The notes under the pieces: model-generated
What the model saw: the letters and a program-made list of their open reading frames with translations, nothing else
Database searches by the model: none
What the model was told of the DNA's origin: nothing
Made by a program: the position numbers and the translations under genes
In this document: in pieces, positions 1-64,000 of the stretch
How positions within the stretch are numbered: the stretch's first letter is position 1
How the letters are laid out: each line of letters starts with the position of its first letter
From: Burkholderia mayonis
GTDB lineage: Bacteria; Pseudomonadota; Gammaproteobacteria; Burkholderiales; Burkholderiaceae
Direction of reading: 5' to 3'
Length of the DNA stretch: 64,000 bases
NCBI RefSeq assembly: GCF_001523745.2
Contig: NZ_CP013386.1
Location: 3,286,001 to 3,350,000 of the forward strand

Positions 1-1497
1 GCCGATCAGCACCATCTTCGGGAACGCGTTGCGCTTGCTCTTCGTCGCGTAGCCGACCGCGCGCAGGTAGCGCTCGTCGAGGTGCTCGAGGCCGGCGAGA
101 ATCGCGCCGCCCTGCCTCGACGTCTCGAACAGGTAGTCCTTGATCTCGACGATGCTCGGAATCGCCTCGCGCGCCTGGCCGAAGAATTCGAGGCAGACGG
201 TGCGCGTATGCGCGGGCATCTTGTGCAGCACCCAGCGCGCGGACGTGATGAGCCCGTCGCAGCCTTCCTTCTGCACGCCCGGCAGCCCCGCGAGGAACTT
301 GTCGGTCACGTCCTTGCCGAGGCCTTCCTTGCGGAAGCGCCGGCCTTCGATGTCGAGCGTCTCGGCGCGCAAGAGTTTCTCGCCCGGCGCGCGCGCGCCG
401 TCGAACCACTTGAGCTCGAAGCGCGCGACCGGGATGTCGTGGATCTTGCCGAGGTTGTGCTCGACGCGCGTGACTTCGAGCCAGTTGCCTTCCGGATCGA
501 CCATCCGCCACCACGCGAGATTGTCGAGCGCGGTGCCCCACAGCACCGCCTTCTTGCCGCCCGCGTTCATCGCGACGTTGCCGCCGATGCACGATGCGTC
601 GAGCGACGTCGGATCGACCGCGAACACGTAGCCGGCCGCCTCGGCCGCCTCGGTCACGCGGCGCGTGACGACGCCCGCGCCGGAGAAGATCGTCGGCACC
701 TTGTGCGCGACGCCCGGCAGCTCGGTCAGTTCGACCGCGCCCAGCTGCTCGAGCTTCTCGGTGTTGATGACGGCCGAGAACGGCGTGAGCGGCACCGCGC
801 CGCCCGTGTAGCCCGTGCCGCCGCCGCGCGGGATCACGGTCAGGCCGAGCTCGAAGCAGGCCTTCACGAGGCCCGCGATTTCCGCTTCGTTGTCGGGCGT
901 CAGCACGACGAACGGATATTCGACGCGCCAGTCGGTCGCGTCCGTCACGTGCGACACGCGCGCGAGGCCGTCGAAGCGGATGTTGTCCTTTTGCGTGCAG
1001 CGGCCGAGCACCTTCGTCGCGCGGCGGCGCAGTTCCGCCATCTTTTCGAATTCCTGCGCGAACTCGTCGACCGCGCGATGCGCGGCCGTCGCGAGCATCT
1101 CGACGCGCGCGGCGCGCTCGCGGCCCGCCACGTCGCCGTGCTCCGACAGATCGGCGCGGCGGCGCTTCTCGATCTCGGACAGCCGATGGTTCAGCGCCTC
1201 GATCAGGAGCGCGCGGCGCTTCGGATTGTCGAGCAGATCGTCCTGCAGATACGGATTGCGGCGCACCACCCAGATGTCGCCCAGCACTTCGTACAACATC
1301 CGCGCCGACCGGCCGGTGCGGCGCTCGGCGCGCAGCTCGTCGAGCGCGGTCCAGGCTTCGTGGCCGAGCAGCCGGATCACGATCTCGCGATCGGAGAACG
1401 ATGTGTAGTTGTAGGGAATTTCGCGCAGGCGCGGAGCGGGGTCGGCGGCAACGGCGGCTGCCGCGCCGTGCGGATCGAAAACTTGCGGTGCGTTCAT
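1..1497 (-). CDS. FAD/FMN-binding oxidoreductase, N-terminal part (cut by window edge)
   Basis: The visible 499 residues are the N-terminal part of a large flavoprotein oxidase/dehydrogenase of the FAD-linked oxidase (glycolate/D-lactate dehydrogenase-like) superfamily. A PCMH-type FAD-binding signature is clear: [20 protein letters not shown], followed by [19 protein letters not shown]. An N-terminal extension of about 170 residues precedes it, as in the long DUF3683-type oxidases of Burkholderia. Those proteins usually continue into an iron-sulfur (CCG-type) half, which would lie left of base 1. The ATG at 1495-1497 ([11 protein letters not shown]) is the first plausible start; no strong ribosome site is visible. 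The frame is open to base 1, so the 3' end is missing because of the window. The substrate cannot be read from this part; a 2-hydroxyacid is the family default. Confidence 0.8.
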
Positions 1498-2102
1498 GTT
1501 CGGACGATTCGGAGGCCGGCGCGCGGCGAAGGAGCGCGAAACCGGCAGGCGCGTGGTGCGCGATTTTGGGGAAATCTTCTGTTACCAGGCACGTGACTGC
1601 TTTGCACGGGACCGGAGTGCGCTGCATGGGACCGGCGTAAGTGCTGAAGCATTAACTCCGGTCGACAAAGCGCTGAAGCGCGACTCCGGATCGACACGAC
1701 CTGGCGGCGCTCGGTACCGTCAACACGATCGCGCGCGGCGCGCGTGCCGTTCCGCCGCCGGACATGCTGCGCGCGGCGACGGCTTCAAAGCGACGATCCA
1801 AGACTGCCTTTGCATCTTCCGATCCTTGATTCAAAACGAAATTCTAACCCAGGTTGGACGAACGCGTTAATCGTCGACGCGGCAGTCGAATGGGCCGTCG
1901 GATCGGCTGCGGCGACCGACTGGCGGGCGTTTGCGGCCGGCCGCGCCGCGCGGCGCGCTCGTCTTTCAGTACCCCGACGGCGGTCGGACCGACTTCGATT
2001 CGCCGTCCGGACGGTCGGTAACCATTCGGTTAAGGTCGAAACGGCGAGGGTTGGCGCTATCATTGCCCTTTTCCGCCGCATCCACGCTTTTCGCCCCCTC
2101 TC
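1498..2102. other. Intergenic region between the FAD oxidase and ilvA
   Basis: A 605-base divergent spacer with no convincing gene. It contains a perfect 9-base inverted repeat, GACCGGAGT at 1610-1618 and ACTCCGGTC at 1655-1663, inside a patch of imperfect direct repeats around GGGACCGG. Promoters of both flanking genes must lie here, but I could not place a convincing -35/-10 pair. Confidence 0.5.
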
Positions 2103-3626
2103 ATGGCTTCCCACGATTATCTGAAGAAAATCCTGACCGCCCGGGTATACGACGTCGCGCTCGAAACCGAGCTCGAACGCGCGCGCAACCTGTCCGCGCG
2201 GCTGCACAACGACGTCTATCTGAAGCGCGAGGACAACCAGCCGGTGTTCTCGTTCAAGCTGCGCGGCGCGTACAACAAGATGGCGCACATCCCGGCCGAC
2301 GCGCTCGCGCGCGGCGTGATCACCGCGTCGGCGGGCAACCACGCGCAGGGCGTCGCGTTCTCGGCCGCACGAATGAACGTGAAGGCGGTGATCGTCGTGC
2401 CGGTGACGACGCCGCAGGTGAAGGTCGATGCGGTGCGCACGCACGGCGGCCCGACCGTCGAGGTGATCCAGGCGGGCGAATCGTACAGCGACGCCTATGC
2501 GCACGCGGTGAAGGTGCAGGCCGAGCGCGGCCTCACGTTCGTCCATCCGTTCGACGATCCTTACGTGATCGCGGGCCAGGGCACGGTCGCGATGGAGATC
2601 CTGCGCCAGCATCAGGGGCCGATCCATGCGATCTTCGTGCCGATCGGCGGCGGCGGGCTCGCGGCGGGCATCGCAGCATACGTGAAGGCGGTGCGCCCCG
2701 AGATCAAGGTGATCGGCGTGCAGACGGACGATTCTTGCGCGATGAAGCGCTCGCTCGCGGCGGGCAAGCGCGTCGAGCTGCCCGAGGTCGGCCTCTTCTC
2801 CGACGGCACTGCGGTGAAGCTCGTCGGCGAAGAGACGTTCCGGCTCTGCACCGCGTATCTCGACGATGTCGTGACGGTCGACACCGACGCGCTCTGCGCG
2901 GCGATCAAGGATGTGTTCCAGGACACGCGCAGCGTGCTCGAACCGGCCGGCTCGCTCGCGGTCGCGGGCGCGAAACTGTATGCGGAGCGCGAAGGCATCG
3001 AGGGCGAGACGCTCGTCGCGATCACGTCCGGCGCGAACATGAACTTCGACCGGATGCGCTTCGTCGCCGAGCGCGCGGAAGTGGGCGAAGCGCGCGAGGC
3101 GGTATTCGCGGTGACGATCCCCGAGGAGCGCGGCAGCTTCAGGCGCTTCTGCTCGCTCGTCGGCGAGCGCAACGTGACCGAGTTCAACTACCGGATCGCC
3201 GACGCGCAATCGGCGCACATCTTCGTCGGCGTGCAGATCAAGCGGCGCGACGAATCCGACGAGATCTCGCGCACCTTCGCCGCGCACGGCTTCACGACCG
3301 TCGATCTGTCCGGCGACGAGCTGTCGAAGCAGCACATCCGCTACATGGTCGGCGGCCGCTCGCCGCTCGCGCACGACGAGCGGCTGTTCCGCTTCGAATT
3401 CCCCGAACGGCCGGGCGCGCTGATGAAGTTCCTGTCGTCGATGGCGCCCGACTGGAACATCAGCCTGTTCCATTACCGGAATCAGGGCGCCGACTACAGC
3501 TCGATCCTCGTCGGCCTGCAGGTGCCGCAGGCGGACCACGCGGAGTTCGACCGCTTCCTCGCGGCGCTCGGCTATCCGTTCTGGGAAGAAAGCGACAATC
3601 CCGCGTATCGTCTCTTCCTGTCGTAA
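2103..3626 (+). CDS. ilvA: Threonine dehydratase (threonine ammonia-lyase), biosynthetic
   Basis: PLP-dependent enzyme converting L-threonine to 2-oxobutanoate and ammonia, the first committed step of isoleucine synthesis; cytosolic. At 507 residues it has the usual biosynthetic length. The PLP lysine is K52 in [12 protein letters not shown], and the phosphate-binding glycine loop is [10 protein letters not shown] near residues 178-187. Residues from about 325 form the two ACT-like regulatory repeats that bind isoleucine and valine in this family ([20 protein letters not shown], then [18 protein letters not shown]). Catabolic threonine dehydratases lack this double regulatory part, so the biosynthetic assignment is firm. 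queF follows 19 bases downstream, so the two are probably co-transcribed although their pathways are unrelated. Confidence 0.97.
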
Positions 3627-3645
3627 TCCGGAATCCACATACGAT

Positions 3646-4470
3646 ATGAACCCCGAACACTCCCCGCTCGGCAAGACGACCGTCTACTCGGGCGCCTACG
3701 ACGCGTCGCTCCTGTTTCCGATTCCGCGCGCGGGCGCGCGCGAACAGATCGGCATCGGCACGCAGTTGCCGTTCTTCGGCACCGACATCTGGAACGCGTA
3801 CGAGCTGTCGTGGCTCAACGCACGCGGCAAGCCGCAAGTCGCGATCGCGACGTTCTACGTGCCGGCCGAATCGCCGAACATCGTCGAATCGAAGTCGTTC
3901 AAGCTGTATCTCGGTTCGTTCGCGCAGACCGCGTTCGAATCGGCCGACGCGGTGCGCGACACGCTCAAGCGCGACGTGTCCGCCGCGTGCGGCGCGAATG
4001 CGACGGTGCGCCTGTCGACGCCCACCGAGTTCCGCAAGCTGCGGATGGAGGAACTCGACGGGCTGTCGCTCGATCGCCTCGATCTCGAAGCCGATGTCTA
4101 CGAACCCGATCCGTCGTTCCTCACCGCATCGCACGAAGAAGCGCCCGTCGAGGAAACGCTCGTGACTGATCTGCTCAAATCGAACTGCCCGGTGACGGGC
4201 CAGCCCGACTGGGGCAGCGTGCAGATCCACTATGTCGGCGCGCCGATCGATCATGCGGGCCTGTTGCGCTACATCATCTCGTTTCGCAATCACACGGGCT
4301 TTCATGAGCAGTGCGTCGAGCGGATCTTCATCGACATCCTGCGCGCGTGCAAGCCGGTGAAGCTCGCCGTCTACGCGCGCTACACGCGCCGCGGCGGGCT
4401 CGACATCAATCCGTTCCGCACGAACTACAACCAGCCGATGCCGGACAACGCGCGAACTGCGCGGCAGTGA
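3646..4470 (+). CDS. queF: NADPH-dependent 7-cyano-7-deazaguanine reductase
   Basis: Reduces preQ0 to preQ1 in queuosine tRNA modification. The 274 residues match the long, two-domain (E. coli-like) QueF type rather than the short form. The catalytic cysteine is C181 in [14 protein letters not shown]; the D of that motif is the conserved general acid. FHEQCVERI near residue 223 supplies the substrate-binding His-Glu. The N-terminal half carries the QueF-type [10 protein letters not shown] and [12 protein letters not shown] segments. The gene lies just after ilvA and ends before a strong terminator. Confidence 0.97.
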
Positions 4471-4552
4471 CGCCCGCGGTGCGGAAGCCGTTCGGCGCCG
4501 CGCGGCCGGTACCGGCACCCTGCGATCCGCTCGCCGGTTCGTTTGCCCAAGA

Positions 4553-4582
4553 AAAACGGGGCCCCGCTCGGGACCCCGTTTT
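4553..4582. terminator. Bidirectional intrinsic terminator between queF and the RidA gene
   Basis: The arms AAAACGGGG (4553-4561) and CCCCGTTTT (4574-4582) are perfectly complementary, with a further short CCC/GGG pairing inside. A-run and T-run flank both sides, so it can end transcription from the queF side and from the convergent RidA gene. Confidence 0.85.
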
Positions 4583-4609
4583 CCGTTTACCGGCCGCGCT
4601 CGCCGCGCG

Positions 4610-4996
4610 TCACTTCGCCGGCGCCTTGTACGCGATGCAGTCGACTTCGACCTTGCAGTCGATCACCATGCTCGACTGCACGCACGCGCGCGCGGGCGGA
4701 TGCTCGCCGAAGTACGAGATGAAGACCTTGTTGAACGACGCGAAGTCACGCGCGTCGTCGAGCCACACGCCGCAGCGCACGACGTGCTCGAGACCGTAGC
4801 CCGCTTCCTTCAGGATCGCGATCACGTTCTCGATCGCCTGCTTCGACTGCGTGACGATCCCGCCCTCGACGACCTCGCCGCTCACCATCGGCGTCTGGCC
4901 GGACACGTAAAGCCACCCGTCCGCCTCGACCGCACGCGCGAACGGCATCACCTGACCGCCCGTGCCCTTCGCTTCGCCCACGCCATATCGCTTCAT
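4610..4996 (-). CDS. RidA family enamine/imine deaminase
   Basis: A 128-residue RidA/YjgF/UK114-family protein. Family members hydrolyse reactive enamine/imine intermediates left by PLP enzymes, giving 2-oxo acids and ammonia, and act as small cytosolic trimers. Family features are the N-terminal PFARAVEADGWLYVSGQ strand, the conserved arginine in PPARACVQ, and the final VEVDCIAY segment. It is the last gene of a leftward operon after the D-aminoacylase, with a 126-base gap, and lies near a D-amino-acid deaminase. This suggests it clears the 2-aminoacrylate-type intermediates that the deaminase would release. It may be a specialised paralogue rather than the housekeeping RidA. Confidence 0.9.
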   Translation of the reverse strand: MKRYGVGEAKGTGGQVMPFARAVEADGWLYVSGQTPMVSGEVVEGGIVTQSKQAIENVIAILKEAGYGLEHVVRCGVWLDDARDFASFNKVFISYFGEHPPARACVQSSMVIDCKVEVDCIAYKAPAK

Positions 4997-5122
4997 CGTT
5001 TCACTCCTTCGTTTCGTTTGCCAACACGCGCCGCCTGCGCGATGCAGGCGACGCGCGACGATCGGTCGCCGGCGCGCGCGTCGAACGGCCCGCGCGCGCC
5101 GAAATCCGTCAATCGAGAATGC

Positions 5123-6604
5123 TCAGAACGCATCGTCCGCCGTCGCCGCAGCGCGCTCGCCGCGCGCGACGAAGCGGCCCGCGCGCTCGCCCGTCGGCTC
5201 GCCGTCGCGATACGACAGCACGCCGTTCACCCACACAGCCTCGATTCCGTGCGCGGGCTGCTGCGGCTTGTCGAACGTCGCGGCGTCGCGCACCCGCTCG
5301 GCGTCGAACAGCACGAGATCCGCGTGATAGCCGACCCGCACCTCGCCGCGCTGCGCGAGCCCGAAGCGCCGCGCGGATAGCGACGTCATCTTGCGCACCG
5401 CCTCTTCGAGCGGAATCAGCCGCTCGTCACGCGCGTAGTGGCCGAGCACGCGCGGGAACGCGCCCCAGAGACGCGGATGCGGCAGCGGATCGTTCGGCAG
5501 GCCGTCGGAGCCGACCATCGTCGCCGGATGCGACAGGATCCGGCGCACGTCGTCCTCCGACATGTTGTGATAGACGGCGCCCGCCGGTTGCAGGCGGCGC
5601 GCCGCGTCCTGCTCCGGGACGCCCCATTCGGCCGCGATCGCCTTCAACAGCTTGCCCGCCATCTCCGGATGCGGATTGGACCATGTGATCGTGATGTCGA
5701 TGTCGCCCGTCGCCTGCTTGACGTCGAGCGTCGACGAGCTGCGGCTGTACGGATAGCAGTCGCAGCCGACGGGCTGGAGCCGCCGCGCGCCTTCGAGCGA
5801 CGCGAGCACTTCGGCGCTGCGTCCCCAGTTCGACGGCCCCGCGCACTTCAGATGCGAGATCACGACGGGCACGCGCGCGTGTCGGCCGACGCGATATGCC
5901 TCGTCCATCGCATCGAGGATCGCGTCGAACTCGGTGCGCATGTGCGTCGTGTAGACGGCGCCCGCGTTCGCGAGCGGCTCGGCGAGCGCCATCACTTCTT
6001 CGGCCGGCGCGGCGAACGCCGAGCCGTACGCGAGCCCGGAGCTCAGGCCGAGCGCGCCGTGCGCGAGCGCTTCTTCGAGCTGCGCGCGCATCGCGGCGAT
6101 TTCGGCGTCGGTCGCCGCGCGGTCGAGCCGGTCCATCTGGTTGTTGCGCAGCGCGGTATGGCCGACGAGCGCCGCGACGTTGACGGCCGGCTTCGCCGCG
6201 TCGACCGCGTCGACGTACGCGGCGAACGTCGGATAGCGGAACGCCGCGCGGGCGCCGAGCAGGTTCATCGGATCAGGCGGATCGCCTTTCAGCGCGACGG
6301 GCGACGCGCTGATCCCGCAGTTGCCGACGATCACCGTCGTCACGCCCTGCGAGATCTTCGGCAGCATCTGCGGCGCGTCGATCACGTGCGTGTCGTCGTG
6401 CGTGTGCACGTCGACGAAGCCGGGCGCAAGCGCCCGGCCGTTCGCCTCGATCACCTGGTCCGCGAGCCAGTTCGTCAGATTGCCGATCGCGACGATCCGG
6501 TCGCCGCGGATCGCGACGTCGCGCTCGACGCTAGGCGCGCCCGTGCCGTCGTACAACTGGGCGCCGACGATCAGCGTATCGGCTGCTTCGGGATGCGAGT
6601 GCAT
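5123..6604 (-). CDS. D-aminoacylase (N-acyl-D-amino-acid deacylase)
   Basis: A 493-residue amidohydrolase-superfamily enzyme that cleaves N-acyl-D-amino acids to a carboxylate and free D-amino acid. Metal-binding motif VDVHTHDDTHVID lies near residue 60. GNCGIS, HMRTEFD and VISHLKCAG follow in the family order, and MVGSDGLPND with PHPRLWGAFPRVL marks the C-terminal catalytic part, before a LVLFD beta-sandwich ending. No signal peptide is visible, so it is probably cytosolic. The start is one base past the stop of the RpiR gene, indicating tight operon coupling. With the RidA gene and the divergent deaminase it forms a D-amino-acid salvage set. Confidence 0.93.
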   Translation of the reverse strand: MHSHPEAADTLIVGAQLYDGTGAPSVERDVAIRGDRIVAIGNLTNWLADQVIEANGRALAPGFVDVHTHDDTHVIDAPQMLPKISQGVTTVIVGNCGISASPVALKGDPPDPMNLLGARAAFRYPTFAAYVDAVDAAKPAVNVAALVGHTALRNNQMDRLDRAATDAEIAAMRAQLEEALAHGALGLSSGLAYGSAFAAPAEEVMALAEPLANAGAVYTTHMRTEFDAILDAMDEAYRVGRHARVPVVISHLKCAGPSNWGRSAEVLASLEGARRLQPVGCDCYPYSRSSSTLDVKQATGDIDITITWSNPHPEMAGKLLKAIAAEWGVPEQDAARRLQPAGAVYHNMSEDDVRRILSHPATMVGSDGLPNDPLPHPRLWGAFPRVLGHYARDERLIPLEEAVRKMTSLSARRFGLAQRGEVRVGYHADLVLFDAERVRDAATFDKPQQPAHGIEAVWVNGVLSYRDGEPTGERAGRFVARGERAAATADDAF

Positions 6605-6605
6605 G

Positions 6606-7499
6606 TCAGTCTCCTAACGGTTGGCGGTCGCCGCCGCCGCGGTGCATGTCGAGCGCGTGCTTCATCCGGCGCAGCCGCTCGCGGCAGTCGTCGCCGAGCC
6701 GCAGCGCGACCTCGGTGACGAGCACGTCGAGCGCCATCAGCATCGCATAACGCGATGTCGACGGCTTGAAGATGAAATCGGTTTCGAACGCGACGACGGG
6801 AATCAGGTGGTCGGCGAGCTGCGCGAGCGGCGACGCCGGCGCGGTGATCGCGATGAGCGTCGCGCCATAGCGCTTCGCGAGCGAGCAGCTTTCGAGCTGC
6901 TCGGGGACGCGCCCCGTCACCGACAATGCGACGACGACGCAGCCGGGCGTCGCCGTGCTCGCGACCATCCGCTGCAGCAGCGCATCCTGATACGTCGCGA
7001 CCGGCCGGCCGAAGCGCACGAGCCGAAAGCGCAGCTCGTCGGCGAGCGCGGTCGAGCCGCCGCCCTGCCCGTACACGTAGATCATGTTCGCGGCGGCGAG
7101 CGCGGCGGCCGGCTCGCCGAACGACGTCTGGCGCAGCAGCCGGTGGTTGTGCTCGAGCGCGATCTGCACATCCTCGTACACGCGCGCGACGGGCGTCTCG
7201 TCGCGCTGCGCATCGGCTGCGGCCGGGGTCAGAAAGCGCTGGCCGACGGCCGCCGCCTGCGCGAGCCGCAGCTTCAGCTCGCGCACGTCGCGGCAGCCGA
7301 CCGCCTTCGCGAAGCGCGTGACGGTCGCGACGCTCACGTCCGCCTGCGCGGCGAGCGCGCTGATGCTCGCGTGCGTGGCGCGGGTCAGATCGCCGAGGAT
7401 CAGCGCGGCGACCTTGCGTTCGGCGCCGCGAAGCTCGGGCGCGCACTCGGCGATCCGGGCGACGATGTCGAAGGCGGGCGGCTCGGTGGACGGAGTCAT
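6606..7499 (-). CDS. MurR/RpiR family transcriptional regulator
   Basis: 297 residues with an N-terminal RpiR helix-turn-helix (ISALAAQADVSVATVTRFAK, about residues 43-62) and a C-terminal SIS sugar-isomerase fold (about 125-265: IYVYGQGGGSTALADEL and CVVVALSVTGRVPEQL). SIS domains of this family usually sense phosphosugars; here the neighbours suggest a ligand tied to N-acyl-D-amino acids. It heads the leftward operon with the D-aminoacylase and is divergent from the deaminase, the typical position for a local regulator of both units. Confidence 0.9.
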   Translation of the reverse strand: MTPSTEPPAFDIVARIAECAPELRGAERKVAALILGDLTRATHASISALAAQADVSVATVTRFAKAVGCRDVRELKLRLAQAAAVGQRFLTPAAADAQRDETPVARVYEDVQIALEHNHRLLRQTSFGEPAAALAAANMIYVYGQGGGSTALADELRFRLVRFGRPVATYQDALLQRMVASTATPGCVVVALSVTGRVPEQLESCSLAKRYGATLIAITAPASPLAQLADHLIPVVAFETDFIFKPSTSRYAMLMALDVLVTEVALRLGDDCRERLRRMKHALDMHRGGGDRQPLGD

Positions 7500-7538
7500 C
7501 GGCGACGGCTAGCAGGGACGGCCGGCGCGAACCGGCTT

Positions 7539-7551
7539 GTTAATAAATAAC
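7539..7551. promoter_or_regulatory. Possible RpiR operator in the divergent promoter region
   Basis: The AT-rich spacer between the regulator (start 7499) and the deaminase (start 7632) contains GTTAATAAATAAC, a GTTA/TAAC inverted repeat, in otherwise GC-rich DNA. Its position suits an operator controlling both directions. This is inference from symmetry and location only. Confidence 0.3.
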
Positions 7552-7631
7552 ATTACCGCAGCGATGCTACTTTCTGTACTATCGCGAAGTCAACTTTGCA
7601 TCAATATATATGGACGATGGAGCGAGATGAG

Positions 7632-8912
7632 ATGAAAGTTACAAACTATCAGGAAGCGACGATCGATCCGTTCGGCAAGGGTCTCGGCAACGTACCGAGC
7701 GCGAGCGTGCCGCTATCGGACGCAGCCCGCCTCGAATGGAATCTGCTCGCCGAGGACGTGAGCCTGCCCGCTGCCGTGCTGTACGCGGACCGGATCGAGC
7801 ACAACCTGAAGTGGATGCAGGCGTTCGTCGCCGAATACGGCGTGAAGCTCGCGCCGCACGGCAAGACGACGATGGCGCCGCAGTTGTTCCGCCGCCAGCT
7901 CGAGACGGGCGCGTGGGGCATCACGCTCGCCACCGCGCATCAGGTGCGCGCCGCGTATCACGGCGGCGTGCGGCGCGTGCTGCTCGCGAACCAGCTCGTC
8001 GGCCGGCACAACATGGCGATGATCGCCGAACTGCTGACCGACCCCGATTTCGAGTTCTTCTGCCTCGTCGATTCGGTCGACGGCGTCGAGCAGCTCGGCC
8101 GCTTCTTCGGCGCGGCGAGGAAGCCGCTCAACGTGCTGCTCGAGCTCGGCGTGCCGGGCGGCCGCACCGGCGTGCGCGACGACGCGCAGCGCGACGCGGT
8201 GCTCGCCGCGATCGAGCGTCACGCGGGCGTGCTGAAGCTCGCGGGCATCGAGCTGTACGAAGGCGTGCTGAAGGAGGAAGGCGAGATCCGCGCGTTCCTG
8301 CGGCGCGCGGTGACGCTCGTGCACGCGCTCGCGGCGGCCGGCCGCTTCGCGCGCACGCCGGCGCTGCTGTCGGGCGCGGGCTCCGCGTGGTACGACGTCG
8401 TCGCCGACGAGTTCGCGCAGGCGTCGGACGCCGGCGTGATCGACGTCGTGCTGCGTCCCGGCTGCTATCTGACGCACGACGTCGGCATCTACAAGAAGGC
8501 GCAGACCGACATCTTCGCGCGCAACCCGATCGCGCAAAAGATGGGCGAGGGCCTGTTGCCCGCGCTGCAGCTTTGGGCGTACGTGCAGTCGATTCCGGAG
8601 CCGGAGCGCGCGATCGTCGCGCTCGGCAAGCGCGACTCGGCGTTCGACGCGGGCCTGCCCGAGCCGGCGCGCCACTTCCGCCCGAGCGCGGGCGGGCTGC
8701 CGCGCGACATCGCTCCGGGCGAAGGCTGGGAAGTGACCGGGCTGATGGATCAGCACGCGTACCTGAAAATCCCGGCGGGCGCGGACCTGAAGGTCGGCGA
8801 CATGGTGTCGTTCGACATCTCGCACCCGTGCCTCACGTTCGACAAGTGGCGGCAGCTGCTCGTCGTCGATCCGCAGTACCGCGTGACCGAAGTGATCGAA
8901 ACGTACTTCTGA
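7632..8912 (+). CDS. D-amino-acid deaminase/aldolase of the DSD1 (alanine-racemase-like fold) family
   Basis: A 426-residue PLP enzyme of the D-threonine aldolase / D-serine deaminase (DSD1) family. The N-terminal TIM-barrel carries the PLP lysine in [14 protein letters not shown]; the C-terminal DSD1 domain ends with [20 protein letters not shown], whose His and Cys fit the metal site of this family. The ATG at 7632 is preceded by GGAG at 7619-7622; an upstream in-frame ATG at 7620 is less well placed. Predicted reaction: D-amino acid (probably D-Ser/D-Thr type) to 2-oxo acid plus ammonia. Divergent from the RpiR/D-aminoacylase/RidA operon, it supplies the expected next catabolic step. Confidence 0.85.
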
Positions 8913-8936
8913 CGCCGACGCGAATCTCTGGCGGGC

Positions 8937-8962
8937 GCAAGGGCGGCGGCTGTCGCCCTTGC
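8937..8962 (+). terminator. Stem-loop after the deaminase gene
   Basis: GCAAGGGCG (8937-8945) pairs perfectly with CGCCCTTGC (8954-8962) across an 8-base loop, 25 bases after the stop codon. No T-run follows, so it may be Rho-assisted or an mRNA-stabilising hairpin. Confidence 0.45.
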
Positions 8963-9156
8963 GGGGCGGCGCAGCGCGCGCCGCGCCGCCGCTTCCGCGC
9001 TTCGCTGCGGCCTCTTGCCTTTGCGACAAGCTCGCGCCTCGCATCATCGCGTGCGCTTTACGTCCGCTTCACGCGCGCGTCATCTGCGCCGCGGCGGGCC
9101 GGGGTACACTGCCCGTTCGTCCTGGATCATCCGCTGTTGTTCAACAGGAGAACACC

Positions 9157-9738
9157 ATGGCAGCAAAGAAGATTCTGTTCCTGACCGGCGACTTCGCCGA
9201 AGACTACGAGACGATGGTGCCGTTCCAGGCGCTGCTCGCAATCGGCCATCACGTCGATGCCGTATGTCCCGGCAAGCGCGCGGGCGACAAGGTGAAGACG
9301 GCGATTCACGATTTCGAAGGCGACCAGACCTACACCGAGAAACCCGGCCACCAGTTCACGCTGAACGCGACATTCGACGACGTCGACGCGACCGGCTACG
9401 ACGCGCTCGCGATCGCGGGCGGCCGCGCGCCCGAATATCTGCGTCTCGACCCGAAAGTGATCGCGCTCGTGCGCGCGTTCGCCGAAGCGAAGAAGCCGAT
9501 TGCGGCGATCTGTCACGCCGCGCAATTGCTCGCGGCAGCCGACGTGATCCGTGGCAAGCGAATCTCCGCTTACCCGGCGTGTGCGCCGGAAGTGCGGCTC
9601 GCGGGCGGCGAATACGCGGACATCCCGGTCGACGCCGCCGTCACCGACGCGCCGTTCGTCACGGCGCCCGCATGGCCCGCGCATCCGGCGTGGCTGTCGC
9701 AATTCCTCGCGCTGCTCGGCACGCGCATCGAGCTCTGA
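9157..9738 (+). CDS. DJ-1/PfpI family protein
   Basis: 193 residues with the flavodoxin-like DJ-1/PfpI fold. The nucleophile elbow is [10 protein letters not shown] (about residue 114), with the reactive cysteine, and a [12 protein letters not shown] segment near residue 16 supplies the acidic partner. Members act as deglycases/glyoxalases, chaperone-like stress proteins or amidases; the sequence does not decide between these. An AGGAG ribosome site sits at 9146-9150. It is monocistronic, with a 244-base spacer upstream. Confidence 0.9.
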
Positions 9739-9787
9739 GCCGCCGCGCGCGCCGGCACGCGACGCGCCCCACGCGCGCGCCTCGCGC

Positions 9788-10246
9788 TCAGCGCGGCGCG
9801 GCCTTCGTCTGCGCCGCGCCGCCCGCCTCGGCGACGCGCGCCTCCAGCATCGTCAACGCGCCGGACAGCGCGTTGAGTGCATCGTCCGGCAGCGACGCCA
9901 TCGTGTCGTGCAGGAACGCGTTGCGGCGCGGCAGGCATGCTTCGAACGCCGCGCGTCCGGCCGGCGTCAGCTTCACGTTCGTCACGCGGTTGTCGCGCGA
10001 ATCGGCTTCGCGGTCGATCCAGCCGAGCGTCTCGAGCGTCTTCAACTGGCGCGTGAGCGCGCCCGGATCGACGCGCAGCAGTTCGACGAGCCGCTTCTGC
10101 GACGACGCGCCGCCGTGCTGCTCGAGCGCGACCATGATGCGCCAACGCGGCAGCGGCTGCCCGACGTGCGCCTCGAACGCGGCCATGAACGCGCGGTATG
10201 TGCGTCCGAACTGCTGCAAGATCGCGATGCGGTCCTGTTCTTCCAT
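9788..10246 (-). CDS. MarR family transcriptional regulator
   Basis: 152 residues with a winged helix-turn-helix: QKRLVELLRVDPGALTRQLK is the recognition region and ADSRDNRVTNVKLTPAGRA is the conserved wing with the DxRxxR-type signature. ATG at 10244-10246 gives MEEQDRIAIL; longer in-frame starts would run into the transporter gene. It lies 55 bases downstream of, and in operon with, an EmrB-type drug transporter, the usual pairing in which MarR represses its own efflux operon. Confidence 0.92.
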   Translation of the reverse strand: MEEQDRIAILQQFGRTYRAFMAAFEAHVGQPLPRWRIMVALEQHGGASSQKRLVELLRVDPGALTRQLKTLETLGWIDREADSRDNRVTNVKLTPAGRAAFEACLPRRNAFLHDTMASLPDDALNALSGALTMLEARVAEAGGAAQTKAAPR

Positions 10247-10301
10247 GCGCTGACTTCGGCTCCGTAACTGACTGACTTGGATGACGTGAGCAAACGCCCG
10301 C

Positions 10302-11897
10302 TCACTCGGCGACGACGGCCGGCTCGAACGCGCGGCGCAGCTCGACGGGCGGCACGCGGCGGCTCTGCCACACCGCGACGAGCGCGACGAGCGCGCCGAC
10401 CGCGATGCCGATGTGGATCGCGCCGACGAGGGAATCGCGCGCCGCCTCGAACAAATGGGCGCCATGATGCCCGGCGCGCACAAGTTCGTCCACCAGGCGC
10501 GTCTGCGCGGCGCGGTCGATCAGGACCTGCGGATCGGCGAGGCTCGCCTGCCAGCGCAGCGCGCCGTCCGCCGCGAGCGCGTCGTGCACGCCGCTCGCGT
10601 AGAGCTGGTTGACGAGCGTGCCCGTCAGCGCGGTGCCGACCATCCCGCCCACCATCCGCAGCGACTGGAGGAGCGCGGTCGCGATCCCGAGATGCTCGCG
10701 GCCCGCCGTCTGCTGCGCGAACACGGTCAGGTTCGGCAGCACGAAGCCGAGGCCGACGCCGCCTGCGACCATCAGCGCCATCAGCACCCAGCCTGGCGTC
10801 TCGTGCGACGACGCGACGACGCCCGCGCACGCGATCGCGAACAGCAGGAAGCCGGCGTACAGCATCGCGTTCGGGTTGCGGATCCGCGTGATCACGCGGC
10901 CGTTCATGATGCTGCCGATCGTGATGAACACGACGAGCGGCGTGATGACGACGCCCGCCTGCTGCGGCGACATCCCGAAGCCGCCCTGGAACAGCAGCGG
11001 CGCGTAGAAGAGGAGCGAGAACATCGCGAAGCCGGCGAGGATCGCGAGGATGAAGAGCGTCGACAGCGCGCGGTTCGCGAACATGTCGAACGGCAGAATC
11101 GGCTGCGCGCAGCGCTTCTCCCAGCGCCACAGCGCGACGCCGCCGGCGAGCGCGACGACGAGGAGGAGCGTCGGCCAGCCGCCGATCCCGTATTTCGGCA
11201 GCCACTCGACGAAGAGCTGCATCGCGCCGAGCGTCGCGGCGATGAGGAGCGCGCCCGGCCAGTCGAGCCGCATCTTGCTGCGGTGCTCGACGTGCCGCAG
11301 ATGAGGCAGATAGCGCCAGACGAACAGGAGCGACAGCAGGCCGACCGGCAGATTCACGTAGAACACCGAGCGCCAGCCGTAGTGCTGCGTCAGCACGCCG
11401 CCGAGCGACGGTCCGACCGCGTTTGCAATCCCGAACGCCGAGCTCATCAGCACCTGCCAGCGCAGCCGCACGACCGAATCGGGAAAAAGATCGGGGATGC
11501 ACGCGAACGCCGTGCCGACGAGCATCCCGCCGCCAATGCCCTGCAGCCCGCGCGCGAGCACGAGCGACAGCATGTCCTGCGCCATCCCGCACAGCACCGA
11601 CGCGCCCGTGAACACGACGAGCGACGCGATCACGAACGGCTTGCGCCCATAATAGTCGCCGAGCCGGCCGAAGACCGGCACGGTGATCACCGACGCGAGC
11701 AGGTACGACGTCGCGACCCAAGCGTACAGGTCGAAGCCGCGCAGCTCGGCGACGATCGTCGGCAGCGCGGTGCCGACGACGGTCTGGTCGAGCGCGACGA
11801 GCATCGTGACGAAGGAAATGCCGAGCATCGCGAGCAGCGACTCGCGAAACGGCAGGACTTGCCCGCTCGAATGGTGGGCGGCGGTATGGACGGCCAT
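10302..11897 (-). CDS. DHA2-family (EmrB/QacA-type) MFS multidrug efflux transporter
   Basis: About 531 residues with the 14-helix drug:H+ antiporter-2 pattern. Motif A-like GRLGDYYGRKPF lies after helix 2, motif C-like GPSLGGVL in helix 5, and the N-terminal TMLVALDQTVVGTALPTIV is typical of EmrB. It probably exports hydrophobic toxicants across the inner membrane. I chose the ATG at 11895-11897 (MAVHTAAHH) because an inverted repeat at 11914-11937 looks like a MarR operator, which would normally lie upstream of translation. In-frame starts at 11924 and 11951 are possible alternatives, and none has a strong ribosome site. Co-directional with marR. Confidence 0.9.
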   Translation of the reverse strand: MAVHTAAHHSSGQVLPFRESLLAMLGISFVTMLVALDQTVVGTALPTIVAELRGFDLYAWVATSYLLASVITVPVFGRLGDYYGRKPFVIASLVVFTGASVLCGMAQDMLSLVLARGLQGIGGGMLVGTAFACIPDLFPDSVVRLRWQVLMSSAFGIANAVGPSLGGVLTQHYGWRSVFYVNLPVGLLSLLFVWRYLPHLRHVEHRSKMRLDWPGALLIAATLGAMQLFVEWLPKYGIGGWPTLLLVVALAGGVALWRWEKRCAQPILPFDMFANRALSTLFILAILAGFAMFSLLFYAPLLFQGGFGMSPQQAGVVITPLVVFITIGSIMNGRVITRIRNPNAMLYAGFLLFAIACAGVVASSHETPGWVLMALMVAGGVGLGFVLPNLTVFAQQTAGREHLGIATALLQSLRMVGGMVGTALTGTLVNQLYASGVHDALAADGALRWQASLADPQVLIDRAAQTRLVDELVRAGHHGAHLFEAARDSLVGAIHIGIAVGALVALVAVWQSRRVPPVELRRAFEPAVVAE

Positions 11898-11913
11898 CTT
11901 TTGTTCGTGCAAC

Positions 11914-11937
11914 TTTTGATACATCAACGAATCAAAA
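11914..11937. promoter_or_regulatory. Candidate MarR operator in front of the efflux operon
   Basis: TTTTGAT (11914-11920) and ATCAAAA (11931-11937) form an inverted repeat, with the tighter TTGAT-N2-ATCAA (11916-11927) nested inside. A leftward -10-like TAGAAT lies just upstream. AT-rich interrupted palindromes of this size are typical MarR sites. Confidence 0.45.
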
Positions 11938-12003
11938 ATTCTATCATGCATCGGGTAATCTAGCCGGCGCCCCCATGCGATGCGCGCGCCGCGAAGGAGT
12001 CAG

Positions 12004-12915
12004 ATGGAACCGCTCACAATCGTTGCCGGACCGACGCTGTCGGCCGAGGATCTCGACACGCTGCGGCGCGCGAAGCTCGCGCTCGAGAGCCCGTCGCTGA
12101 CGGTCAAGCTGACGAGCGTCGTCGGCGCGCCCGTCGAGAAGATGATCGGCAAGCTGCCCGGCTTCGCGACCGACAAGATCAACGACGCGACGCAGCTCGC
12201 GCTGCGCAAGTGCCTGCACCTCGCGCTGCGCACGCTCGGCAAGTCGGGCGGCGTCGCGAGCGACGGCGAGACGCCGAACAAGCCGAGCAACCTGCTGCAC
12301 AAGCTGGCCGTCGCGACAACGGGCGCGGCGGGCGGCGCGTTCGGCCTGTTCGCACTGCCCGTCGAGCTGCCCGTCACGACGACGCTGATGTTCCGCTCGA
12401 TCTGCGACATCGCGCGCAGCGAGGGCGAGGATCTGTCGATCGCCGAGGCGCAGTTGCAATGCCTCGCGGTGCTCGGGATGGGCGGCGGCTTCGGCCCTCT
12501 GCCGGGCGCGGGCAAGAAGGACGGCGGCAAGCGCAACGAGCGCGCCGAGCGCGGCAAGCAAGAGGAAGACGCCGACATCGGCTATTTCGTGCTGCGCGGC
12601 GCGCTCGCGCAGGCGGTGTCGAAGGCGTCGTCGGAGATCGCGTCGAAAGGTTTCGCGACGCACGGCTCAACCGCCCTCTTCCGCCTCGTGCAGACGATCG
12701 CGTCGCGCTTCTCGGTGCAGGTGACCGAGCAGATCGCCGCGAAGTCGATTCCGGCGATCGGCGCCGTGCTCGGCGCGACCGTCAACACGCTGTTCATCGA
12801 CCACTTCCAGCAGGCCGCGCACGGCCACTTCGCGGTGCGCCGGCTCGAGCGCGAGTACGGCCAGGCGGCCGTGAAGGCCGCGTATCAGACGATCGACGCG
12901 TCGGCCGTGCGCTGA
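12004..12915 (+). CDS. EcsC family protein
   Basis: 303 residues belonging to the EcsC protein family, named after a protein of the Bacillus ecs locus; biochemical function is not settled. Recognised by the glycine-rich amphipathic block GAAGGAFGLFALPVELPVTT followed by LMFRSICDIARSEGEDLS, and a second hydrophobic stretch IPAIGAVLGATVNTLFIDHF near the C-terminus. The start at 12004 follows AAGGAG at 11993-11998. The 3' end overlaps the convergent hydrolase gene by 31 bases. Confidence 0.85.
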   Translation: MEPLTIVAGPTLSAEDLDTLRRAKLALESPSLTVKLTSVVGAPVEKMIGKLPGFATDKINDATQLALRKCLHLALRTLGKSGGVASDGETPNKPSNLLHKLAVATTGAAGGAFGLFALPVELPVTTTLMFRSICDIARSEGEDLSIAEAQLQCLAVLGMGGGFGPLPGAGKKDGGKRNERAERGKQEEDADIGYFVLRGALAQAVSKASSEIASKGFATHGSTALFRLVQTIASRFSVQVTEQIAAKSIPAIGAVLGATVNTLFIDHFQQAAHGHFAVRRLEREYGQAAVKAAYQTIDASAVR

Positions 12916-13850
12916 GTCGCGCGCTCGACCGCGGTGCGCCGCACGAACGCGGCCGCGCGCACGAGCGCCCGCGCCGATTCGGGTACGAACGGCACGTAGA
13001 TCTGCCATACGTGCGGCATCTCCGGCCATACCTCGAGCTCCACGTGCACACCTGCCGCGCGCGCCTTGTCGGCGACGCGCCGCGAATCGTCGAGCAGCAC
13101 CTCAGTGCTGCCCGCCTGGATGAAGAGCGGCGGCAGCCCCTTGAAATCCGCATAGAGCGGCGATGCGTACGGATGCGTGCCCGGCGTGTCGCCGAGATAG
13201 AGGCGCGCCGCGCGGCCGAGCGCCGCGCCCGCGAACATCGGATCGAGGCCGTCGTGCGCGCGCAGCGTGTCGCCCGTCGCGGCGAGATCGGTCCACGGCG
13301 AAAACAGCACGGCGCCCGCGGGCAGCGGATCGCCCGCGTCGCGCAGCGCGACGAGCGTCGCGAGCGCGAGGCCGCCGCCGGCCGAATCGCCGCCGAACAC
13401 GATCGACTCGGCCGGCGTGCCGGCCGCAACAAGTTGCCGGTACGCCGCGAGCGCGTCGTCGACCGCGGCCGGGAACGGATGCTCGGGCGCGAGCCGGTAG
13501 TCGAGCGAGAACGAGCGCACGCCCGCGTGCTTCGTCAGCGCGAACACGAGCGGACGGTGCGTCTGCGGTGAGCAGAAATAATAGCCGCCGCCGTGGAAAT
13601 ACAGCAGCATCCGGCTTTGCGGCGCGCGGCCGGACGCGGCGTCCGCGCGCTCGAGCCATTCGCCGCGCAGCGGCGCGTCGCCGGGGCCGTAGCGCTCGCG
13701 CAGCCGCCAGCCCGCGGGCGGACGGCGCGGCACACGCATCCGCAGCTTCGCCAGACGCCGCGCACGCGCCGGATCGATCACGGGACGCAGCGTCTCGGGA
13801 CGAAACTGCCGGCGCAGCAGCCAGCACGCAACCTTGCTTTGCCAACTCAT
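12885..13850 (-). CDS. Alpha/beta hydrolase of the hormone-sensitive lipase family
   Basis: 321 residues with the HSL-family oxyanion motif YFHGGGYYF (about residues 80-88) and the nucleophile elbow GGDSAGGG. The C-terminal MPHVWQ histidine and an upstream Asp complete a plausible triad. Members hydrolyse short-chain carboxylic esters; no signal peptide is visible. The ATG at 13848-13850 has GGAG eight bases upstream; an in-frame start at 13904 lacks this. It converges on and overlaps the EcsC gene. Confidence 0.9.
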   Translation of the reverse strand: MSWQSKVACWLLRRQFRPETLRPVIDPARARRLAKLRMRVPRRPPAGWRLRERYGPGDAPLRGEWLERADAASGRAPQSRMLLYFHGGGYYFCSPQTHRPLVFALTKHAGVRSFSLDYRLAPEHPFPAAVDDALAAYRQLVAAGTPAESIVFGGDSAGGGLALATLVALRDAGDPLPAGAVLFSPWTDLAATGDTLRAHDGLDPMFAGAALGRAARLYLGDTPGTHPYASPLYADFKGLPPLFIQAGSTEVLLDDSRRVADKARAAGVHVELEVWPEMPHVWQIYVPFVPESARALVRAAAFVRRTAVERATQRTADASIV

Positions 13851-13942
13851 CGGACGTACTCCGAACCCAAACAACGTGACGATACTACGAGCGATTCGGC
13901 GCACGTCCGTCGATTGGCCCCTCTAAATCCGGATCGCCCGGC

Positions 13943-14377
13943 TCAGTTCGCCGGCCGGACCTGGCCGCGAATCTCGCCGCCAGGATGGGCCTTCGTGTGC
14001 ACATTGAAATACCACTTGGCCGCCATCAGGTCGCCGACCTGCTCGTCGGTCAACGCCTTCTCACCTGCAATCGGACTCGCGAGCGCGTCCTTCGGAATCG
14101 GCACCTGCACGCCCGCATTCTGGCCGACGGACGCCGGGCCGTGAAAGTGCGCGGCGGTCGCGGGTCCCGTCAGATCGCGATACGTGACGTTCCAGCGCAG
14201 CGTGCGGGTTGCGGTATCGTAGGTCGCGTCGAGCGAGCCCGAGCCCTTGCTCGTCGTCGGCGGCACTTCGCTCGACGGCTGCAGGTTCGCGACGAACTTC
14301 ACCGTCTCCGCACGCGCGATGCCCGCCGCGAATGCACACGCGAGCACACCGATTCCGATCTTGCGCAATGTCAACAT
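13943..14377 (-). CDS. Exported CHRD domain protein
   Basis: 144 residues with a Sec signal peptide (positive MLTLRKIG, hydrophobic core, cleavage after GIARA, near residue 23). The rest is one CHRD domain, the fold first defined in chordin: strands FVANLQPSSEVPP, ATRTLRWNVTYRDL, TAAHFHGPA and WYFNVHTKAHPGGEIRGQV, the last two being hallmark motifs. Probably periplasmic or secreted; the bacterial role is unknown. The ATG at 14375-14377 is chosen for its signal peptide and the GGAGGA just upstream. Confidence 0.88.
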   Translation of the reverse strand: MLTLRKIGIGVLACAFAAGIARAETVKFVANLQPSSEVPPTTSKGSGSLDATYDTATRTLRWNVTYRDLTGPATAAHFHGPASVGQNAGVQVPIPKDALASPIAGEKALTDEQVGDLMAAKWYFNVHTKAHPGGEIRGQVRPAN

Positions 14378-14600
14378 GATTCCTCCTTGCGATCGCCGAC
14401 CGTATTGCGCGGGCGAGCTCGATGCCCGCCCGACATCCGATGGTAGTCGATCTTGTGCGCGCGGCGCTCGACGCAAAGTGGCGGCCAATCTCGCTCGGCG
14501 CCGCGTTCGGCGGCCGTTGCGCGGATGGCGGCGTGCGGCAAGCATCCGCCGAGAACAGAGATTTGCACGAAATCGTCTGAATCCGCATGCGGGGTTTCGC

Positions 14601-14685
14601 TACACTGCTTGTACACAGTTGCATGTTTCCTTCCGTTCGAAGGAATATCTGCGAGTTTTGACGCGGCCTTCGGGCCGCTTTTTTT
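14601..14685 (+). ncRNA. Candidate small RNA ending at an orphan terminator
   Basis: The 468-base spacer between the CHRD gene (leftward) and the barrel gene has no rightward gene, yet contains a complete rightward intrinsic terminator at 14663-14685. Just before it is a second hairpin, TTCCTTC (14627-14633) with GAAGGAA (14639-14645). A -10-like TACACT lies at 14601-14606, without a convincing -35. Two adjacent stem-loops ending in a T-run fit a small RNA of up to about 80 nt. The left boundary is a guess. Confidence 0.4.
14663..14685 (+). terminator. Intrinsic terminator with no upstream gene
   Basis: GCGGCC (14663-14668), TTCG tetraloop, GGCCGC (14673-14678), then seven T residues (14679-14685). 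Textbook rightward terminator. Confidence 0.85.
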
Positions 14686-14845
14686 GCGCGCCCCCAACGC
14701 GCGCGCGCGCCGCATCATCGACTGCATGGCGGCGGATCGCGTTCGCGCCGACTTCGCGCGGCATGCGCGCAACACCGCATTGCCTGCGAACGACTCGCGC
14801 ACGCCGCCATGAGCGAAATCAGCATCGTTCCCCCACGACACGACG

Positions 14846-15922
14846 ATGCTTCACAATTTACGCGATAATCGGCTCGTCTCGAATGAAACAATGTGGAAGG
14901 CCGTGCCGATTTGCCGCTTGTCGCCGCCGCTTCGCGTCACTCCGTTCGCCCGGCTCCTGTTGCGAAGCGCCCTCTGCTTATCCACGCTCGCCGCGACATC
15001 CGCACATGCGCAGGAATTCGCATTGTTCGGCGGCCTGCTCGCGGGCGGCGGCGGTCATAGCTACGCGTGGGCGTTCGATTATCAGGAAGGGCTCGGCCGC
15101 TATGCCGCCGCAGGCTTCACCTGGTACAACGAGGGACACATTCCGAATCACCATCGCGACGGCCAAGCGGTCCAGCTCTGGGGCCGACTGCCGCTGCGCG
15201 ACAACCGCTTCGTGATCTCGGCAGGCGCGGGTCCGTACCGCTACTTCGACACGACCGCGGCCACCGAAGGCCGCGGCTATTCGAACTCGCACGGCTGGGG
15301 CGTGCTGATGAGCGTGCGCGCCGCGTATTACACGTCGCACCGCTGGCTCGCGCAACTGCAGGTGAACCGGACCCAGGTGTTCAGCGGGCCGAACACGACA
15401 TCGCTGATGTTCGGCATCGGCTATCAGCTCGACGCGCCGGACACTCCCGGCCCGCGCGACTACGCGGCGAGCCGCGCAGGCCGCGTGACCTCGAACGAAG
15501 TCACCGCGATGCTGGGCGAGACGATCCTCAACAGCCGGCGCTCGCCGAGCGCGCTCGGCGGCAGCCTCGAATACCGGCGCGGCGTCGCGAAATACGTCGA
15601 CTGGACGGCGACCTATCTATACGAAGGCTCGAAGCAGTCGATCCGCCGCAACGGAATCGCATCGCAGTTCTGGCTCACGCGCGCGTTCCTCGACGACAAG
15701 GTCGCGCTGTCGGCCGGCGCGGGCGCGTATCTGACGCTCAACGAGCGCGACATTCGCGACCGCCCCGGCGAAGGCGACGGGCGTGTGTCGGGCATCGTGT
15801 CGATATCCGCGAGCTACCGTTTCGACGATCGCTGGCTCGCGCGCATCACGTGGAATCGTGTCGTCACGCGCTACGATCGCGACACCGACGTGATTCAGGC
15901 CGGGCTCGGCTACCGGTTCTGA
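14846..15922 (+). CDS. Predicted outer-membrane beta-barrel protein
   Basis: 358 residues; family not recognised. It has a Sec signal ([20 protein letters not shown], cleavage near residue 55) and then repeated amphipathic strands rich in aromatic residues and glycine ([41 protein letters not shown]). It ends [10 protein letters not shown], with the terminal phenylalanine expected of a BAM-assembled barrel. The long leader suggests translation may begin at the in-frame ATG at 14891. It stands alone, next to the polysaccharide locus but facing away from its first gene. Confidence 0.7.
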
Positions 15923-15928
15923 GTTCCG

Positions 15929-17173
15929 TCAATCCAGCGCGCGCAGCACGCCGATCAATTGCTTCGCGGCAACGTCCCAGCGGAATCGCGACGCATACCG
16001 CCGCCCCTTGTCGCGCATCTCGCGCCGCAGCTCGGCATCGCCCATCAGCTGCGCGATCGTCGCCGCTATGTCGATCGCATCGTGTGCGTCGCAATACAGC
16101 GCGGCGTCGCCGCACGCCTCGGGCAGCGACGCCTCGCGCGACACGATCACCGGGCACCCGCAATACATCGCCTCGAGCGGCGGCAGGCCGAATCCTTCGT
16201 ATAGCGAAGGAAACACGAAACAGCCGGCGTTCTCGTAGAGCGCCTTCAGCTCGCCGTCGCTCACGTAGCCTGCCCACGTCACGTTGCGCGCGCTTGCGTT
16301 GTCGCCGAGCGTCGACGTGCCGAAGATCTTGATGTTGCTGCCGCCCGCGATCACGAACTTGAGCTCGGGACGCGTGCGCTCGAGCCTCGCGATCGCGTCG
16401 AGCGTGCGCGCGAGATTCTTGCCTGGCGCGATCGAGCCGACGATCAGCACGAAGCCGTCGTATGCGAGACCGAGCCGCTCGAGCACCGCCGGATCGCTGT
16501 CGATCCTTCCAAAGTGATCGACGCCGGACGCGATCGTCGTCACGTCGGTCGGCGCGACGTTAAGGCGTGCGACGATCCGCTCCTTCGAGAAGCGCGACAC
16601 CGTCAAGATGTGCCGCGCGTTGCGCTTCAGCATCCAGAACGCGAAGCGATACCAGAGCCGGAACGCGAGCGAATAGCCTTGCGGAAAGTCGAACACGGCG
16701 ACGTCGTGAATCATCACCACCTGGTTGCGCTTGAAAAGCGGCCCGACGTTGCAGAGGCTGACGAGCGTCTGCCCGCGCGTCGCGAACGGCAGCGCGAGCT
16801 GCTCCCACAGCGCGCCGCGCAAGCGGGGCACGACGCGTCGCGCGACCGCGGGCGGCAGCGCATCGCTCGCGTGATCGCGAGGCACGACGAGCGTCGGATT
16901 GCGCTCGCCCGGCAACAGACGCGCGAGCGCCGACGTGAACTCGTGCGCGACGCGCTGCACCCCCGTCAGGCGCTGCGACGTGAACTTGCCGTTGATCGCG
17001 ACGGGCGTCGGCAAGGCCGTGGCGCTCGCACGCTCGCCGGCAAATGCAGCGCGATGCGGCGTGTCGTGCACCGTGCCCGCCGCCTGCGACGCGCTCGCCG
17101 ACGTTACATCGAAGTCCTGACGATCGCGTAGCGTGTGCAGCGACGGCTTGGATAAGGGGGAAGACAGATTCAT
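15929..17173 (-). CDS. GT4-type glycosyltransferase
   Basis: 414 residues with a GT-B fold. The C-terminal nucleotide-sugar part shows [20 protein letters not shown] and the E-x7-E motif in [20 protein letters not shown], typical of mannosyl/glucosyl transferases of the GT4 family. The N-terminal acceptor part begins with [20 protein letters not shown]. No signal peptide, so it should act on the cytosolic face on a lipid-linked glycan. Start at the ATG 17171-17173 (MNLSSPLSK). Last gene of the leftward crp/wcaJ/wza operon. Confidence 0.9.
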
Positions 17174-17297
17174 GGCGGCTGCAACGGCGTGACGACACCC
17201 GATTGACGAACGCATCCGCGACGTTCGCGGAAGCGCGCTATACACGTTCCAGTGTCGTCATTCCGTTGCGCGCGGTCTGTGCGTTCCGTCGCACAAC

Positions 17298-17332
17298 GCG
17301 GCGCACGGCACGTGAATCTCGCCGTGCGCCGC
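17298..17332 (-). terminator. 12-bp perfect hairpin between the export gene and the glycosyltransferase
   Basis: GCGGCGCACGGC (17298-17309) pairs perfectly with GCCGTGCGCCGC (17321-17332) over an 11-base loop, 12 bases after the leftward wza-like stop codon. No T-run follows in the leftward direction, so it may be an attenuator or RNA-stability element reducing glycosyltransferase expression. Confidence 0.5.
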
Positions 17333-17343
17333 ATTCGCGTGCG

Positions 17344-18633
17344 TCAGCGACCGCGGCTCACCGACCAGATCAGATAGAACGATTCGGCGGTCGGCAGGAT
17401 CTGCGCGAGCATCCGATTGAAGCGCGCAGCGGGCGCCGTGCCGACGTATACGACGTCGAGCGGCTTCATGTCGAACTCGGTCGCGAGCATCAATGCGTCC
17501 ACCTGCGTCATGTCGAGACGGAACACTTCGGGCTTGTTGTGTTCGGGCGCGTAGTTGACCTTCTTCAGGCCTTCCTGCAATCCGCTTTGCACGCCGGGCG
17601 CCTGCGCGAGCGGCGGATTCGGATGGCGAATGACGATTACCTGGCGCGGGTTCGCCCCCGTCGGATCGATGCTGCCGGCTGCGCTCAACGCGTCCGCGAG
17701 CGACAACTGCCCCTGGTTCATGTAGACCGTCTGCGGCTTTGGCACCTCGCCCATCACGAACACGCGGTTCCGCGTACGGTCGGGCACGTGAACGATGTCA
17801 TCCGCTTGCAGCACGATGTTCTGTCGCAAGTCGCCGCGATTCAGAATGCGGTTCACGTCGATCGTCATCACCTGATCGCCGCGCGTGACGAGCACGCGCT
17901 GCAGATCGGCGTCGGGATTGCCGCCGCCCGCGCGGTTGAGCGCGTCGACGAGGCGCAGATGCGAGCCCGTCAGCGACAGTTGCCCCGGGTTCTTCACGTC
18001 GCCCGTCACCTGCACGCGCTGGCTGCGGTACTGCATCACGCGCACGTCGATCTGAGGATTTCTGATCTGCTTGTTCAGACGCCGAGCGAGCAGCGCGGAG
18101 ATCTGCACGGGGCTCATCCCTTCGACGCGCAAGCGGCCGAGTGTCGGAAAGAAGATCGTGCCGTTGGCGGCGACGCGCTGGCCCGGCGAGTCGACCTCGC
18201 CCTGCCCGTTCGTGCCGAATGCGCTGACCTGCTGCGGCAGCACGCCGCCGAGACCGCCCGACGCCTGCAGCGTGCCGATGTCGGCGAGCGGCGACGTGTC
18301 GGCGCCCGTGCCGTTCCCGCCGCCGCGCGTGAGCTCGGGGTGGTCCCAGACAACGATGCCGAGCACATCGTCCGGGCCGACGCGATAGTCGGCCGGCGCA
18401 GCGGGCAGGCTCGGCCCAATGCCTGCTTCCTTCGCGCGCGTGTCGGCCTCGTCGGCCTGCTTGAGCGTATAGACGAGCTGCGGCGTGATCAGCTTGATGT
18501 CGTACACCGTCGAATCCGTCGGTGCGCTGAGGTTGTCGTTCATGCGGCTCGAATCGAGCGCCGGTCCCGGGGCCAGCGCACAGCCCGACAAGGCGACCGC
18601 CGCGGCGGTCGCCCATGCTAGGGGCTTCAACAT
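17344..18633 (-). CDS. Polysaccharide export outer-membrane lipoprotein (Wza/BceE type)
   Basis: 429 residues. A lipoprotein signal ends at VALSGCALAPG (Cys near residue 18). Then comes a poly_export domain (ADYRVGPDDVLGIVVWDHPE) and two SLBB domains (VQVTGDVKNPGQLSLTG; VFVMGEVPKPQTVYMNQGQL). This is the octameric outer-membrane channel family that exports capsule or exopolysaccharide made by the Wzx/Wzy route. The true start is the ATG at 18631-18633; the frame stays open upstream into the neighbouring gene, but that is not coding. The glycine-rich insert near residue 110 is longer than usual. A Wzc-type partner kinase is not encoded nearby. Confidence 0.93.
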   Translation of the reverse strand: MLKPLAWATAAAVALSGCALAPGPALDSSRMNDNLSAPTDSTVYDIKLITPQLVYTLKQADEADTRAKEAGIGPSLPAAPADYRVGPDDVLGIVVWDHPELTRGGGNGTGADTSPLADIGTLQASGGLGGVLPQQVSAFGTNGQGEVDSPGQRVAANGTIFFPTLGRLRVEGMSPVQISALLARRLNKQIRNPQIDVRVMQYRSQRVQVTGDVKNPGQLSLTGSHLRLVDALNRAGGGNPDADLQRVLVTRGDQVMTIDVNRILNRGDLRQNIVLQADDIVHVPDRTRNRVFVMGEVPKPQTVYMNQGQLSLADALSAAGSIDPTGANPRQVIVIRHPNPPLAQAPGVQSGLQEGLKKVNYAPEHNKPEVFRLDMTQVDALMLATEFDMKPLDVVYVGTAPAARFNRMLAQILPTAESFYLIWSVSRGR

Positions 18634-18704
18634 CTTGTCGTTTCTCCTTGGTAGCGTGGTCGTCGAAGACGATCTTGGTTCTCGGTGTACGCGCTGCAGG
18701 CTGC

Positions 18705-20087
18705 TCAGAACGCGTTGCGGCCGATGAATCCCTTGACGAGCGTAATCAGGATGATCTTGATGTCGAACCAGAAGGTCCAGTTCTGCATGTAGAAGAGGTC
18801 GAACTTCACGCGCGCGGCCATCTTCTCGACCTTGCGCGTCTCGCCTCGATAACCGTTCACCTGCGCCCAGCCGGTGATGCCGGGACGCACGCGATAGCGG
18901 TACATGTAGCCGTCGACGAGCTCCTTGTAGATGTCGTCGTGCTCGATCGCGTGCGGACGCGGACCGACGACCGACATCTGGCCGAACAGCACGTTGAGAA
19001 ATTGCGGCAGCTCGTCGAGCGACGTGCGGCGCAGGAACGCGCCGACCTTCGTGATCCGCGAATCGTTGCGCGACGCCTGGCGCACGACGCCTCCCTCCTC
19101 GGCATGCACGCGCATCGTGCGGAACTTCAGGATCTCGAACTCGCGGCCGTCGACGCCCTTGCGTTTCTGCCGGAACAATACGGGGCCCGGCGACGACAGC
19201 TTCACCGCGAGCGCGAGCGAGGCGAGAATCGGCGACAGCGGAATCAGCACCGCGAGCGCGAACAGACGATCGAACATGAACTTGGGCCACAGCTGCGGAA
19301 TCGACAGCGGGCTCGTCGCGAGATTGATCGCGGGCATGCCGACCACCTGCGTGACCGACCGGTTGAAGAACGTGATGCCGCGCACGTCGGGCAGGAAGCG
19401 CAGGTTCACGAAATCGTGCCGAAACTCGCGCACGATCCGCTGAATCTGCCGCTCGTGCGACAGCGGCAGCGCCAGCCAGATCTCGTCGATCGCGCCTGCG
19501 CGCACGCGGCGCTTCAGCTCGCGCAGATCGGCGACGACGGGCACGCCGCCGACATGACGCTCCGCATCGGCGACGCGCACGCTGTCGTCGAATACGCAAA
19601 CCGCCTCGTAGCCGTGCGACGACGACGCACGCAGTTGCTCGATCACCGCACGCCCATAAACCTCGGAGCCGACGATCGCGACCGCGCGCGGCTTCGCGCC
19701 CGGCCGGCGCAAACCGGTCAGCACGCCGTGGATCGACGCCTTGCCGAGTAGCAGCACCGCGCCCGACATCAGCATCGTCCGGCCGAGCCAGACGAGCGAC
19801 ACGTCGGCGTCGCGATGCAGCAGCAGCGTGAACGCCGCGGCGATCGCGGCAACGCCGAGCCAGCCGAGCAACACGCGCGACAGCGTGCGATACGACATCT
19901 GCTCGCGCGCGCCGTCGTACACGCCGATCGCCGGAAAGACGATCAGCGTCAACGCGCACAGCAGCGCGATGGCCGTACGCTGCGCGTCCGGCACGTCGAG
20001 CGTGCCGCTGTCGTACAGCACCTGTGCGAGCAACGCCCCCGCTGCCACCAGTACCACGTCGAGCAACTTGTTCAAGAGTCCCAACAT
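18705..20087 (-). CDS. Undecaprenyl-phosphate sugar phosphotransferase (WcaJ/BceB type)
   Basis: 460 residues, polyprenyl glycosylphosphotransferase family. Four hydrophobic segments (residues 1-125) are followed by a CoA-binding-like middle domain (AVAIVGSEVYGRAVIEQL). A fifth membrane segment and the C-terminal catalytic bacterial-sugar-transferase domain come next: SSPGPVLFRQKRKGVDGREF, EILKFRTM, TSLDELPQFLNVLFGQMSVV and RPGITGWAQVNGYRGET. It starts lipid-linked repeat synthesis by transferring a sugar-1-phosphate (glucose-1-P in close relatives) to undecaprenyl phosphate. Start ATG at 20085-20087. Operon with the export lipoprotein. Confidence 0.93.
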   Translation of the reverse strand: MLGLLNKLLDVVLVAAGALLAQVLYDSGTLDVPDAQRTAIALLCALTLIVFPAIGVYDGAREQMSYRTLSRVLLGWLGVAAIAAAFTLLLHRDADVSLVWLGRTMLMSGAVLLLGKASIHGVLTGLRRPGAKPRAVAIVGSEVYGRAVIEQLRASSSHGYEAVCVFDDSVRVADAERHVGGVPVVADLRELKRRVRAGAIDEIWLALPLSHERQIQRIVREFRHDFVNLRFLPDVRGITFFNRSVTQVVGMPAINLATSPLSIPQLWPKFMFDRLFALAVLIPLSPILASLALAVKLSSPGPVLFRQKRKGVDGREFEILKFRTMRVHAEEGGVVRQASRNDSRITKVGAFLRRTSLDELPQFLNVLFGQMSVVGPRPHAIEHDDIYKELVDGYMYRYRVRPGITGWAQVNGYRGETRKVEKMAARVKFDLFYMQNWTFWFDIKIILITLVKGFIGRNAF

Positions 20088-20119
20088 TGCCGAATCTCCA
20101 CTTTCCTCGTTCTGTCGTC

Positions 20120-20929
20120 TCAAGCAGCCGAGCGCACGACGCCGTGATAACCGGCGGCGCGTAGCGGCCGGCCTTCCGCCGGAATCGGCTGCGGCGTGTG
20201 CGCTTCGCGCGTCGCCTCGAGGATGAGGCGGTTGAATTCGCCGCGAATCACGCCGTAGCACTCGCACGCGTGCGTTTCGAGGCCGTGCCGGTCGAGCACC
20301 GTGATGTGTCCGCGGCGCTGGCGGATGAACCCCGCCTCCTGCAGCTTGCCCGCCGCTTCGGTAATGCCTTCTCGACGCACGCCGAGCATGTTCGCGATCG
20401 TCTGTTGCGTGACCGCGAGTTCGTCGCCTTCGACGCGATCGTGCGCGAGCAGCAGCCAGCGGCTCAGTTGCTCGCTGACGGAGTGATGACGGTTGCAGAG
20501 CGCGCTGCGCGCGATCTGCGTCATCGCGGCCTGCCAATAGCGGAGCATCAATTGGTAGGTGTCGAGCGAGCGGTCGAATTCGCGCCGAAACACCTGGGTC
20601 GGCACGCGATAGGCGAAGCCGCCGCTGCGCACCTCGACGCGGCCCGACGCCCCGCCGCAGCCGTAGTCGGCGAGCGTCGACACGCCGACCACGCCTTCTC
20701 TGCCGACTGCGGCGACTTCGACCATCGCGCCGTCCTCCATCAGATACAGCACGGACATCATCGCGGTGGTCGGGAAATACAGATGACGCATCGGCTCGTC
20801 GGTTTCGCAAAGTAGTTGCGCGCTCTTGATCTTCACGAGCTCGAGATGCGGTGCGAGCGCGCGGAGGCTGTCGTCGGCAAGCGAGCCCAGCAGGGCGTTG
20901 GCATGAAAACCATTGGTCTGATGAAGCAT
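20120..20929 (-). CDS. Crp/Fnr family transcriptional regulator (first copy)
   Basis: 269 residues: an N-terminal cyclic-nucleotide-binding-like beta-roll (LELVKIKSAQLLCETDEPMR, about residues 30-50) and a C-terminal winged helix (LAVTQQTIANMLGVRREGIT, about 173-192). It lacks the Fnr cysteine cluster. It is the first gene of the leftward wcaJ/wza/GT operon, 32 bases before wcaJ, and is preceded by a 928-base regulatory region with a sigma-54-type promoter. It resembles the second Crp/Fnr protein encoded across that region. In B. cenocepacia the cyclic-di-GMP-binding Crp/Fnr protein BerA controls an exopolysaccharide cluster; a similar role is possible here but ligand residues cannot be judged by eye. 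Confidence 0.9.
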   Translation of the reverse strand: MLHQTNGFHANALLGSLADDSLRALAPHLELVKIKSAQLLCETDEPMRHLYFPTTAMMSVLYLMEDGAMVEVAAVGREGVVGVSTLADYGCGGASGRVEVRSGGFAYRVPTQVFRREFDRSLDTYQLMLRYWQAAMTQIARSALCNRHHSVSEQLSRWLLLAHDRVEGDELAVTQQTIANMLGVRREGITEAAGKLQEAGFIRQRRGHITVLDRHGLETHACECYGVIRGEFNRLILEATREAHTPQPIPAEGRPLRAAGYHGVVRSAA

Positions 20930-21100
20930 GTTCGTGTCCCGGTTTGTCAGCGCCGCTCAAGTCGCGGCGCAGGGTTCCGTTTTTCGCAAGACACGGTCAC
21001 AGCAAGAATCGTTGTTCCTCGGAATCGTGTCGGCGGCCCTTCTGGTCGTCCTCATACAAGCTGATGCATCACCCTCTTGGGGGGGGGTGAAAACCCTTAA

Positions 21101-21115
21101 GCGATTAACGTGCCA
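21101..21115 (-). promoter_or_regulatory. Sigma-54 (-24/-12) promoter for the leftward polysaccharide operon
   Basis: On the minus strand the sequence is TGGCACGTTAATCGC: a perfect -24 element (TGGCAC) and, after five bases, TCGC against consensus TTGC, with the GG-N10-GC spacing intact. Transcription would start near 21090, giving a leader of about 160 nt before the Crp/Fnr gene. A sigma-54 activator is encoded in the same locus at 30923-32308. Confidence 0.6.
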
Positions 21116-21643
21116 ATTGGTACAGCTCCTTAATATATAAAGGCATTGGCCGGACAATTCCTATCTGAATATCCTTTCTCCAACCGAAAGCGTCTCATTC
21201 GCGGACACTTTGATACGGATCGAGCGACAGCAGGTGTCTCATCTAACAGTTTCGTAATCTTTACGCAGCCCTTGCCGCTTAGTGCTTGGCCCTTTCATTA
21301 CAACGGCTTGCGAACCTTTACAGACAAGAATGAAATGATGTGAACATTTCATCTCAATAAAACGAGAGTTCGCAGCGGTTCTTGGGAAACTGTCTCAGAT
21401 GTGAGTCAGCGAGGGACAGACACACTCTGTCATCCAACCCACACATCCAAGCCAAGCCATTGATTACAAACAGTTTAACAAAAACACAAAAAGCTCACCG
21501 AACCTAACCGGCGTAAAAAGGTAAAAAATCCCGAACAACCTCCCAGAATCGGAAATAGATACCGAAAATCGAGGTACCGGTTCCATTAAAAATGGTAAAA
21601 CCGATTACTCTTTCTCTAAATAATTAAGTTCATCCGAAATTGA

Positions 21644-21661
21644 TTTAGGAATATTCCTAAA
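21644..21661. promoter_or_regulatory. Perfect 18-bp palindrome
   Basis: TTTAGGAATATTCCTAAA reads identically on both strands and lies about 200 bases upstream of the second Crp/Fnr start, in AT-rich DNA. Likely a dimeric regulator's site. Confidence 0.5.
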
Positions 21662-21857
21662 TGTCAACATTTGTGAAATGCGCATCGTATGCAAACCTCA
21701 AAAAATCCGACGTGATAATCTGAAATTGTATTTTCAACGTCAAGCTGAATTAACAAATAAAAATCGTACCTGTCTAGCCAGGCGGGTTCGATTGCGCGCG
21801 GCGCCCGGCCAGGCACTGCGCCGTTGCTCCGGATCTCCGATCCGGAAAGGACAAACC

Positions 21858-22652
21858 GTGACCTACCGCGAATTCAAAGAGCCCGCGACGAGGGCCGGCG
21901 GCATCATCGAGCTGCCGCACCGCACCGACGCCAACCGCTTCCTCGCATCGCTCGGCGTCGCCGAGCGCGCGACGCTCGCGAGCCACCTGCAACTCGTGCA
22001 CGTGAAGTCCGGCCAGGTGCTGTGCGAACCGGGCATGCCGCTCGAGCACGTCTATCTGCCTGTCACGACCGTCATCTCGATCCAGTACGCATCGTCCGAC
22101 GGCATGACGCTCGAGATCGCGGAGATAGGCAACGAAGGGATCGTGAGCCCGCAGCTCGTCGGCAGCGACGGCGCGATTCCGTGCCGCGTGCTCACGTGCC
22201 GGGACGGCTTCTCATATCGGCTCAGCGCGCGCGTGCTGTCGAACCTGCTCGAGGAATCGACGCAGATGCGCCAGGCGGTCTTTCGCTGCACGCACCTGCT
22301 GATGGCGCAGGCGAAGCAGATCTCGTTTTGCAGCCGGCATCACGTGCTGAAGAACCAGCTGTGCCGCTGGTTCCTGCTCGCCTACGACCGCTCGCGAAGC
22401 GTCGAGATCCAGGTCACGCACAGCATGCTCGCGCAGATGCTCGGCGTGCGCCGCGAAACCGTCACCGACGCGGCCGGCGACATCCAGAAAATGGGGCTGA
22501 TCCGCCAGTACCGCAGCTCGATCATCCTCGTCGATCTGCCCGGGCTCGATGCACAGTCGTGCGGATGTCACACGATCATTCGCGAAGAGATGAAGAAGAT
22601 TCTGTCCGCGCCGACGAGCGCGTCCGGCGCGCTCACCGAATTGCGCAGCTAG
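21858..22652 (+). CDS. Crp/Fnr family transcriptional regulator (second copy)
   Basis: 264 residues from a GTG at 21858 with AAAGG seven bases upstream; the in-frame ATG at 21678 would add an AT-rich, atypical leader. Beta-roll segment LQLVHVKSGQVLCEPGMPLE is followed by a winged helix THSMLAQMLGVRRETVTDAA. It clearly resembles the first Crp/Fnr protein along its length (ASLGVAERATLASHLQLVHV here against GSLADDSLRALAPHLELVKI there), so the pair arose by duplication. It precedes the carrier-protein operon on the same strand and is the natural candidate for its regulator. Confidence 0.88.
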   Translation: MTYREFKEPATRAGGIIELPHRTDANRFLASLGVAERATLASHLQLVHVKSGQVLCEPGMPLEHVYLPVTTVISIQYASSDGMTLEIAEIGNEGIVSPQLVGSDGAIPCRVLTCRDGFSYRLSARVLSNLLEESTQMRQAVFRCTHLLMAQAKQISFCSRHHVLKNQLCRWFLLAYDRSRSVEIQVTHSMLAQMLGVRRETVTDAAGDIQKMGLIRQYRSSIILVDLPGLDAQSCGCHTIIREEMKKILSAPTSASGALTELRS

Positions 22653-22869
22653 CCCGTTCCGCGCCGCTCGTTCGCAGCGGCGGCTGCGCCTCGCACGACA
22701 ATGACGCCGCACGCGCGGCTCCCGCCTTCGGCGCGACGCCCGACACCGTCGGTTAGGTGCCGAACAGAACCGCCTCATGCCCGATGGTCTACTACCCGTC
22801 GTACGCCACGCGGGCGTCATACGTCTTGCCCGCAGATACGGGGACCCTCATCCAAGCCGGAGCCGCCAG

Positions 22870-23121
22870 ATGAAAAACGAATTGAGAACAATCATCAAGG
22901 ACGTCGCGCATCTCGAAGCGTCGATCGACCATATCGCGGACAGCGACGACCTTTACGAAGCGGGCCTGTCTTCGCTGAACACGATTCAGTTGATGCTCGC
23001 CATCGAGAAGCGCTTCAACATCGAGATTCCGGATGAAATGCTGAACCGCCAGCTCTTCCAGAGCATCGACTCGCTTGCCGGAGCCGTCACGCATCTGCAG
23101 CGTGCCGCACAATCCGCATGA
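22870..23121 (+). CDS. Acyl/aminoacyl carrier protein
   Basis: 83 residues, the size of a discrete carrier protein. EAGLSSLNTIQLMLAIEKRF is the phosphopantetheine attachment region; S35, just before Leu, takes the cofactor (a Ser replaces the usual Asp at position 34). Then IEIPDEML and a helix III region follow as in ACPs. It overlaps the next gene by ATGA. Next to an aminoacyl-tRNA-synthetase-like ligase it is more likely loaded with an amino acid than with a fatty acid. An AGCCGCCAG leader gives only a weak ribosome site. Confidence 0.9.
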   Translation: MKNELRTIIKDVAHLEASIDHIADSDDLYEAGLSSLNTIQLMLAIEKRFNIEIPDEMLNRQLFQSIDSLAGAVTHLQRAAQSA

Positions 23122-24341
23122 AGCGCTTCGACGCCGAAACCGGCAACGCACGCGTCGCTGCCGTCGAATCCCTGCTCGCCGACGATCACTCGTTGAACGA
23201 AGCCGCGCGCCGCGTCGCGCAAGTCGCCGCACGCTTCGCCGACGCGGTCGATCGCGACGCGCGCTTTCCGACCGAAGCGATCGACGCGATGCGCGAAGAG
23301 CGCCTGCTCGGCGCGCTCGTGCCGACCGAACTGGGCGGCCGCGGCGCTTCGCTTGCAGCCGTCGCCGCCGCGTGCCGGATCATCGGCCAGGCCTGTTCGT
23401 CGGCCGCGATGATCTATGCGATGCATCAGACGCAGGTCGCGAGCATCGTCGATCACGCGCTGTCGAGCGACTGGCACCGCCGCTTCGTCGAGCAGCTCGC
23501 CGAGCGCGAATGGCTGCTCGCGTCGGCGACGTCCGAAGAAGAAGTCGGCGGCAATCTGCGCAACAGCCGCTGCGCGATCGAAGCCGAAGACGACACCTTC
23601 ACGCTCGCGAAGCTCGCGCCGACGATCTCGTACGGCGCGCAAGCGGACGCGATCCTCGTGACCGCGCGGCGCCATCGCGACGCGCCCGCCGCCGAGCAAG
23701 TGCTCGTCACGCTGCTGAAGGAAAACGCGACGCTCACGCGGCGCAGCGGCTGGGACACGTTCGGCATGCGCGGCACCTGCAGCGAAGGCTTCGCGCTCGA
23801 CGCGCGCGGCCACTGCGAGCAGATCTTCCCCGTGCCGTTCGCGCAAATCGCCGAGCGAACCATGGTGCCGACGTCGCACATCCTGTGGGCGGCAGTATGG
23901 ACCGGCATCGCGAACGACGCATTCCTGCGCGCGCATCAATTCTTCCGCGCGCAGATGCAGAAGCAAGGCGGCGCGCTGCCGCCGTCCGGCCGCCGGATCG
24001 CCGATGCGCTCGCGCTGCTGCAGGCGATGCAGGCGCGCATCGACGGTGCGCTGCGTCTGCATGAGCACAGCGCCGCTCGCTCGTGGTCCGCGTCGATGGC
24101 TCAGGCGGCCGAGATCAACACGCTGAAGACCTACGTGTCGACGACCGCGCTCGACGTAGTCAAGCACGCGACGATGATCTGCGGGATGGCGTCGTACAAG
24201 AACGGCACGCCGTACACGCTCGGCCGCCATATCCGCGACCTGCATTCGGCGCCGCTCATGATCAGCAACGACCGCATCGAAGCCAATACAGCCAACCTGC
24301 TGCTCGCGTTGCGTCCGGCAACGCTGGAGAGAGAGATTTGA
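23118..24341 (+). CDS. Acyl-CoA dehydrogenase-like flavoprotein, probably acting on a carrier-bound substrate
   Basis: 407 residues with the three-domain acyl-CoA dehydrogenase layout: helical N-terminus (VPTELGGRGASLAAVAAACR), central beta domain (LLASATSEEEVGGN) and C-terminal four-helix bundle ending LHSAPLMISNDRIEANTANL. The last motif resembles ACADs that work in natural-product pathways on carrier proteins. It would use FAD to introduce a double bond into, or otherwise oxidise, the thioester-bound acyl or aminoacyl group. It overlaps the carrier gene by four bases. Confidence 0.85.
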   Translation: MKRFDAETGNARVAAVESLLADDHSLNEAARRVAQVAARFADAVDRDARFPTEAIDAMREERLLGALVPTELGGRGASLAAVAAACRIIGQACSSAAMIYAMHQTQVASIVDHALSSDWHRRFVEQLAEREWLLASATSEEEVGGNLRNSRCAIEAEDDTFTLAKLAPTISYGAQADAILVTARRHRDAPAAEQVLVTLLKENATLTRRSGWDTFGMRGTCSEGFALDARGHCEQIFPVPFAQIAERTMVPTSHILWAAVWTGIANDAFLRAHQFFRAQMQKQGGALPPSGRRIADALALLQAMQARIDGALRLHEHSAARSWSASMAQAAEINTLKTYVSTTALDVVKHATMICGMASYKNGTPYTLGRHIRDLHSAPLMISNDRIEANTANLLLALRPATLEREI

Positions 24342-24346
24342 ACGAC

Positions 24347-25312
24347 ATGACCAATCCTTCTGCGCATGCGGCCGAAACGGTTCAGGCGCCCATCGATCGC
24401 GACGGCGTGAATGCGCTGCGCGACGAGCTCGTCGAAGCGGGGCTGTTGATCTCGACGGGCATTCAGGGCCTCTTCGGTCGCAGCGAGAAGTTCGAGCGCG
24501 TCGTCGACGCGCTTGACGCCTACATCACGCGCCTCGGCGCCGACCAGCATGCGGAAGTGCTGCGCTTTCCACCTGCGATGAGCCGACCGGAGTTCGAGCG
24601 CAGCGAGTATCTGAAGAGCTTCCCGCAGCTCGCGGGCACCGTGCACAGCTTCTGCGGCGGCGAGCACGATCAGCAGCGCGTGCTGCAATGCCTCGATCGC
24701 GGCGAGGACTGGACCGAGAGCCAGAAGCCGACCTACGTCGTGATGACGCCCGCCGCATGCTATCCGGTCTATCCCGTCATCGCGCAGCGCGGCGCGCTGC
24801 CCGCCGACGGCCGGATCGTCGACGCGTTCTCGTACTGCTTCCGCCACGAGCCGTCGCTCGATCCGACGCGCATGCAACTGTTCCGGATGCGCGAGTACAT
24901 CCGGATCGGCACGCCCGAACAGATTCTCGCGTTCCGTCAGGGCTGGATCGAGCGCGGCACGCGGATGATCGAAGCGCTGCGGCTGCCGAACAGCATCGAC
25001 CTCGCGAACGACCCGTTCTTCGGGCGCGGCGGCAAGATCGTCGCGAGCAGCCAGCGCGACCAGAACCTGAAGTTCGAACTCCTGATTCCGATCGAATACG
25101 ACGGACGCCTGACCGCATGCCTGAGCTTCAACTACCACATGGACCACTTCGGCCTGCTGTGGGGCATCAAGACGGCCGACGCCGAGGTCGCGCACACGGG
25201 CTGCGTCGGCTTCGGCCTCGAACGCCTGACGCTCGGCCTCTTCAGGCATCACGGCTTCGATCTCGACGCATGGCCGCAGGCGGTACGCGACGTACTGTGG
25301 GGACATCGATGA
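24347..25312 (+). CDS. Amino acid:[carrier protein] ligase (class II seryl-tRNA-synthetase-like)
   Basis: 321 residues, a trimmed class II aminoacyl-tRNA synthetase catalytic core without a tRNA-binding arm. Motif 2 is SYCFRHEPS (R166, E168) and motif 3 is CVGFGLERLTLGL (R293). C138, E183 and C286 are well placed for the Zn site that binds the substrate amino group in this family and in atypical SerRS. Known members (first shown in Bradyrhizobium) activate glycine or alanine with ATP and load it on the phosphopantetheine arm of a small carrier protein instead of tRNA. The partner carrier gene lies two genes upstream. ATG at 24347 is preceded by a GGAGAGAGAG purine run. Confidence 0.9.
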   Translation: MTNPSAHAAETVQAPIDRDGVNALRDELVEAGLLISTGIQGLFGRSEKFERVVDALDAYITRLGADQHAEVLRFPPAMSRPEFERSEYLKSFPQLAGTVHSFCGGEHDQQRVLQCLDRGEDWTESQKPTYVVMTPAACYPVYPVIAQRGALPADGRIVDAFSYCFRHEPSLDPTRMQLFRMREYIRIGTPEQILAFRQGWIERGTRMIEALRLPNSIDLANDPFFGRGGKIVASSQRDQNLKFELLIPIEYDGRLTACLSFNYHMDHFGLLWGIKTADAEVAHTGCVGFGLERLTLGLFRHHGFDLDAWPQAVRDVLWGHR

Positions 25313-26397
25313 GCAGCATCCTGCTCGATGCGCCGGCGAACGGCGCGTCGCTCGAAGAAATCTTCACCGACATCCGGCATCGCGTGCGGCACTACCGGCC
25401 GCACGCGCTGCACGGACCGCAGATGGTCTGGAAGCAGACCAACTGCTACGTCGATCTATGGATCGAAGTGCTCGGCTGGTGGGGGCTCAATCCGTATGCG
25501 GCGCTGCCGTTTACGATCACGCTCGACTTCGAGGGCGACCAGTTCTCGTTCTTCAAGTTTCCGTTCGAGGATCTCGAGACGCTGTACGGGATCGTCGTAC
25601 AGGAGCATGCGATTTTCGAGCCGGTCGACGTGCACGTCGAGAACCAGGTCGCGCGCGGCCACCTGATGCTCGTCGAAGTCGATGCGTGGTATCTGCCGGA
25701 TACGCGCGGCAACAGCTATCAGACCGAGCATACGAAGACGACGATCGGCATCGACGCGATCGACCGAGAACGGCGACGCGTCGGCTACTTCCACAACAGC
25801 GGCTACTACCTCGCGGAAGGCATCGACTACGACGGCCTGTTCGGCAAGCACGCGCCGTCGCAGCTCGTGCCATACGTCGAATGCGCGAAGCGCCGATTCA
25901 AGCCGCTCGAGGAACGCGAGCTGTGCGAAGCGTCGCTCGCGCTTCTGGCGCGCCATCTGAAGCGGCGGCCGACGTCGAATCCGATCGCGGCATTCCGCCA
26001 GCAGCTCGCTCGCGACGCGAAGACGATCGCGTCGCAACCGATCTCGTACTTTCACGCGTATTCGTTCAACACGCTGCGGCAGCTCGGCGCGAACTTCGAG
26101 CTGTTCGGCCGCTATCTGCGCTGGCTCGAAGCGAGCGGCTGCAGCGGCCCGTTCGACACGCTCGTCGCCGCATGCGACACGATCGCGTCGGAATCGATGG
26201 TGCTCGAATTCCGTCTCGCGCGCGCGAGCGCGCGCGGCAAGGAGGAGCGCGGCGAAAGCAGTCTCGACATTCTCGAGCGCGCGCATGCGTCGCTCGTCGG
26301 CGGCGTCGCGCGAATCGCACCGCCCGGCAAGGCCGAGCCGAATCCGCCATTCGGCACGCTGTACGTGCCGCCGAGGCCCGTCTCCGCGGTCAGATGA
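25309..26397 (+). CDS. DUF1839 family protein
   Basis: 362 residues of the DUF1839 type, found beside amino acid:carrier protein ligases; activity unproven. Visible features: a conserved N-terminal block WKQTNCYVDLWIEVLGWWGL with a candidate reactive cysteine, MLVEVDAWYLPDT, a strongly conserved KTTIGID, and YFHNSGYYLAEGIDYDGLF. These resemble a transglutaminase/cysteine-protease-like or butirosin BtrH-like N-terminal fold, so it may transfer the carrier-bound amino acid to an amine or hydroxyl; this is inference. It overlaps both neighbours by four bases (ATGA), indicating strict co-translation. Confidence 0.8.
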   Translation: MSSILLDAPANGASLEEIFTDIRHRVRHYRPHALHGPQMVWKQTNCYVDLWIEVLGWWGLNPYAALPFTITLDFEGDQFSFFKFPFEDLETLYGIVVQEHAIFEPVDVHVENQVARGHLMLVEVDAWYLPDTRGNSYQTEHTKTTIGIDAIDRERRRVGYFHNSGYYLAEGIDYDGLFGKHAPSQLVPYVECAKRRFKPLEERELCEASLALLARHLKRRPTSNPIAAFRQQLARDAKTIASQPISYFHAYSFNTLRQLGANFELFGRYLRWLEASGCSGPFDTLVAACDTIASESMVLEFRLARASARGKEERGESSLDILERAHASLVGGVARIAPPGKAEPNPPFGTLYVPPRPVSAVR

Positions 26398-28913
26398 AAT
26401 CCGCGCCGGATCGCGCGGCGCTCAGCGCCGCCCAATGGACGTTGATCGCGACGCCCGCGGGCGCGATCGCGCGACCGAGCGAGCTCTGCGAAACCGGCTG
26501 GTGCGCCGCGCCCGTGCCCGGCACCGTCGCGCAGGCGCTCGCCGCCGCGCGGCGCTTCGATCCCGCGCATCCGTATCCGCTCGGCGACAGCGACTATTGG
26601 TATCGAACGACCTTGCACGGCGCGGGACCGCGCATCGTCCGACTGAACGGTCTCGCGACGATCGCCGAGGTCTGGCTCGACGATACGCTGCTGCTCTGCT
26701 CGGACAATATGTACATCGCGCACGATGTCGCCGTGACGCTCAGCGGCGCGAACCGCTTCTCCGTCTGCTTCCGCTCGCTCGACCGGCATCTCGCCGCGCA
26801 CCCGCCGCGCGGCCGTGCACGCTGGCGCACGCGTCTCGTCGACACGCCCGCGCTGCGCGGCGTGCGCGCGACGTTCCTCGGCCGGATGCCCGGCTGGTTT
26901 CCGGCGATCGAGCCGATCGGTCCGTGGCGCGCCATCGAAATCGCGAATCCGGCCGGCGCGCCGACGATCTTGCGCGACACGCTGCGCGCGACGTTCGACG
27001 GCCGCGACGGCATCCTCGACGCGACGCTCGAATTCGCCGCGCCGCTCGCGAACGCGGCGCACGCGCAACTCGTCTGCGGCGCGCACGCGGCGGCGCTCGA
27101 GACAACCGGTCCGCACACCGCGCGCGCGACGCTGAGGATTCCGAATGTCACGCCGTGGTGGCCGCACACGCACGGCGAGCCGGCGCTGTACGACATCGGC
27201 GTCGAAATCGGCGGCGCGACGATTCCGCTCGCCAAAACCGGCTTTCGCATGCTCGCCGTCGAACGCGGCGCCGATGGCCGAGGCTTCGCGCTGTCGGTCA
27301 ACGGCACGCCGATCTTCGCGCGCGGCGCGTGCTGGACGAGCGCAGACCCGGCCGGCCTGCAGGCCGATCCCGCTGCATACCGCCGCGCACTCACGCTCGC
27401 GCGCGACGCCGGCTGCAACATGATCCGCGTCGGCGGCACGATGATCTACGAAGCCGACGCGTTCTACGCGCTGTGCGACGAACTGGGCCTGCTCGTCTGG
27501 CAGGACTTCATGCTCGCGAACTTCGACTATCCGTCGGCTGACCCGCGCTTCACCGAGTCGCTGAAGCGCGAAGCCGAACAGTTTCTCGATCGGCATGCCG
27601 CGCGGCCGTCGATCGCCGTGCTGTGCGGCGGCAGCGAAATCGCGCAGCAAGCGGCGATGGTCGGGCTCGCGCCAGACGAGCGTCGCACGCCGCTCACCGA
27701 GCAGTTGCTCGCCGAGCTCTGCGTCGAGCATCGGCCCGATGCGATCTACATCGCCGATTCGCCGCACGGCGGCGTATTGCCGTTCGCGCCGCGCGAAGGC
27801 GTCACGCATTACTACGGCGTCGGCGCGTATCTGCGGCCGCCCGAAGACGCGCGCCGCGCCGGCGTACGCTTTGCGAGCGAGTGCCTCGCGTTCGCGAATG
27901 TGCCGTGCGACGCGACGCTCGCATCGATCGGCTCGCCCGCCGCGCACGAGCCGAACTGGAAACGCGCAGTGCCGCGCGATCCGGGCGCACCGTGGGACTT
28001 CGACGACGTGCGCGACCATTACCTGCGCACACTATACGGCGTCGAGCCCGCGCGTTTGCGCGGCAGCGACCCCGCGCGCTATCTGACGCTGTCGCGCGCG
28101 ATCGCCGCCGATCTCGTCGCCGAGACGCTGTCCGAATGGCGGCGCGTCGGTTCATCGTGCGCGGGCGCGCTCGTCTGGCAGTTCCAGGACGTGATGCCGG
28201 GCGCCGGCTGGGGCCTCGTCGACGCGCATGGCCGGCCGAAATCCGCCTGGCATGCGCTCAAGCGCGTGTCGCAACCACGGCAGATCCTGCTGACCGACGA
28301 GGGGCTCAACGGTCTCGACGTGCACGCGCTCAACGACACGCCCACGCCGCTCGACGCTCGCGTCGAGCTCGTCGCGTTGCGTGACGGCAGGACGCCTCTC
28401 GTGCGCGTGGACCATGCGTTGCGCATCGACGCCCACGCCGGCGTATGCATGAACGCCGCCGATCTGCTCGGACGATTCTTCGACTTCACGTACGCGTATC
28501 GCTTCGGCCCGCGCGAGCACGACGTCGTGCTCGCATCGCTGTATGCGGCCGACGGCGCGCTGCTGTCGCAGGCCTTCCACTTCCCGGAACGTACCGCGCC
28601 GACCGTGTTCGAGCGCGGCGATATCGGCCTCGAAGCGAGCGCCGCGTATCGCGACGGCCGCTGGCACGTCGACGTGCAGACGCGCACGTTCGCGCGCTAC
28701 GTGCACGTCGTCGCGCCCGGCCTGCTGCCGGACCTCGACTGGTTTCATCTCGCGCCCGGCGCCGCCGCGCGAATCGAGCTCTCTGCCGACCCTCGTTTCC
28801 CCGCTTCCGACGACAACCCGCCCGACGCGCCCGCAGCTCGCCCTGCGCCGCCCGCGATCGAGGTGCGCGCACTGAATTCCAACAAGACCGTTCGCTCGAG
28901 GATAGAAAATTGA
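26394..28913 (+). CDS. Glycoside hydrolase family 2 protein (beta-mannosidase-like)
   Basis: 839 residues: N-terminal jelly roll (DSDYWYRTTLHG, VWLDDTLLLCSDNMY), immunoglobulin-like domain, TIM barrel from about residue 300 (MIRVGGTMIYEADAFYALCD, LVWQDFMLANFDYP) and a beta-rich C-terminus. The acid/base is E415 in LCGGSE and the nucleophile E496 in RFASECLAF, so the retaining machinery is intact. No signal peptide is seen, implying a cytosolic enzyme. It may trim a mannose-containing intermediate, hydrolyse faulty glycan, or work in the glycosynthetic direction; ManC in the locus suggests GDP-mannose is a building block. Overlaps both neighbours by four bases. Confidence 0.87.
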   Translation: MKSAPDRAALSAAQWTLIATPAGAIARPSELCETGWCAAPVPGTVAQALAAARRFDPAHPYPLGDSDYWYRTTLHGAGPRIVRLNGLATIAEVWLDDTLLLCSDNMYIAHDVAVTLSGANRFSVCFRSLDRHLAAHPPRGRARWRTRLVDTPALRGVRATFLGRMPGWFPAIEPIGPWRAIEIANPAGAPTILRDTLRATFDGRDGILDATLEFAAPLANAAHAQLVCGAHAAALETTGPHTARATLRIPNVTPWWPHTHGEPALYDIGVEIGGATIPLAKTGFRMLAVERGADGRGFALSVNGTPIFARGACWTSADPAGLQADPAAYRRALTLARDAGCNMIRVGGTMIYEADAFYALCDELGLLVWQDFMLANFDYPSADPRFTESLKREAEQFLDRHAARPSIAVLCGGSEIAQQAAMVGLAPDERRTPLTEQLLAELCVEHRPDAIYIADSPHGGVLPFAPREGVTHYYGVGAYLRPPEDARRAGVRFASECLAFANVPCDATLASIGSPAAHEPNWKRAVPRDPGAPWDFDDVRDHYLRTLYGVEPARLRGSDPARYLTLSRAIAADLVAETLSEWRRVGSSCAGALVWQFQDVMPGAGWGLVDAHGRPKSAWHALKRVSQPRQILLTDEGLNGLDVHALNDTPTPLDARVELVALRDGRTPLVRVDHALRIDAHAGVCMNAADLLGRFFDFTYAYRFGPREHDVVLASLYAADGALLSQAFHFPERTAPTVFERGDIGLEASAAYRDGRWHVDVQTRTFARYVHVVAPGLLPDLDWFHLAPGAAARIELSADPRFPASDDNPPDAPAARPAPPAIEVRALNSNKTVRSRIEN

Positions 28914-30862
28914 GACCAGTTCGATTCGACGATTGCTTAGGATGGCTGCATGAGGGACGCACGCGACGCGGCGCTGTCATTTGCGAAGCGCTCGGACACG
29001 AGGCGTTGTGGACGCACAAGGTGGTTCGCGCGCTCGCCGAGCGTCTCGCCGACGACGGCATGTGGGTGCTGCGCTTTCATTACCCGTCCGCGGGCGACTC
29101 GGCGGGCGACGATCTCGCGCCGGGGCGGCTGCCTGCGAGCGTCGCGAGCGTGCGGCGCGCGCTCGCCGTGCTGCGCGACAGCGCGCCCGTCGACGACGTC
29201 ACGCTCGTCGGCCTGCGCGCGGGCGCCGCGTTCGCGATGCTCGCGCTCGCGGGCAACGACACGCCGGCCGTCGATGCGTTCGTCGCGCTCGCGCCTGTCG
29301 TGCGCGGCCGCGCCTATCTGCGCGAACTCTCGGTCGTGCAGAAGCGCTGGCTCGACACGACGCCGCCCGCGATCCGCGAGCAGCATCACGAGGAAGCGTG
29401 GCTCAACATCCTCGGCCACCGCTACCCGGCCGATTTCGTCGCCGATCTGAAGCAGGTCGATCTGAACGACGCGGTCGCGGCGACGATCGCGCCGCCGCGC
29501 GCCGCGCTGCTCGTCGATACCGGCTACGGCGACGGCCCCGCGCTGCGCGCCGCGCTCGTCGCGCGCGGCGTGTCGACGGACGTCGAGCCTTTCCCGGAAT
29601 GGCCGAACGCGCTGCAGGAAGGCGCGCGCTCGCGCGTGCCGCTCGCGGCGCTCGAATCGATCGCGCGCTGGATCGGGCGCGGCGAACGTTCGGCGGAATC
29701 GGAGTCGGCTGAGGCCGCCCGCGACGATCTCATGACCGCCGCACCGGCATCGAATGAGGCGATCGCGATTGCATCGCGCATCGCCGAGACGGCCAACGCA
29801 GCGAACGCTTCAAATGCAACGCGCGCCGCACATGATGCGAAAGCCTCTTCGCCGATCACGTTCGCATTCGACGGCGTCGCCGAAACGCTCGTCTACATCG
29901 GCGCAAAGCGGCTCGTCGGCACGCTGTGCGAACCCATCGCGCCTGCGCACGCCGGCACGCCGTGCCTGCTGATCGCGAGCACCGCGGCGAATCCGCGAAG
30001 CGCGGACGGCCGCATCGGCGTACGACTCGCGCGCACGCTCGCGCAACGCGGCATCGCATCGCTGCGGGTCGACATCGAAGGCATCGGCGACAGCGGCGCG
30101 CGCGCGCCGGACGATCAATCAGTGGTGCTGTATTCCGATCCGGCGATCGCGGACGTCGTCACGGCCGCCGACTGGCTCGGCGCGCGCTGCCGACGGCCGG
30201 TCGTCGCGTTCGGCGTGTGCTCGGGCGCGTTCGCCGCGCTGCATGCGACCGCGCATGCGCACGCGACCGTCGGCGTGATTGCAGTCAATCTGCCGCGCTT
30301 CATCTGGCCGCGCGGGCTCACGATCGCCGAAGCACGCAAGCAGCAGACGAACTCCGCGCGCGGCTATTTCGCATCGATGCGCGACTGGGACAAATGGCGC
30401 CGGCTGCTGCGCGAAGGCCGCGACCTGCGCCCCGTGCTGAGCGCGCTGCGTCGCCACGTCACCGCGCGCCTGAGCGAGCCGGCGGGACGCCTCGCCGAAC
30501 GGCTCGGCCGGCCACCGAAACGCGACACGCCGCGCGGTCTGATCAAGGCGCTCACCGACCGAAATGTCCGCACGATGCTCGTCTACGGCGAATTCGACCC
30601 CGGCGTCGACGAGCTGAGCCGCTACTTCGGCTCGCCGCGCCGTGCGTTCAAGCGCTCGCCGCTCGTGAGCGTCGAGATGATCCGCCTGCTCGATCATTCG
30701 GTGTACGGCACGTCGGCGGCAGAGATGGTCATCGCGCTCTGCATCGACACGTTGACGGCCTGGGGCGACAAGACACGCGGACTGCAGCCGCGAATCCGGC
30801 CGACCGACAGGCGGCACGGCGCGCCGCACGCGGCTTCCGCCGATGCGGCCGCGTCGTCCTGA
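28910..30862 (+). CDS. Tandem alpha/beta-hydrolase fusion with substituted nucleophiles
   Basis: 650 residues from a TTG at 28910 that overlaps the GH2 stop and has GAGG at 28899-28902. Two alpha/beta-hydrolase domains (about 1-265 and 325-620) are joined by an Ala/Asn-rich linker. Both resemble the hydrolases associated with exosortase/polysaccharide loci. The first has GLRAG at the nucleophile elbow, with R103 where Ser is expected, so it may be non-catalytic. The second has GVCSG, placing C437 at the nucleophile position. A cysteine-nucleophile domain suits thioesterase or acyl transfer from the carrier protein. An Arg/Pro-rich tail ends the protein. Confidence 0.82.
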   Translation: MRPVRFDDCLGWLHEGRTRRGAVICEALGHEALWTHKVVRALAERLADDGMWVLRFHYPSAGDSAGDDLAPGRLPASVASVRRALAVLRDSAPVDDVTLVGLRAGAAFAMLALAGNDTPAVDAFVALAPVVRGRAYLRELSVVQKRWLDTTPPAIREQHHEEAWLNILGHRYPADFVADLKQVDLNDAVAATIAPPRAALLVDTGYGDGPALRAALVARGVSTDVEPFPEWPNALQEGARSRVPLAALESIARWIGRGERSAESESAEAARDDLMTAAPASNEAIAIASRIAETANAANASNATRAAHDAKASSPITFAFDGVAETLVYIGAKRLVGTLCEPIAPAHAGTPCLLIASTAANPRSADGRIGVRLARTLAQRGIASLRVDIEGIGDSGARAPDDQSVVLYSDPAIADVVTAADWLGARCRRPVVAFGVCSGAFAALHATAHAHATVGVIAVNLPRFIWPRGLTIAEARKQQTNSARGYFASMRDWDKWRRLLREGRDLRPVLSALRRHVTARLSEPAGRLAERLGRPPKRDTPRGLIKALTDRNVRTMLVYGEFDPGVDELSRYFGSPRRAFKRSPLVSVEMIRLLDHSVYGTSAAEMVIALCIDTLTAWGDKTRGLQPRIRPTDRRHGAPHAASADAAASS

Positions 30863-30922
30863 CGGCGACGACGCTCGCGCGGGCGCGCCGCTTTCGCATC
30901 GGCGCACCGGCGCACCGGCGCA

Positions 30923-32308
<1,386 letters not shown>

Positions 32309-33046
32309 TGGTGCCTCCGATAATGAACTGACTGTGTGACTCGACGAATCCATGTGTGGGCAAAAGCCGACAATCGTCCGCCTGCCGGCAACGCCGTGCG
32401 AGATGGGAGCGTGTCGCACCCCGCCCGTACACGATGCCGGGACGCGCCCGCTCGTATCGTTCGGGAGCGCGCGTCAGATGCCTCTTTGGTCTCTGATTGA
32501 AGGTTAGATTTCGCAAAGAAAGCGGCGACGTATCGTTTCGGCCGCGTTTTTCACGTGCGGCGCGCCGCAGGATCCGCAGGCGGCCTTGGACAAGGGACGC
32601 AAGGTCCGCTCCGAAAGCCGCGACACGCGCCGAATCGCCCGCGTGGCCGGGCTTGTTGAACTCGTCCGGAAAGATCGTGCGGCACACCGCGCAATCCTCA
32701 TCACCTCGCTCTCTCAAGATGGCTTTACTACGTCATGCTCATGAAGCCGACTGTCGAAGTTACTCTACCATTCGCACTCTTTTACGATCGAATTCCCAAC
32801 CTTGATTTGACCATCGTTGACCATCTATTGGGCAATTGCCACGGCCGGAATCGGACACTTTCGCCACGGCATACCCATTGTGGCGCAGCGGCGCCGTAAT
32901 GTTTGTGTATGAATGAAACAAATCCTTCCGGATCGATCGATGTCTGCCCGGTTTTTATTGAGATAAGACATTTGCGTTATTCCGTTGAGTCGTTTCATTG
33001 AATGTCTGCGTGGCTTCTCTGCGTTGCTTGAATATGGCTCGCGCGT
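32309..33046. other. Non-coding spacer upstream of the sigma-54 activator
   Basis: 738 bases between the activator start and the end of the PAP2 gene. Its right half (about 32.75-33.0 kb) is AT-rich like the other regulatory spacer of this locus. No convincing gene or GG-N10-GC promoter was found. Confidence 0.45.
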
Positions 33047-33748
33047 TCAGCGCGTATCGTCGAGCCAGACGCGGCTCCATTCGGCGAATTTCGGCGCGGC
33101 GTGCGAAATCCATGCGCTCACAGGCGCGCTTCGTCCGTAACACGACAAGGCGATCGTGCAAGCCGCCGCGACGAACGCGATCGTCGATCGCGAAACGCCC
33201 GCTGCACGTCGTGCGGCGACGGCGTCGACGTACGCGTGCGTGTTGCGATCCGCACGCGTCGACGTCGAACGAACCGCGCCTGCATGCGCGTCGCCGGCAC
33301 GCGCACCGGCGCGACGCAGGCGACGCGCCGTCGACATCGCGACGCCCGCGCCAAGCAGCCAGCCGGATGCGATTTCGGACCATGAATGAAAGCCGAGCAG
33401 CACGCGCGAAATGCCGATCGCGAGTGCGAATGCAAGACCCGCCGCCACTGCACGCCGTACGTGGGCGTCGCGCACGCTGATCGCCGCGACGAGCGGGTAC
33501 ACGGCCGCGCCGAGCATCGTGTGGCCGCTCATGCCGGTGAATCGCCAAGCGGCGATGCCGATTCCCCAGCCTGCGTAGATGAATTTCGTCGACGCGACCA
33601 AGCCGACCGCGCACGCGAAACCGATCGCCCAATATAGCGCTGCGCGACGGCGTCCGGTCGCCGCGAGCCAGCTCGACACCGCGACGGCGAGCGGCGCGGT
33701 AAGAAACGGGTCGCCGAAATTGGTCAACAGAACGAGTAATCGCATCAC
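33047..33748 (-). CDS. PAP2-family membrane phosphatase
   Basis: 233 residues with several hydrophobic helices. PAP2 motif 2 appears as TGMSGHTML (Met for the usual Pro/Ser) and motif 3 as SRVLLGFHSWSE (catalytic His, Glu for Asp). Motif 1 is weak. PAP2 enzymes in polysaccharide loci dephosphorylate undecaprenyl pyrophosphate or lipid-linked sugar phosphates. The C-terminal 90 residues are Arg/Ala-rich and poorly conserved-looking. It follows the glycosyltransferase gene by 24 bases on the same strand. Confidence 0.8.
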   Translation of the reverse strand: MMRLLVLLTNFGDPFLTAPLAVAVSSWLAATGRRRAALYWAIGFACAVGLVASTKFIYAGWGIGIAAWRFTGMSGHTMLGAAVYPLVAAISVRDAHVRRAVAAGLAFALAIGISRVLLGFHSWSEIASGWLLGAGVAMSTARRLRRAGARAGDAHAGAVRSTSTRADRNTHAYVDAVAARRAAGVSRSTIAFVAAACTIALSCYGRSAPVSAWISHAAPKFAEWSRVWLDDTR

Positions 33749-33772
33749 GTCAGATAGAAGAAGCGTCCGCGC

Positions 33773-35059
33773 TCAAGTGCGCGCGAGCGTTTCGTTCCGG
33801 GAGGCGTCGTGCAGCGACGTCGTCGCATCGCATTCGACGGGCGCGGTGCCCGCCGGGAACAGCGATGCAAGCGGCTCGGCTTGCGTCGTGGAAACGATCG
33901 ACGCGCCCGGCGCCGGCGCGGCGCCCGACGACTCGCCCAATTCCGCTTGCAAGACCGCATAGCCTTCGAGCACGAAACGCGAGAATGCCGAGCGGAACCG
34001 CGCGGCGCTGAAACGCTCCGCATTCGCGCGACAAGCGTGCGGATCGAACGCGCCCGCCGGCATCGCCTCGAACCGGTCGATCGTATCGATCAGCGCGTCG
34101 CACGTCTGCTTCGCATAGAAAAGACCTGTCGGCGCCGTGCCCGTCGCGCGCACCGATTCGCAGACGCCGCCCTTGCCATACGCGATCACGGGCGTCCCGC
34201 ACGCCTGCGCTTCGACGGGCGAAATGCCGAAATCCTCTTCCGCCGCGAACACGAACGCCTTCGCGCGCTGCAGATGATCGTGCAGCACGTCGAACGGCTG
34301 GTAGCCCAGCAGCATGACGTTCGGGCCCGCGAGCGCGCGGATCTTGCCGGCCTCCGGCCCGTCGCCGATCACGACGAGCCGGCGCGACGGCATGTGCGAA
34401 AACGCTTCGACGATCAGATCGATCCGCTTGTACGGCACGAGGCGCGACGCGGTCAGATAGAAGTCGTCCTTCGCGTCGCGCAGCGCGAGATGATCGACGT
34501 CGACGGGCGGATAGATGACCGTCGCGTCGCGTCGATACGTCTTACGAATGCGGCGCGCGACGAAGCGCGAATTCGCCGCGAGCAGATCGACGCCGTTCGC
34601 CGAGCGTGCATCCCAATTGCGGATGTAATGCAGCAGCGAGCGCGCGAGCGCCGACTTCAAGCCGCGCGCGAGTCCTGCTTCGTTCAGGTACTGGTGCTGC
34701 AGATCCCATGCATAGCGGATGGGCGAATGCACGTAGCTCGCGTGCAACTGATCCGGCCCGTTCAACACGCCCTTCGCGACCGCATACGAGCTCGACAGGA
34801 TCAAGTCGTAGCCGGACAGGTCGAATTGCTCGATCGCGAGCGGAAACAGCGGCAGGTAGCTGCGGTATTTGCTGCGCGCGAACGGCAGCTTCTGGACGAA
34901 CGACGTGTGCACCGGCCGGCCACGCAGGCACGAGCGGTCGTCGAGAAAATCGACGAGGCTGTAGATGTCGGCTTGCGGAAAGCAGTCGATCATCTGCGCG
35001 AGCACACGCTCCGCGCCGCCATGCACCACCAGCCAGTCGTGAACGATTGCTACCTTCAA
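33773..35059 (-). CDS. GT4-type glycosyltransferase (WbaZ-like)
   Basis: 428 residues, GT-B fold. N-terminal MKVAIVHDWLVVHGGAERVL and SYVHSPIRYAWDLQHQYLNE are typical of WbaZ-type mannosyltransferases; the donor-binding half has TASRLVPYKRIDLIVEAF and the E-x7-E motif in EEDFGISPVEAQACGTPVIA. Probably transfers mannose from the GDP-mannose made by the nearby ManC. Divergent from the GNAT/manC operon across a 373-base spacer. Confidence 0.92.
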   Translation of the reverse strand: MKVAIVHDWLVVHGGAERVLAQMIDCFPQADIYSLVDFLDDRSCLRGRPVHTSFVQKLPFARSKYRSYLPLFPLAIEQFDLSGYDLILSSSYAVAKGVLNGPDQLHASYVHSPIRYAWDLQHQYLNEAGLARGLKSALARSLLHYIRNWDARSANGVDLLAANSRFVARRIRKTYRRDATVIYPPVDVDHLALRDAKDDFYLTASRLVPYKRIDLIVEAFSHMPSRRLVVIGDGPEAGKIRALAGPNVMLLGYQPFDVLHDHLQRAKAFVFAAEEDFGISPVEAQACGTPVIAYGKGGVCESVRATGTAPTGLFYAKQTCDALIDTIDRFEAMPAGAFDPHACRANAERFSAARFRSAFSRFVLEGYAVLQAELGESSGAAPAPGASIVSTTQAEPLASLFPAGTAPVECDATTSLHDASRNETLART

Positions 35060-35432
35060 GCGGGAAGTCCTTTTGATGTGCGCATTGGCGCGTCGAATCG
35101 AACGCAGGGTGCGTCGTCAGCGAACGGCGCGGCGGGCACGGTGTCGCGTCGTCATCGCATGACGGCCATTATCCGAACAAGCGCGGACGCCCTATGTGCG
35201 GAAGCGCACAGTACGCAAGGATCGGCGCAGCGACTCGCGTGCGCTGCGCACACCGGCATGCAGCACGACGCGTCCCGCTCGTCACGAGCACGGTACGCTT
35301 TCGAACAGAACGGCACGAGGTCCGCCCGTATCTTGGCGACCATAGGCCGCATCGGGAACATCTCATGTCGCGGCGCACAAAACCCCGCGCCGCACGACGC
35401 GGCACGCGGCCCAGAAACGAGGACTCTCCATC
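35060..35432. promoter_or_regulatory. Divergent promoter region between GT4 and the GNAT/manC operon
   Basis: 373 bases without a gene; must carry promoters for both directions. A weak GG-N10-GC match exists at 35311-35325 (CGGCAC-N5-CCGC) but only half of the -12 consensus is present. Confidence 0.4.
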
Positions 35433-36065
35433 ATGGACTGGACATGCTGCGAATTCAGGCATCTGAATTCGAACGAGCTTTACATGATCCTTCGCGCACG
35501 CAACGCGGTCCTGGTCGTCGAGGATGCGCACACGTATCTCGACATCGACGGCAAGGACGAATTCGCGATCCACGTGTTCGCAACCGACAAGCGCGGCGAA
35601 CGGCCGTCGATCGCCGCGTATGCGCGTCTTATGCCGGGTGACGACATCGATCCCGAAACGACGATCGACAAGATCCTGACGAGCGCCGCGCATCGCGAAG
35701 ACGGGACGATAGACGCGCTGATCGAACACGTGCTGGCCGCCGCGCACGCGCGCTGGCCGGACGCGCCGGTGCGCGTTCAGGCGCCCGCGCATCGCGAAGA
35801 CTTCTACAACCGCTTCGGTTTCCGCAAGGTCGACGGACCGTATCTCGAGCATGGCGCGCCGTACGTCGGCATGCTGCGCGCGGCGAGCAGCCCGTCGAAG
35901 GCCGTGCGCAACCTGCTCGATCTCGTCGGCGCCGCGACGACCGCGAGCGCCGTCGCGACATCGGCGCCGCGCGCGAAGCGCAAGGCCGATGCCGAATCCA
36001 CCGCCGACGGCGAGCGCTATGCGTTCGCCACCCGACTTCCGGCCGATTCCGGGATGAACCGATGA
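35433..36065 (+). CDS. ElaA-like GNAT family N-acetyltransferase
   Basis: 210 residues. The N-terminal 150 match the ElaA type (LNSNELYMILRARNAVLVVE, DAHTYLDIDGKDE, REDFYNRFGFRKVDGPYLE). The acetyl-CoA loop region around IAAYARLMPG and VRVQAPAHREDFYNRFGF is present. The last 50 residues are an Ala/Lys-rich tail not typical of ElaA. It overlaps manC by ATGA, so it belongs to the sugar-nucleotide operon and might acetylate a sugar or aminoacyl product; the target is unknown. GAGGA lies upstream of the ATG. Confidence 0.85.
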   Translation: MDWTCCEFRHLNSNELYMILRARNAVLVVEDAHTYLDIDGKDEFAIHVFATDKRGERPSIAAYARLMPGDDIDPETTIDKILTSAAHREDGTIDALIEHVLAAAHARWPDAPVRVQAPAHREDFYNRFGFRKVDGPYLEHGAPYVGMLRAASSPSKAVRNLLDLVGAATTASAVATSAPRAKRKADAESTADGERYAFATRLPADSGMNR

Positions 36066-37654
36066 CCGATCACGCCATGAACCCGACTTCCGCCGCGCCG
36101 CGCCAAGCGCTGCCGCGCATCCTGCCCGTGATTCTCGCGGGCGGCTCCGGCACGCGCCTCTGGCCGCTGTCGCGCGAGCATCATCCGAAACAACTGATCG
36201 ATCTGATCGCCGACGAGTCGCCGCTGTCCGCGACCGCGCGCCGCCTCACGGGCATCGCGAACGCCGAGCTCGCCGACACGCTGCTGCTCGTCTGCGGCGA
36301 GCAGCATCGCTTCACGAGCGCCGCGCAAGTGAGCGCACGCGGCCTCAAGGCGCGCATCCTGCTCGAGCCGGCCGCACGCAACACGGCGCCCGCGCTCACG
36401 CTCGCCGCGCTCGAAGCGCTCGCGCATCACGGCGATCCGGTGCTCGCGGCGATGCCCGCCGATCATGCTGTGTCCGACACGCGCGCGTTCCAGGACACGA
36501 TCGCGCAAGCCGCGCGCTACGCGCAGGACGGCGCGATCGTCACGCTCGGCGTGCTGCCGCGCCGCGCGGAGACGGGCTACGGCTACATCAAGGTAGGCGC
36601 GCCGCTCGCGGATTCGCAGGGTGTCGAAGGCGGCCACGCGATCGACAGCTTCGTCGAGAAGCCGCATCAGGAGCTCGCGCAGCAATACCTGCAATCCGGC
36701 GACTACTGGTGGAACAGCGGCATCTTCGTCGTGCGCGCGTCGACGTGGCTCGCTGCGATCCGCGCGCTGCATCCGGACATGCATGCGGCATGCGAAGCCG
36801 CATGGCGCAACGGCACGACCGAAGGTTCGTTCTTCAAGGCGGACGCGGCGGAGTTCGCCGCCTGTCCGTCCGACTCGATCGACTACGCGGTGATGGAGCG
36901 GTTGACGGGCGCGCGCGAGCTCGACATTCCGGGCGTGATCGTCCCGCTCGCGGCCGGCTGGTCCGACGTCGGCTCGTGGGACGCGATCTGGGAACTGCTG
37001 CCGAAGGACGAAGCGGGCAACGTCGCGCGCGGCGACGTGCTGTTCGAAGGCACCGTGGACAGCTTCGCGCGCTCCGAGGGCCGGCTCGTCGCATGCGTCG
37101 GGCTGAAGGACGTGGTCGTCGTCGAGACGCCCGACGCCGTGCTCGTCGCGAACAAGCATCGCGTGCAGGACGTGAAGACCGTCGTCGCGCGCCTGAAGTC
37201 CGGGCAGCACGAGCAGGTGCGCGATCATCGCAAGGTGCAGCGCCCATGGGGCTCCTATGATTCGATCGATCGCGGCGAGCGCTTCCAGGTGAAGCGGATC
37301 GTCGTCGATCCGGGCAAGCAGCTGTCGCTGCAGATGCACTATCACCGCGCCGAGCACTGGATCGTCGTGCGCGGCACCGCGAAGGTCACGCGCGGCGACG
37401 AAACGTTCCTGCTGAGCGAGAACGAATCGACGTACATCGCGGTCGGCGCGGTTCACCGCCTGGAGAATCCGGGCAAGATTCCGCTCGAGATCATCGAGGT
37501 TCAATCGGGCGATTATCTCGGCGAAGACGACATTGTCCGATTCGACGACCGCTATGGCCGCGCGAGCGCGCAATCCATACCCGAAGCGGCGAAGCCGGCC
37601 GCAGCCGAGCTCGAGCCATCCGCCGAGCCCGCCCGCGCGCTCGGCGAGCACTGA
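36062..37654 (+). CDS. manC: Mannose-1-phosphate guanylyltransferase / mannose-6-phosphate isomerase
   Basis: Bifunctional 530-residue enzyme (ManC/BceA/AlgA type) making GDP-mannose. The N-terminal pyrophosphorylase signature is LAGGSGTRLWPLSREHHPKQ, with FVEKP near residue 195. The C-terminal cupin isomerase domain (from about 390) shows RPWGSYDSIDRGERFQVKRI, LQMHYHRAEHWIVVRGTAKV and VGAVHRLENPG, whose His/Glu bind metal. The extra C-terminal 45 residues are low-complexity. Supplies mannose donor for the GT4 enzymes of this locus. Confidence 0.96.
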   Translation: MTDHAMNPTSAAPRQALPRILPVILAGGSGTRLWPLSREHHPKQLIDLIADESPLSATARRLTGIANAELADTLLLVCGEQHRFTSAAQVSARGLKARILLEPAARNTAPALTLAALEALAHHGDPVLAAMPADHAVSDTRAFQDTIAQAARYAQDGAIVTLGVLPRRAETGYGYIKVGAPLADSQGVEGGHAIDSFVEKPHQELAQQYLQSGDYWWNSGIFVVRASTWLAAIRALHPDMHAACEAAWRNGTTEGSFFKADAAEFAACPSDSIDYAVMERLTGARELDIPGVIVPLAAGWSDVGSWDAIWELLPKDEAGNVARGDVLFEGTVDSFARSEGRLVACVGLKDVVVVETPDAVLVANKHRVQDVKTVVARLKSGQHEQVRDHRKVQRPWGSYDSIDRGERFQVKRIVVDPGKQLSLQMHYHRAEHWIVVRGTAKVTRGDETFLLSENESTYIAVGAVHRLENPGKIPLEIIEVQSGDYLGEDDIVRFDDRYGRASAQSIPEAAKPAAAELEPSAEPARALGEH

Positions 37655-37657
37655 CAA

Positions 37658-37678
37658 ACGCGGGCGGACCGCCCGCGT
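37658..37678 (+). terminator. GC hairpin between manC and the next glycosyltransferase
   Basis: ACGCGGGCGG (37658-37667) and CCGCCCGCGT (37669-37678) are fully complementary around one base, in the 32-base spacer. No T-run follows, so an RNA-stability or attenuation role is more likely than full termination. Confidence 0.4.
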
Positions 37679-37686
37679 CGTTTCGC

Positions 37687-38883
37687 ATGAAAGTACTCGT
37701 CATCAACGATTTCGCCCGCAAGGGCGGCGCCGAAGAGGTCTACCGGACATCGGTCGACGTGTTGCGTGCGCAGCCGGGCGTCGAAGTCGCGACGTTCGAC
37801 GAAAGCGCGTTCGGCGGCGCATCGAACGGCGCGGCGCGCGCATGGAACGCACCCGCCGCGCGCGCGCTCGCGGCCGTCCTCGGACGCGAGGCGCCGCAGC
37901 GCGTGCTCGTGCACAACTACCACAATCTGCTGTCGCCTTCCGTCGTGCCGGTGATCGCGCGCTACAAGCGGCGCGCCGGCTGTCGCGTGTACCTCACGTG
38001 CCACGACTATCACCTCGTCTTCTACAACCCGAACCTGTTGACCTATCCGGGCGGACGCGCGACGCCGCTGCCGCTCGACGCGCTCGCGCGCGGCACGCGG
38101 CTCTTCGAACGCGCGAGCCCGCGCGGCGCGCTGCACGACGCGATCAAGAAGCTGCATTGGCATGCGATCGATACGTTCGTCCAGCCGGCCGGCGTATTCG
38201 ACCTGCTGCTCTGCCCGAGCCCGTACATGCGCGACGCGCTCGCGCAGCGCGGCATCACGCGCACCGCGCTGCTGCACAATCCGGTCAGCACCGCGCTCAT
38301 GCCGCGCGAACCGAAATGCGTGAATCGCGAAAAGCTCGACCTCGCGTTCGTCGGCCGCATCGATCCCGAAAAGGGGCTCGACGAATTCCTCGATCTCGCG
38401 CGCGCGTCGCGCTTCGATCGCATCGCGAGCGTGACCGTTTACGGCGACGGCGGCCAGCGCGCGGCGCTCGAACGCAAGTACGCGGACCTGATCGCCGCGG
38501 GGCAGCTGCGCTTTGCCGGCCGCCTCGATCACGCGCAGCTCTTCGTCGCGCTGCGCGAGCACGATGCGCTCGTGCTGCCGTCGGTGTGGGCGGAGAACGC
38601 GCCGCTCGTGATCGTCGAGGCGGCGATGATCGGGCTGCCGGTGCTCGTCCACGACGTCGGCAGCCTGTCGAGCTTCGGCGACGAGATCGGCAACAAGATC
38701 CGCTACACGCGCAACGAGACGAGCCTCGCGCACGCGCTCGACGCGCTGCGCGCGCATCTGCGCGATCCGCCGCGCCGCTACGACTGGTTGTTCTACACGC
38801 GCCGGCATTACGCCGAGCGTCTGACCGCGTTGCTGCAACTGAGCGCCGACGAAATCCGGGAACTCGCGCCACAATGCGATTGA
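37687..38883 (+). CDS. GT4-type glycosyltransferase
   Basis: 398 residues, GT-B fold. Starts MKVLVINDFARKGGAEEVYR, has the donor-side AFVGRIDPEKGLDEFLDLAR and the glutamate motif in PSVWAENAPLVIVEAAMIGL. Cytosolic enzyme extending the lipid-linked glycan; sugar specificity not readable. Same operon as manC and the flippase. Confidence 0.92.
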   Translation: MKVLVINDFARKGGAEEVYRTSVDVLRAQPGVEVATFDESAFGGASNGAARAWNAPAARALAAVLGREAPQRVLVHNYHNLLSPSVVPVIARYKRRAGCRVYLTCHDYHLVFYNPNLLTYPGGRATPLPLDALARGTRLFERASPRGALHDAIKKLHWHAIDTFVQPAGVFDLLLCPSPYMRDALAQRGITRTALLHNPVSTALMPREPKCVNREKLDLAFVGRIDPEKGLDEFLDLARASRFDRIASVTVYGDGGQRAALERKYADLIAAGQLRFAGRLDHAQLFVALREHDALVLPSVWAENAPLVIVEAAMIGLPVLVHDVGSLSSFGDEIGNKIRYTRNETSLAHALDALRAHLRDPPRRYDWLFYTRRHYAERLTALLQLSADEIRELAPQCD

Positions 38884-38959
38884 TTGATCCGGTTCACTCC
38901 GGCGCGTGCGCCACGCGCGCACGCGCCAAGATGTCGCCCGTGCGACGCGAAGGCCACGC

Positions 38960-40228
38960 ATGACGACCGTCCGCAAGAACTTCCTGCTGCTGATGACGCT
39001 GCAGATCTCGACCTATGTCGTGCCGCTCGTCACGCTGCCGCTCCTCACGCGCGTGCTCGGGCCGGAAGCATACGGACAGTTGTCGCTCGTGCTCGCCGTC
39101 ATCACGTATTTCATCAATTTCACGAACTACAGCTTCGATCTGACCGCGACGCCGCGCGTCGCGCTCGCGCGCGACGATCTCGCCGCGCGTTCGAAGATCT
39201 TCTGGGCGACCTTCGCCGCGCAGGCCGCGATCACGGTGGCCGGCTTCGCGATTCTGCTCGGGCTCACGTTCACGATCGACCGCTTCGCGCTCGATCGCAC
39301 GCTGCTCGTCATCGGCTTCGGGATGACGGTCGGCGCCGCGCTCACGCCCGGCTGGTATTTTCAGGGCATCCAGAAGCTGCGCATCTACAGCATCACGCTG
39401 TTCGTGTGCCGCGCGCTCAGCGTGCCCGCGATGTATCTGCTCGTACGATCGCCTGCCGACCTGATCGATGCGGTCGCGATCAACGCCGCCGTGCCGCTCG
39501 TCTGCGGCGTGCTCGTGTTCGGCTATCTGATCGTGCAGCGCGAAGTCGAATTCGTGCGCATCGGCGCCGTCGACGTCGCCGCGTCGCTCAAGGGCGGCTG
39601 GCAGGTGTTTCTCGCGTCGACGTCGGTCGCGTTCTATGCGTCGACGAACACCGTGCTGCTCGGCTTCGTGTCGGGCAACGTCGCGGCGGGCTACTTCGCC
39701 GCCGGCGACAAGCTGATCCGCTCGGCGATCAGCCTGCTGCAGCCGCTGAAGGCGGCCGCGTATCCGCACGTCAGCTACCTGATGCATCACGCGCGCGAAG
39801 ACGCGATGTCGTTCCTGCGCAAGCTGCTCGTCGTGCAGGGCGCGATGGTGCTCGCGATTTCGCTGACGATCTTCGCGCTCGCGCCGCTTGCCGTGCATAT
39901 CCTGTACGGCCCGACCTACGAGCCGACCGTCGGCGTGCTGCGCTGCATGGCGTTCATTCCGTTCATGGCCGGCATGACCGATCTGTTCGGTGTACAAACG
40001 ATGCTGCCGCTCGGCATGAAGACCGCGTTCAGCCGCGTGCTGATTTCCTCCGGCGTGCTGAACGTCGCGCTGCTGCCGATCCTCGCGAAGTTCTTCGCCG
40101 AGCAGGGCGCGGCCGCCGCGGTGCTGATCGCCGAGACCACGGTCGCCGCGACGCTCGCGTACGTGCTGTACCGGCGCCGCGTGTCGATCTTCGCGCGCCC
40201 GGCGCCGCGGCCCGCCGCGGACGGCTGA
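38960..40228 (+). CDS. Oligosaccharide flippase (Wzx/RfbX type)
   Basis: 422 residues with about 12 hydrophobic helices, MATE/MOP-superfamily polysaccharide transporter. The signature start is LLMTLQISTYVVPLVTLPLL followed by TRVLGPEAYGQLSLVLAV, and LGFVSGNVAAGYFAAGDKLI lies mid-protein. Flips undecaprenyl-linked oligosaccharide to the periplasm. It is the last gene of the rightward manC operon. No Wzy-type polymerase is visible in the locus. Confidence 0.92.
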   Translation: MTTVRKNFLLLMTLQISTYVVPLVTLPLLTRVLGPEAYGQLSLVLAVITYFINFTNYSFDLTATPRVALARDDLAARSKIFWATFAAQAAITVAGFAILLGLTFTIDRFALDRTLLVIGFGMTVGAALTPGWYFQGIQKLRIYSITLFVCRALSVPAMYLLVRSPADLIDAVAINAAVPLVCGVLVFGYLIVQREVEFVRIGAVDVAASLKGGWQVFLASTSVAFYASTNTVLLGFVSGNVAAGYFAAGDKLIRSAISLLQPLKAAAYPHVSYLMHHAREDAMSFLRKLLVVQGAMVLAISLTIFALAPLAVHILYGPTYEPTVGVLRCMAFIPFMAGMTDLFGVQTMLPLGMKTAFSRVLISSGVLNVALLPILAKFFAEQGAAAAVLIAETTVAATLAYVLYRRRVSIFARPAPRPAADG

Positions 40229-40322
40229 CGGACGACGCTCGTCTGCGGCGCACGCGGCGCCCAGGTCCGTTCACGCGAACGGCGGGCTTGCGAACGCGCA
40301 TCGCCGGTCGCAATGACGGCCC

Positions 40323-42710
40323 CTACGAACACATCGCCTCGCTCCACGGAACGGGCCGGCCGATGTAATAGCCCTGCGCATAGTCGACGCCGAGCGCGGT
40401 GAGCTTTTGCAGCGTCGCCGCGCTGTCGACGTACTCGGCGATCGTCTTGCAGTTCATCGCGTGACCGATGTCGTTGATCGACGCGACGATGCCGAGGCTC
40501 GCCGCATCATCGTTCGCGATGTCCGTCACGAAGCTGCCATCGATCTTCAGATACTCGACCGGCAGTTGCTTCAGATAACTGAACGACGCCATCCCCGCAC
40601 CGAAATCGTCGAGCGCGAATCGGCAGCCGAGCGCTTTCAGTTCGTGCATGAAGCGCAGCGCGCCGGCCAGGTTCGCGATCGCGGCCGTCTCGGTGATCTC
40701 GAAGCAGATCAGCGCGGGCGCGACGCCCGTCCGCGCGAACTGGCCGAGCACGTAGCCGAGAAAGCGTTCATCGCCGATCGACATCCCGGACAGATTGATC
40801 GCGTATTCGGTGAAACGCCGGTACGGCGTGCGCGCGAGCGCGTCGAGCACGGTGCGCACGACCCAGCGGTCGATGTCGGTCACGAGCCCGTAGCGCTCGG
40901 CCGCGCGAATGAACAGGCCGGGCGGCGCAATGCCTTCGCGCGCGCCGAGCGTTCCCATCCGCAACAGCAGCTCGCCGCGGCTTGCATGCGGCAAGCCTGT
41001 CACGCCGTGCGTCGCCGTATCGATGATCGGCTGCACATACAGGCAGAAATCGTCGTATTCGAGCGCCTGCCTCACGCGCGCGCACCACGATACGTCGCTG
41101 ATGTGATGCGCGAGCTCGCGATCGAGCGGATCGGCAAGCTGCACGCGGTTGCGTCCGCGCGCTTTCGCGACGTCGCACGCAATGCCCGCGAGGCGCACCG
41201 CATCCTCGACGCGCCGCGCGCGTTCGGGCGTACCGAGCAGCGCGACGCCGACGCTCGCCGTCACCGAGAACGGCTGGCCGTCCCAGACGAACACGAAGCC
41301 GTCGACGCTCGCGCGCAGCCGCTCCGCCGCGCAAACGGCCGCCGCTTCGTCGCACGCGTCGAGCAGCACGCAGAATTCGTCGCCGCCGAGCCGGGCGACG
41401 ACGTCGCCCGACGCCGCGCACGCGACGAGGCGCGCGGCGAGCGCGGCGAGCATCGCGTCGCCCGCTCCATAGCCGCACGTGTCGTTGACGATCCGGAAGC
41501 GATCGAGATCGACGAACAGCAGCGCGACCGGTCCACGCGCGCCTCCCGCAAGCGCGAAATCGACGTGACGTTCGAATTCGGTGCGATTCGGCAGGCCGGT
41601 GAGCGGATCATGCGTCGTCTGCCACGCGAGACGACGCACGAACTCATGCTCGGTCGCGAGGCTCTTCAGCACGAGCACGCGGCCGCTGCCGCGCGTGCGC
41701 TCGGACGTCGGCGCGATCGACGACGCCGTCGCACGCACGGCGATCTCGCCGCCGTCCGTGCGATGCAGCATCACGTCGCAGCTTCCGCCGTCCTCGAGAT
41801 CGCCGAGCGACGCATCGGGCGATTCGGGTGAATCGGGCGGATCGGCCGCGTCGCCATTCGCGCGCGACAGCCTCAACGTCGTGATGAGCGGCCGCCCTCG
41901 GCAATCGTCGGCGAGCAGGCCGATCAGTCGCTCCGCGGCGGGATTCAGGCATTCGACGCGCCCCGCCCGGCCGGTGAAGATCACGCCGTCGCCGACGGCG
42001 ACGAGCGCCGCGCGAGTGCGCGCTTCGCTCATCGCGAGCGCGCCTTCCGCTTCGCCGAGGCGAAGCGCGAGCCGCCTGATCCGAAAGACAGGCAGCAGTG
42101 CGAGCACGATCATGCCGAGCAGGCCGAGTGCGAGCACGATGGCGGCCGGTTCGCGAAGCGTCGAATGGATCATGTCCGAATACGATTGCATGTGGGGGAC
42201 CGCCGCGGCGCCCGCATCGGACTGCCGAGGCATCGAATTCGAAACGGCGCGCGGCGCGACGTCGACGCCCACGCCGCGATCGAGCGCATCGGCCCACGCG
42301 GACAGCGCGACCTTGCACGCAAGCGCACGCCCGGACCGCCACGCAAGCAGTTCGTCCGACGCCGTCGCGTTCGCCATGCACGTCGCACCGCGTGCGCGCG
42401 TTTCGCGCGTGCCGATTCTGCCGAACACACGCTGGATCGCATCTAAGTCAGCCGCCGCGCCCATCGACGCCGCGCTCGGCAACGATGCCGCTCCGACACG
42501 ACCCGCGACGTCCATGCAGCGAAGCACGCGCGCGCCGATGCTCGCCGGTACCGCAAAATACGCATGGCCGCGCGCGATTTCGCGAAGCTCGACCGACAGC
42601 AGCGCCATACCGAGCAACACCGCCGTCAGCGCGGCCGCAATGGCCGAGCGCGCGCACCGAACGCGCCATGCGCCCGGACCGCCGGACAGTCGACTCGGAA
42701 CGGAAGCCAT
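40323..42710 (-). CDS. Membrane GGDEF/EAL (cyclic-di-GMP) protein with PAS domain
   Basis: 795 residues. One transmembrane helix near residue 20 and another near 195 bracket a periplasmic sensor region of about 150 residues. Then come a PAS domain (VAVGDGVIFTGRAGRVECLN), a GGDEF domain with intact RLGGDEFCVLL, and an EAL domain. In the latter the signature reads ELL (SRGELLLRM) rather than EAL, but the other catalytic segments are present: CFEITETAAI, ALDDFGAGMASFSYLKQLPV, KIDGSFV. It can plausibly make cyclic-di-GMP; phosphodiesterase activity is less certain. Converges on the flippase operon. Confidence 0.92.
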   Translation of the reverse strand: MASVPSRLSGGPGAWRVRCARSAIAAALTAVLLGMALLSVELREIARGHAYFAVPASIGARVLRCMDVAGRVGAASLPSAASMGAAADLDAIQRVFGRIGTRETRARGATCMANATASDELLAWRSGRALACKVALSAWADALDRGVGVDVAPRAVSNSMPRQSDAGAAAVPHMQSYSDMIHSTLREPAAIVLALGLLGMIVLALLPVFRIRRLALRLGEAEGALAMSEARTRAALVAVGDGVIFTGRAGRVECLNPAAERLIGLLADDCRGRPLITTLRLSRANGDAADPPDSPESPDASLGDLEDGGSCDVMLHRTDGGEIAVRATASSIAPTSERTRGSGRVLVLKSLATEHEFVRRLAWQTTHDPLTGLPNRTEFERHVDFALAGGARGPVALLFVDLDRFRIVNDTCGYGAGDAMLAALAARLVACAASGDVVARLGGDEFCVLLDACDEAAAVCAAERLRASVDGFVFVWDGQPFSVTASVGVALLGTPERARRVEDAVRLAGIACDVAKARGRNRVQLADPLDRELAHHISDVSWCARVRQALEYDDFCLYVQPIIDTATHGVTGLPHASRGELLLRMGTLGAREGIAPPGLFIRAAERYGLVTDIDRWVVRTVLDALARTPYRRFTEYAINLSGMSIGDERFLGYVLGQFARTGVAPALICFEITETAAIANLAGALRFMHELKALGCRFALDDFGAGMASFSYLKQLPVEYLKIDGSFVTDIANDDAASLGIVASINDIGHAMNCKTIAEYVDSAATLQKLTALGVDYAQGYYIGRPVPWSEAMCS

Positions 42711-43141
42711 CGATGCATCACCGAAAGCGGCAAGCCGCGATCATTTCGAGGGCGCGTTCTATTAATCGATCAATCTGAAATTCGGATGCCAAATCGATTT
42801 CAATTTTCGCCCATTCAATTTGATGCGATCATCCACGACATCAAGGCACGAGTGTGTGGGCTGGATGACGTAATTCATTTCGAATTAACCGGCGCTTCGC
42901 ACGGCGATCCATTTTTTCGTATCCGTCACGCCTGGCGCGCGGTTCCACTATGCATCCGATGAAAACGAATCGGAACGTTCCTGCCGCACTCGCATACGAA
43001 AATCATCGAATGAAATCGAAAATTAAAACATAAACCATTAAATTTCACTTCCGAATGCCGACGTTCCGGTTCAATTGATTCTCTATATTTGAAGTCGATC
43101 CGGTGAACGATTTTGATCGAAACAATCCGCTGCCGCCGCAT
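42711..43141. other. AT-rich spacer between the polysaccharide locus and the TOMM operon
   Basis: 431 bases. It carries the leftward promoter region of the GGDEF/EAL gene, with the near-palindrome ATTAATCGATCAAT at 42761-42774. No convincing gene or terminator was found here. Confidence 0.45.
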
Positions 43142-43915
43142 TCAGCCGCGGTAATTCGGATCGATCCGATCGACGATCCGCTGCAGCGCGTCGAACGCAT
43201 CCTGTCCCGCGCCGTAGCGCGGATCGAGGTTCAGCGAATCGCGCGCGCACGCTTCGAGGATCGGCGTGCCGATCTCGAGCGGCGCGCCGACCGCGTGTGT
43301 CGCGACCTGCACTTCGCATGCGCGATTGAGCAGCCACATCAGCGAGAACGCGTGTGCGAGCGTGCCGCCGATCGTAACCGGCCCGTGATTGCGCAGCAGC
43401 AGCACCGGACGCCCCGCCGCGCTGTCGACGATCCGCTTGCCTTCGTCGAGCCGCACGGTGATGCCTTCGAAATCGTGATAAGCGACCTTGCCGTGCAGTT
43501 GCGCCGCGTAGAAGTTCGAGAACGACAGTCCGTGCCGCGACGCGCAGACGGCCATCGTCGGCGTCGTGTGCACGTGCATCACGCAATGCGCGCCGGGCAG
43601 CGCCGCATGAATCGCCGCATGAAACGTGAAGCCGGCCGGATTGATCGGCCAGTCCGCATGGCCGATCGGATTGCCGTCGAGATCGATCTTCACGAGATTC
43701 GACGCGCAGACCTCGCGATAATGCAGCCCGAACGGATTGATCAGGAAGTGTGCGTCTTCGCCCGGCACGCGCAGCGAAATGTGGTTGTAGATCAGCTCGC
43801 TCCAGCCGAGATGATCGACGATCCGATACGCGGCCGCCAATTGAACGCGCGCTTGCCACTCCGCTTCGGCAAACCGCGACGGGCGGGCGAACGGCTGGTT
43901 CGGCGCGTGAGTCAT
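43142..43915 (-). CDS. Class II aldolase/adducin family protein
   Basis: 257 residues. Metal-binding histidines appear in HCVMHVHTTPTMAV, with a further conserved segment LLLRNHGPVTIG; N-terminal VDHLGWSELIYNHISLRVP is typical of the family. Members include fuculose-1-phosphate aldolase and many uncharacterised decarboxylase/dehydratase-like proteins. It is the last gene of the leftward TOMM operon, 101 bases after the YcaO gene; whether it modifies the peptide or is an unrelated passenger is unknown. Confidence 0.85.
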   Translation of the reverse strand: MTHAPNQPFARPSRFAEAEWQARVQLAAAYRIVDHLGWSELIYNHISLRVPGEDAHFLINPFGLHYREVCASNLVKIDLDGNPIGHADWPINPAGFTFHAAIHAALPGAHCVMHVHTTPTMAVCASRHGLSFSNFYAAQLHGKVAYHDFEGITVRLDEGKRIVDSAAGRPVLLLRNHGPVTIGGTLAHAFSLMWLLNRACEVQVATHAVGAPLEIGTPILEACARDSLNLDPRYGAGQDAFDALQRIVDRIDPNYRG

Positions 43916-44016
43916 GTCGTGCGCTCCTTGTCGAATGGAATCGATGCGAACGCGCCGCGCACGCGAACCGGGCGCGGCGCTCCTGATTCCGGCGGCCGAT
44001 GCCGCCGGACTCGCCG

Positions 44017-46269
44017 CTACAGAAACAGCAGCGCGCGATTGAGTGCGTCTTCGTCGCGCGGCTGCTCGCGCCAGCCTTCGAGGACAGGCACCGAATACAG
44101 CCGCTGCGCGCCGAAGCGCGGCCAGAAGTGGCAAAGGCCAGGCGCGATCACCTGCACGACCGGCAGGCCGATGTCGGGCCGCGTCTTGTCGACGACGAGC
44201 GTATCGATTCCCGCCGCCGACAGCCGTGCGACGCATCGCTCGATGTCGCCCTTCAGATCGGCGGCGGCGCTCGTCGCGCGCGCCGATGCGCGCGTCGGCG
44301 GCAGCGCGGCGTCGGGATGGAGGAACGCGTCGCTCGACAGCTTGTCGACGTCCCATGGCGGCGGCGCCGACGCGCCGACGTCGAGCAGCTGGTTCACTTC
44401 GGTGAGCGCGCGCTGCAGCGCGATCCGGCTGTCGAGATGGCAGCCGAAGCCGATCGAGAAGCGCCCCGTCGCGGCTTCGCGCGCGAGCGCGACGAAGACG
44501 GGAATGCGCAGGTCGTGCGTGATGTCGAGCGCCCACAGACGCCAGCCGAGCGATGCGTATTCGGCGACCAGCGCGTCGAAGTACGGATCGCCGAAGCTCG
44601 CGATGTCGATGCTCGGCCGGCAAAGTTCGTTGTACCACCAGATCGCGACCGCATCACGCTCGACGAGCTCCAGCAAACCTTGCAAGATCGCTTCCTCGAT
44701 GCACGCGCCCGCCGCGCAACCGTTCGGGTTGGGCACGCAATAGGCGGCCCCGCTCGTTGCGGGCGCTTCAGCATAGCAATAACCGAGCGGCACGAGCCGC
44801 CGCACGCCCGTCGCGATCGACCATGCGGGCGTCCAGTCGATCACACTGTGCGACGTGAAGCGCCGCGGCACCTGCTTGCGCGGATCATCGGTCGTCGCGT
44901 TGTGGCGCTCGCGCCGTTCGAACTGGCGATCGCTGTACTGCTGCAGCGCGTTGACGTCGATCGGCCCGCCGCCCGGCGGCGCCTGCGCGGACAGTTCCGC
45001 GAGACTGCCGCGCAGCGCCGCTTCGTCGCCCTGATAAACGCCGCTGAACCGTTCGAGCGCCTCGGCGAGCGCGCTCGCGCGCGCCTGCGCGTCGCTCGCG
45101 CCCTTGCCCGAGCACAGCTTGTCGAACCGGTTCTCGCGCGGCGCGCTCTGTGGACACACCAGATAGCCCGCGACGTACACGTGCCGCATGCCGGCGTTGC
45201 GCCCCGGCATCGGATGCAGGTAGGCGATCGGGCCGCTCACCGGAGAAATCAGATGTCCGTAGCGTTTGAAGAGTTCGCCCGCGGCGAGCGTCCGATAGCC
45301 GCCTTCGCGACGCGCGCCCTCGCCCGCGTCCGCCACGGCGAGCGTCACCGGACGCTCGGCCTGCTCGCGCATCCACGCCGGATTTCCGCAGCGCGGGCAT
45401 TGCGGCCGCCGGACCACGCGATGCGCGGCGGTCGCGAGCGTATCGATGCGCAGCGACACGATGTGCGTGCCCGCATGACGACGACGCTGCGCATTCACCG
45501 CGAGCTGCTCGACGAACGATGCGACGAGTGCCGCGACGGCGGCGGCGCTCGCGCGGCTGTGCACGGGCGGCAGACGCGCCGCGTCGCTGCCGTGCATGCG
45601 TGCGAGCAGCGCTTCGACCGGACGGTTGAGCGCCGTCCAGTAGCGCACGCATTCGATGCAAGGCGGCGCATCGGCCGCGCCGGGCGATGCCGCGAGCGGG
45701 CCGATCAACGGCCCGAGCAGCGGCTCCACGCGACCGGGGGCGACGACGAAGAGCGCGCCGCCTCGCGCGGCCGCGCGTTCGGCGGCATCGATCAATTCGG
45801 CGCGGTCGTATCCGTCGGTCAATGCGATCGTCATCGGCGCATCCGGCGCGACGTCGATCCCGCACGCGGCGAACGCATCGCGCTGCGCACGCGGATCCAC
45901 GCCGAACGCTTCGACGGCGACCGCGAGCCGCGATGCGATGCCGCTCGCCGCATCGCCGTCGACGCCCGTACGCTCGAAGAAGCCGATCGCGGCGTCGCGC
46001 TCGCTCGGCGCGTCGGCGCGCGCGTAGCCGCGCCGCACGAGATGATCGAGCGCGGCGAGCACCTCCCATTCTGAAAACCGCACGGCCAGCGTCGCGAATG
46101 TCTGCGCGATCGTCAGGCCGTCGCGGATGCACGCGGCCAGTGCGGGAAACACGTCGCCCGGCAGCACCGAGCGTCTGAATTCGTCCACCACGTACAACGC
46201 GCCGGGACCGGCGTCGCGCACCAGCAGATGCGGCTTGAAACGCAGTACGCGCGAGAAGTCTTCGAGCAT
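44017..46269 (-). CDS. TOMM cyclodehydratase: fused leader-binding (RRE/E1-like) and YcaO protein
   Basis: 750 residues. The N-terminal 90 form a winged-helix RiPP recognition element (RFKPHLLVRDAGPGALYVVD). An E1/ocin-ThiF-like part follows, with CIEC (near 205) and CPRC (near 290) as a likely structural zinc site. The C-terminal half is YcaO: SGKGASDAQARASALAEALE supplies the Sx3ExxE ATP/Mg motif, and EEAILQGLLELVERDAVAIW the second Glu cluster. YcaO enzymes use ATP to cyclise Cys/Ser/Thr of a precursor peptide to azolines. ATG at 46267-46269 has GGGG just upstream; an in-frame GTG is at 46275. It lies downstream of both precursor genes. Confidence 0.93.
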   Translation of the reverse strand: MLEDFSRVLRFKPHLLVRDAGPGALYVVDEFRRSVLPGDVFPALAACIRDGLTIAQTFATLAVRFSEWEVLAALDHLVRRGYARADAPSERDAAIGFFERTGVDGDAASGIASRLAVAVEAFGVDPRAQRDAFAACGIDVAPDAPMTIALTDGYDRAELIDAAERAAARGGALFVVAPGRVEPLLGPLIGPLAASPGAADAPPCIECVRYWTALNRPVEALLARMHGSDAARLPPVHSRASAAAVAALVASFVEQLAVNAQRRRHAGTHIVSLRIDTLATAAHRVVRRPQCPRCGNPAWMREQAERPVTLAVADAGEGARREGGYRTLAAGELFKRYGHLISPVSGPIAYLHPMPGRNAGMRHVYVAGYLVCPQSAPRENRFDKLCSGKGASDAQARASALAEALERFSGVYQGDEAALRGSLAELSAQAPPGGGPIDVNALQQYSDRQFERRERHNATTDDPRKQVPRRFTSHSVIDWTPAWSIATGVRRLVPLGYCYAEAPATSGAAYCVPNPNGCAAGACIEEAILQGLLELVERDAVAIWWYNELCRPSIDIASFGDPYFDALVAEYASLGWRLWALDITHDLRIPVFVALAREAATGRFSIGFGCHLDSRIALQRALTEVNQLLDVGASAPPPWDVDKLSSDAFLHPDAALPPTRASARATSAAADLKGDIERCVARLSAAGIDTLVVDKTRPDIGLPVVQVIAPGLCHFWPRFGAQRLYSVPVLEGWREQPRDEDALNRALLFL

Positions 46270-46301
46270 CGTCACCCCGTATCGGATACCGCGATCGGAA
46301 T

Positions 46302-46345
46302 GGGCGGCGCGACCCGCGAGCGAAACGCTTCGGGCCGCGCCGCCC
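46302..46345 (-). terminator. Strong hairpin between the precursor gene and the cyclodehydratase gene
   Basis: GGGCGGCGCG (46302-46311) pairs perfectly with CGCGCCGCCC (46336-46345), and inner CCCG/CGGG and AGCG/CGCT pairs extend it. No T-run on either side. Such a structure could protect the precursor mRNA and lower read-through to the enzyme gene. Confidence 0.55.
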
Positions 46346-46362
46346 GTTGCCGTATGAACGGC

Positions 46363-46722
46363 TCAGCAGCAGGTGAACAGATAGGCAGGTCCGGCGTCGT
46401 TATACGCGGCGAGCGCGATGCCCTCGTCGGCGAGTTCGCCAGGCCGCGTCGGGATGCCGACGCTCATCGCGTTGACCGGCAGGTGCCAGCGCCGCGTATG
46501 CGGCTTCCAGCCATATCCGTCTTTCGGGTTCGCTTCGACGATCTTGAGATTCAGGATCCATGGACAGCGATAGTCGAGATAGCGTTCGAGCGCGTCGTAC
46601 GGATCGGCGAGCAGCTTCTTCCTGAACTCATCGTTCTCCCAAGACAGCGCGATCGCGCGCAGATAGACTTCCTGAAACTCGAGCATCGATTCCTGCGAGG
46701 GGACTGCGTTGTTGTCGGCCAT
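46363..46722 (-). CDS. TOMM precursor, nitrile-hydratase-like leader, C-terminal ...FTCC core
   Basis: 119 residues. The first 100 form a folded leader related to nitrile hydratase alpha subunits (EFQEVYLRAIALSWENDEFR, DPYDALERYLDYRCPW), as in the BMA_0021/BMA_0022 family of predicted TOMM peptides. The extreme C-terminus after LAAYNDAGPAY is LFTCC, giving Thr, Cys and Cys for azole formation. Start ATG 46720-46722 with GGAGAT upstream. One base separates it from the second precursor. No double-glycine cleavage site is evident, so the mature product is unclear. Confidence 0.9.
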   Translation of the reverse strand: MADNNAVPSQESMLEFQEVYLRAIALSWENDEFRKKLLADPYDALERYLDYRCPWILNLKIVEANPKDGYGWKPHTRRWHLPVNAMSVGIPTRPGELADEGIALAAYNDAGPAYLFTCC

Positions 46723-46723
46723 G

Positions 46724-47086
46724 TCAGATCTCCTTGCGGTCCGGTCCAAACAGACTGATGTGCTTCGCGTTGTACGCGGCGAGCGCGGCCGCCCGCTCTT
46801 CCGGCGGCGGCGCCGGCGGCAGCGCAAGCTCGAGCGTGTTGGTCTCGTTCGTCGTCCAGCCGCCGTTTATACGCGGCGCCCACGTCGCGCTGTCCTCATG
46901 CACCTTCAGATGCATCTTCATCGGGAACCGATAGTCGAAGTACTCGTGCAGCGCTTCGACCGGGTCGTCGATCAGTTGCGCGCGAAACTTCGGGTCGTGC
47001 CAGGCCGCCGCGATCGCCTGCACGATCACGGCGCGGTATTCGAGAAACTGGTCGTACGACGGCATATTAGGGCCTTGGTCCATCAT
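46724..47086 (-). CDS. Second TOMM-type precursor/partner, nitrile-hydratase-like, without core cysteine
   Basis: 120 residues, paralogous to the other precursor (DDPVEALHEYFDYRFPMKMH against ADPYDALERYLDYRCPWILN, and AALAAYNAKHISLF against IALAAYNDAGPAYLF). Its C-terminus is LFGPDRKEI, with no Cys and only one Ser after AAYN. It may be a chaperone-like partner of the first peptide or a Ser-only substrate. ATG at 47084-47086 overlaps the stop of the upstream kinase gene (ATGA). Confidence 0.88.
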   Translation of the reverse strand: MMDQGPNMPSYDQFLEYRAVIVQAIAAAWHDPKFRAQLIDDPVEALHEYFDYRFPMKMHLKVHEDSATWAPRINGGWTTNETNTLELALPPAPPPEERAAALAAYNAKHISLFGPDRKEI

Positions 47087-50000
47087 CGCTCTTCTCCCGT
47101 GGTTGAACGGAGTTCTCGTTGCAACTCGCGCAGCTCCGCCTGCGCTTTCTTCACGATTCGAGCCATGCCGCCCTGCTTCGCGACGGCGGCAGCCTGCACG
47201 CACAACGCCTCGACGGCGTCGCCCGCGCGGCGCCCGTGCGCTTCGTGCACGCAGCGCGCTTTCTTGAGCAGCAGTTCAGCGACGTAGTAGCGCTCGTCCG
47301 TCGATTCGGCGAGCGCGAGACACTCGTCGAGCGTCGCAACGGCGGCATGCCAATCGCCGCGCGCGGCGTCGATGTCGGCGACGACCGACGCGTAATAAGT
47401 GAGTCCCAGCAAGCATCCCGATACGCGCAGCGCGTCGACGTTCGCGAGCGCCGCGTCGCGATCGCCGCCGCACCACGCGTGCACGACGGCCGCGTAGCGC
47501 TCGACCGCATTGAGCCCGTAGCAGCGCGACAGCCGCAGCACCGCGTCCGACGTCACGCGCGCGCCGTCGCGATCGCCCGCGCATTGCTGCATCCGCGCGA
47601 GATACATCATCGTCACGCCGATCGTCGGCAGATGATCGCTGCAGGTCGCGAGATGGACCGCATCGTGCGCGAGCGCGAGCGTATGCGCGACGTCGTCGTC
47701 GATGCCCCACAGCACGCTCGCGCGCGCGGTCAGCGCCCAGGCGCGCGTATCGAGGCCGAACGTGCGGCGATGGTCGGCGTCGCGGCGCGGGTCGTACGCG
47801 GCGAGCGCCGCATCGAACGCGTCGAGCGCGAGCGTGTAGTGGCCGTCGATCCAGAGGCTCATCCCGCGCAGCGTGTCGGCGGCGACGCCGAGATCCGCGA
47901 GCGCCGACGCGCGCGCGAGATCCGACAGCTGCGCGCCGATGCGGCGCACCGCCGCACGATCGCCCGCGACGTGGTGATACACGGCGACCGTCCACAACGC
48001 GCTCGCCGCCGCCTTCGCGTCGCGCAGCGCGCCGACGCGCGACAGCACGCGGTCGGTGTGCTCGCGCACGCGCGGCTCGCCCCAGCCGTCGCGCGCCATC
48101 TGCGCGTGCGCGAGCGTCAGGTCGACCGCGACCGCATCTTCTTCCTGCCCCGGATAATCGCAATGCAGCAGCCAGCCGCGCACGGCGCCCGCATAGCGGA
48201 TCGCGTCGTCGTGCAGCGCACGCTCGAGCGCGCGGCGCGCCGAAGCAATGCCGTGCGGCACCGCTTCGGCGAACGCATGCGCGTGCGCGAAATGATCGGC
48301 GATGCTCGCGGACCGCGCCGCCGGATCGCCGCCCGCGGGACGCGCGAGCAACGCCTGCGCGACACGCCGGTGATTCGCGCGGCGCATCGCGGCCGGCATC
48401 GATTCATACGCGGCCTCGCGCAGCAGCGCGTGACGGAACACGTACGTCGCGCCGCCGATCCGGTGCTGCGCGTACAGCACGCGGCCTTCGAGCAGCCGCC
48501 TCAGACGATCGTCGAGCGCCGCGCCCGCATGCGGCGACGCGTCGGCGAGCAGCCGCGCGTCGACTTCGAGGCCGATCGTCGCGGCGAGCTGCACGGTGTC
48601 GAGCGCGTCGTCCGCGTGTTCGAGCGCGAGCTCGAGCGTCTCGCGCAGGCTGCCAGGCAGCGGGCAGCGCCCCGCCTCGGCGAGATCCGGCAAGCGCCCG
48701 CCTGCCGCCGGCGCGATGCCGCCGAAAGCGAGCGCGCGCATCGTTTCCTCGACGTACAGCGGCACGCCGCCCGTGCGCTTCACGAGGAAGTCGAGCGCCG
48801 CGCGGTCCGCGCCGGCATCGGGCATCAGCGACACGATCAGGTTGCGCGTCGCGGCGGCCGACAGGCGGCGCAACATGAGCCGCTCGGTGCCGCCGCGCCA
48901 GCGCTCGAGTTGTTCCGGCCGCGACGTCAGCACGACGCACACCGCCGCGCAGGCCGGGTGATGCGCGAGCGCGTCGAGAAAATCGCCTGTCGCGCTGTCG
49001 ACCCATTGCACGTCGTCGACGATCAGGAGCACGGGACCGCCGCCGCCGAGCGAGCCGAGCAACTGGCACAGCACGTCGAAGAGCGCCTGCTGCTGCCGCG
49101 CGCCCGACCAGCGCAGCTTGTCGGCACCGCCCGGCAGGCCGAGCCACGCGGCGAGCGTCGCGCGCGCGGACGCGCGATCGCCGTCGAACACTTCGAGCAT
49201 CCGGTCGAGCGCCTGCGGATCGCCCGCATCGAGCTGCCAGTGCGCACGCACGAAGCGCAGGATCGGAAACAGCGCGTGGTTCGTTTGCTCCGGCAGGCAC
49301 ACGCACGCGGCGCACGCGCCGTGCTGCGCACGCACCGTCTCGCGCAGCGCGTGCACGAGCCGCGACTTGCCGATCCCCGGCTCGCCGACGACGAGCGTCG
49401 CGCGCCGCGCGGCCGCGTGCTTGCCGCCCGCCGCTGCGCGCACCGCGTCGCGCCACGCGCGCGCGAGCGCCGCCTGCTCGCGATCGCGTCCGACGATCGG
49501 CGCCGCGTCGCCGAGTTCGAGCGACTCGAACGGCCCGCGCTCGTAGCGCTCGCCGAGCAGCTCGCGCACCGGTTGCGGCGCCGCGCCGGGCGCGGCGAAC
49601 GCGAGCGGAGTCGCCGCGGCGTCGACGTGACGCTCGAGCGCGCGCGCCGCTTCGTCGCTCAACAGGATGCGGCCCGGCTGCGCGACGCGCTGCAGGCCGA
49701 CGGCCGCGCTCGCGATCGCGCCGCCCGACGCGCCGCGCGCATTCGCGAGCGCCGTGCCGACATGGATCGCGCCCGCGATCTCGACGCGCCACGCGGGCTC
49801 ACCCGCGCCGTCGGCCACCGGCTGCGGCGCGCTCGCCGCCTGCCCCGCCTGCCGCGTCATTTCGAGCGCCGCGCGGCACGCGCGCTGCGCGGGCCGATCG
49901 ATCCCTTCCGGATAGCCGAAGTAGAACAGCAGCGTGTCGCCGAGCGCGCCCGCGACATGGCCGCCATAGCGCACCGCAATGTCCGAGCAGCGTGTGAGCC

Positions 50001-51147
50001 AGTGCGCGTGGAACGCATCGAGCGCCTCTTCGGCCGCCGCCGCGTCGTCCGGCTGCGCGCCGTCCGCGACGACCGCGACGCGACAGCACAGCGCAGTGAC
50101 CTGCCGCCGTCCGACGGGCGCGTCGACGGCGGTCTGCCCGCCGCGCTCGCTGTACGCGACACCCGGCTCCGCCTGCGCGCGCGGCCCGTAGCGCAAGCCG
50201 CCGACGAGCGCCGGAAAATGGATCGCGCGAAACCGGTTCGCAAGCGCCTGTGCGGATTCCGCACGCTGCCGCGGATCCTTGTTCAGCGCATCGCGCAGCA
50301 CGTCGCCGATCGGATGCGCGGCGATCGCAGGCGGCAGCGCGACATCGACAGGGCTCAGATGCTGATACAGCACGTCCGCGACGCTCGCGCCCTGCATCAC
50401 CGGATGCCCGGTCAGGCATTCGATCACCATCAGGCCCCACGCGTAGAAGTCGCTTTTCGCGGTCGGCGGCTCGCCGCGCAGTTGCTCCGGCGCGCAATAC
50501 TGCGGCGAGCCGAGCACCTCGGTCGTCGCGGTGAGCGTCAGCTCGTCGGCCGCATGCGCATCCGGCAGCAGCGCGCCGATTCCGAAGTCGAGGATCTTCG
50601 CGCGCGGCTCGCCGTCGATCGTCGTCACCATCACGTTCTGCGGCTTCAGATCGCGATGCACGACGCCGCTCGCGTGCGCGTGCGCGAGACCGTCGAGCAC
50701 CTGCGCCATCAGCGCGCCCGTCGCCTCGGCGGGCAACGCGCCGTCGGCCGCGAGCAGCGCACGCAGCGTGCGGCCCGCGACGTGCTCGAACACCGCGAAC
50801 AGCACGCCGTCCGGCGTCTCGCCGCTGTCGAGCAGCGCGACGACGTTCGGATGCGACAGCCGCGCGCACAGCGCCATCTCGCGGCGAAAGCGCGCGCGCA
50901 GGCGGGCGCTTTCGCGCACGCCGCGCGGCGCATCCTCACGCAGCAGCTTGACGGCGACGCGCTGCGACGTGTCGAGCCGGCTCGCTTCATGCACACGGCC
51001 CGCGCCGCCTTCGCCGAGCACGGCGCCGAGCCGGTAGCGATGCTCGCCCTGCAGCTCATCGCCTTCGCCGGGCAGCGGCGGCGCCGGCATGCGCGACGCG
51101 TGGCGATTGCCGGCGTGCGCGCGTTCGGCCAGAACGGAAGAAGACAT
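47083..51147 (-). CDS. TOMM system kinase/cyclase/ATPase fusion protein
   Basis: 1354 residues. Order: Ser/Thr kinase (residues about 35-300) with glycine loop LGAVLGEGGAGRV, VAVKLL lysine, HRDLKPQN and DFGIG; a class III nucleotide-cyclase-like domain (about 330-470, GDTLLFYFGYPEGIDRPAQR) whose usual metal-binding aspartate motif near VTALCCRVAVVAD is degraded; a P-loop ATPase (LVVGEPGIGKSRLVHAL, about 580); and a C-terminal TPR/helical-repeat region. This architecture matches the kinase/cyclase fusion known beside TOMM precursors. It probably signals to the FHA protein encoded just upstream. Start ATG at 51145-51147; an extension to 51477 overlaps the FHA gene and is not coding. Confidence 0.93.
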   Translation of the reverse strand: MSSSVLAERAHAGNRHASRMPAPPLPGEGDELQGEHRYRLGAVLGEGGAGRVHEASRLDTSQRVAVKLLREDAPRGVRESARLRARFRREMALCARLSHPNVVALLDSGETPDGVLFAVFEHVAGRTLRALLAADGALPAEATGALMAQVLDGLAHAHASGVVHRDLKPQNVMVTTIDGEPRAKILDFGIGALLPDAHAADELTLTATTEVLGSPQYCAPEQLRGEPPTAKSDFYAWGLMVIECLTGHPVMQGASVADVLYQHLSPVDVALPPAIAAHPIGDVLRDALNKDPRQRAESAQALANRFRAIHFPALVGGLRYGPRAQAEPGVAYSERGGQTAVDAPVGRRQVTALCCRVAVVADGAQPDDAAAAEEALDAFHAHWLTRCSDIAVRYGGHVAGALGDTLLFYFGYPEGIDRPAQRACRAALEMTRQAGQAASAPQPVADGAGEPAWRVEIAGAIHVGTALANARGASGGAIASAAVGLQRVAQPGRILLSDEAARALERHVDAAATPLAFAAPGAAPQPVRELLGERYERGPFESLELGDAAPIVGRDREQAALARAWRDAVRAAAGGKHAAARRATLVVGEPGIGKSRLVHALRETVRAQHGACAACVCLPEQTNHALFPILRFVRAHWQLDAGDPQALDRMLEVFDGDRASARATLAAWLGLPGGADKLRWSGARQQQALFDVLCQLLGSLGGGGPVLLIVDDVQWVDSATGDFLDALAHHPACAAVCVVLTSRPEQLERWRGGTERLMLRRLSAAATRNLIVSLMPDAGADRAALDFLVKRTGGVPLYVEETMRALAFGGIAPAAGGRLPDLAEAGRCPLPGSLRETLELALEHADDALDTVQLAATIGLEVDARLLADASPHAGAALDDRLRRLLEGRVLYAQHRIGGATYVFRHALLREAAYESMPAAMRRANHRRVAQALLARPAGGDPAARSASIADHFAHAHAFAEAVPHGIASARRALERALHDDAIRYAGAVRGWLLHCDYPGQEEDAVAVDLTLAHAQMARDGWGEPRVREHTDRVLSRVGALRDAKAAASALWTVAVYHHVAGDRAAVRRIGAQLSDLARASALADLGVAADTLRGMSLWIDGHYTLALDAFDAALAAYDPRRDADHRRTFGLDTRAWALTARASVLWGIDDDVAHTLALAHDAVHLATCSDHLPTIGVTMMYLARMQQCAGDRDGARVTSDAVLRLSRCYGLNAVERYAAVVHAWCGGDRDAALANVDALRVSGCLLGLTYYASVVADIDAARGDWHAAVATLDECLALAESTDERYYVAELLLKKARCVHEAHGRRAGDAVEALCVQAAAVAKQGGMARIVKKAQAELRELQRELRSTTGEER

Positions 51148-51157
51148 GAAGTGCCGC

Positions 51158-52165
51158 TCAGCCCAGCGGGGCGGGCGAGACGAACGTCGATGCGCCGCGC
51201 GCGGCCGGTTCGGGTATCGGCGCGAAAGCGTCGGCCTCGACCGACTGGCATTCGAGCCGGTCGCCGCGCACGACGCGGAACGCGAGCGCGCCGAACCGCA
51301 CGCCGCCGCGGCGGCGCTCGACGAGCTCGGGAGAGCCGGGGGACAGGAGCGGCAGGAATTGCGTGCGGGCGCGATGGATCTGTACGTTGACGTGCGATTC
51401 GTCGAGACCGAGCATGCGTGCGAGCACGTCGAGCTCGATCCAGCCCTGCGACGCGGCGTCGTAGCCCGCTTGAGCATCGGCGAAACGCGCGCGTGCGAGC
51501 GTCACGAGACAGTAGTGATGGGCGCGCGCGCCGAGATCGACGACGCCGCCGCGCGTGTGCAGCGTCGCCGTCACGTGCTCCTCGTCGCGGCTCACCGTGA
51601 AGTCGATTCGCTGCGGCAGCGTCGCATCCTGCGCGGCGCGCGGCAGCGCGGCCGTCATGCTGCGATGCGCGAGCACCAATTGCCATGCGAAATCGCCGCA
51701 GATCACCGCATCGCCATCGTGCAGCACGCGCGGCGGCGCCGTGTCGTCGCAGAGCCAGTCGCCCTGCGCGGAGCGGCTGACGGTGATCGCCGCGCCCGGT
51801 AGCGCCTGCGCGCGATCGAGCGTGATCGGCTGCGCGGGCGAACGCAGCGGCCACAGCATGTCGACGGGCTCGCCGAGATGACGGGCCCGCCAGCGAACCG
51901 AGCCGGCGCTGCCGAACTGGATCAGGTCGCCGTCGGTCAGCACGACCCGTTCGCCTTCGCCGACGAATCTCCCGGACACGAACGTGCCGTTGCGGCCGTG
52001 GTCGTGCAGTTCCCACTGCCCCGCCGCCCAGCAGATGCTCGCATGGATGCGCGACACGTAAGGATCGGCGATGACCGTGTCGCAGCGCTGCGGATCGCGA
52101 CCCAATACGTGGTGCGCGCGCAGCAGACAGGCTTCCCCGGAAAGACCGTTTTCCAATAACGCCAT
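51158..52165 (-). CDS. FHA domain protein, first gene of the TOMM operon
   Basis: 335 residues. The N-terminal FHA domain has the phosphothreonine-binding set VLGRDP, SRIHA and GRNGTFVSG. The C-terminal half (from about 185) has a winged-helix-like segment (SQGWIELDVLARMLGLDESH, NVQIHRARTQFLPLL), hinting at DNA binding. It precedes the kinase/cyclase gene by 10 bases, a natural kinase-reader pair. ATG at 52163-52165 is preferred; a TTG at 52195 is an in-frame alternative. Confidence 0.88.
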   Translation of the reverse strand: MALLENGLSGEACLLRAHHVLGRDPQRCDTVIADPYVSRIHASICWAAGQWELHDHGRNGTFVSGRFVGEGERVVLTDGDLIQFGSAGSVRWRARHLGEPVDMLWPLRSPAQPITLDRAQALPGAAITVSRSAQGDWLCDDTAPPRVLHDGDAVICGDFAWQLVLAHRSMTAALPRAAQDATLPQRIDFTVSRDEEHVTATLHTRGGVVDLGARAHHYCLVTLARARFADAQAGYDAASQGWIELDVLARMLGLDESHVNVQIHRARTQFLPLLSPGSPELVERRRGGVRFGALAFRVVRGDRLECQSVEADAFAPIPEPAARGASTFVSPAPLG

Positions 52166-52300
52166 TTCGTCGACCTGCGGAAAAATGCACGACAACCTGT
52201 GGCACCGCTATATGGATATCGTGCGCGTCTTATGTGAATGATTGACGGTCGAATATCAGATTCTGTTGAATCATAGGCAAGCGCCGCATCAGCGACAAGG

Positions 52301-52372
52301 CGTAATTGGATGTAATGGATTTCGTTGATCGTCTCGCCTACGTTTTGTTTCACCGGCACATCCGTATGCCGG
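52301..52372 (+). repeat. Duplicated upstream element, copy 1
   Basis: A 24-base block at 52301-52324 is followed, 28 bases on, by the inverted repeat CCGGCA-N8-TGCCGG (52353-52372), 53 bases before the ATG of the first small gene. The same arrangement recurs at 53285-53356. Probably a promoter/operator or 5' leader hairpin. Confidence 0.75.
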
Positions 52373-52425
52373 CGAAGATTCAATATTCCGAAAATGTGAC
52401 GGATATCTAGCGTTTGGAGACCATC

Positions 52426-52779
52426 ATGGGATTCTATGGACCCGAGCCGTTCGAAAAAGCGCGCGCCACGTACGTGTGGCTGGGCCTGCGCGTACCCGGC
52501 GCCCTCATCGTTGAGGTGGAAGGCAACGCGCCTCGCTTCACGACTGGCATTCAACTGGTACGCGATCCACACTTCGTCGGCGGACTGAAGGTGGACGTGA
52601 TGGGCTGGACGGGGCCGCTGTCGAGCGGCACGCAGCCATACCGGGTGCGACATACGTTCCAGGGCGTATTCCATCCGACGATCGTCGTCCACGGCAGCAA
52701 CAAGACCGAGGTCGTCGAGGTCAAGCAGATCCCGCACGAAGAAGCCGACGCGTTCCTGCAGGCGCTCGACGCCGCGTGA
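52426..52779 (+). CDS. Small protein of unknown function, paralogue A
   Basis: 117 residues, no family recognised. Predicted mostly beta-strand, no signal peptide or membrane segment. It shares with the product of the second small gene a common core: VPG, EGxAPxF, IxLxxDPxFxGG, VxGxxG, then Tyr and a later IxxxGxN. ATG at 52426 with GGAGA upstream. It is divergent from the TOMM operon across a 260-base spacer, so the two may share control. Confidence 0.7.
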   Translation: MGFYGPEPFEKARATYVWLGLRVPGALIVEVEGNAPRFTTGIQLVRDPHFVGGLKVDVMGWTGPLSSGTQPYRVRHTFQGVFHPTIVVHGSNKTEVVEVKQIPHEEADAFLQALDAA

Positions 52780-52787
52780 TCGCGGCG

Positions 52788-52814
52788 CGCCGGCCGGGTC
52801 GGAACCGGCCGGCG
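52788..52814 (+). terminator. GC hairpin after paralogue A
   Basis: CGCCGGCCGG (52788-52797) and CCGGCCGGCG (52805-52814) pair perfectly over a 7-base loop, 8 bases after the stop. No T-run. Confidence 0.45.
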
Positions 52815-52912
52815 GCGGCGAACGCCGCATTCCGAATCGTTTGCACGACAATCGGAGACGAGCGCTTTAAAAGCCAGAAAATCGCCGAACAAGAACAAGC
52901 GAACGAAAGCAC

Positions 52913-52944
52913 CCGGCGTCCGGCAACGGATCGCCGGTTTTTTT
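52913..52944 (+). terminator. Intrinsic terminator downstream of paralogue A
   Basis: CCGGCG (52913-52918) pairs with CGCCGG (52932-52937), with an inner TCCG/CGGA stem around GCAA, followed by seven T residues (52938-52944). The gene is therefore monocistronic. The rest of 52945-53284 holds no gene. Confidence 0.88.
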
Positions 52945-53284
52945 ATCGCAAGTCCGCCGGTCTCTCGAAACGAGCGCGCCGCATCGCGATTATCGAGAGA
53001 CAAATGCGCGACGCGCCGCGTTGAATGTGTTTCGATCCCGATGCTTCGCGATTGCGAATGTCGGCGACATCGCATTCATTGCCGACTGTCACGGTCGATG
53101 AATACGTCGATCGGAATCGGGACGATTTCGTGCGTGCATGTGTGCACGTGTGCATGCCGGCGGAATTGCTTGGCGACACGCGGCGGCGAAATCGATTTCG
53201 CATCGAGCCGCGGCTGCATGCGTCGATGCGAACCGAGGCGCGCCGCAGACCCACGATCCACCGCACACCGCCCGTCGCGCGCGA

Positions 53285-53356
53285 CGTAATCGAGTGTAAT
53301 GGATTTCGCCGCCCCGCCGCCGTACTGTTCGTTTCACCGGCACTGCCGCATGCCGG
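53285..53356 (+). repeat. Duplicated upstream element, copy 2
   Basis: The 24-base block at 53285-53308 matches copy 1 at 21 of 24 positions. The inverted repeat CCGGCA-N8-TGCCGG at 53337-53356 follows after the same 28-base gap, 55 bases before the next ATG. The sequence between and around the blocks is much less conserved. Confidence 0.75.
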
Positions 53357-53411
53357 CAACGATGCTTCTCTCGATACATGACGCTGCGGGAAGCGGCGCG
53401 TGGAGACCAAC

Positions 53412-53789
53412 ATGAGTTCGTCGGACATCATCCAACCACGCCGGGTCCTCGTCTCGGTCGCGAGCGCAAAGGCTATGTATACGGCCTTGAGCCCGCACGT
53501 GCCGGGCTTCTTCCATATCATCGCGGAAGGCGAAGCGCCGCTCTTCGTCGGCAACATTCACCTCGCGCACGATCCCGGCTTCATCGGCGGGGTGCTCCTC
53601 CAGGTGGTGGGCATCGCCGGACGCCCGTCGCCGAGCGTCAAGAAGTACCGGACGCCGACTTGCTCGTTCGAGAGTCAGTATCACAAGGAGATCTTCATCC
53701 GTGGCGCGAACGGGATCATTCCCGTCAGCGTCGGGCTGTTCTGTCATGACGCCGCGCAAGCGCCCGCGGCGACGCTCGACGCCGAGTGA
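53412..53789 (+). CDS. Small protein of unknown function, paralogue B
   Basis: 125 residues, no family recognised. It aligns with paralogue A through the core (VPGFFHIIAEGEAPLFVGNI, LAHDPGFIGGVLLQVVG). It has a slightly longer N-terminus and two cysteines (TCSFES, LFCHD) that A lacks. No signal peptide. ATG at 53412 with TGGAGA upstream, as in A. The third small gene follows 61 bases later on the same strand without a terminator between. Confidence 0.7.
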   Translation: MSSSDIIQPRRVLVSVASAKAMYTALSPHVPGFFHIIAEGEAPLFVGNIHLAHDPGFIGGVLLQVVGIAGRPSPSVKKYRTPTCSFESQYHKEIFIRGANGIIPVSVGLFCHDAAQAPAATLDAE

Positions 53790-53850
53790 GCCGGCGAACG
53801 CCGCGCTTCCGCTCCGATCGATCGCCTGACGACAACAACAGAGAACGGGC

Positions 53851-54192
53851 ATGAACCAAGACCTGCTCGCACATATTCGGGCCGACCAGCTCGACGAGAG
53901 TATTTTCAACGCGTCCGGACATTCGGTGACGATCGGTCCGGTCACGCTGGAGTTTCGCGTCAGCGGGAAACCGGCTTCCGCGACGGCCGAGCTGTACATC
54001 GCGCGGCAGTTGATCGGCGGCTGCACGCTGAACCCCGCGCATCCGAGCGGCAAGTTCGGCGGCGCGGTCGACAAGCTGAAGTCCGAAGTCGATCTGACGC
54101 TCGACGTGCCCGGTAAGAAGCTGGACTACAGGCTTACCGTCTGCGCGCCGATCATCGGAGGCACGAGCAAGAGCGGCACGCTCGGCCTGTGA
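53851..54192 (+). CDS. Small protein of unknown function, beta-rich
   Basis: 113 residues, not recognised and not clearly related to the two preceding proteins. Alternating hydrophobic strands (HSVTIGPVTLEFRVSG, ATAELYIARQLIGGCTL, SEVDLTLDVPGKKLDYRLTV) suggest an all-beta sandwich; two cysteines are present; there is no signal peptide. GAGAACGG provides a ribosome site. Probably co-transcribed with paralogue B and ended by the terminator at 54444-54478. Confidence 0.65.
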   Translation: MNQDLLAHIRADQLDESIFNASGHSVTIGPVTLEFRVSGKPASATAELYIARQLIGGCTLNPAHPSGKFGGAVDKLKSEVDLTLDVPGKKLDYRLTVCAPIIGGTSKSGTLGL

Positions 54193-54225
54193 CCGTCGAA
54201 CGAGGGCCGGCTGACTGCGAACCGG

Positions 54226-54247
54226 CCGCCGCGGATTGCCGCGGCGG
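54226..54247 (+). terminator. GC hairpin after the third small gene
   Basis: CCGCCGCGG (54226-54234) pairs with CCGCGGCGG (54239-54247) over ATTG, without a T-run. Confidence 0.45.
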
Positions 54248-54443
54248 CGGCAAGCGGGGCACGCGCGGCGGACATCGGCTTCGGCAAATCGTGCGCCGTC
54301 GATCCGAAACGGCGCCCGGCAGACCGCGCATCGTCTGTCCGGAATAAAAACTATTTCGGTAGCACCTTGGTATCGTTTCGCGATAATGCAGGCACGCCCG
54401 TCCGAATGCGGCGGGATCGACAAAACAAGAAGCGCGCAAACGA

Positions 54444-54478
54444 AAAACCCGGTGATCCGGTCAGGATCGCCGGGTTTT
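54444..54478 (+). terminator. Intrinsic terminator of the small-protein unit
   Basis: AAAACCCGG (54444-54452) and CCGGGTTTT (54470-54478), with inner GATCC/GGATC pairing and a further T-run after one G. The remaining spacer to 54929 contains no convincing gene. Confidence 0.85.
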
Positions 54479-54929
54479 GTTTTTACCGGCCGCAGCCGAG
54501 GACGACGTGCGAGCGGCGCAGCGATCCCGCTTTCGTTTCGCCGATTCCCACATCGGATTGAAATACGTCTGTCAGGATGCCGAATGAGAAGGCGCGGCGG
54601 GGGCGTGGCCGGCTTCCCTGAAGCGCCCCGGGGATGAAGAGAGCGGGAGCATATCCGATTCCAACGGGAGAACTCGGGGTCACCGCATTTATAGCACCGT
54701 TACGCGGAACGGCGCGTGCAACGGCCGCTTCCGGTCGCCGCGGCCGTCCCTTGTGGGTCGCCTCCGGCCCGATCCGATTATAAAAACCTACAGGCCAATG
54801 ATCCCAGCCTTATGCGTGAGCTTTGAGAGTTCCCGGCGGGAATGGCCCGCTCCTGCGATGCATTTCCGCGCCCCCTCCTCCAAAACCCAAACCACCGGCA
54901 TTCAATCGCATCGCCGACATCAACATCGC

Positions 54930-55622
54930 TTACAACGGATGAGCCGCCCCCGCCTGCAACAACAACGACACAGCGACCGGATCGGGCATACCGTCTGCGT
55001 CGATCGCGCCCGCTCCCGCGAGCGCGCCGAGATCGCTGTCAACGCCCGCTTGTCCGACGACGAACGGCGTCGTCAGAAACGCCGGCGCCGTCAGCGTGAC
55101 CGCATAGCGCTGCTGGAGGTTCGTGACGACTGCCGCTTGCGCGGCCAGCACGTCGGTCTGATTTTCCAGCACCTGCTGGAAGCGCGAATTGCCCGGAAAA
55201 TCCCCGATCAGATGGGCCGTGTTCGTACCCAGCTGCGAAGCGAGGTAAACCAGCATCAGCTCGGTCTCGGGCGTCGCATTGAACGTGCCGCCGGCAAATG
55301 CCAGCGAATGCAGCGTCGTGCCGCCGGAACTCACGGAGATGACACAGGGAAGCGTGGCATTGAACGTGATGCTGTAGTGCCCGCCGCCATCCGACAGGGT
55401 AGCGCCCGAACCCTGCGCACAATCGACGTTGACCATCGCACTCGCCAGCGCCCGGCCAGTGGCGGCCGTGCCGGATAGGGAGATGGTCTGCATGCCGTTT
55501 TCGTTGAAACATCCGTCGAAGCCGAAGCAGGCGTCGCCGCCGCACGCGTAAAGCGTCGCAAGCGAAGCAACGCAAAGTGCGCCCAGTGTCGGGCGAACGA
55601 AGCGCACGCTGTGAATGTTCAT
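54930..55622 (-). CDS. Hypothetical lipoprotein
   Basis: 230 residues, family not recognised. Starts MNIHSVRFVRPTLG at the ATG 55620-55622; a lipobox SLATLYACGG puts the lipidated Cys near residue 26. CFGFDGCFNENG follows, then an Ig-/carboxypeptidase-regulatory-like strand set (ISLSGTAATGRALASAMVNV, SLSGT type) and a helical C-terminal half (NSRFQQVLENQTDVLAAQAA). The frame extends upstream but without coding character. Monocistronic on the minus strand. Confidence 0.7.
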   Translation of the reverse strand: MNIHSVRFVRPTLGALCVASLATLYACGGDACFGFDGCFNENGMQTISLSGTAATGRALASAMVNVDCAQGSGATLSDGGGHYSITFNATLPCVISVSSGGTTLHSLAFAGGTFNATPETELMLVYLASQLGTNTAHLIGDFPGNSRFQQVLENQTDVLAAQAAVVTNLQQRYAVTLTAPAFLTTPFVVGQAGVDSDLGALAGAGAIDADGMPDPVAVSLLLQAGAAHPL

Positions 55623-56154
55623 GGCCCGTGCAGTCGATAGAAAGAGGAAAAAACGACTGGTTCCACGCCAGACGACAGGCGCTACGTCCCATTCTAGATC
55701 GTGGGTTCCGAAACCGCTGATCGCGTCGATCCCATTCGCGACCGCATTTGTTCTCGCGTCATGAAGCGCCAGCAGCGTTGGGTTATCGCAGCAGTCGTCG
55801 TGCAAGGACGCGGTGCGCCGTACCGACACTTTGCGACACTGGATGGATTCGCATGCCACGATCGTCATCGGACAGCGAAAGGCTAACGGCCTTATCGACG
55901 ACTTCCACACCATCCGGCGGCCGCTTGACTCTGGAATCCGTCGTTCCCGTGATGATTCGTCGAAGGGTTGCAACGGATCGGCTATCGATACGGCCTTCGG
56001 CCGCAAGCGGATAGGCGAAGCGAGAGATTCCCGATACGCTTCACATGTCTGCAAAAACCGAAAACGATACAAAACCCCCACGAACGTCAACCTCCCCTCT
56101 CCCCTCCCGCCCCTCAACAGGACTACACTAAAGGCGCTGAAAGCGGAGACAACC
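55623..56154. other. Spacer upstream of the lipoprotein gene
   Basis: 532 bases; I see no gene, RNA or clear repeat, only the presumed divergent promoters. Confidence 0.4.
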
Positions 56155-56472
56155 ATGATTCCTCCCGACCCTGAAAGCACCTTCCGTGGCTTGCCGTTGA
56201 CACCCGAGCAGGACGCTGAAGTAAGGCATTACATCAAGGTTCGAACGCAGCGCGGTCTGCCGTGGGACACGCCCGAGTTGCAGGCGATGATTCGCGACAT
56301 GATGCAGCCCCCGGAAGACGACGCCAACGAATCCGATTTCCTGTCTGACGAAGCGAAAGCGGTCGCCGAGCGCGCGATGTCGTCGGTGGAAGACGAGATG
56401 GACCCCACCGAGGCGCGCGAGGAATGGCGAGCGGCGATGGAAGCGGAAAACATGAAGGGCCTGCGCCGATAG
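56155..56472 (+). CDS. Small acidic hypothetical protein
   Basis: 105 residues, unrecognised. Soluble, acidic and helical in its second half (SDEAKAVAERAMSSVEDEMD, EEWRAAMEAE). Start ATG 56155 with GGAGA upstream. No membrane or signal segment and no informative neighbour. Confidence 0.65.
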   Translation: MIPPDPESTFRGLPLTPEQDAEVRHYIKVRTQRGLPWDTPELQAMIRDMMQPPEDDANESDFLSDEAKAVAERAMSSVEDEMDPTEAREEWRAAMEAENMKGLRR

Positions 56473-56636
56473 CCGCCCTCTCCGCGTCCAAGGCCGTCGC
56501 GCGCAATGCGCCCCGCCAAGCACGACAGCGAATGTCCGTCATCGACGGTTTCCGCGCGCACGCGCGAGCCGCCGATCGCGTTGGCGTGACTCGCTCACGC
56601 CCCGTCCATTAACGTCGAACGCACGAGAGGACGACC

Positions 56637-56921
56637 ATGCGACTGATTGAACCGAGCGAACACGCGGACTATCTCGCGGCCCTGCACAGCTGCGGCCTGT
56701 CGGGCAGCGACTTCGCGCTTCGCGAAACGGATACGACCGACCCGAAAAGCGACGAGAACATCGGGCAAATGGGCTTCGTCACGATCACCCGACGATCGAC
56801 GCACGTGACGAAGGAATACCCGCTCGGCGACGCAAGCGATTGGCTCCTGCACTTCAAGAAGGATCTCGAAGCGGGCGTGTTCGACCAGGCGAACGACAAC
56901 TCGCACGCCGCCGGGGCGTAA
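56637..56921 (+). CDS. Small hypothetical protein
   Basis: 94 residues, unrecognised. Begins MRLIEPSEHADYLAALHSCG; the middle has short strands (MGFVTITRRSTHVTKEYPLG) and a C-terminal helix (ASDWLLHFKKDLEAGVF). GAGAGGA gives a good ribosome site. Probably a cytosolic protein conserved in the genus. Confidence 0.65.
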   Translation: MRLIEPSEHADYLAALHSCGLSGSDFALRETDTTDPKSDENIGQMGFVTITRRSTHVTKEYPLGDASDWLLHFKKDLEAGVFDQANDNSHAAGA

Positions 56922-57411
56922 CGATCAAGCAATGCGCGGCCGTCCCGCACACGCACGACGACATTACGCCCACCGATACATGCACGGGGGCCGCGGCCTC
57001 GACGATTCCGGCGTCTCCGAATCGGGGATGTCGCGCGCGCCATCAGCAAGCCGTAGTCGATCGCGCGATGATCGCAACTGCATCGTCCGCGGACGATCGG
57101 TGCGGACGAACAGCACCGGATATCGTGAACACCTGCGTCGAAATGGCTCCACGACCGCTTTGTCCGGAGCCTCGTTGCCCGCATCGCGTTCTCTGGCGAC
57201 ATCCTCATGCACGATTGCCCGTCGCCTATTGCGGCGCATCGCACACGCCCGACGATCTTTCATTCCCGGTCATCCTTAGACTGACGCGACCGACGAGGTC
57301 CATTCGAAACGCCGCGCGTGACCGCGCACGGCATCGATCGGTCCGCCGACCCTCAATGGATCGATCGCCCTCCATTACGTTCAACATCTACCTGATGCCG
57401 AGGATGACCCG

Positions 57412-57579
57412 ATGATCGACCTGATACTCGAATGGCCGACCTACATCCTGTCGGGGACCATGCCGCCGGATGCGCTGGCCGCCGCGCGAAAGCGCGCCTC
57501 CGATCCGATCGTCGCGCGGCGACTTGAAATGTGCAGTCGACAAAAAAGCCCGCAACTGCGAGGGTTGCGAGCTTTTTAG
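57412..57579 (+). CDS. Possible very small protein overlapping the ssb terminator
   Basis: 55 codons from ATG 57412, with GAGGA about eight bases upstream. The first 40 residues (MIDLILEWPTYILSGTMPPD and on) use G/C-ending codons like real genes here; the last 12 codons run through the ssb terminator hairpin and look non-coding. It could be a genuine small gene that shares its end with the terminator, or chance. Otherwise 56922-57608 holds no visible gene. Confidence 0.3.
   Translation: MIDLILEWPTYILSGTMPPDALAAARKRASDPIVARRLEMCSRQKSPQLRGLRAF
57543..57577. terminator. Bidirectional terminator downstream of ssb
   Basis: AAAAAGC (543-549) and GCTTTTT (571-577) of the 57.5 kb region flank a CGCAAC/GTTGCG stem. 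A-run and T-run on both sides make it effective leftward for ssb and rightward as well. Confidence 0.8.
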
Positions 57580-57608
57580 CTACCGCTTCGTGAGATCCGG
57601 TCGGGAAA

Positions 57609-58154
57609 TCAGAACGGGATATCGTCGTCCATCTCGTCGAACCCGCCGCCCGCCGGCGCGCTCGGCCGGCTCGCACCACCGCCGCCGCCGCCGCCGCTGC
57701 GCGCAGCCGCGCCGCCCGCCGCACGGCCGCCGCCATTGTTGCCGCCGCGCTCGGCATCGCCGCGACCGCCGCCATAACCGCCACCGTAGCCGCCGTCGTC
57801 ACCGCCGCCGCCCGAACCGCCACGGCCGCCCAGCATCTGCATCTGGTCGGCGACGATCTCGGTCGAATAACGGTCCTGGCCGTCCTGGCTTTGCCACTTG
57901 CGCGTGCGGATCCGGCCTTCGATGTATACCGACGAGCCCTTCTTCAGATACTCGCTGACGATCTCGGCAAGACGACCGAAGAACGCCACGCGGTGCCATT
58001 CGGTCATTTCCTTGAATTCGCCGGACGCCTTGTCCTTGTAGCGGTCGGTCGTCGCGAGGCGGATGTTCGCTACCGCGTCGCCGCTCGGCAGATAACGCAC
58101 TTCGGGATCGGCGCCGAGATTGCCGACGAGAATGACCTTGTTGACGGATGCCAT
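57609..58154 (-). CDS. ssb: Single-stranded DNA-binding protein
   Basis: 181 residues. N-terminal OB fold (residues 1-110: [57 protein letters not shown]), then a long Gly/Arg-rich disordered linker and the acidic C-terminal tip DDDIPF that recruits replication and repair proteins. Start ATG 58152-58154. It is leftward and downstream of an MFS gene, with uvrA divergent from that gene, a common betaproteobacterial arrangement. Confidence 0.97.
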
Positions 58155-58266
58155 GTGTTTCTCCAGTTGATTCGATGCAAAACAGCGCGGCAAAACCGTT
58201 CACGGCTTCATCGGCCGGCGTGTGCCGGACCGGAGCACGCCGCGCGCTTAGAAAGGCGTTCGCGTG

Positions 58267-59454
58267 TCAGGCTTTGCGCGGCGGCTGTTTCATGCCGGCC
58301 GCGATTATAAGCCACACGGCTACGAGTGCCGAACACGCGAAAAACACCGTATTCGCGCCGCCGCTCTTCAGCAGCAGGCCGCCCAGGCCGCCGCCAAGCG
58401 CGAGCCCGATGGACTGCGTCGTGTTGTACACGCCCGTGGCCGCGCCCTTGCGCGATCCGGGCGCGAGCTTCGACACGAGCGACGGCTGCGACGCCTCCAG
58501 AATGTTGAAGCCCAGGAAGTAGACGAACAGGATTGCCGCGACAATCAGAATCGTATGTGTTGCAAAGCCAAGCAACAACTGGCCGATTAGGATAGCTGCA
58601 ATTCCGCCCAACAGCACGGGCTTCATCTTGCCCTGTTTTTCCGCGACGATGATGGCCGGCACCATCGTCACGAACGCGAGCCCCATCACCGGCAGATAGA
58701 CCTTCCAGTGCAACGCGACGGGCAAGCCGCCGTCGACGAGCAGCCGCGGCACGACGAGAAAGAGCGCGGTTTGCGTCGCGTGCAGCGCGAGCACGCCGAA
58801 ATTCAGGCGCAGCAGCTCGACGTTGTGCAGCACTTCGGCAAACGGCGCCGGTACGTGCACGGGCAGCGGCGCGTCCGGCACGACCCACAGCACGACGCCG
58901 ATCGCGGCGACCGACAGCGCGCCGACGATCGCGAAGAGCCCGCTCATCCCGACCCAATGGAACACGATCGGCGCGCCGACGATCGCGACCGCGAACGACA
59001 CGCCGATCGAGCCGCCCACCATCGCCATCGCCTTCGTCCGGTTGTGCTCGGACGTGAGGTCGGCGATGAACGCGAGCACCGCCGACGATACCGCCCCCAT
59101 TCCCTGGATGACGCGGCCGACGATGATCCACGTGATGTCGTGCGCGAACGCCGCGACGAAGCTGCCGAGCGCGAAGATCAGCAGCCCCGTGGCGATCACC
59201 GGCTTGCGTCCGAACTTGTCCGACGCCCAGCCGTAAAAAATGTAAAGCAGGGATTGCGTGACGCCGTATGCACCGAGCGCGATGCCGACGAGCACGACGT
59301 TGCCGCCGCCGGGAATCGTCTTCGCGTAGACGGAGAACACCGGCATGATCATGAAGAGGCCGAGCATGCGCAGCGCGAAGATCGCCGCGAGCGACGTGGT
59401 CGCGCGCAGCTCGGGTGCGCTCATGCGAGTGGAAGTAGCGGACGGATTGGACAT
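58267..59454 (-). CDS. MFS transporter
   Basis: 395 residues, 12 hydrophobic helices. Motif A-like [20 protein letters not shown] between helices 2 and 3 and [20 protein letters not shown] in helix 4 are typical of DHA1-type exporters. Substrate unknown. Located between ssb and uvrA; no strong evidence of a repair role. Confidence 0.9.
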
Positions 59455-59666
59455 CGGGCGTGTGTTCGAGTGAATCGGTAGTCCGCCCGCTGCCGGGCGG
59501 CGGAAGATCCGGGCGGGCCGCCTGCCGCCGCGCGCCGCCTCGCTGCGGCTCGGGCGTCGCGAAAGCCCGCCGCCGGCAGGCGCGGGAATTGGTTGGGAGC
59601 CTGAAACGACGGACTCGAAAAGTCGTTATAGTAGCAGGTTTGGTTCTCTCATCTTCCGCCGGGTTC

Positions 59667-62534
<2,868 letters not shown>

Positions 62535-62773
62535 ACGGGACGCGGCCGTCCGGGCGCACGCCCGGCCGCCGCCCCCCGGTCCGCGCGCAACGCGCGGCCT
62601 CCATCCGCGGCCCCCAAAAGCGGCCCCGACGCGCGGCCGATGCGGCGCCAAATTCTTCCTTACAACATCCTAATATTCAGGTCGATAATCGTTGCTATAC
62701 TTCGCGGCGATGCAAGGTTATGCCCGCTTGCGGCCACAAGCGCGCCGAATAGCCTCCGAATACAGGGATACTC

Positions 62774-63859
62774 ATGGAGAAGCAATCTGAGCCGCCGCGC
62801 GAGCCGCAAACGCGGGAACCGCACCTGCGCAGCGTCCGGCTGACGAGCGATTTCAGCCTGCCGAAGCTTTCGGCGATCGAGATCGGCAGCTACCTCCTCG
62901 CCCTCGTCGGCCTGTGGCTCGTCCTGCACCTGAGGCTGCTCGGCGGCCTCTTGGCCGGCCTCCTCGTCTATCAGCTCGTCCACATGATCGCGCCCGCGAT
63001 CGAACGCCACATGTCGAGCCAGCGCGCGCGCTGGGTCGCGGTCGTGCTGCTGTCGGCGGCGATCGTCGGCGGGCTCGCGGGCCTCACGATCGCGGTCATC
63101 GAGCATTTCGAGCACACCGTGCCGAACGCGCAGAACCTGCTCGGCCAGGTGATGCAGATCATCGATCAGGCGCGCATGCGCACGCCCGAGTGGATCTCGA
63201 ACCTGCTGCCCGTCGACGCCGAGCAGATGCGCACGAAGGCCGCGGGCCTGATGAACAAGCACATGGATCAGCTGCAGCAAGGCGGCAAGAGCGTCGCGCG
63301 CGGGTTCGGGCACGTGCTGTTCGGGATGATCATCGGCGCGATGATCGCGATCGGCGTCGATCGCCACAAGCAGCGCCAGCCGCTGTCGACCGCGCTCGTC
63401 ACGCGGATCTCGCGCTTCTCCGACTCGTTCCGCCGGATCGTCTTCGCGCAGATCAAGATTTCGGCGCTCAACGCGTTCTTCACGGCGCTCTACCTGCTCG
63501 TCGCGCTACCGATCTTCCATCAGCGGCTGCCGCTGTCGAAGACGCTCGTGCTCGTCACGTTCATCGCGGGCCTCCTGCCCGTGGTCGGCAATCTGATCTC
63601 GAACACGCTGATCGTCGCGGTGTCGCTGTCGGTCAGCATGGGCACCGCGATCGCGTCGCTCGTGTTCCTCGTCGTGATCCACAAGCTCGAATACTTCCTG
63701 AACGCGAAGATCATCGGCGGCCAGATCGAATCGCGCGCGTGGGAACTGCTGCTCGCGATGCTCGTGATGGAAGCCGCGTTCGGCGTGCCCGGCGTGATCG
63801 CCGCGCCGATCTTCTATGCGTACATCAAGCGCGAGCTGATCTATCTGCGACTCATCTGA
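62774..63859 (+). CDS. AI-2E/PerM family membrane transporter
   Basis: 361 residues with about eight hydrophobic helices; the AI-2E (PerM) family includes autoinducer-2 exporters and Na+/H+ antiporter-like permeases, and the substrate here is unknown. Typical segments: YLLALVGLWLVLHLRLLGGL, IAGLLPVVGNLISNTLIVAV and VMEAAFGVPGVIAAPIFYAY. A hydrophilic loop (VTRISRFSDSFRRIVFAQIK) separates the halves. An AGGGATACTC leader gives a moderate ribosome site. Confidence 0.88.
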   Translation: MEKQSEPPREPQTREPHLRSVRLTSDFSLPKLSAIEIGSYLLALVGLWLVLHLRLLGGLLAGLLVYQLVHMIAPAIERHMSSQRARWVAVVLLSAAIVGGLAGLTIAVIEHFEHTVPNAQNLLGQVMQIIDQARMRTPEWISNLLPVDAEQMRTKAAGLMNKHMDQLQQGGKSVARGFGHVLFGMIIGAMIAIGVDRHKQRQPLSTALVTRISRFSDSFRRIVFAQIKISALNAFFTALYLLVALPIFHQRLPLSKTLVLVTFIAGLLPVVGNLISNTLIVAVSLSVSMGTAIASLVFLVVIHKLEYFLNAKIIGGQIESRAWELLLAMLVMEAAFGVPGVIAAPIFYAYIKRELIYLRLI

Positions 63860-63921
63860 GCGCCGCGCGCCGCCGCCCGTCCGCGGGATCTCGCGCCGCC
63901 GCATTCTCTAGCAAAAAGAAA

Positions 63922-63947
63922 GGCCGCGTCCGTCGCCGGACGCGGCC
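63922..63947 (+). terminator. Hairpin terminator after the AI-2E family gene
   Basis: GGCCGCGTCCG (63922-63932) and CGGACGCGGCC (63937-63947) pair perfectly over TCGC, preceded by an A-rich run and followed by TTCGTT. It is 63 bases after the stop codon. Confidence 0.7.
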
Positions 63948-64000
63948 TTCGTTCGTTTCGTTGCGCCGCCGCCCGCCGCCGCGCCTCGCGCGCCGGCCGA

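What the first reader, a model, noticed from the sequence alone, without database searches (positions are those of the whole stretch)
22870..30862. Carrier-protein amino-acid activation operon inside an exopolysaccharide locus
Six genes from carrier protein to hydrolase fusion; four of the five junctions overlap by four bases and the other has a 5-base gap. A tRNA-synthetase-like ligase with intact class II motifs and candidate Zn ligands (C138, E183, C286) sits with a discrete carrier protein, an ACAD-like oxidase, a DUF1839 protein, a GH2 glycosidase and a double hydrolase. The flanks encode ManC, GT4 enzymes, flippase and export channel. Carrier-loading ligases are known, but their end product is not. 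Inference: an amino acid is loaded, possibly oxidised, and transferred onto a sugar, giving an aminoacylated glycan or a sugar-amino acid metabolite.
Basis: partly seen in the sequence, partly recalled or inferred. Interest (0 to 1): 0.9.

Follow-up and report, generated by a model that had tools for sequence, protein, structure and literature searches.

The report
Amino-acid tagging operon in sugar-coat locus
A conserved set of bacterial genes seems to load an amino acid onto a small carrier protein and pass it to a sugar of the cell-surface coat, giving a concrete, testable job to enzymes whose role has been unknown.

Summary
In detail: six tightly packed genes (carrier protein, ACAD-fold flavoenzyme, amino acid:[carrier protein] ligase, DUF1839, GH2 glycosidase, double hydrolase) in an exopolysaccharide locus of a two-replicon Burkholderia. 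Of 398 Pseudomonadota genomes, 16 hold DUF1839; each has the ligase directly upstream of a DUF1839 gene, and the first five genes keep their order in the 15 others. A confident DUF1839 model (pLDDT 90) has CcbD, CtaG and AziU3/U2 as its only strong PDB matches. CcbD joins a carrier-bound amino acid to an amino sugar through a cysteine thioester. DUF1839 is therefore most likely the transferase, probably onto an amine of a glycan precursor. The general idea is not new: a 2010 note in proof predicted amide ligation of an amino acid to a cell-surface sugar by this system, and a 2023 paper called DUF1839 papain-like. Added here: the CcbD-type fold, the counts, the split from Bradyrhizobium-type ligases, and loci (one in Cupriavidus metallidurans) where the operon copy lost its cysteine while an intact copy sits beside ManC. 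The amino acid, any oxidation, and the acceptor remain unproven; the link to glycan genes is not universal.

The parts
22870..23121 (+). discrete carrier protein (phosphopantetheine site S35)
   Evidence: PF00550 45.5 bits; NF005480 147.3 bits, cut-off 72; S35 in 102 of 102 aligned rows
23118..24341 (+). acyl-CoA-dehydrogenase-fold flavoenzyme (dehydrogenase or class D type monooxygenase)
24338..25312 (+). amino acid:[carrier protein] ligase, class II synthetase core; zinc-ligand positions C141, E186, C289 (TTG numbering)
   Evidence: NF005479 552.3 bits, cut-off 357; best PDB match Bradyrhizobium-type ligase 4h2w/3mey, E 6.6e-92
25309..26397 (+). DUF1839, proposed aminoacyl-carrier:amine transferase (C46, T144, H162)
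26394..28913 (+). GH2 beta-mannosidase-like glycosidase; E415 and E496 align with glutamates of solved beta-mannosidases (acid/base and nucleophile, roles recalled)
   Evidence: PDB matches to beta-mannosidases, E 5.1e-41; both Glu in 93 of 93 rows
28910..30862 (+). double alpha/beta hydrolase, distant relative of exosortase A system hydrolases 1 and 2; Cys-containing elbow (GVCSG) in the second half
   Evidence: TIGR03100 92.9 bits (cut-off 168.45), TIGR03101 73.3 bits (cut-off 202.75); elbow conservation
36062..37654 (+). ManC-type mannose-1-phosphate guanylyltransferase, flank
   Evidence: PF01050, PF00483
37687..38883 (+). GT4 glycosyltransferase, flank
   Evidence: PF00534
38906..40228 (+). 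flippase, flank
   Evidence: PF01943
33773..35059 (-). GT4 glycosyltransferase, flank
   Evidence: PF00534
33047..33748 (-). PAP2-family phosphatase, flank
   Evidence: PF01569
30923..32419 (-). VpsR-type sigma-54 activator, flank
   Evidence: PF00158, PF20161
18705..20960 (-). WcaJ-type sugar-1-phosphate transferase (C-terminal part of this open frame)
   Evidence: PF02397, PF13727
17344..19959 (-). Wza-type polysaccharide export protein (C-terminal part of this open frame)
   Evidence: PF02563, PF22461
15929..17245 (-). GT4 glycosyltransferase, flank
   Evidence: PF00534

Best explanation
The operon is an aminoacyl-transfer module for a cell-surface glycan. The zinc-dependent class II ligase activates a small amino acid with ATP and loads it on the phosphopantetheine of the discrete carrier protein (inferred from family). 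The ACAD-fold flavoenzyme acts on the carrier-bound aminoacyl group, by dehydrogenation or oxygenation (inferred). DUF1839 takes the aminoacyl group onto C46 and hands it to an amine, most likely of an amino sugar in a nucleotide- or lipid-linked glycan precursor, forming an amide as CcbD/LmbD do in lincosamide synthesis (fold and conserved residues shown; reaction inferred). The GH2 enzyme and the double hydrolase would edit wrong or unfinished intermediates (inferred, weakest step).
Against: No amino-sugar-making enzyme was recognised in the parts of the window that I scanned. By the strict test only 5 of 15 diverse loci have a glycan gene; with the looser and the Pfam scans it is 8 of 15 (L134, L135, L136 added), and L137, L138, L140 and L143-L146 still show none by window queries, though only some of their flank genes were scanned. 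Three DUF1839-less loci (L154-L156) hold a protein clustered with the Wzz-type protein of L135. The catalytic order differs: the 2023 paper puts His and Thr/Ser in swapped places. No sequence-level similarity to CcbD. The 80 loci are the best 80 of 300 and mostly Burkholderiaceae, so not independent; the controls come from one genome.
Confidence: 0.52

Rival explanations
1. The product is a free small sugar-amino acid conjugate (like a lincosamide core or mycothiol), exported as a metabolite, and the polysaccharide neighbourhood only supplies sugar donors or is incidental.
For: CcbD acts in a small-molecule pathway; CtaG and AziU3/U2 likewise (recalled; matches). Seven of 15 diverse loci show no glycan gene by window queries (L134-L136 excluded because of GT4 hits). 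An ABC transporter gene lies directly upstream of the carrier in L146 and about 4 kb upstream in Azospirillum sp. B510.
Against: Glycan genes in 63 of 80 named loci; the double hydrolase is fused to a flippase-type domain in L134; intact DUF1839 beside ManC in Cupriavidus metallidurans CH34.
Confidence: 0.25
2. DUF1839 makes an ester on a sugar hydroxyl (as with D-alanine on teichoic acids, recalled) rather than an amide.
For: The acceptor is unknown; no amino-sugar gene was recognised in the scanned parts of the window.
Against: The characterised neighbour CcbD forms an amide.
Confidence: 0.12
3. DUF1839 is a hydrolase or peptidase that removes wrongly loaded amino acids, and the loaded carrier serves an unrelated peptide pathway.
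For: Papain-like folds are often hydrolytic (PMC10318531, passages).
Against: Ligases without DUF1839 exist in 12 of the 28 genomes with a ligase above cut-off, so loading does not need it as proofreader; the only strong structural matches are enzymes of biosynthetic pathways (pathway names partly recalled).
Confidence: 0.08

Closest known systems
Amino acid:[carrier protein] ligase 1 of Bradyrhizobium (PDB 3mey, 4h2w)
   Same: Same family by curated cut-off, catalytic core aligned over residues 35-320, zinc-ligand positions conserved; loci of its 92-93% identical relatives (L148-L153) also hold a carrier-like gene and the ACAD-fold gene.
   Different: It falls on a separate branch (support 100/100) whose loci have no DUF1839 and no GH2 (0 of 12). 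46-56% identity to the DUF1839-linked ligases.
CcbD/LmbD lincosamide condensing enzymes
   Different: 13% identity, no sequence-level hit, different triad order, aaRS-type ligase instead of the NRPS-type adenylation enzyme LmbC, often a cell-surface glycan neighbourhood.
CtaG and AziU3/U2
   Different: Small-molecule pathways (closthioamide, azinomycin; recalled); residue-level comparison not done.
Prediction of Aravind and colleagues 2010 (PMC2922099, note added in proof; passages read)
   Same: Same ligase neighbourhood; amino acid onto an amino group of a cell-surface sugar; conserved ORF Atu2574 as amide ligase; redox enzyme probably a monooxygenase.
   Different: The passage gives no fold for the conserved ORF; I could not confirm here that Atu2574 is DUF1839.
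AlmEFG glycylation of lipid A and DltABCD (recalled, no call)
   Same: Carrier-protein-borne small amino acid ends on an envelope glycan or lipid.
   Different: Other ligase and transferase families.

Membership tests
amino acid:[carrier protein] ligase (NF005479) | curated HMM score | tested here: met
   552.3 bits, cut-off 357
amino acid:[carrier protein] ligase (NF005479) | Cys-Glu-Cys zinc ligands | tested here: met
   C141/E186/C289 in 108 of 108 rows; the ligand role is recalled from the Bradyrhizobium structure
amino acid:[carrier protein] ligase (NF005479) | loads an amino acid on the partner carrier | not testable with these tools
   needs enzymology
CcbD/LmbD-type carrier-dependent amide synthase | overall fold | tested here: met
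CcbD/LmbD-type carrier-dependent amide synthase | catalytic cysteine conserved | tested here: met
   C46 in 64 of 67 rows; exceptions are the operon copies of L132 and L133 and P0098 of Burkholderia sp. H160. That C46 coincides with the CcbD cysteine in space was not checked
CcbD/LmbD-type carrier-dependent amide synthase | His and Glu at the positions of CcbD | tested here: inconclusive
   H162, H141, E123, D125 invariant but no residue-level superposition was possible; PMC10318531 describes a swapped C-(T/S)-H order
CcbD/LmbD-type carrier-dependent amide synthase | recognisable sequence similarity | tested here: not met
   profile A1 against PDB: no hit better than E 0.22, CcbD not among the 4 listed
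CcbD/LmbD-type carrier-dependent amide synthase | amide formation from an aminoacyl carrier | not testable with these tools
   needs enzymology
DUF1839 (PF08893) | curated HMM score | tested here: met
   469.5 bits, cut-off 22.5
acyl-CoA dehydrogenase | catalytic carboxylate near the C-terminus | tested here: inconclusive
   the column reads invariant I382 when aligned to 7p98, but 7p98 itself has Thr there and the position of the MCAD glutamate is recalled; 388 is variable
class D flavin monooxygenase (DszC/TdsC) | nearest fold | tested here: inconclusive
   Foldseek ranks 1-12 are TdsC/DszC, but VIA ranks dehydrogenases first and does not separate the two
GH2 beta-mannosidase | acid/base and nucleophile glutamates | tested here: met
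   E415 and E496 align with Glu of 2vjx, 93 of 93 rows; roles recalled
exosortase A system hydrolases (TIGR03100, TIGR03101) | curated HMM score | tested here: not met
   92.9 and 73.3 bits, cut-offs 168.45 and 202.75

The most novel reading that the evidence does not exclude
Probability: 0.27. Interest if true: 0.82.

Novelty: new variant of a known kind. Interest (0 to 1): 0.62.

Why it matters
[quoted passage not shown] Naming DUF1839 as a CcbD-fold acyl transferase, found beside the ligase in each of the 16 DUF1839 genomes examined, turns that open question into a short in vitro assay. If true, it shows how a relative of a translation enzyme was drafted into decorating bacterial surface sugars, and gives the unassigned family DUF1839 a function.

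Tried and rejected

Rows dropped and limits: four of the 80 loci lack one of the five core genes because the locus stops at a contig end (L005, L010, L013, L074). In one search the best hit per locus was used, so for L133 the intact second DUF1839 copy was counted. The 80 loci are the best 80 of 300. In one search, 44 of 398 genomes matched the ligase model at E <= 0.001; I counted only the 28 above the curated cut-off. The glycan count used E <= 1e-8 and seven window proteins as queries, so other glycan genes are missed; VpsR, not counted as a glycan gene, matched in 2 of the 20 control stretches. Genes in fetched loci were called by a simple frame scorer, which missed some core genes that tblastn found, and several rows of alignments A1 and A2 carry extra N-terminal residues upstream of the likely start. 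One search scanned only 10 flank genes of the DUF1839-less loci.
Full report
What is there. The genome has two replicons of 3.84 and 2.75 Mb and is a Burkholderia by its nearest named loci (90% identity of the ligase to Burkholderia sp. TSV86 and B. singularis); I did not determine the species. The ligase occurs in 57 of 65 genomes of the genus, the window's own included.

A fixed module. Starting from the ligase, 80 loci in Burkholderia, Paraburkholderia, Caballeronia, Mycetohabitans, Pararobbsia, Azospirillum, Methylobacterium and one unplaced Burkholderiales bin (the best 80 of 300) showed carrier, flavoenzyme, ligase, DUF1839 and GH2 in this order on one strand in 76; the other four stop at a contig end. 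A less biased draw of 398 Pseudomonadota genomes gave DUF1839 in 16 genomes (18 places) and the ligase above cut-off in 28. In all 16 the ligase lies directly upstream of a DUF1839 gene; the two extra DUF1839 places are second copies elsewhere. The 15 genomes other than the window's all have the five genes in order. Named examples: Azospirillum sp. B510, Rhizobium sp. NLR16a, Mycetohabitans rhizoxinica HKI 454, Shinella sp. WSC3-e, Rhizobium rhizoryzae. On plasmids, 59 of 72,556 records hold a DUF1839 match.

Two kinds of ligase. Twelve of the 28 ligase genomes have no DUF1839; there the ligase is still beside the flavoenzyme (12 of 12), without GH2 (0 of 12), and the 10 flank genes scanned were not glycan genes, though L154-L156 hold a protein clustered with the Wzz-type protein of L135. 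A tree of 42 ligases splits the two kinds by one branch with 100/100 support, and the solved Bradyrhizobium ligase falls in the DUF1839-less kind. So that structurally studied enzyme is not of the DUF1839 kind; the flavoenzyme is the shared partner, and DUF1839 with GH2 sets the other kind apart.

A natural experiment. In two genomes of one genus of the family (L132, L133) and in Cupriavidus metallidurans CH34, the operon copy has C46 changed to R or Q and T144 changed to A or S (S is also tolerated in intact copies), while an intact copy lies beside ManC. In CH34 the order over about 24 kb is Wza, hydrolase, ManC, intact DUF1839, Crp-type gene, GH2, degenerate DUF1839, ligase, flavoenzyme, carrier, WcaJ. 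A third case, P0098 of Burkholderia sp. H160, has Gly at this place, and the operon locus of H160 (L033) has an intact copy; I did not follow it further. The degenerate copies are kept, which suggests a partner role; CcbD's sugar site also uses residues of the neighbouring monomer. In Cupriavidus this ties the intact cysteine enzyme to the exopolysaccharide genes.

Link to glycans. With seven window glycan proteins as queries, 63 of 80 named loci have at least one within the fetched flanks and 51 have two or more kinds; 5 of 15 diverse DUF1839 loci, 0 of 12 DUF1839-less ligase loci and 0 of 20 control stretches of the window's own genome. The double hydrolase is near in 18 of 80, 8 of 15, 0 of 12 and 0 of 20. 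Pfam scans of chosen flank genes add GT4 and Wzz, GH5, flippase and sugar-transfer ATP-grasp genes in L134, L135 and L141; the hydrolase is fused to a flippase-type domain in L134. In Rhizobium sp. NLR16a two GT4 genes stand beside the GH2 and hydrolase genes, and in Shinella sp. WSC3-e a GumC-type and an O-antigen-ligase-type gene lie 6 to 9 kb upstream of the carrier. Against: L137, L138, L140 and L143 to L146 show no glycan gene by window queries, only some of their flank genes were scanned, and most of the 80 loci are Burkholderiaceae.

Other parts. The GH2 enzyme keeps two glutamates that align with those of solved beta-mannosidases in 93 of 93 rows. The flavoenzyme model (pLDDT 87.2) lies nearest TdsC/DszC monooxygenases in Foldseek, but VIA ranks dehydrogenases first and does not separate the two. 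Its column for the usual C-terminal glutamate (position recalled) reads isoleucine in all 25 rows by the alignment to 7p98, and it keeps N384, R386 and H254 in all 25. I lean slightly to oxygenation, as the 2010 authors did, without proof. The hydrolase has a GVCSG elbow with Cys in its second half and a GLRAG stretch in its first.

What is new. The idea that this system puts an amino acid on the amino group of a cell-surface sugar is in print since 2010 (PMC2922099, passages), and DUF1839 as papain-like since 2023. What I add is the CcbD-type fold, the ligase coupling with counts, the two ligase kinds, and the loss of the catalytic cysteine with an intact copy at ManC. A 2022 review still calls the biological role unknown (PMC9437257, passage).

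Shown, inferred, unknown. Shown by calls: genes, order, conservation, predicted fold. Inferred: loading, transfer, amide. Unknown: amino acid, oxidation, acceptor, roles of GH2 and hydrolase.

Noticed in passing
L132 10935-11921, L133 9401-10381, L183 about 19765-20682 (minus strand), and P0098: DUF1839 copies that lack the cysteine at position 46; in the first three an intact copy sits beside ManC. Retained non-catalytic paralogs.
   Followed up: partly
L134 5881-7991 (scanned); same two protein clusters in L136, L138, L140; L161 7238-9348: A class II synthetase-like gene and a radical SAM lysine aminomutase-like gene lie upstream of the carrier gene, directly in L134 and L161, about 3 kb away in L140; in Rhizobium sp. 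NLR16a they are annotated EpmA and lysine-2,3-aminomutase-like, with EF-P next to them.
   Followed up: no
window 44017-46275, minus strand: A 752-residue open frame with a YcaO domain.
   Followed up: no
window 47083-51477, minus strand: A 1464-residue open frame with a protein kinase and an AAA ATPase domain.
   Followed up: no
window 20120-20929 (minus) and 21678-22652 (plus): Two Crp/Fnr-type regulators lie upstream of the carrier gene; Crp/Fnr-type genes are also near the operon in Azospirillum sp. B510 and Cupriavidus metallidurans CH34.
   Followed up: no
window 40323-42710, minus strand: GGDEF-EAL protein next to the flippase, a possible cyclic-di-GMP link with the VpsR-type regulator.
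   Followed up: no
G141, G177, G094 and others: A more distant ligase group at about 100-175 bits, below the family cut-off, in 16 of the 398 genomes.
   Followed up: no
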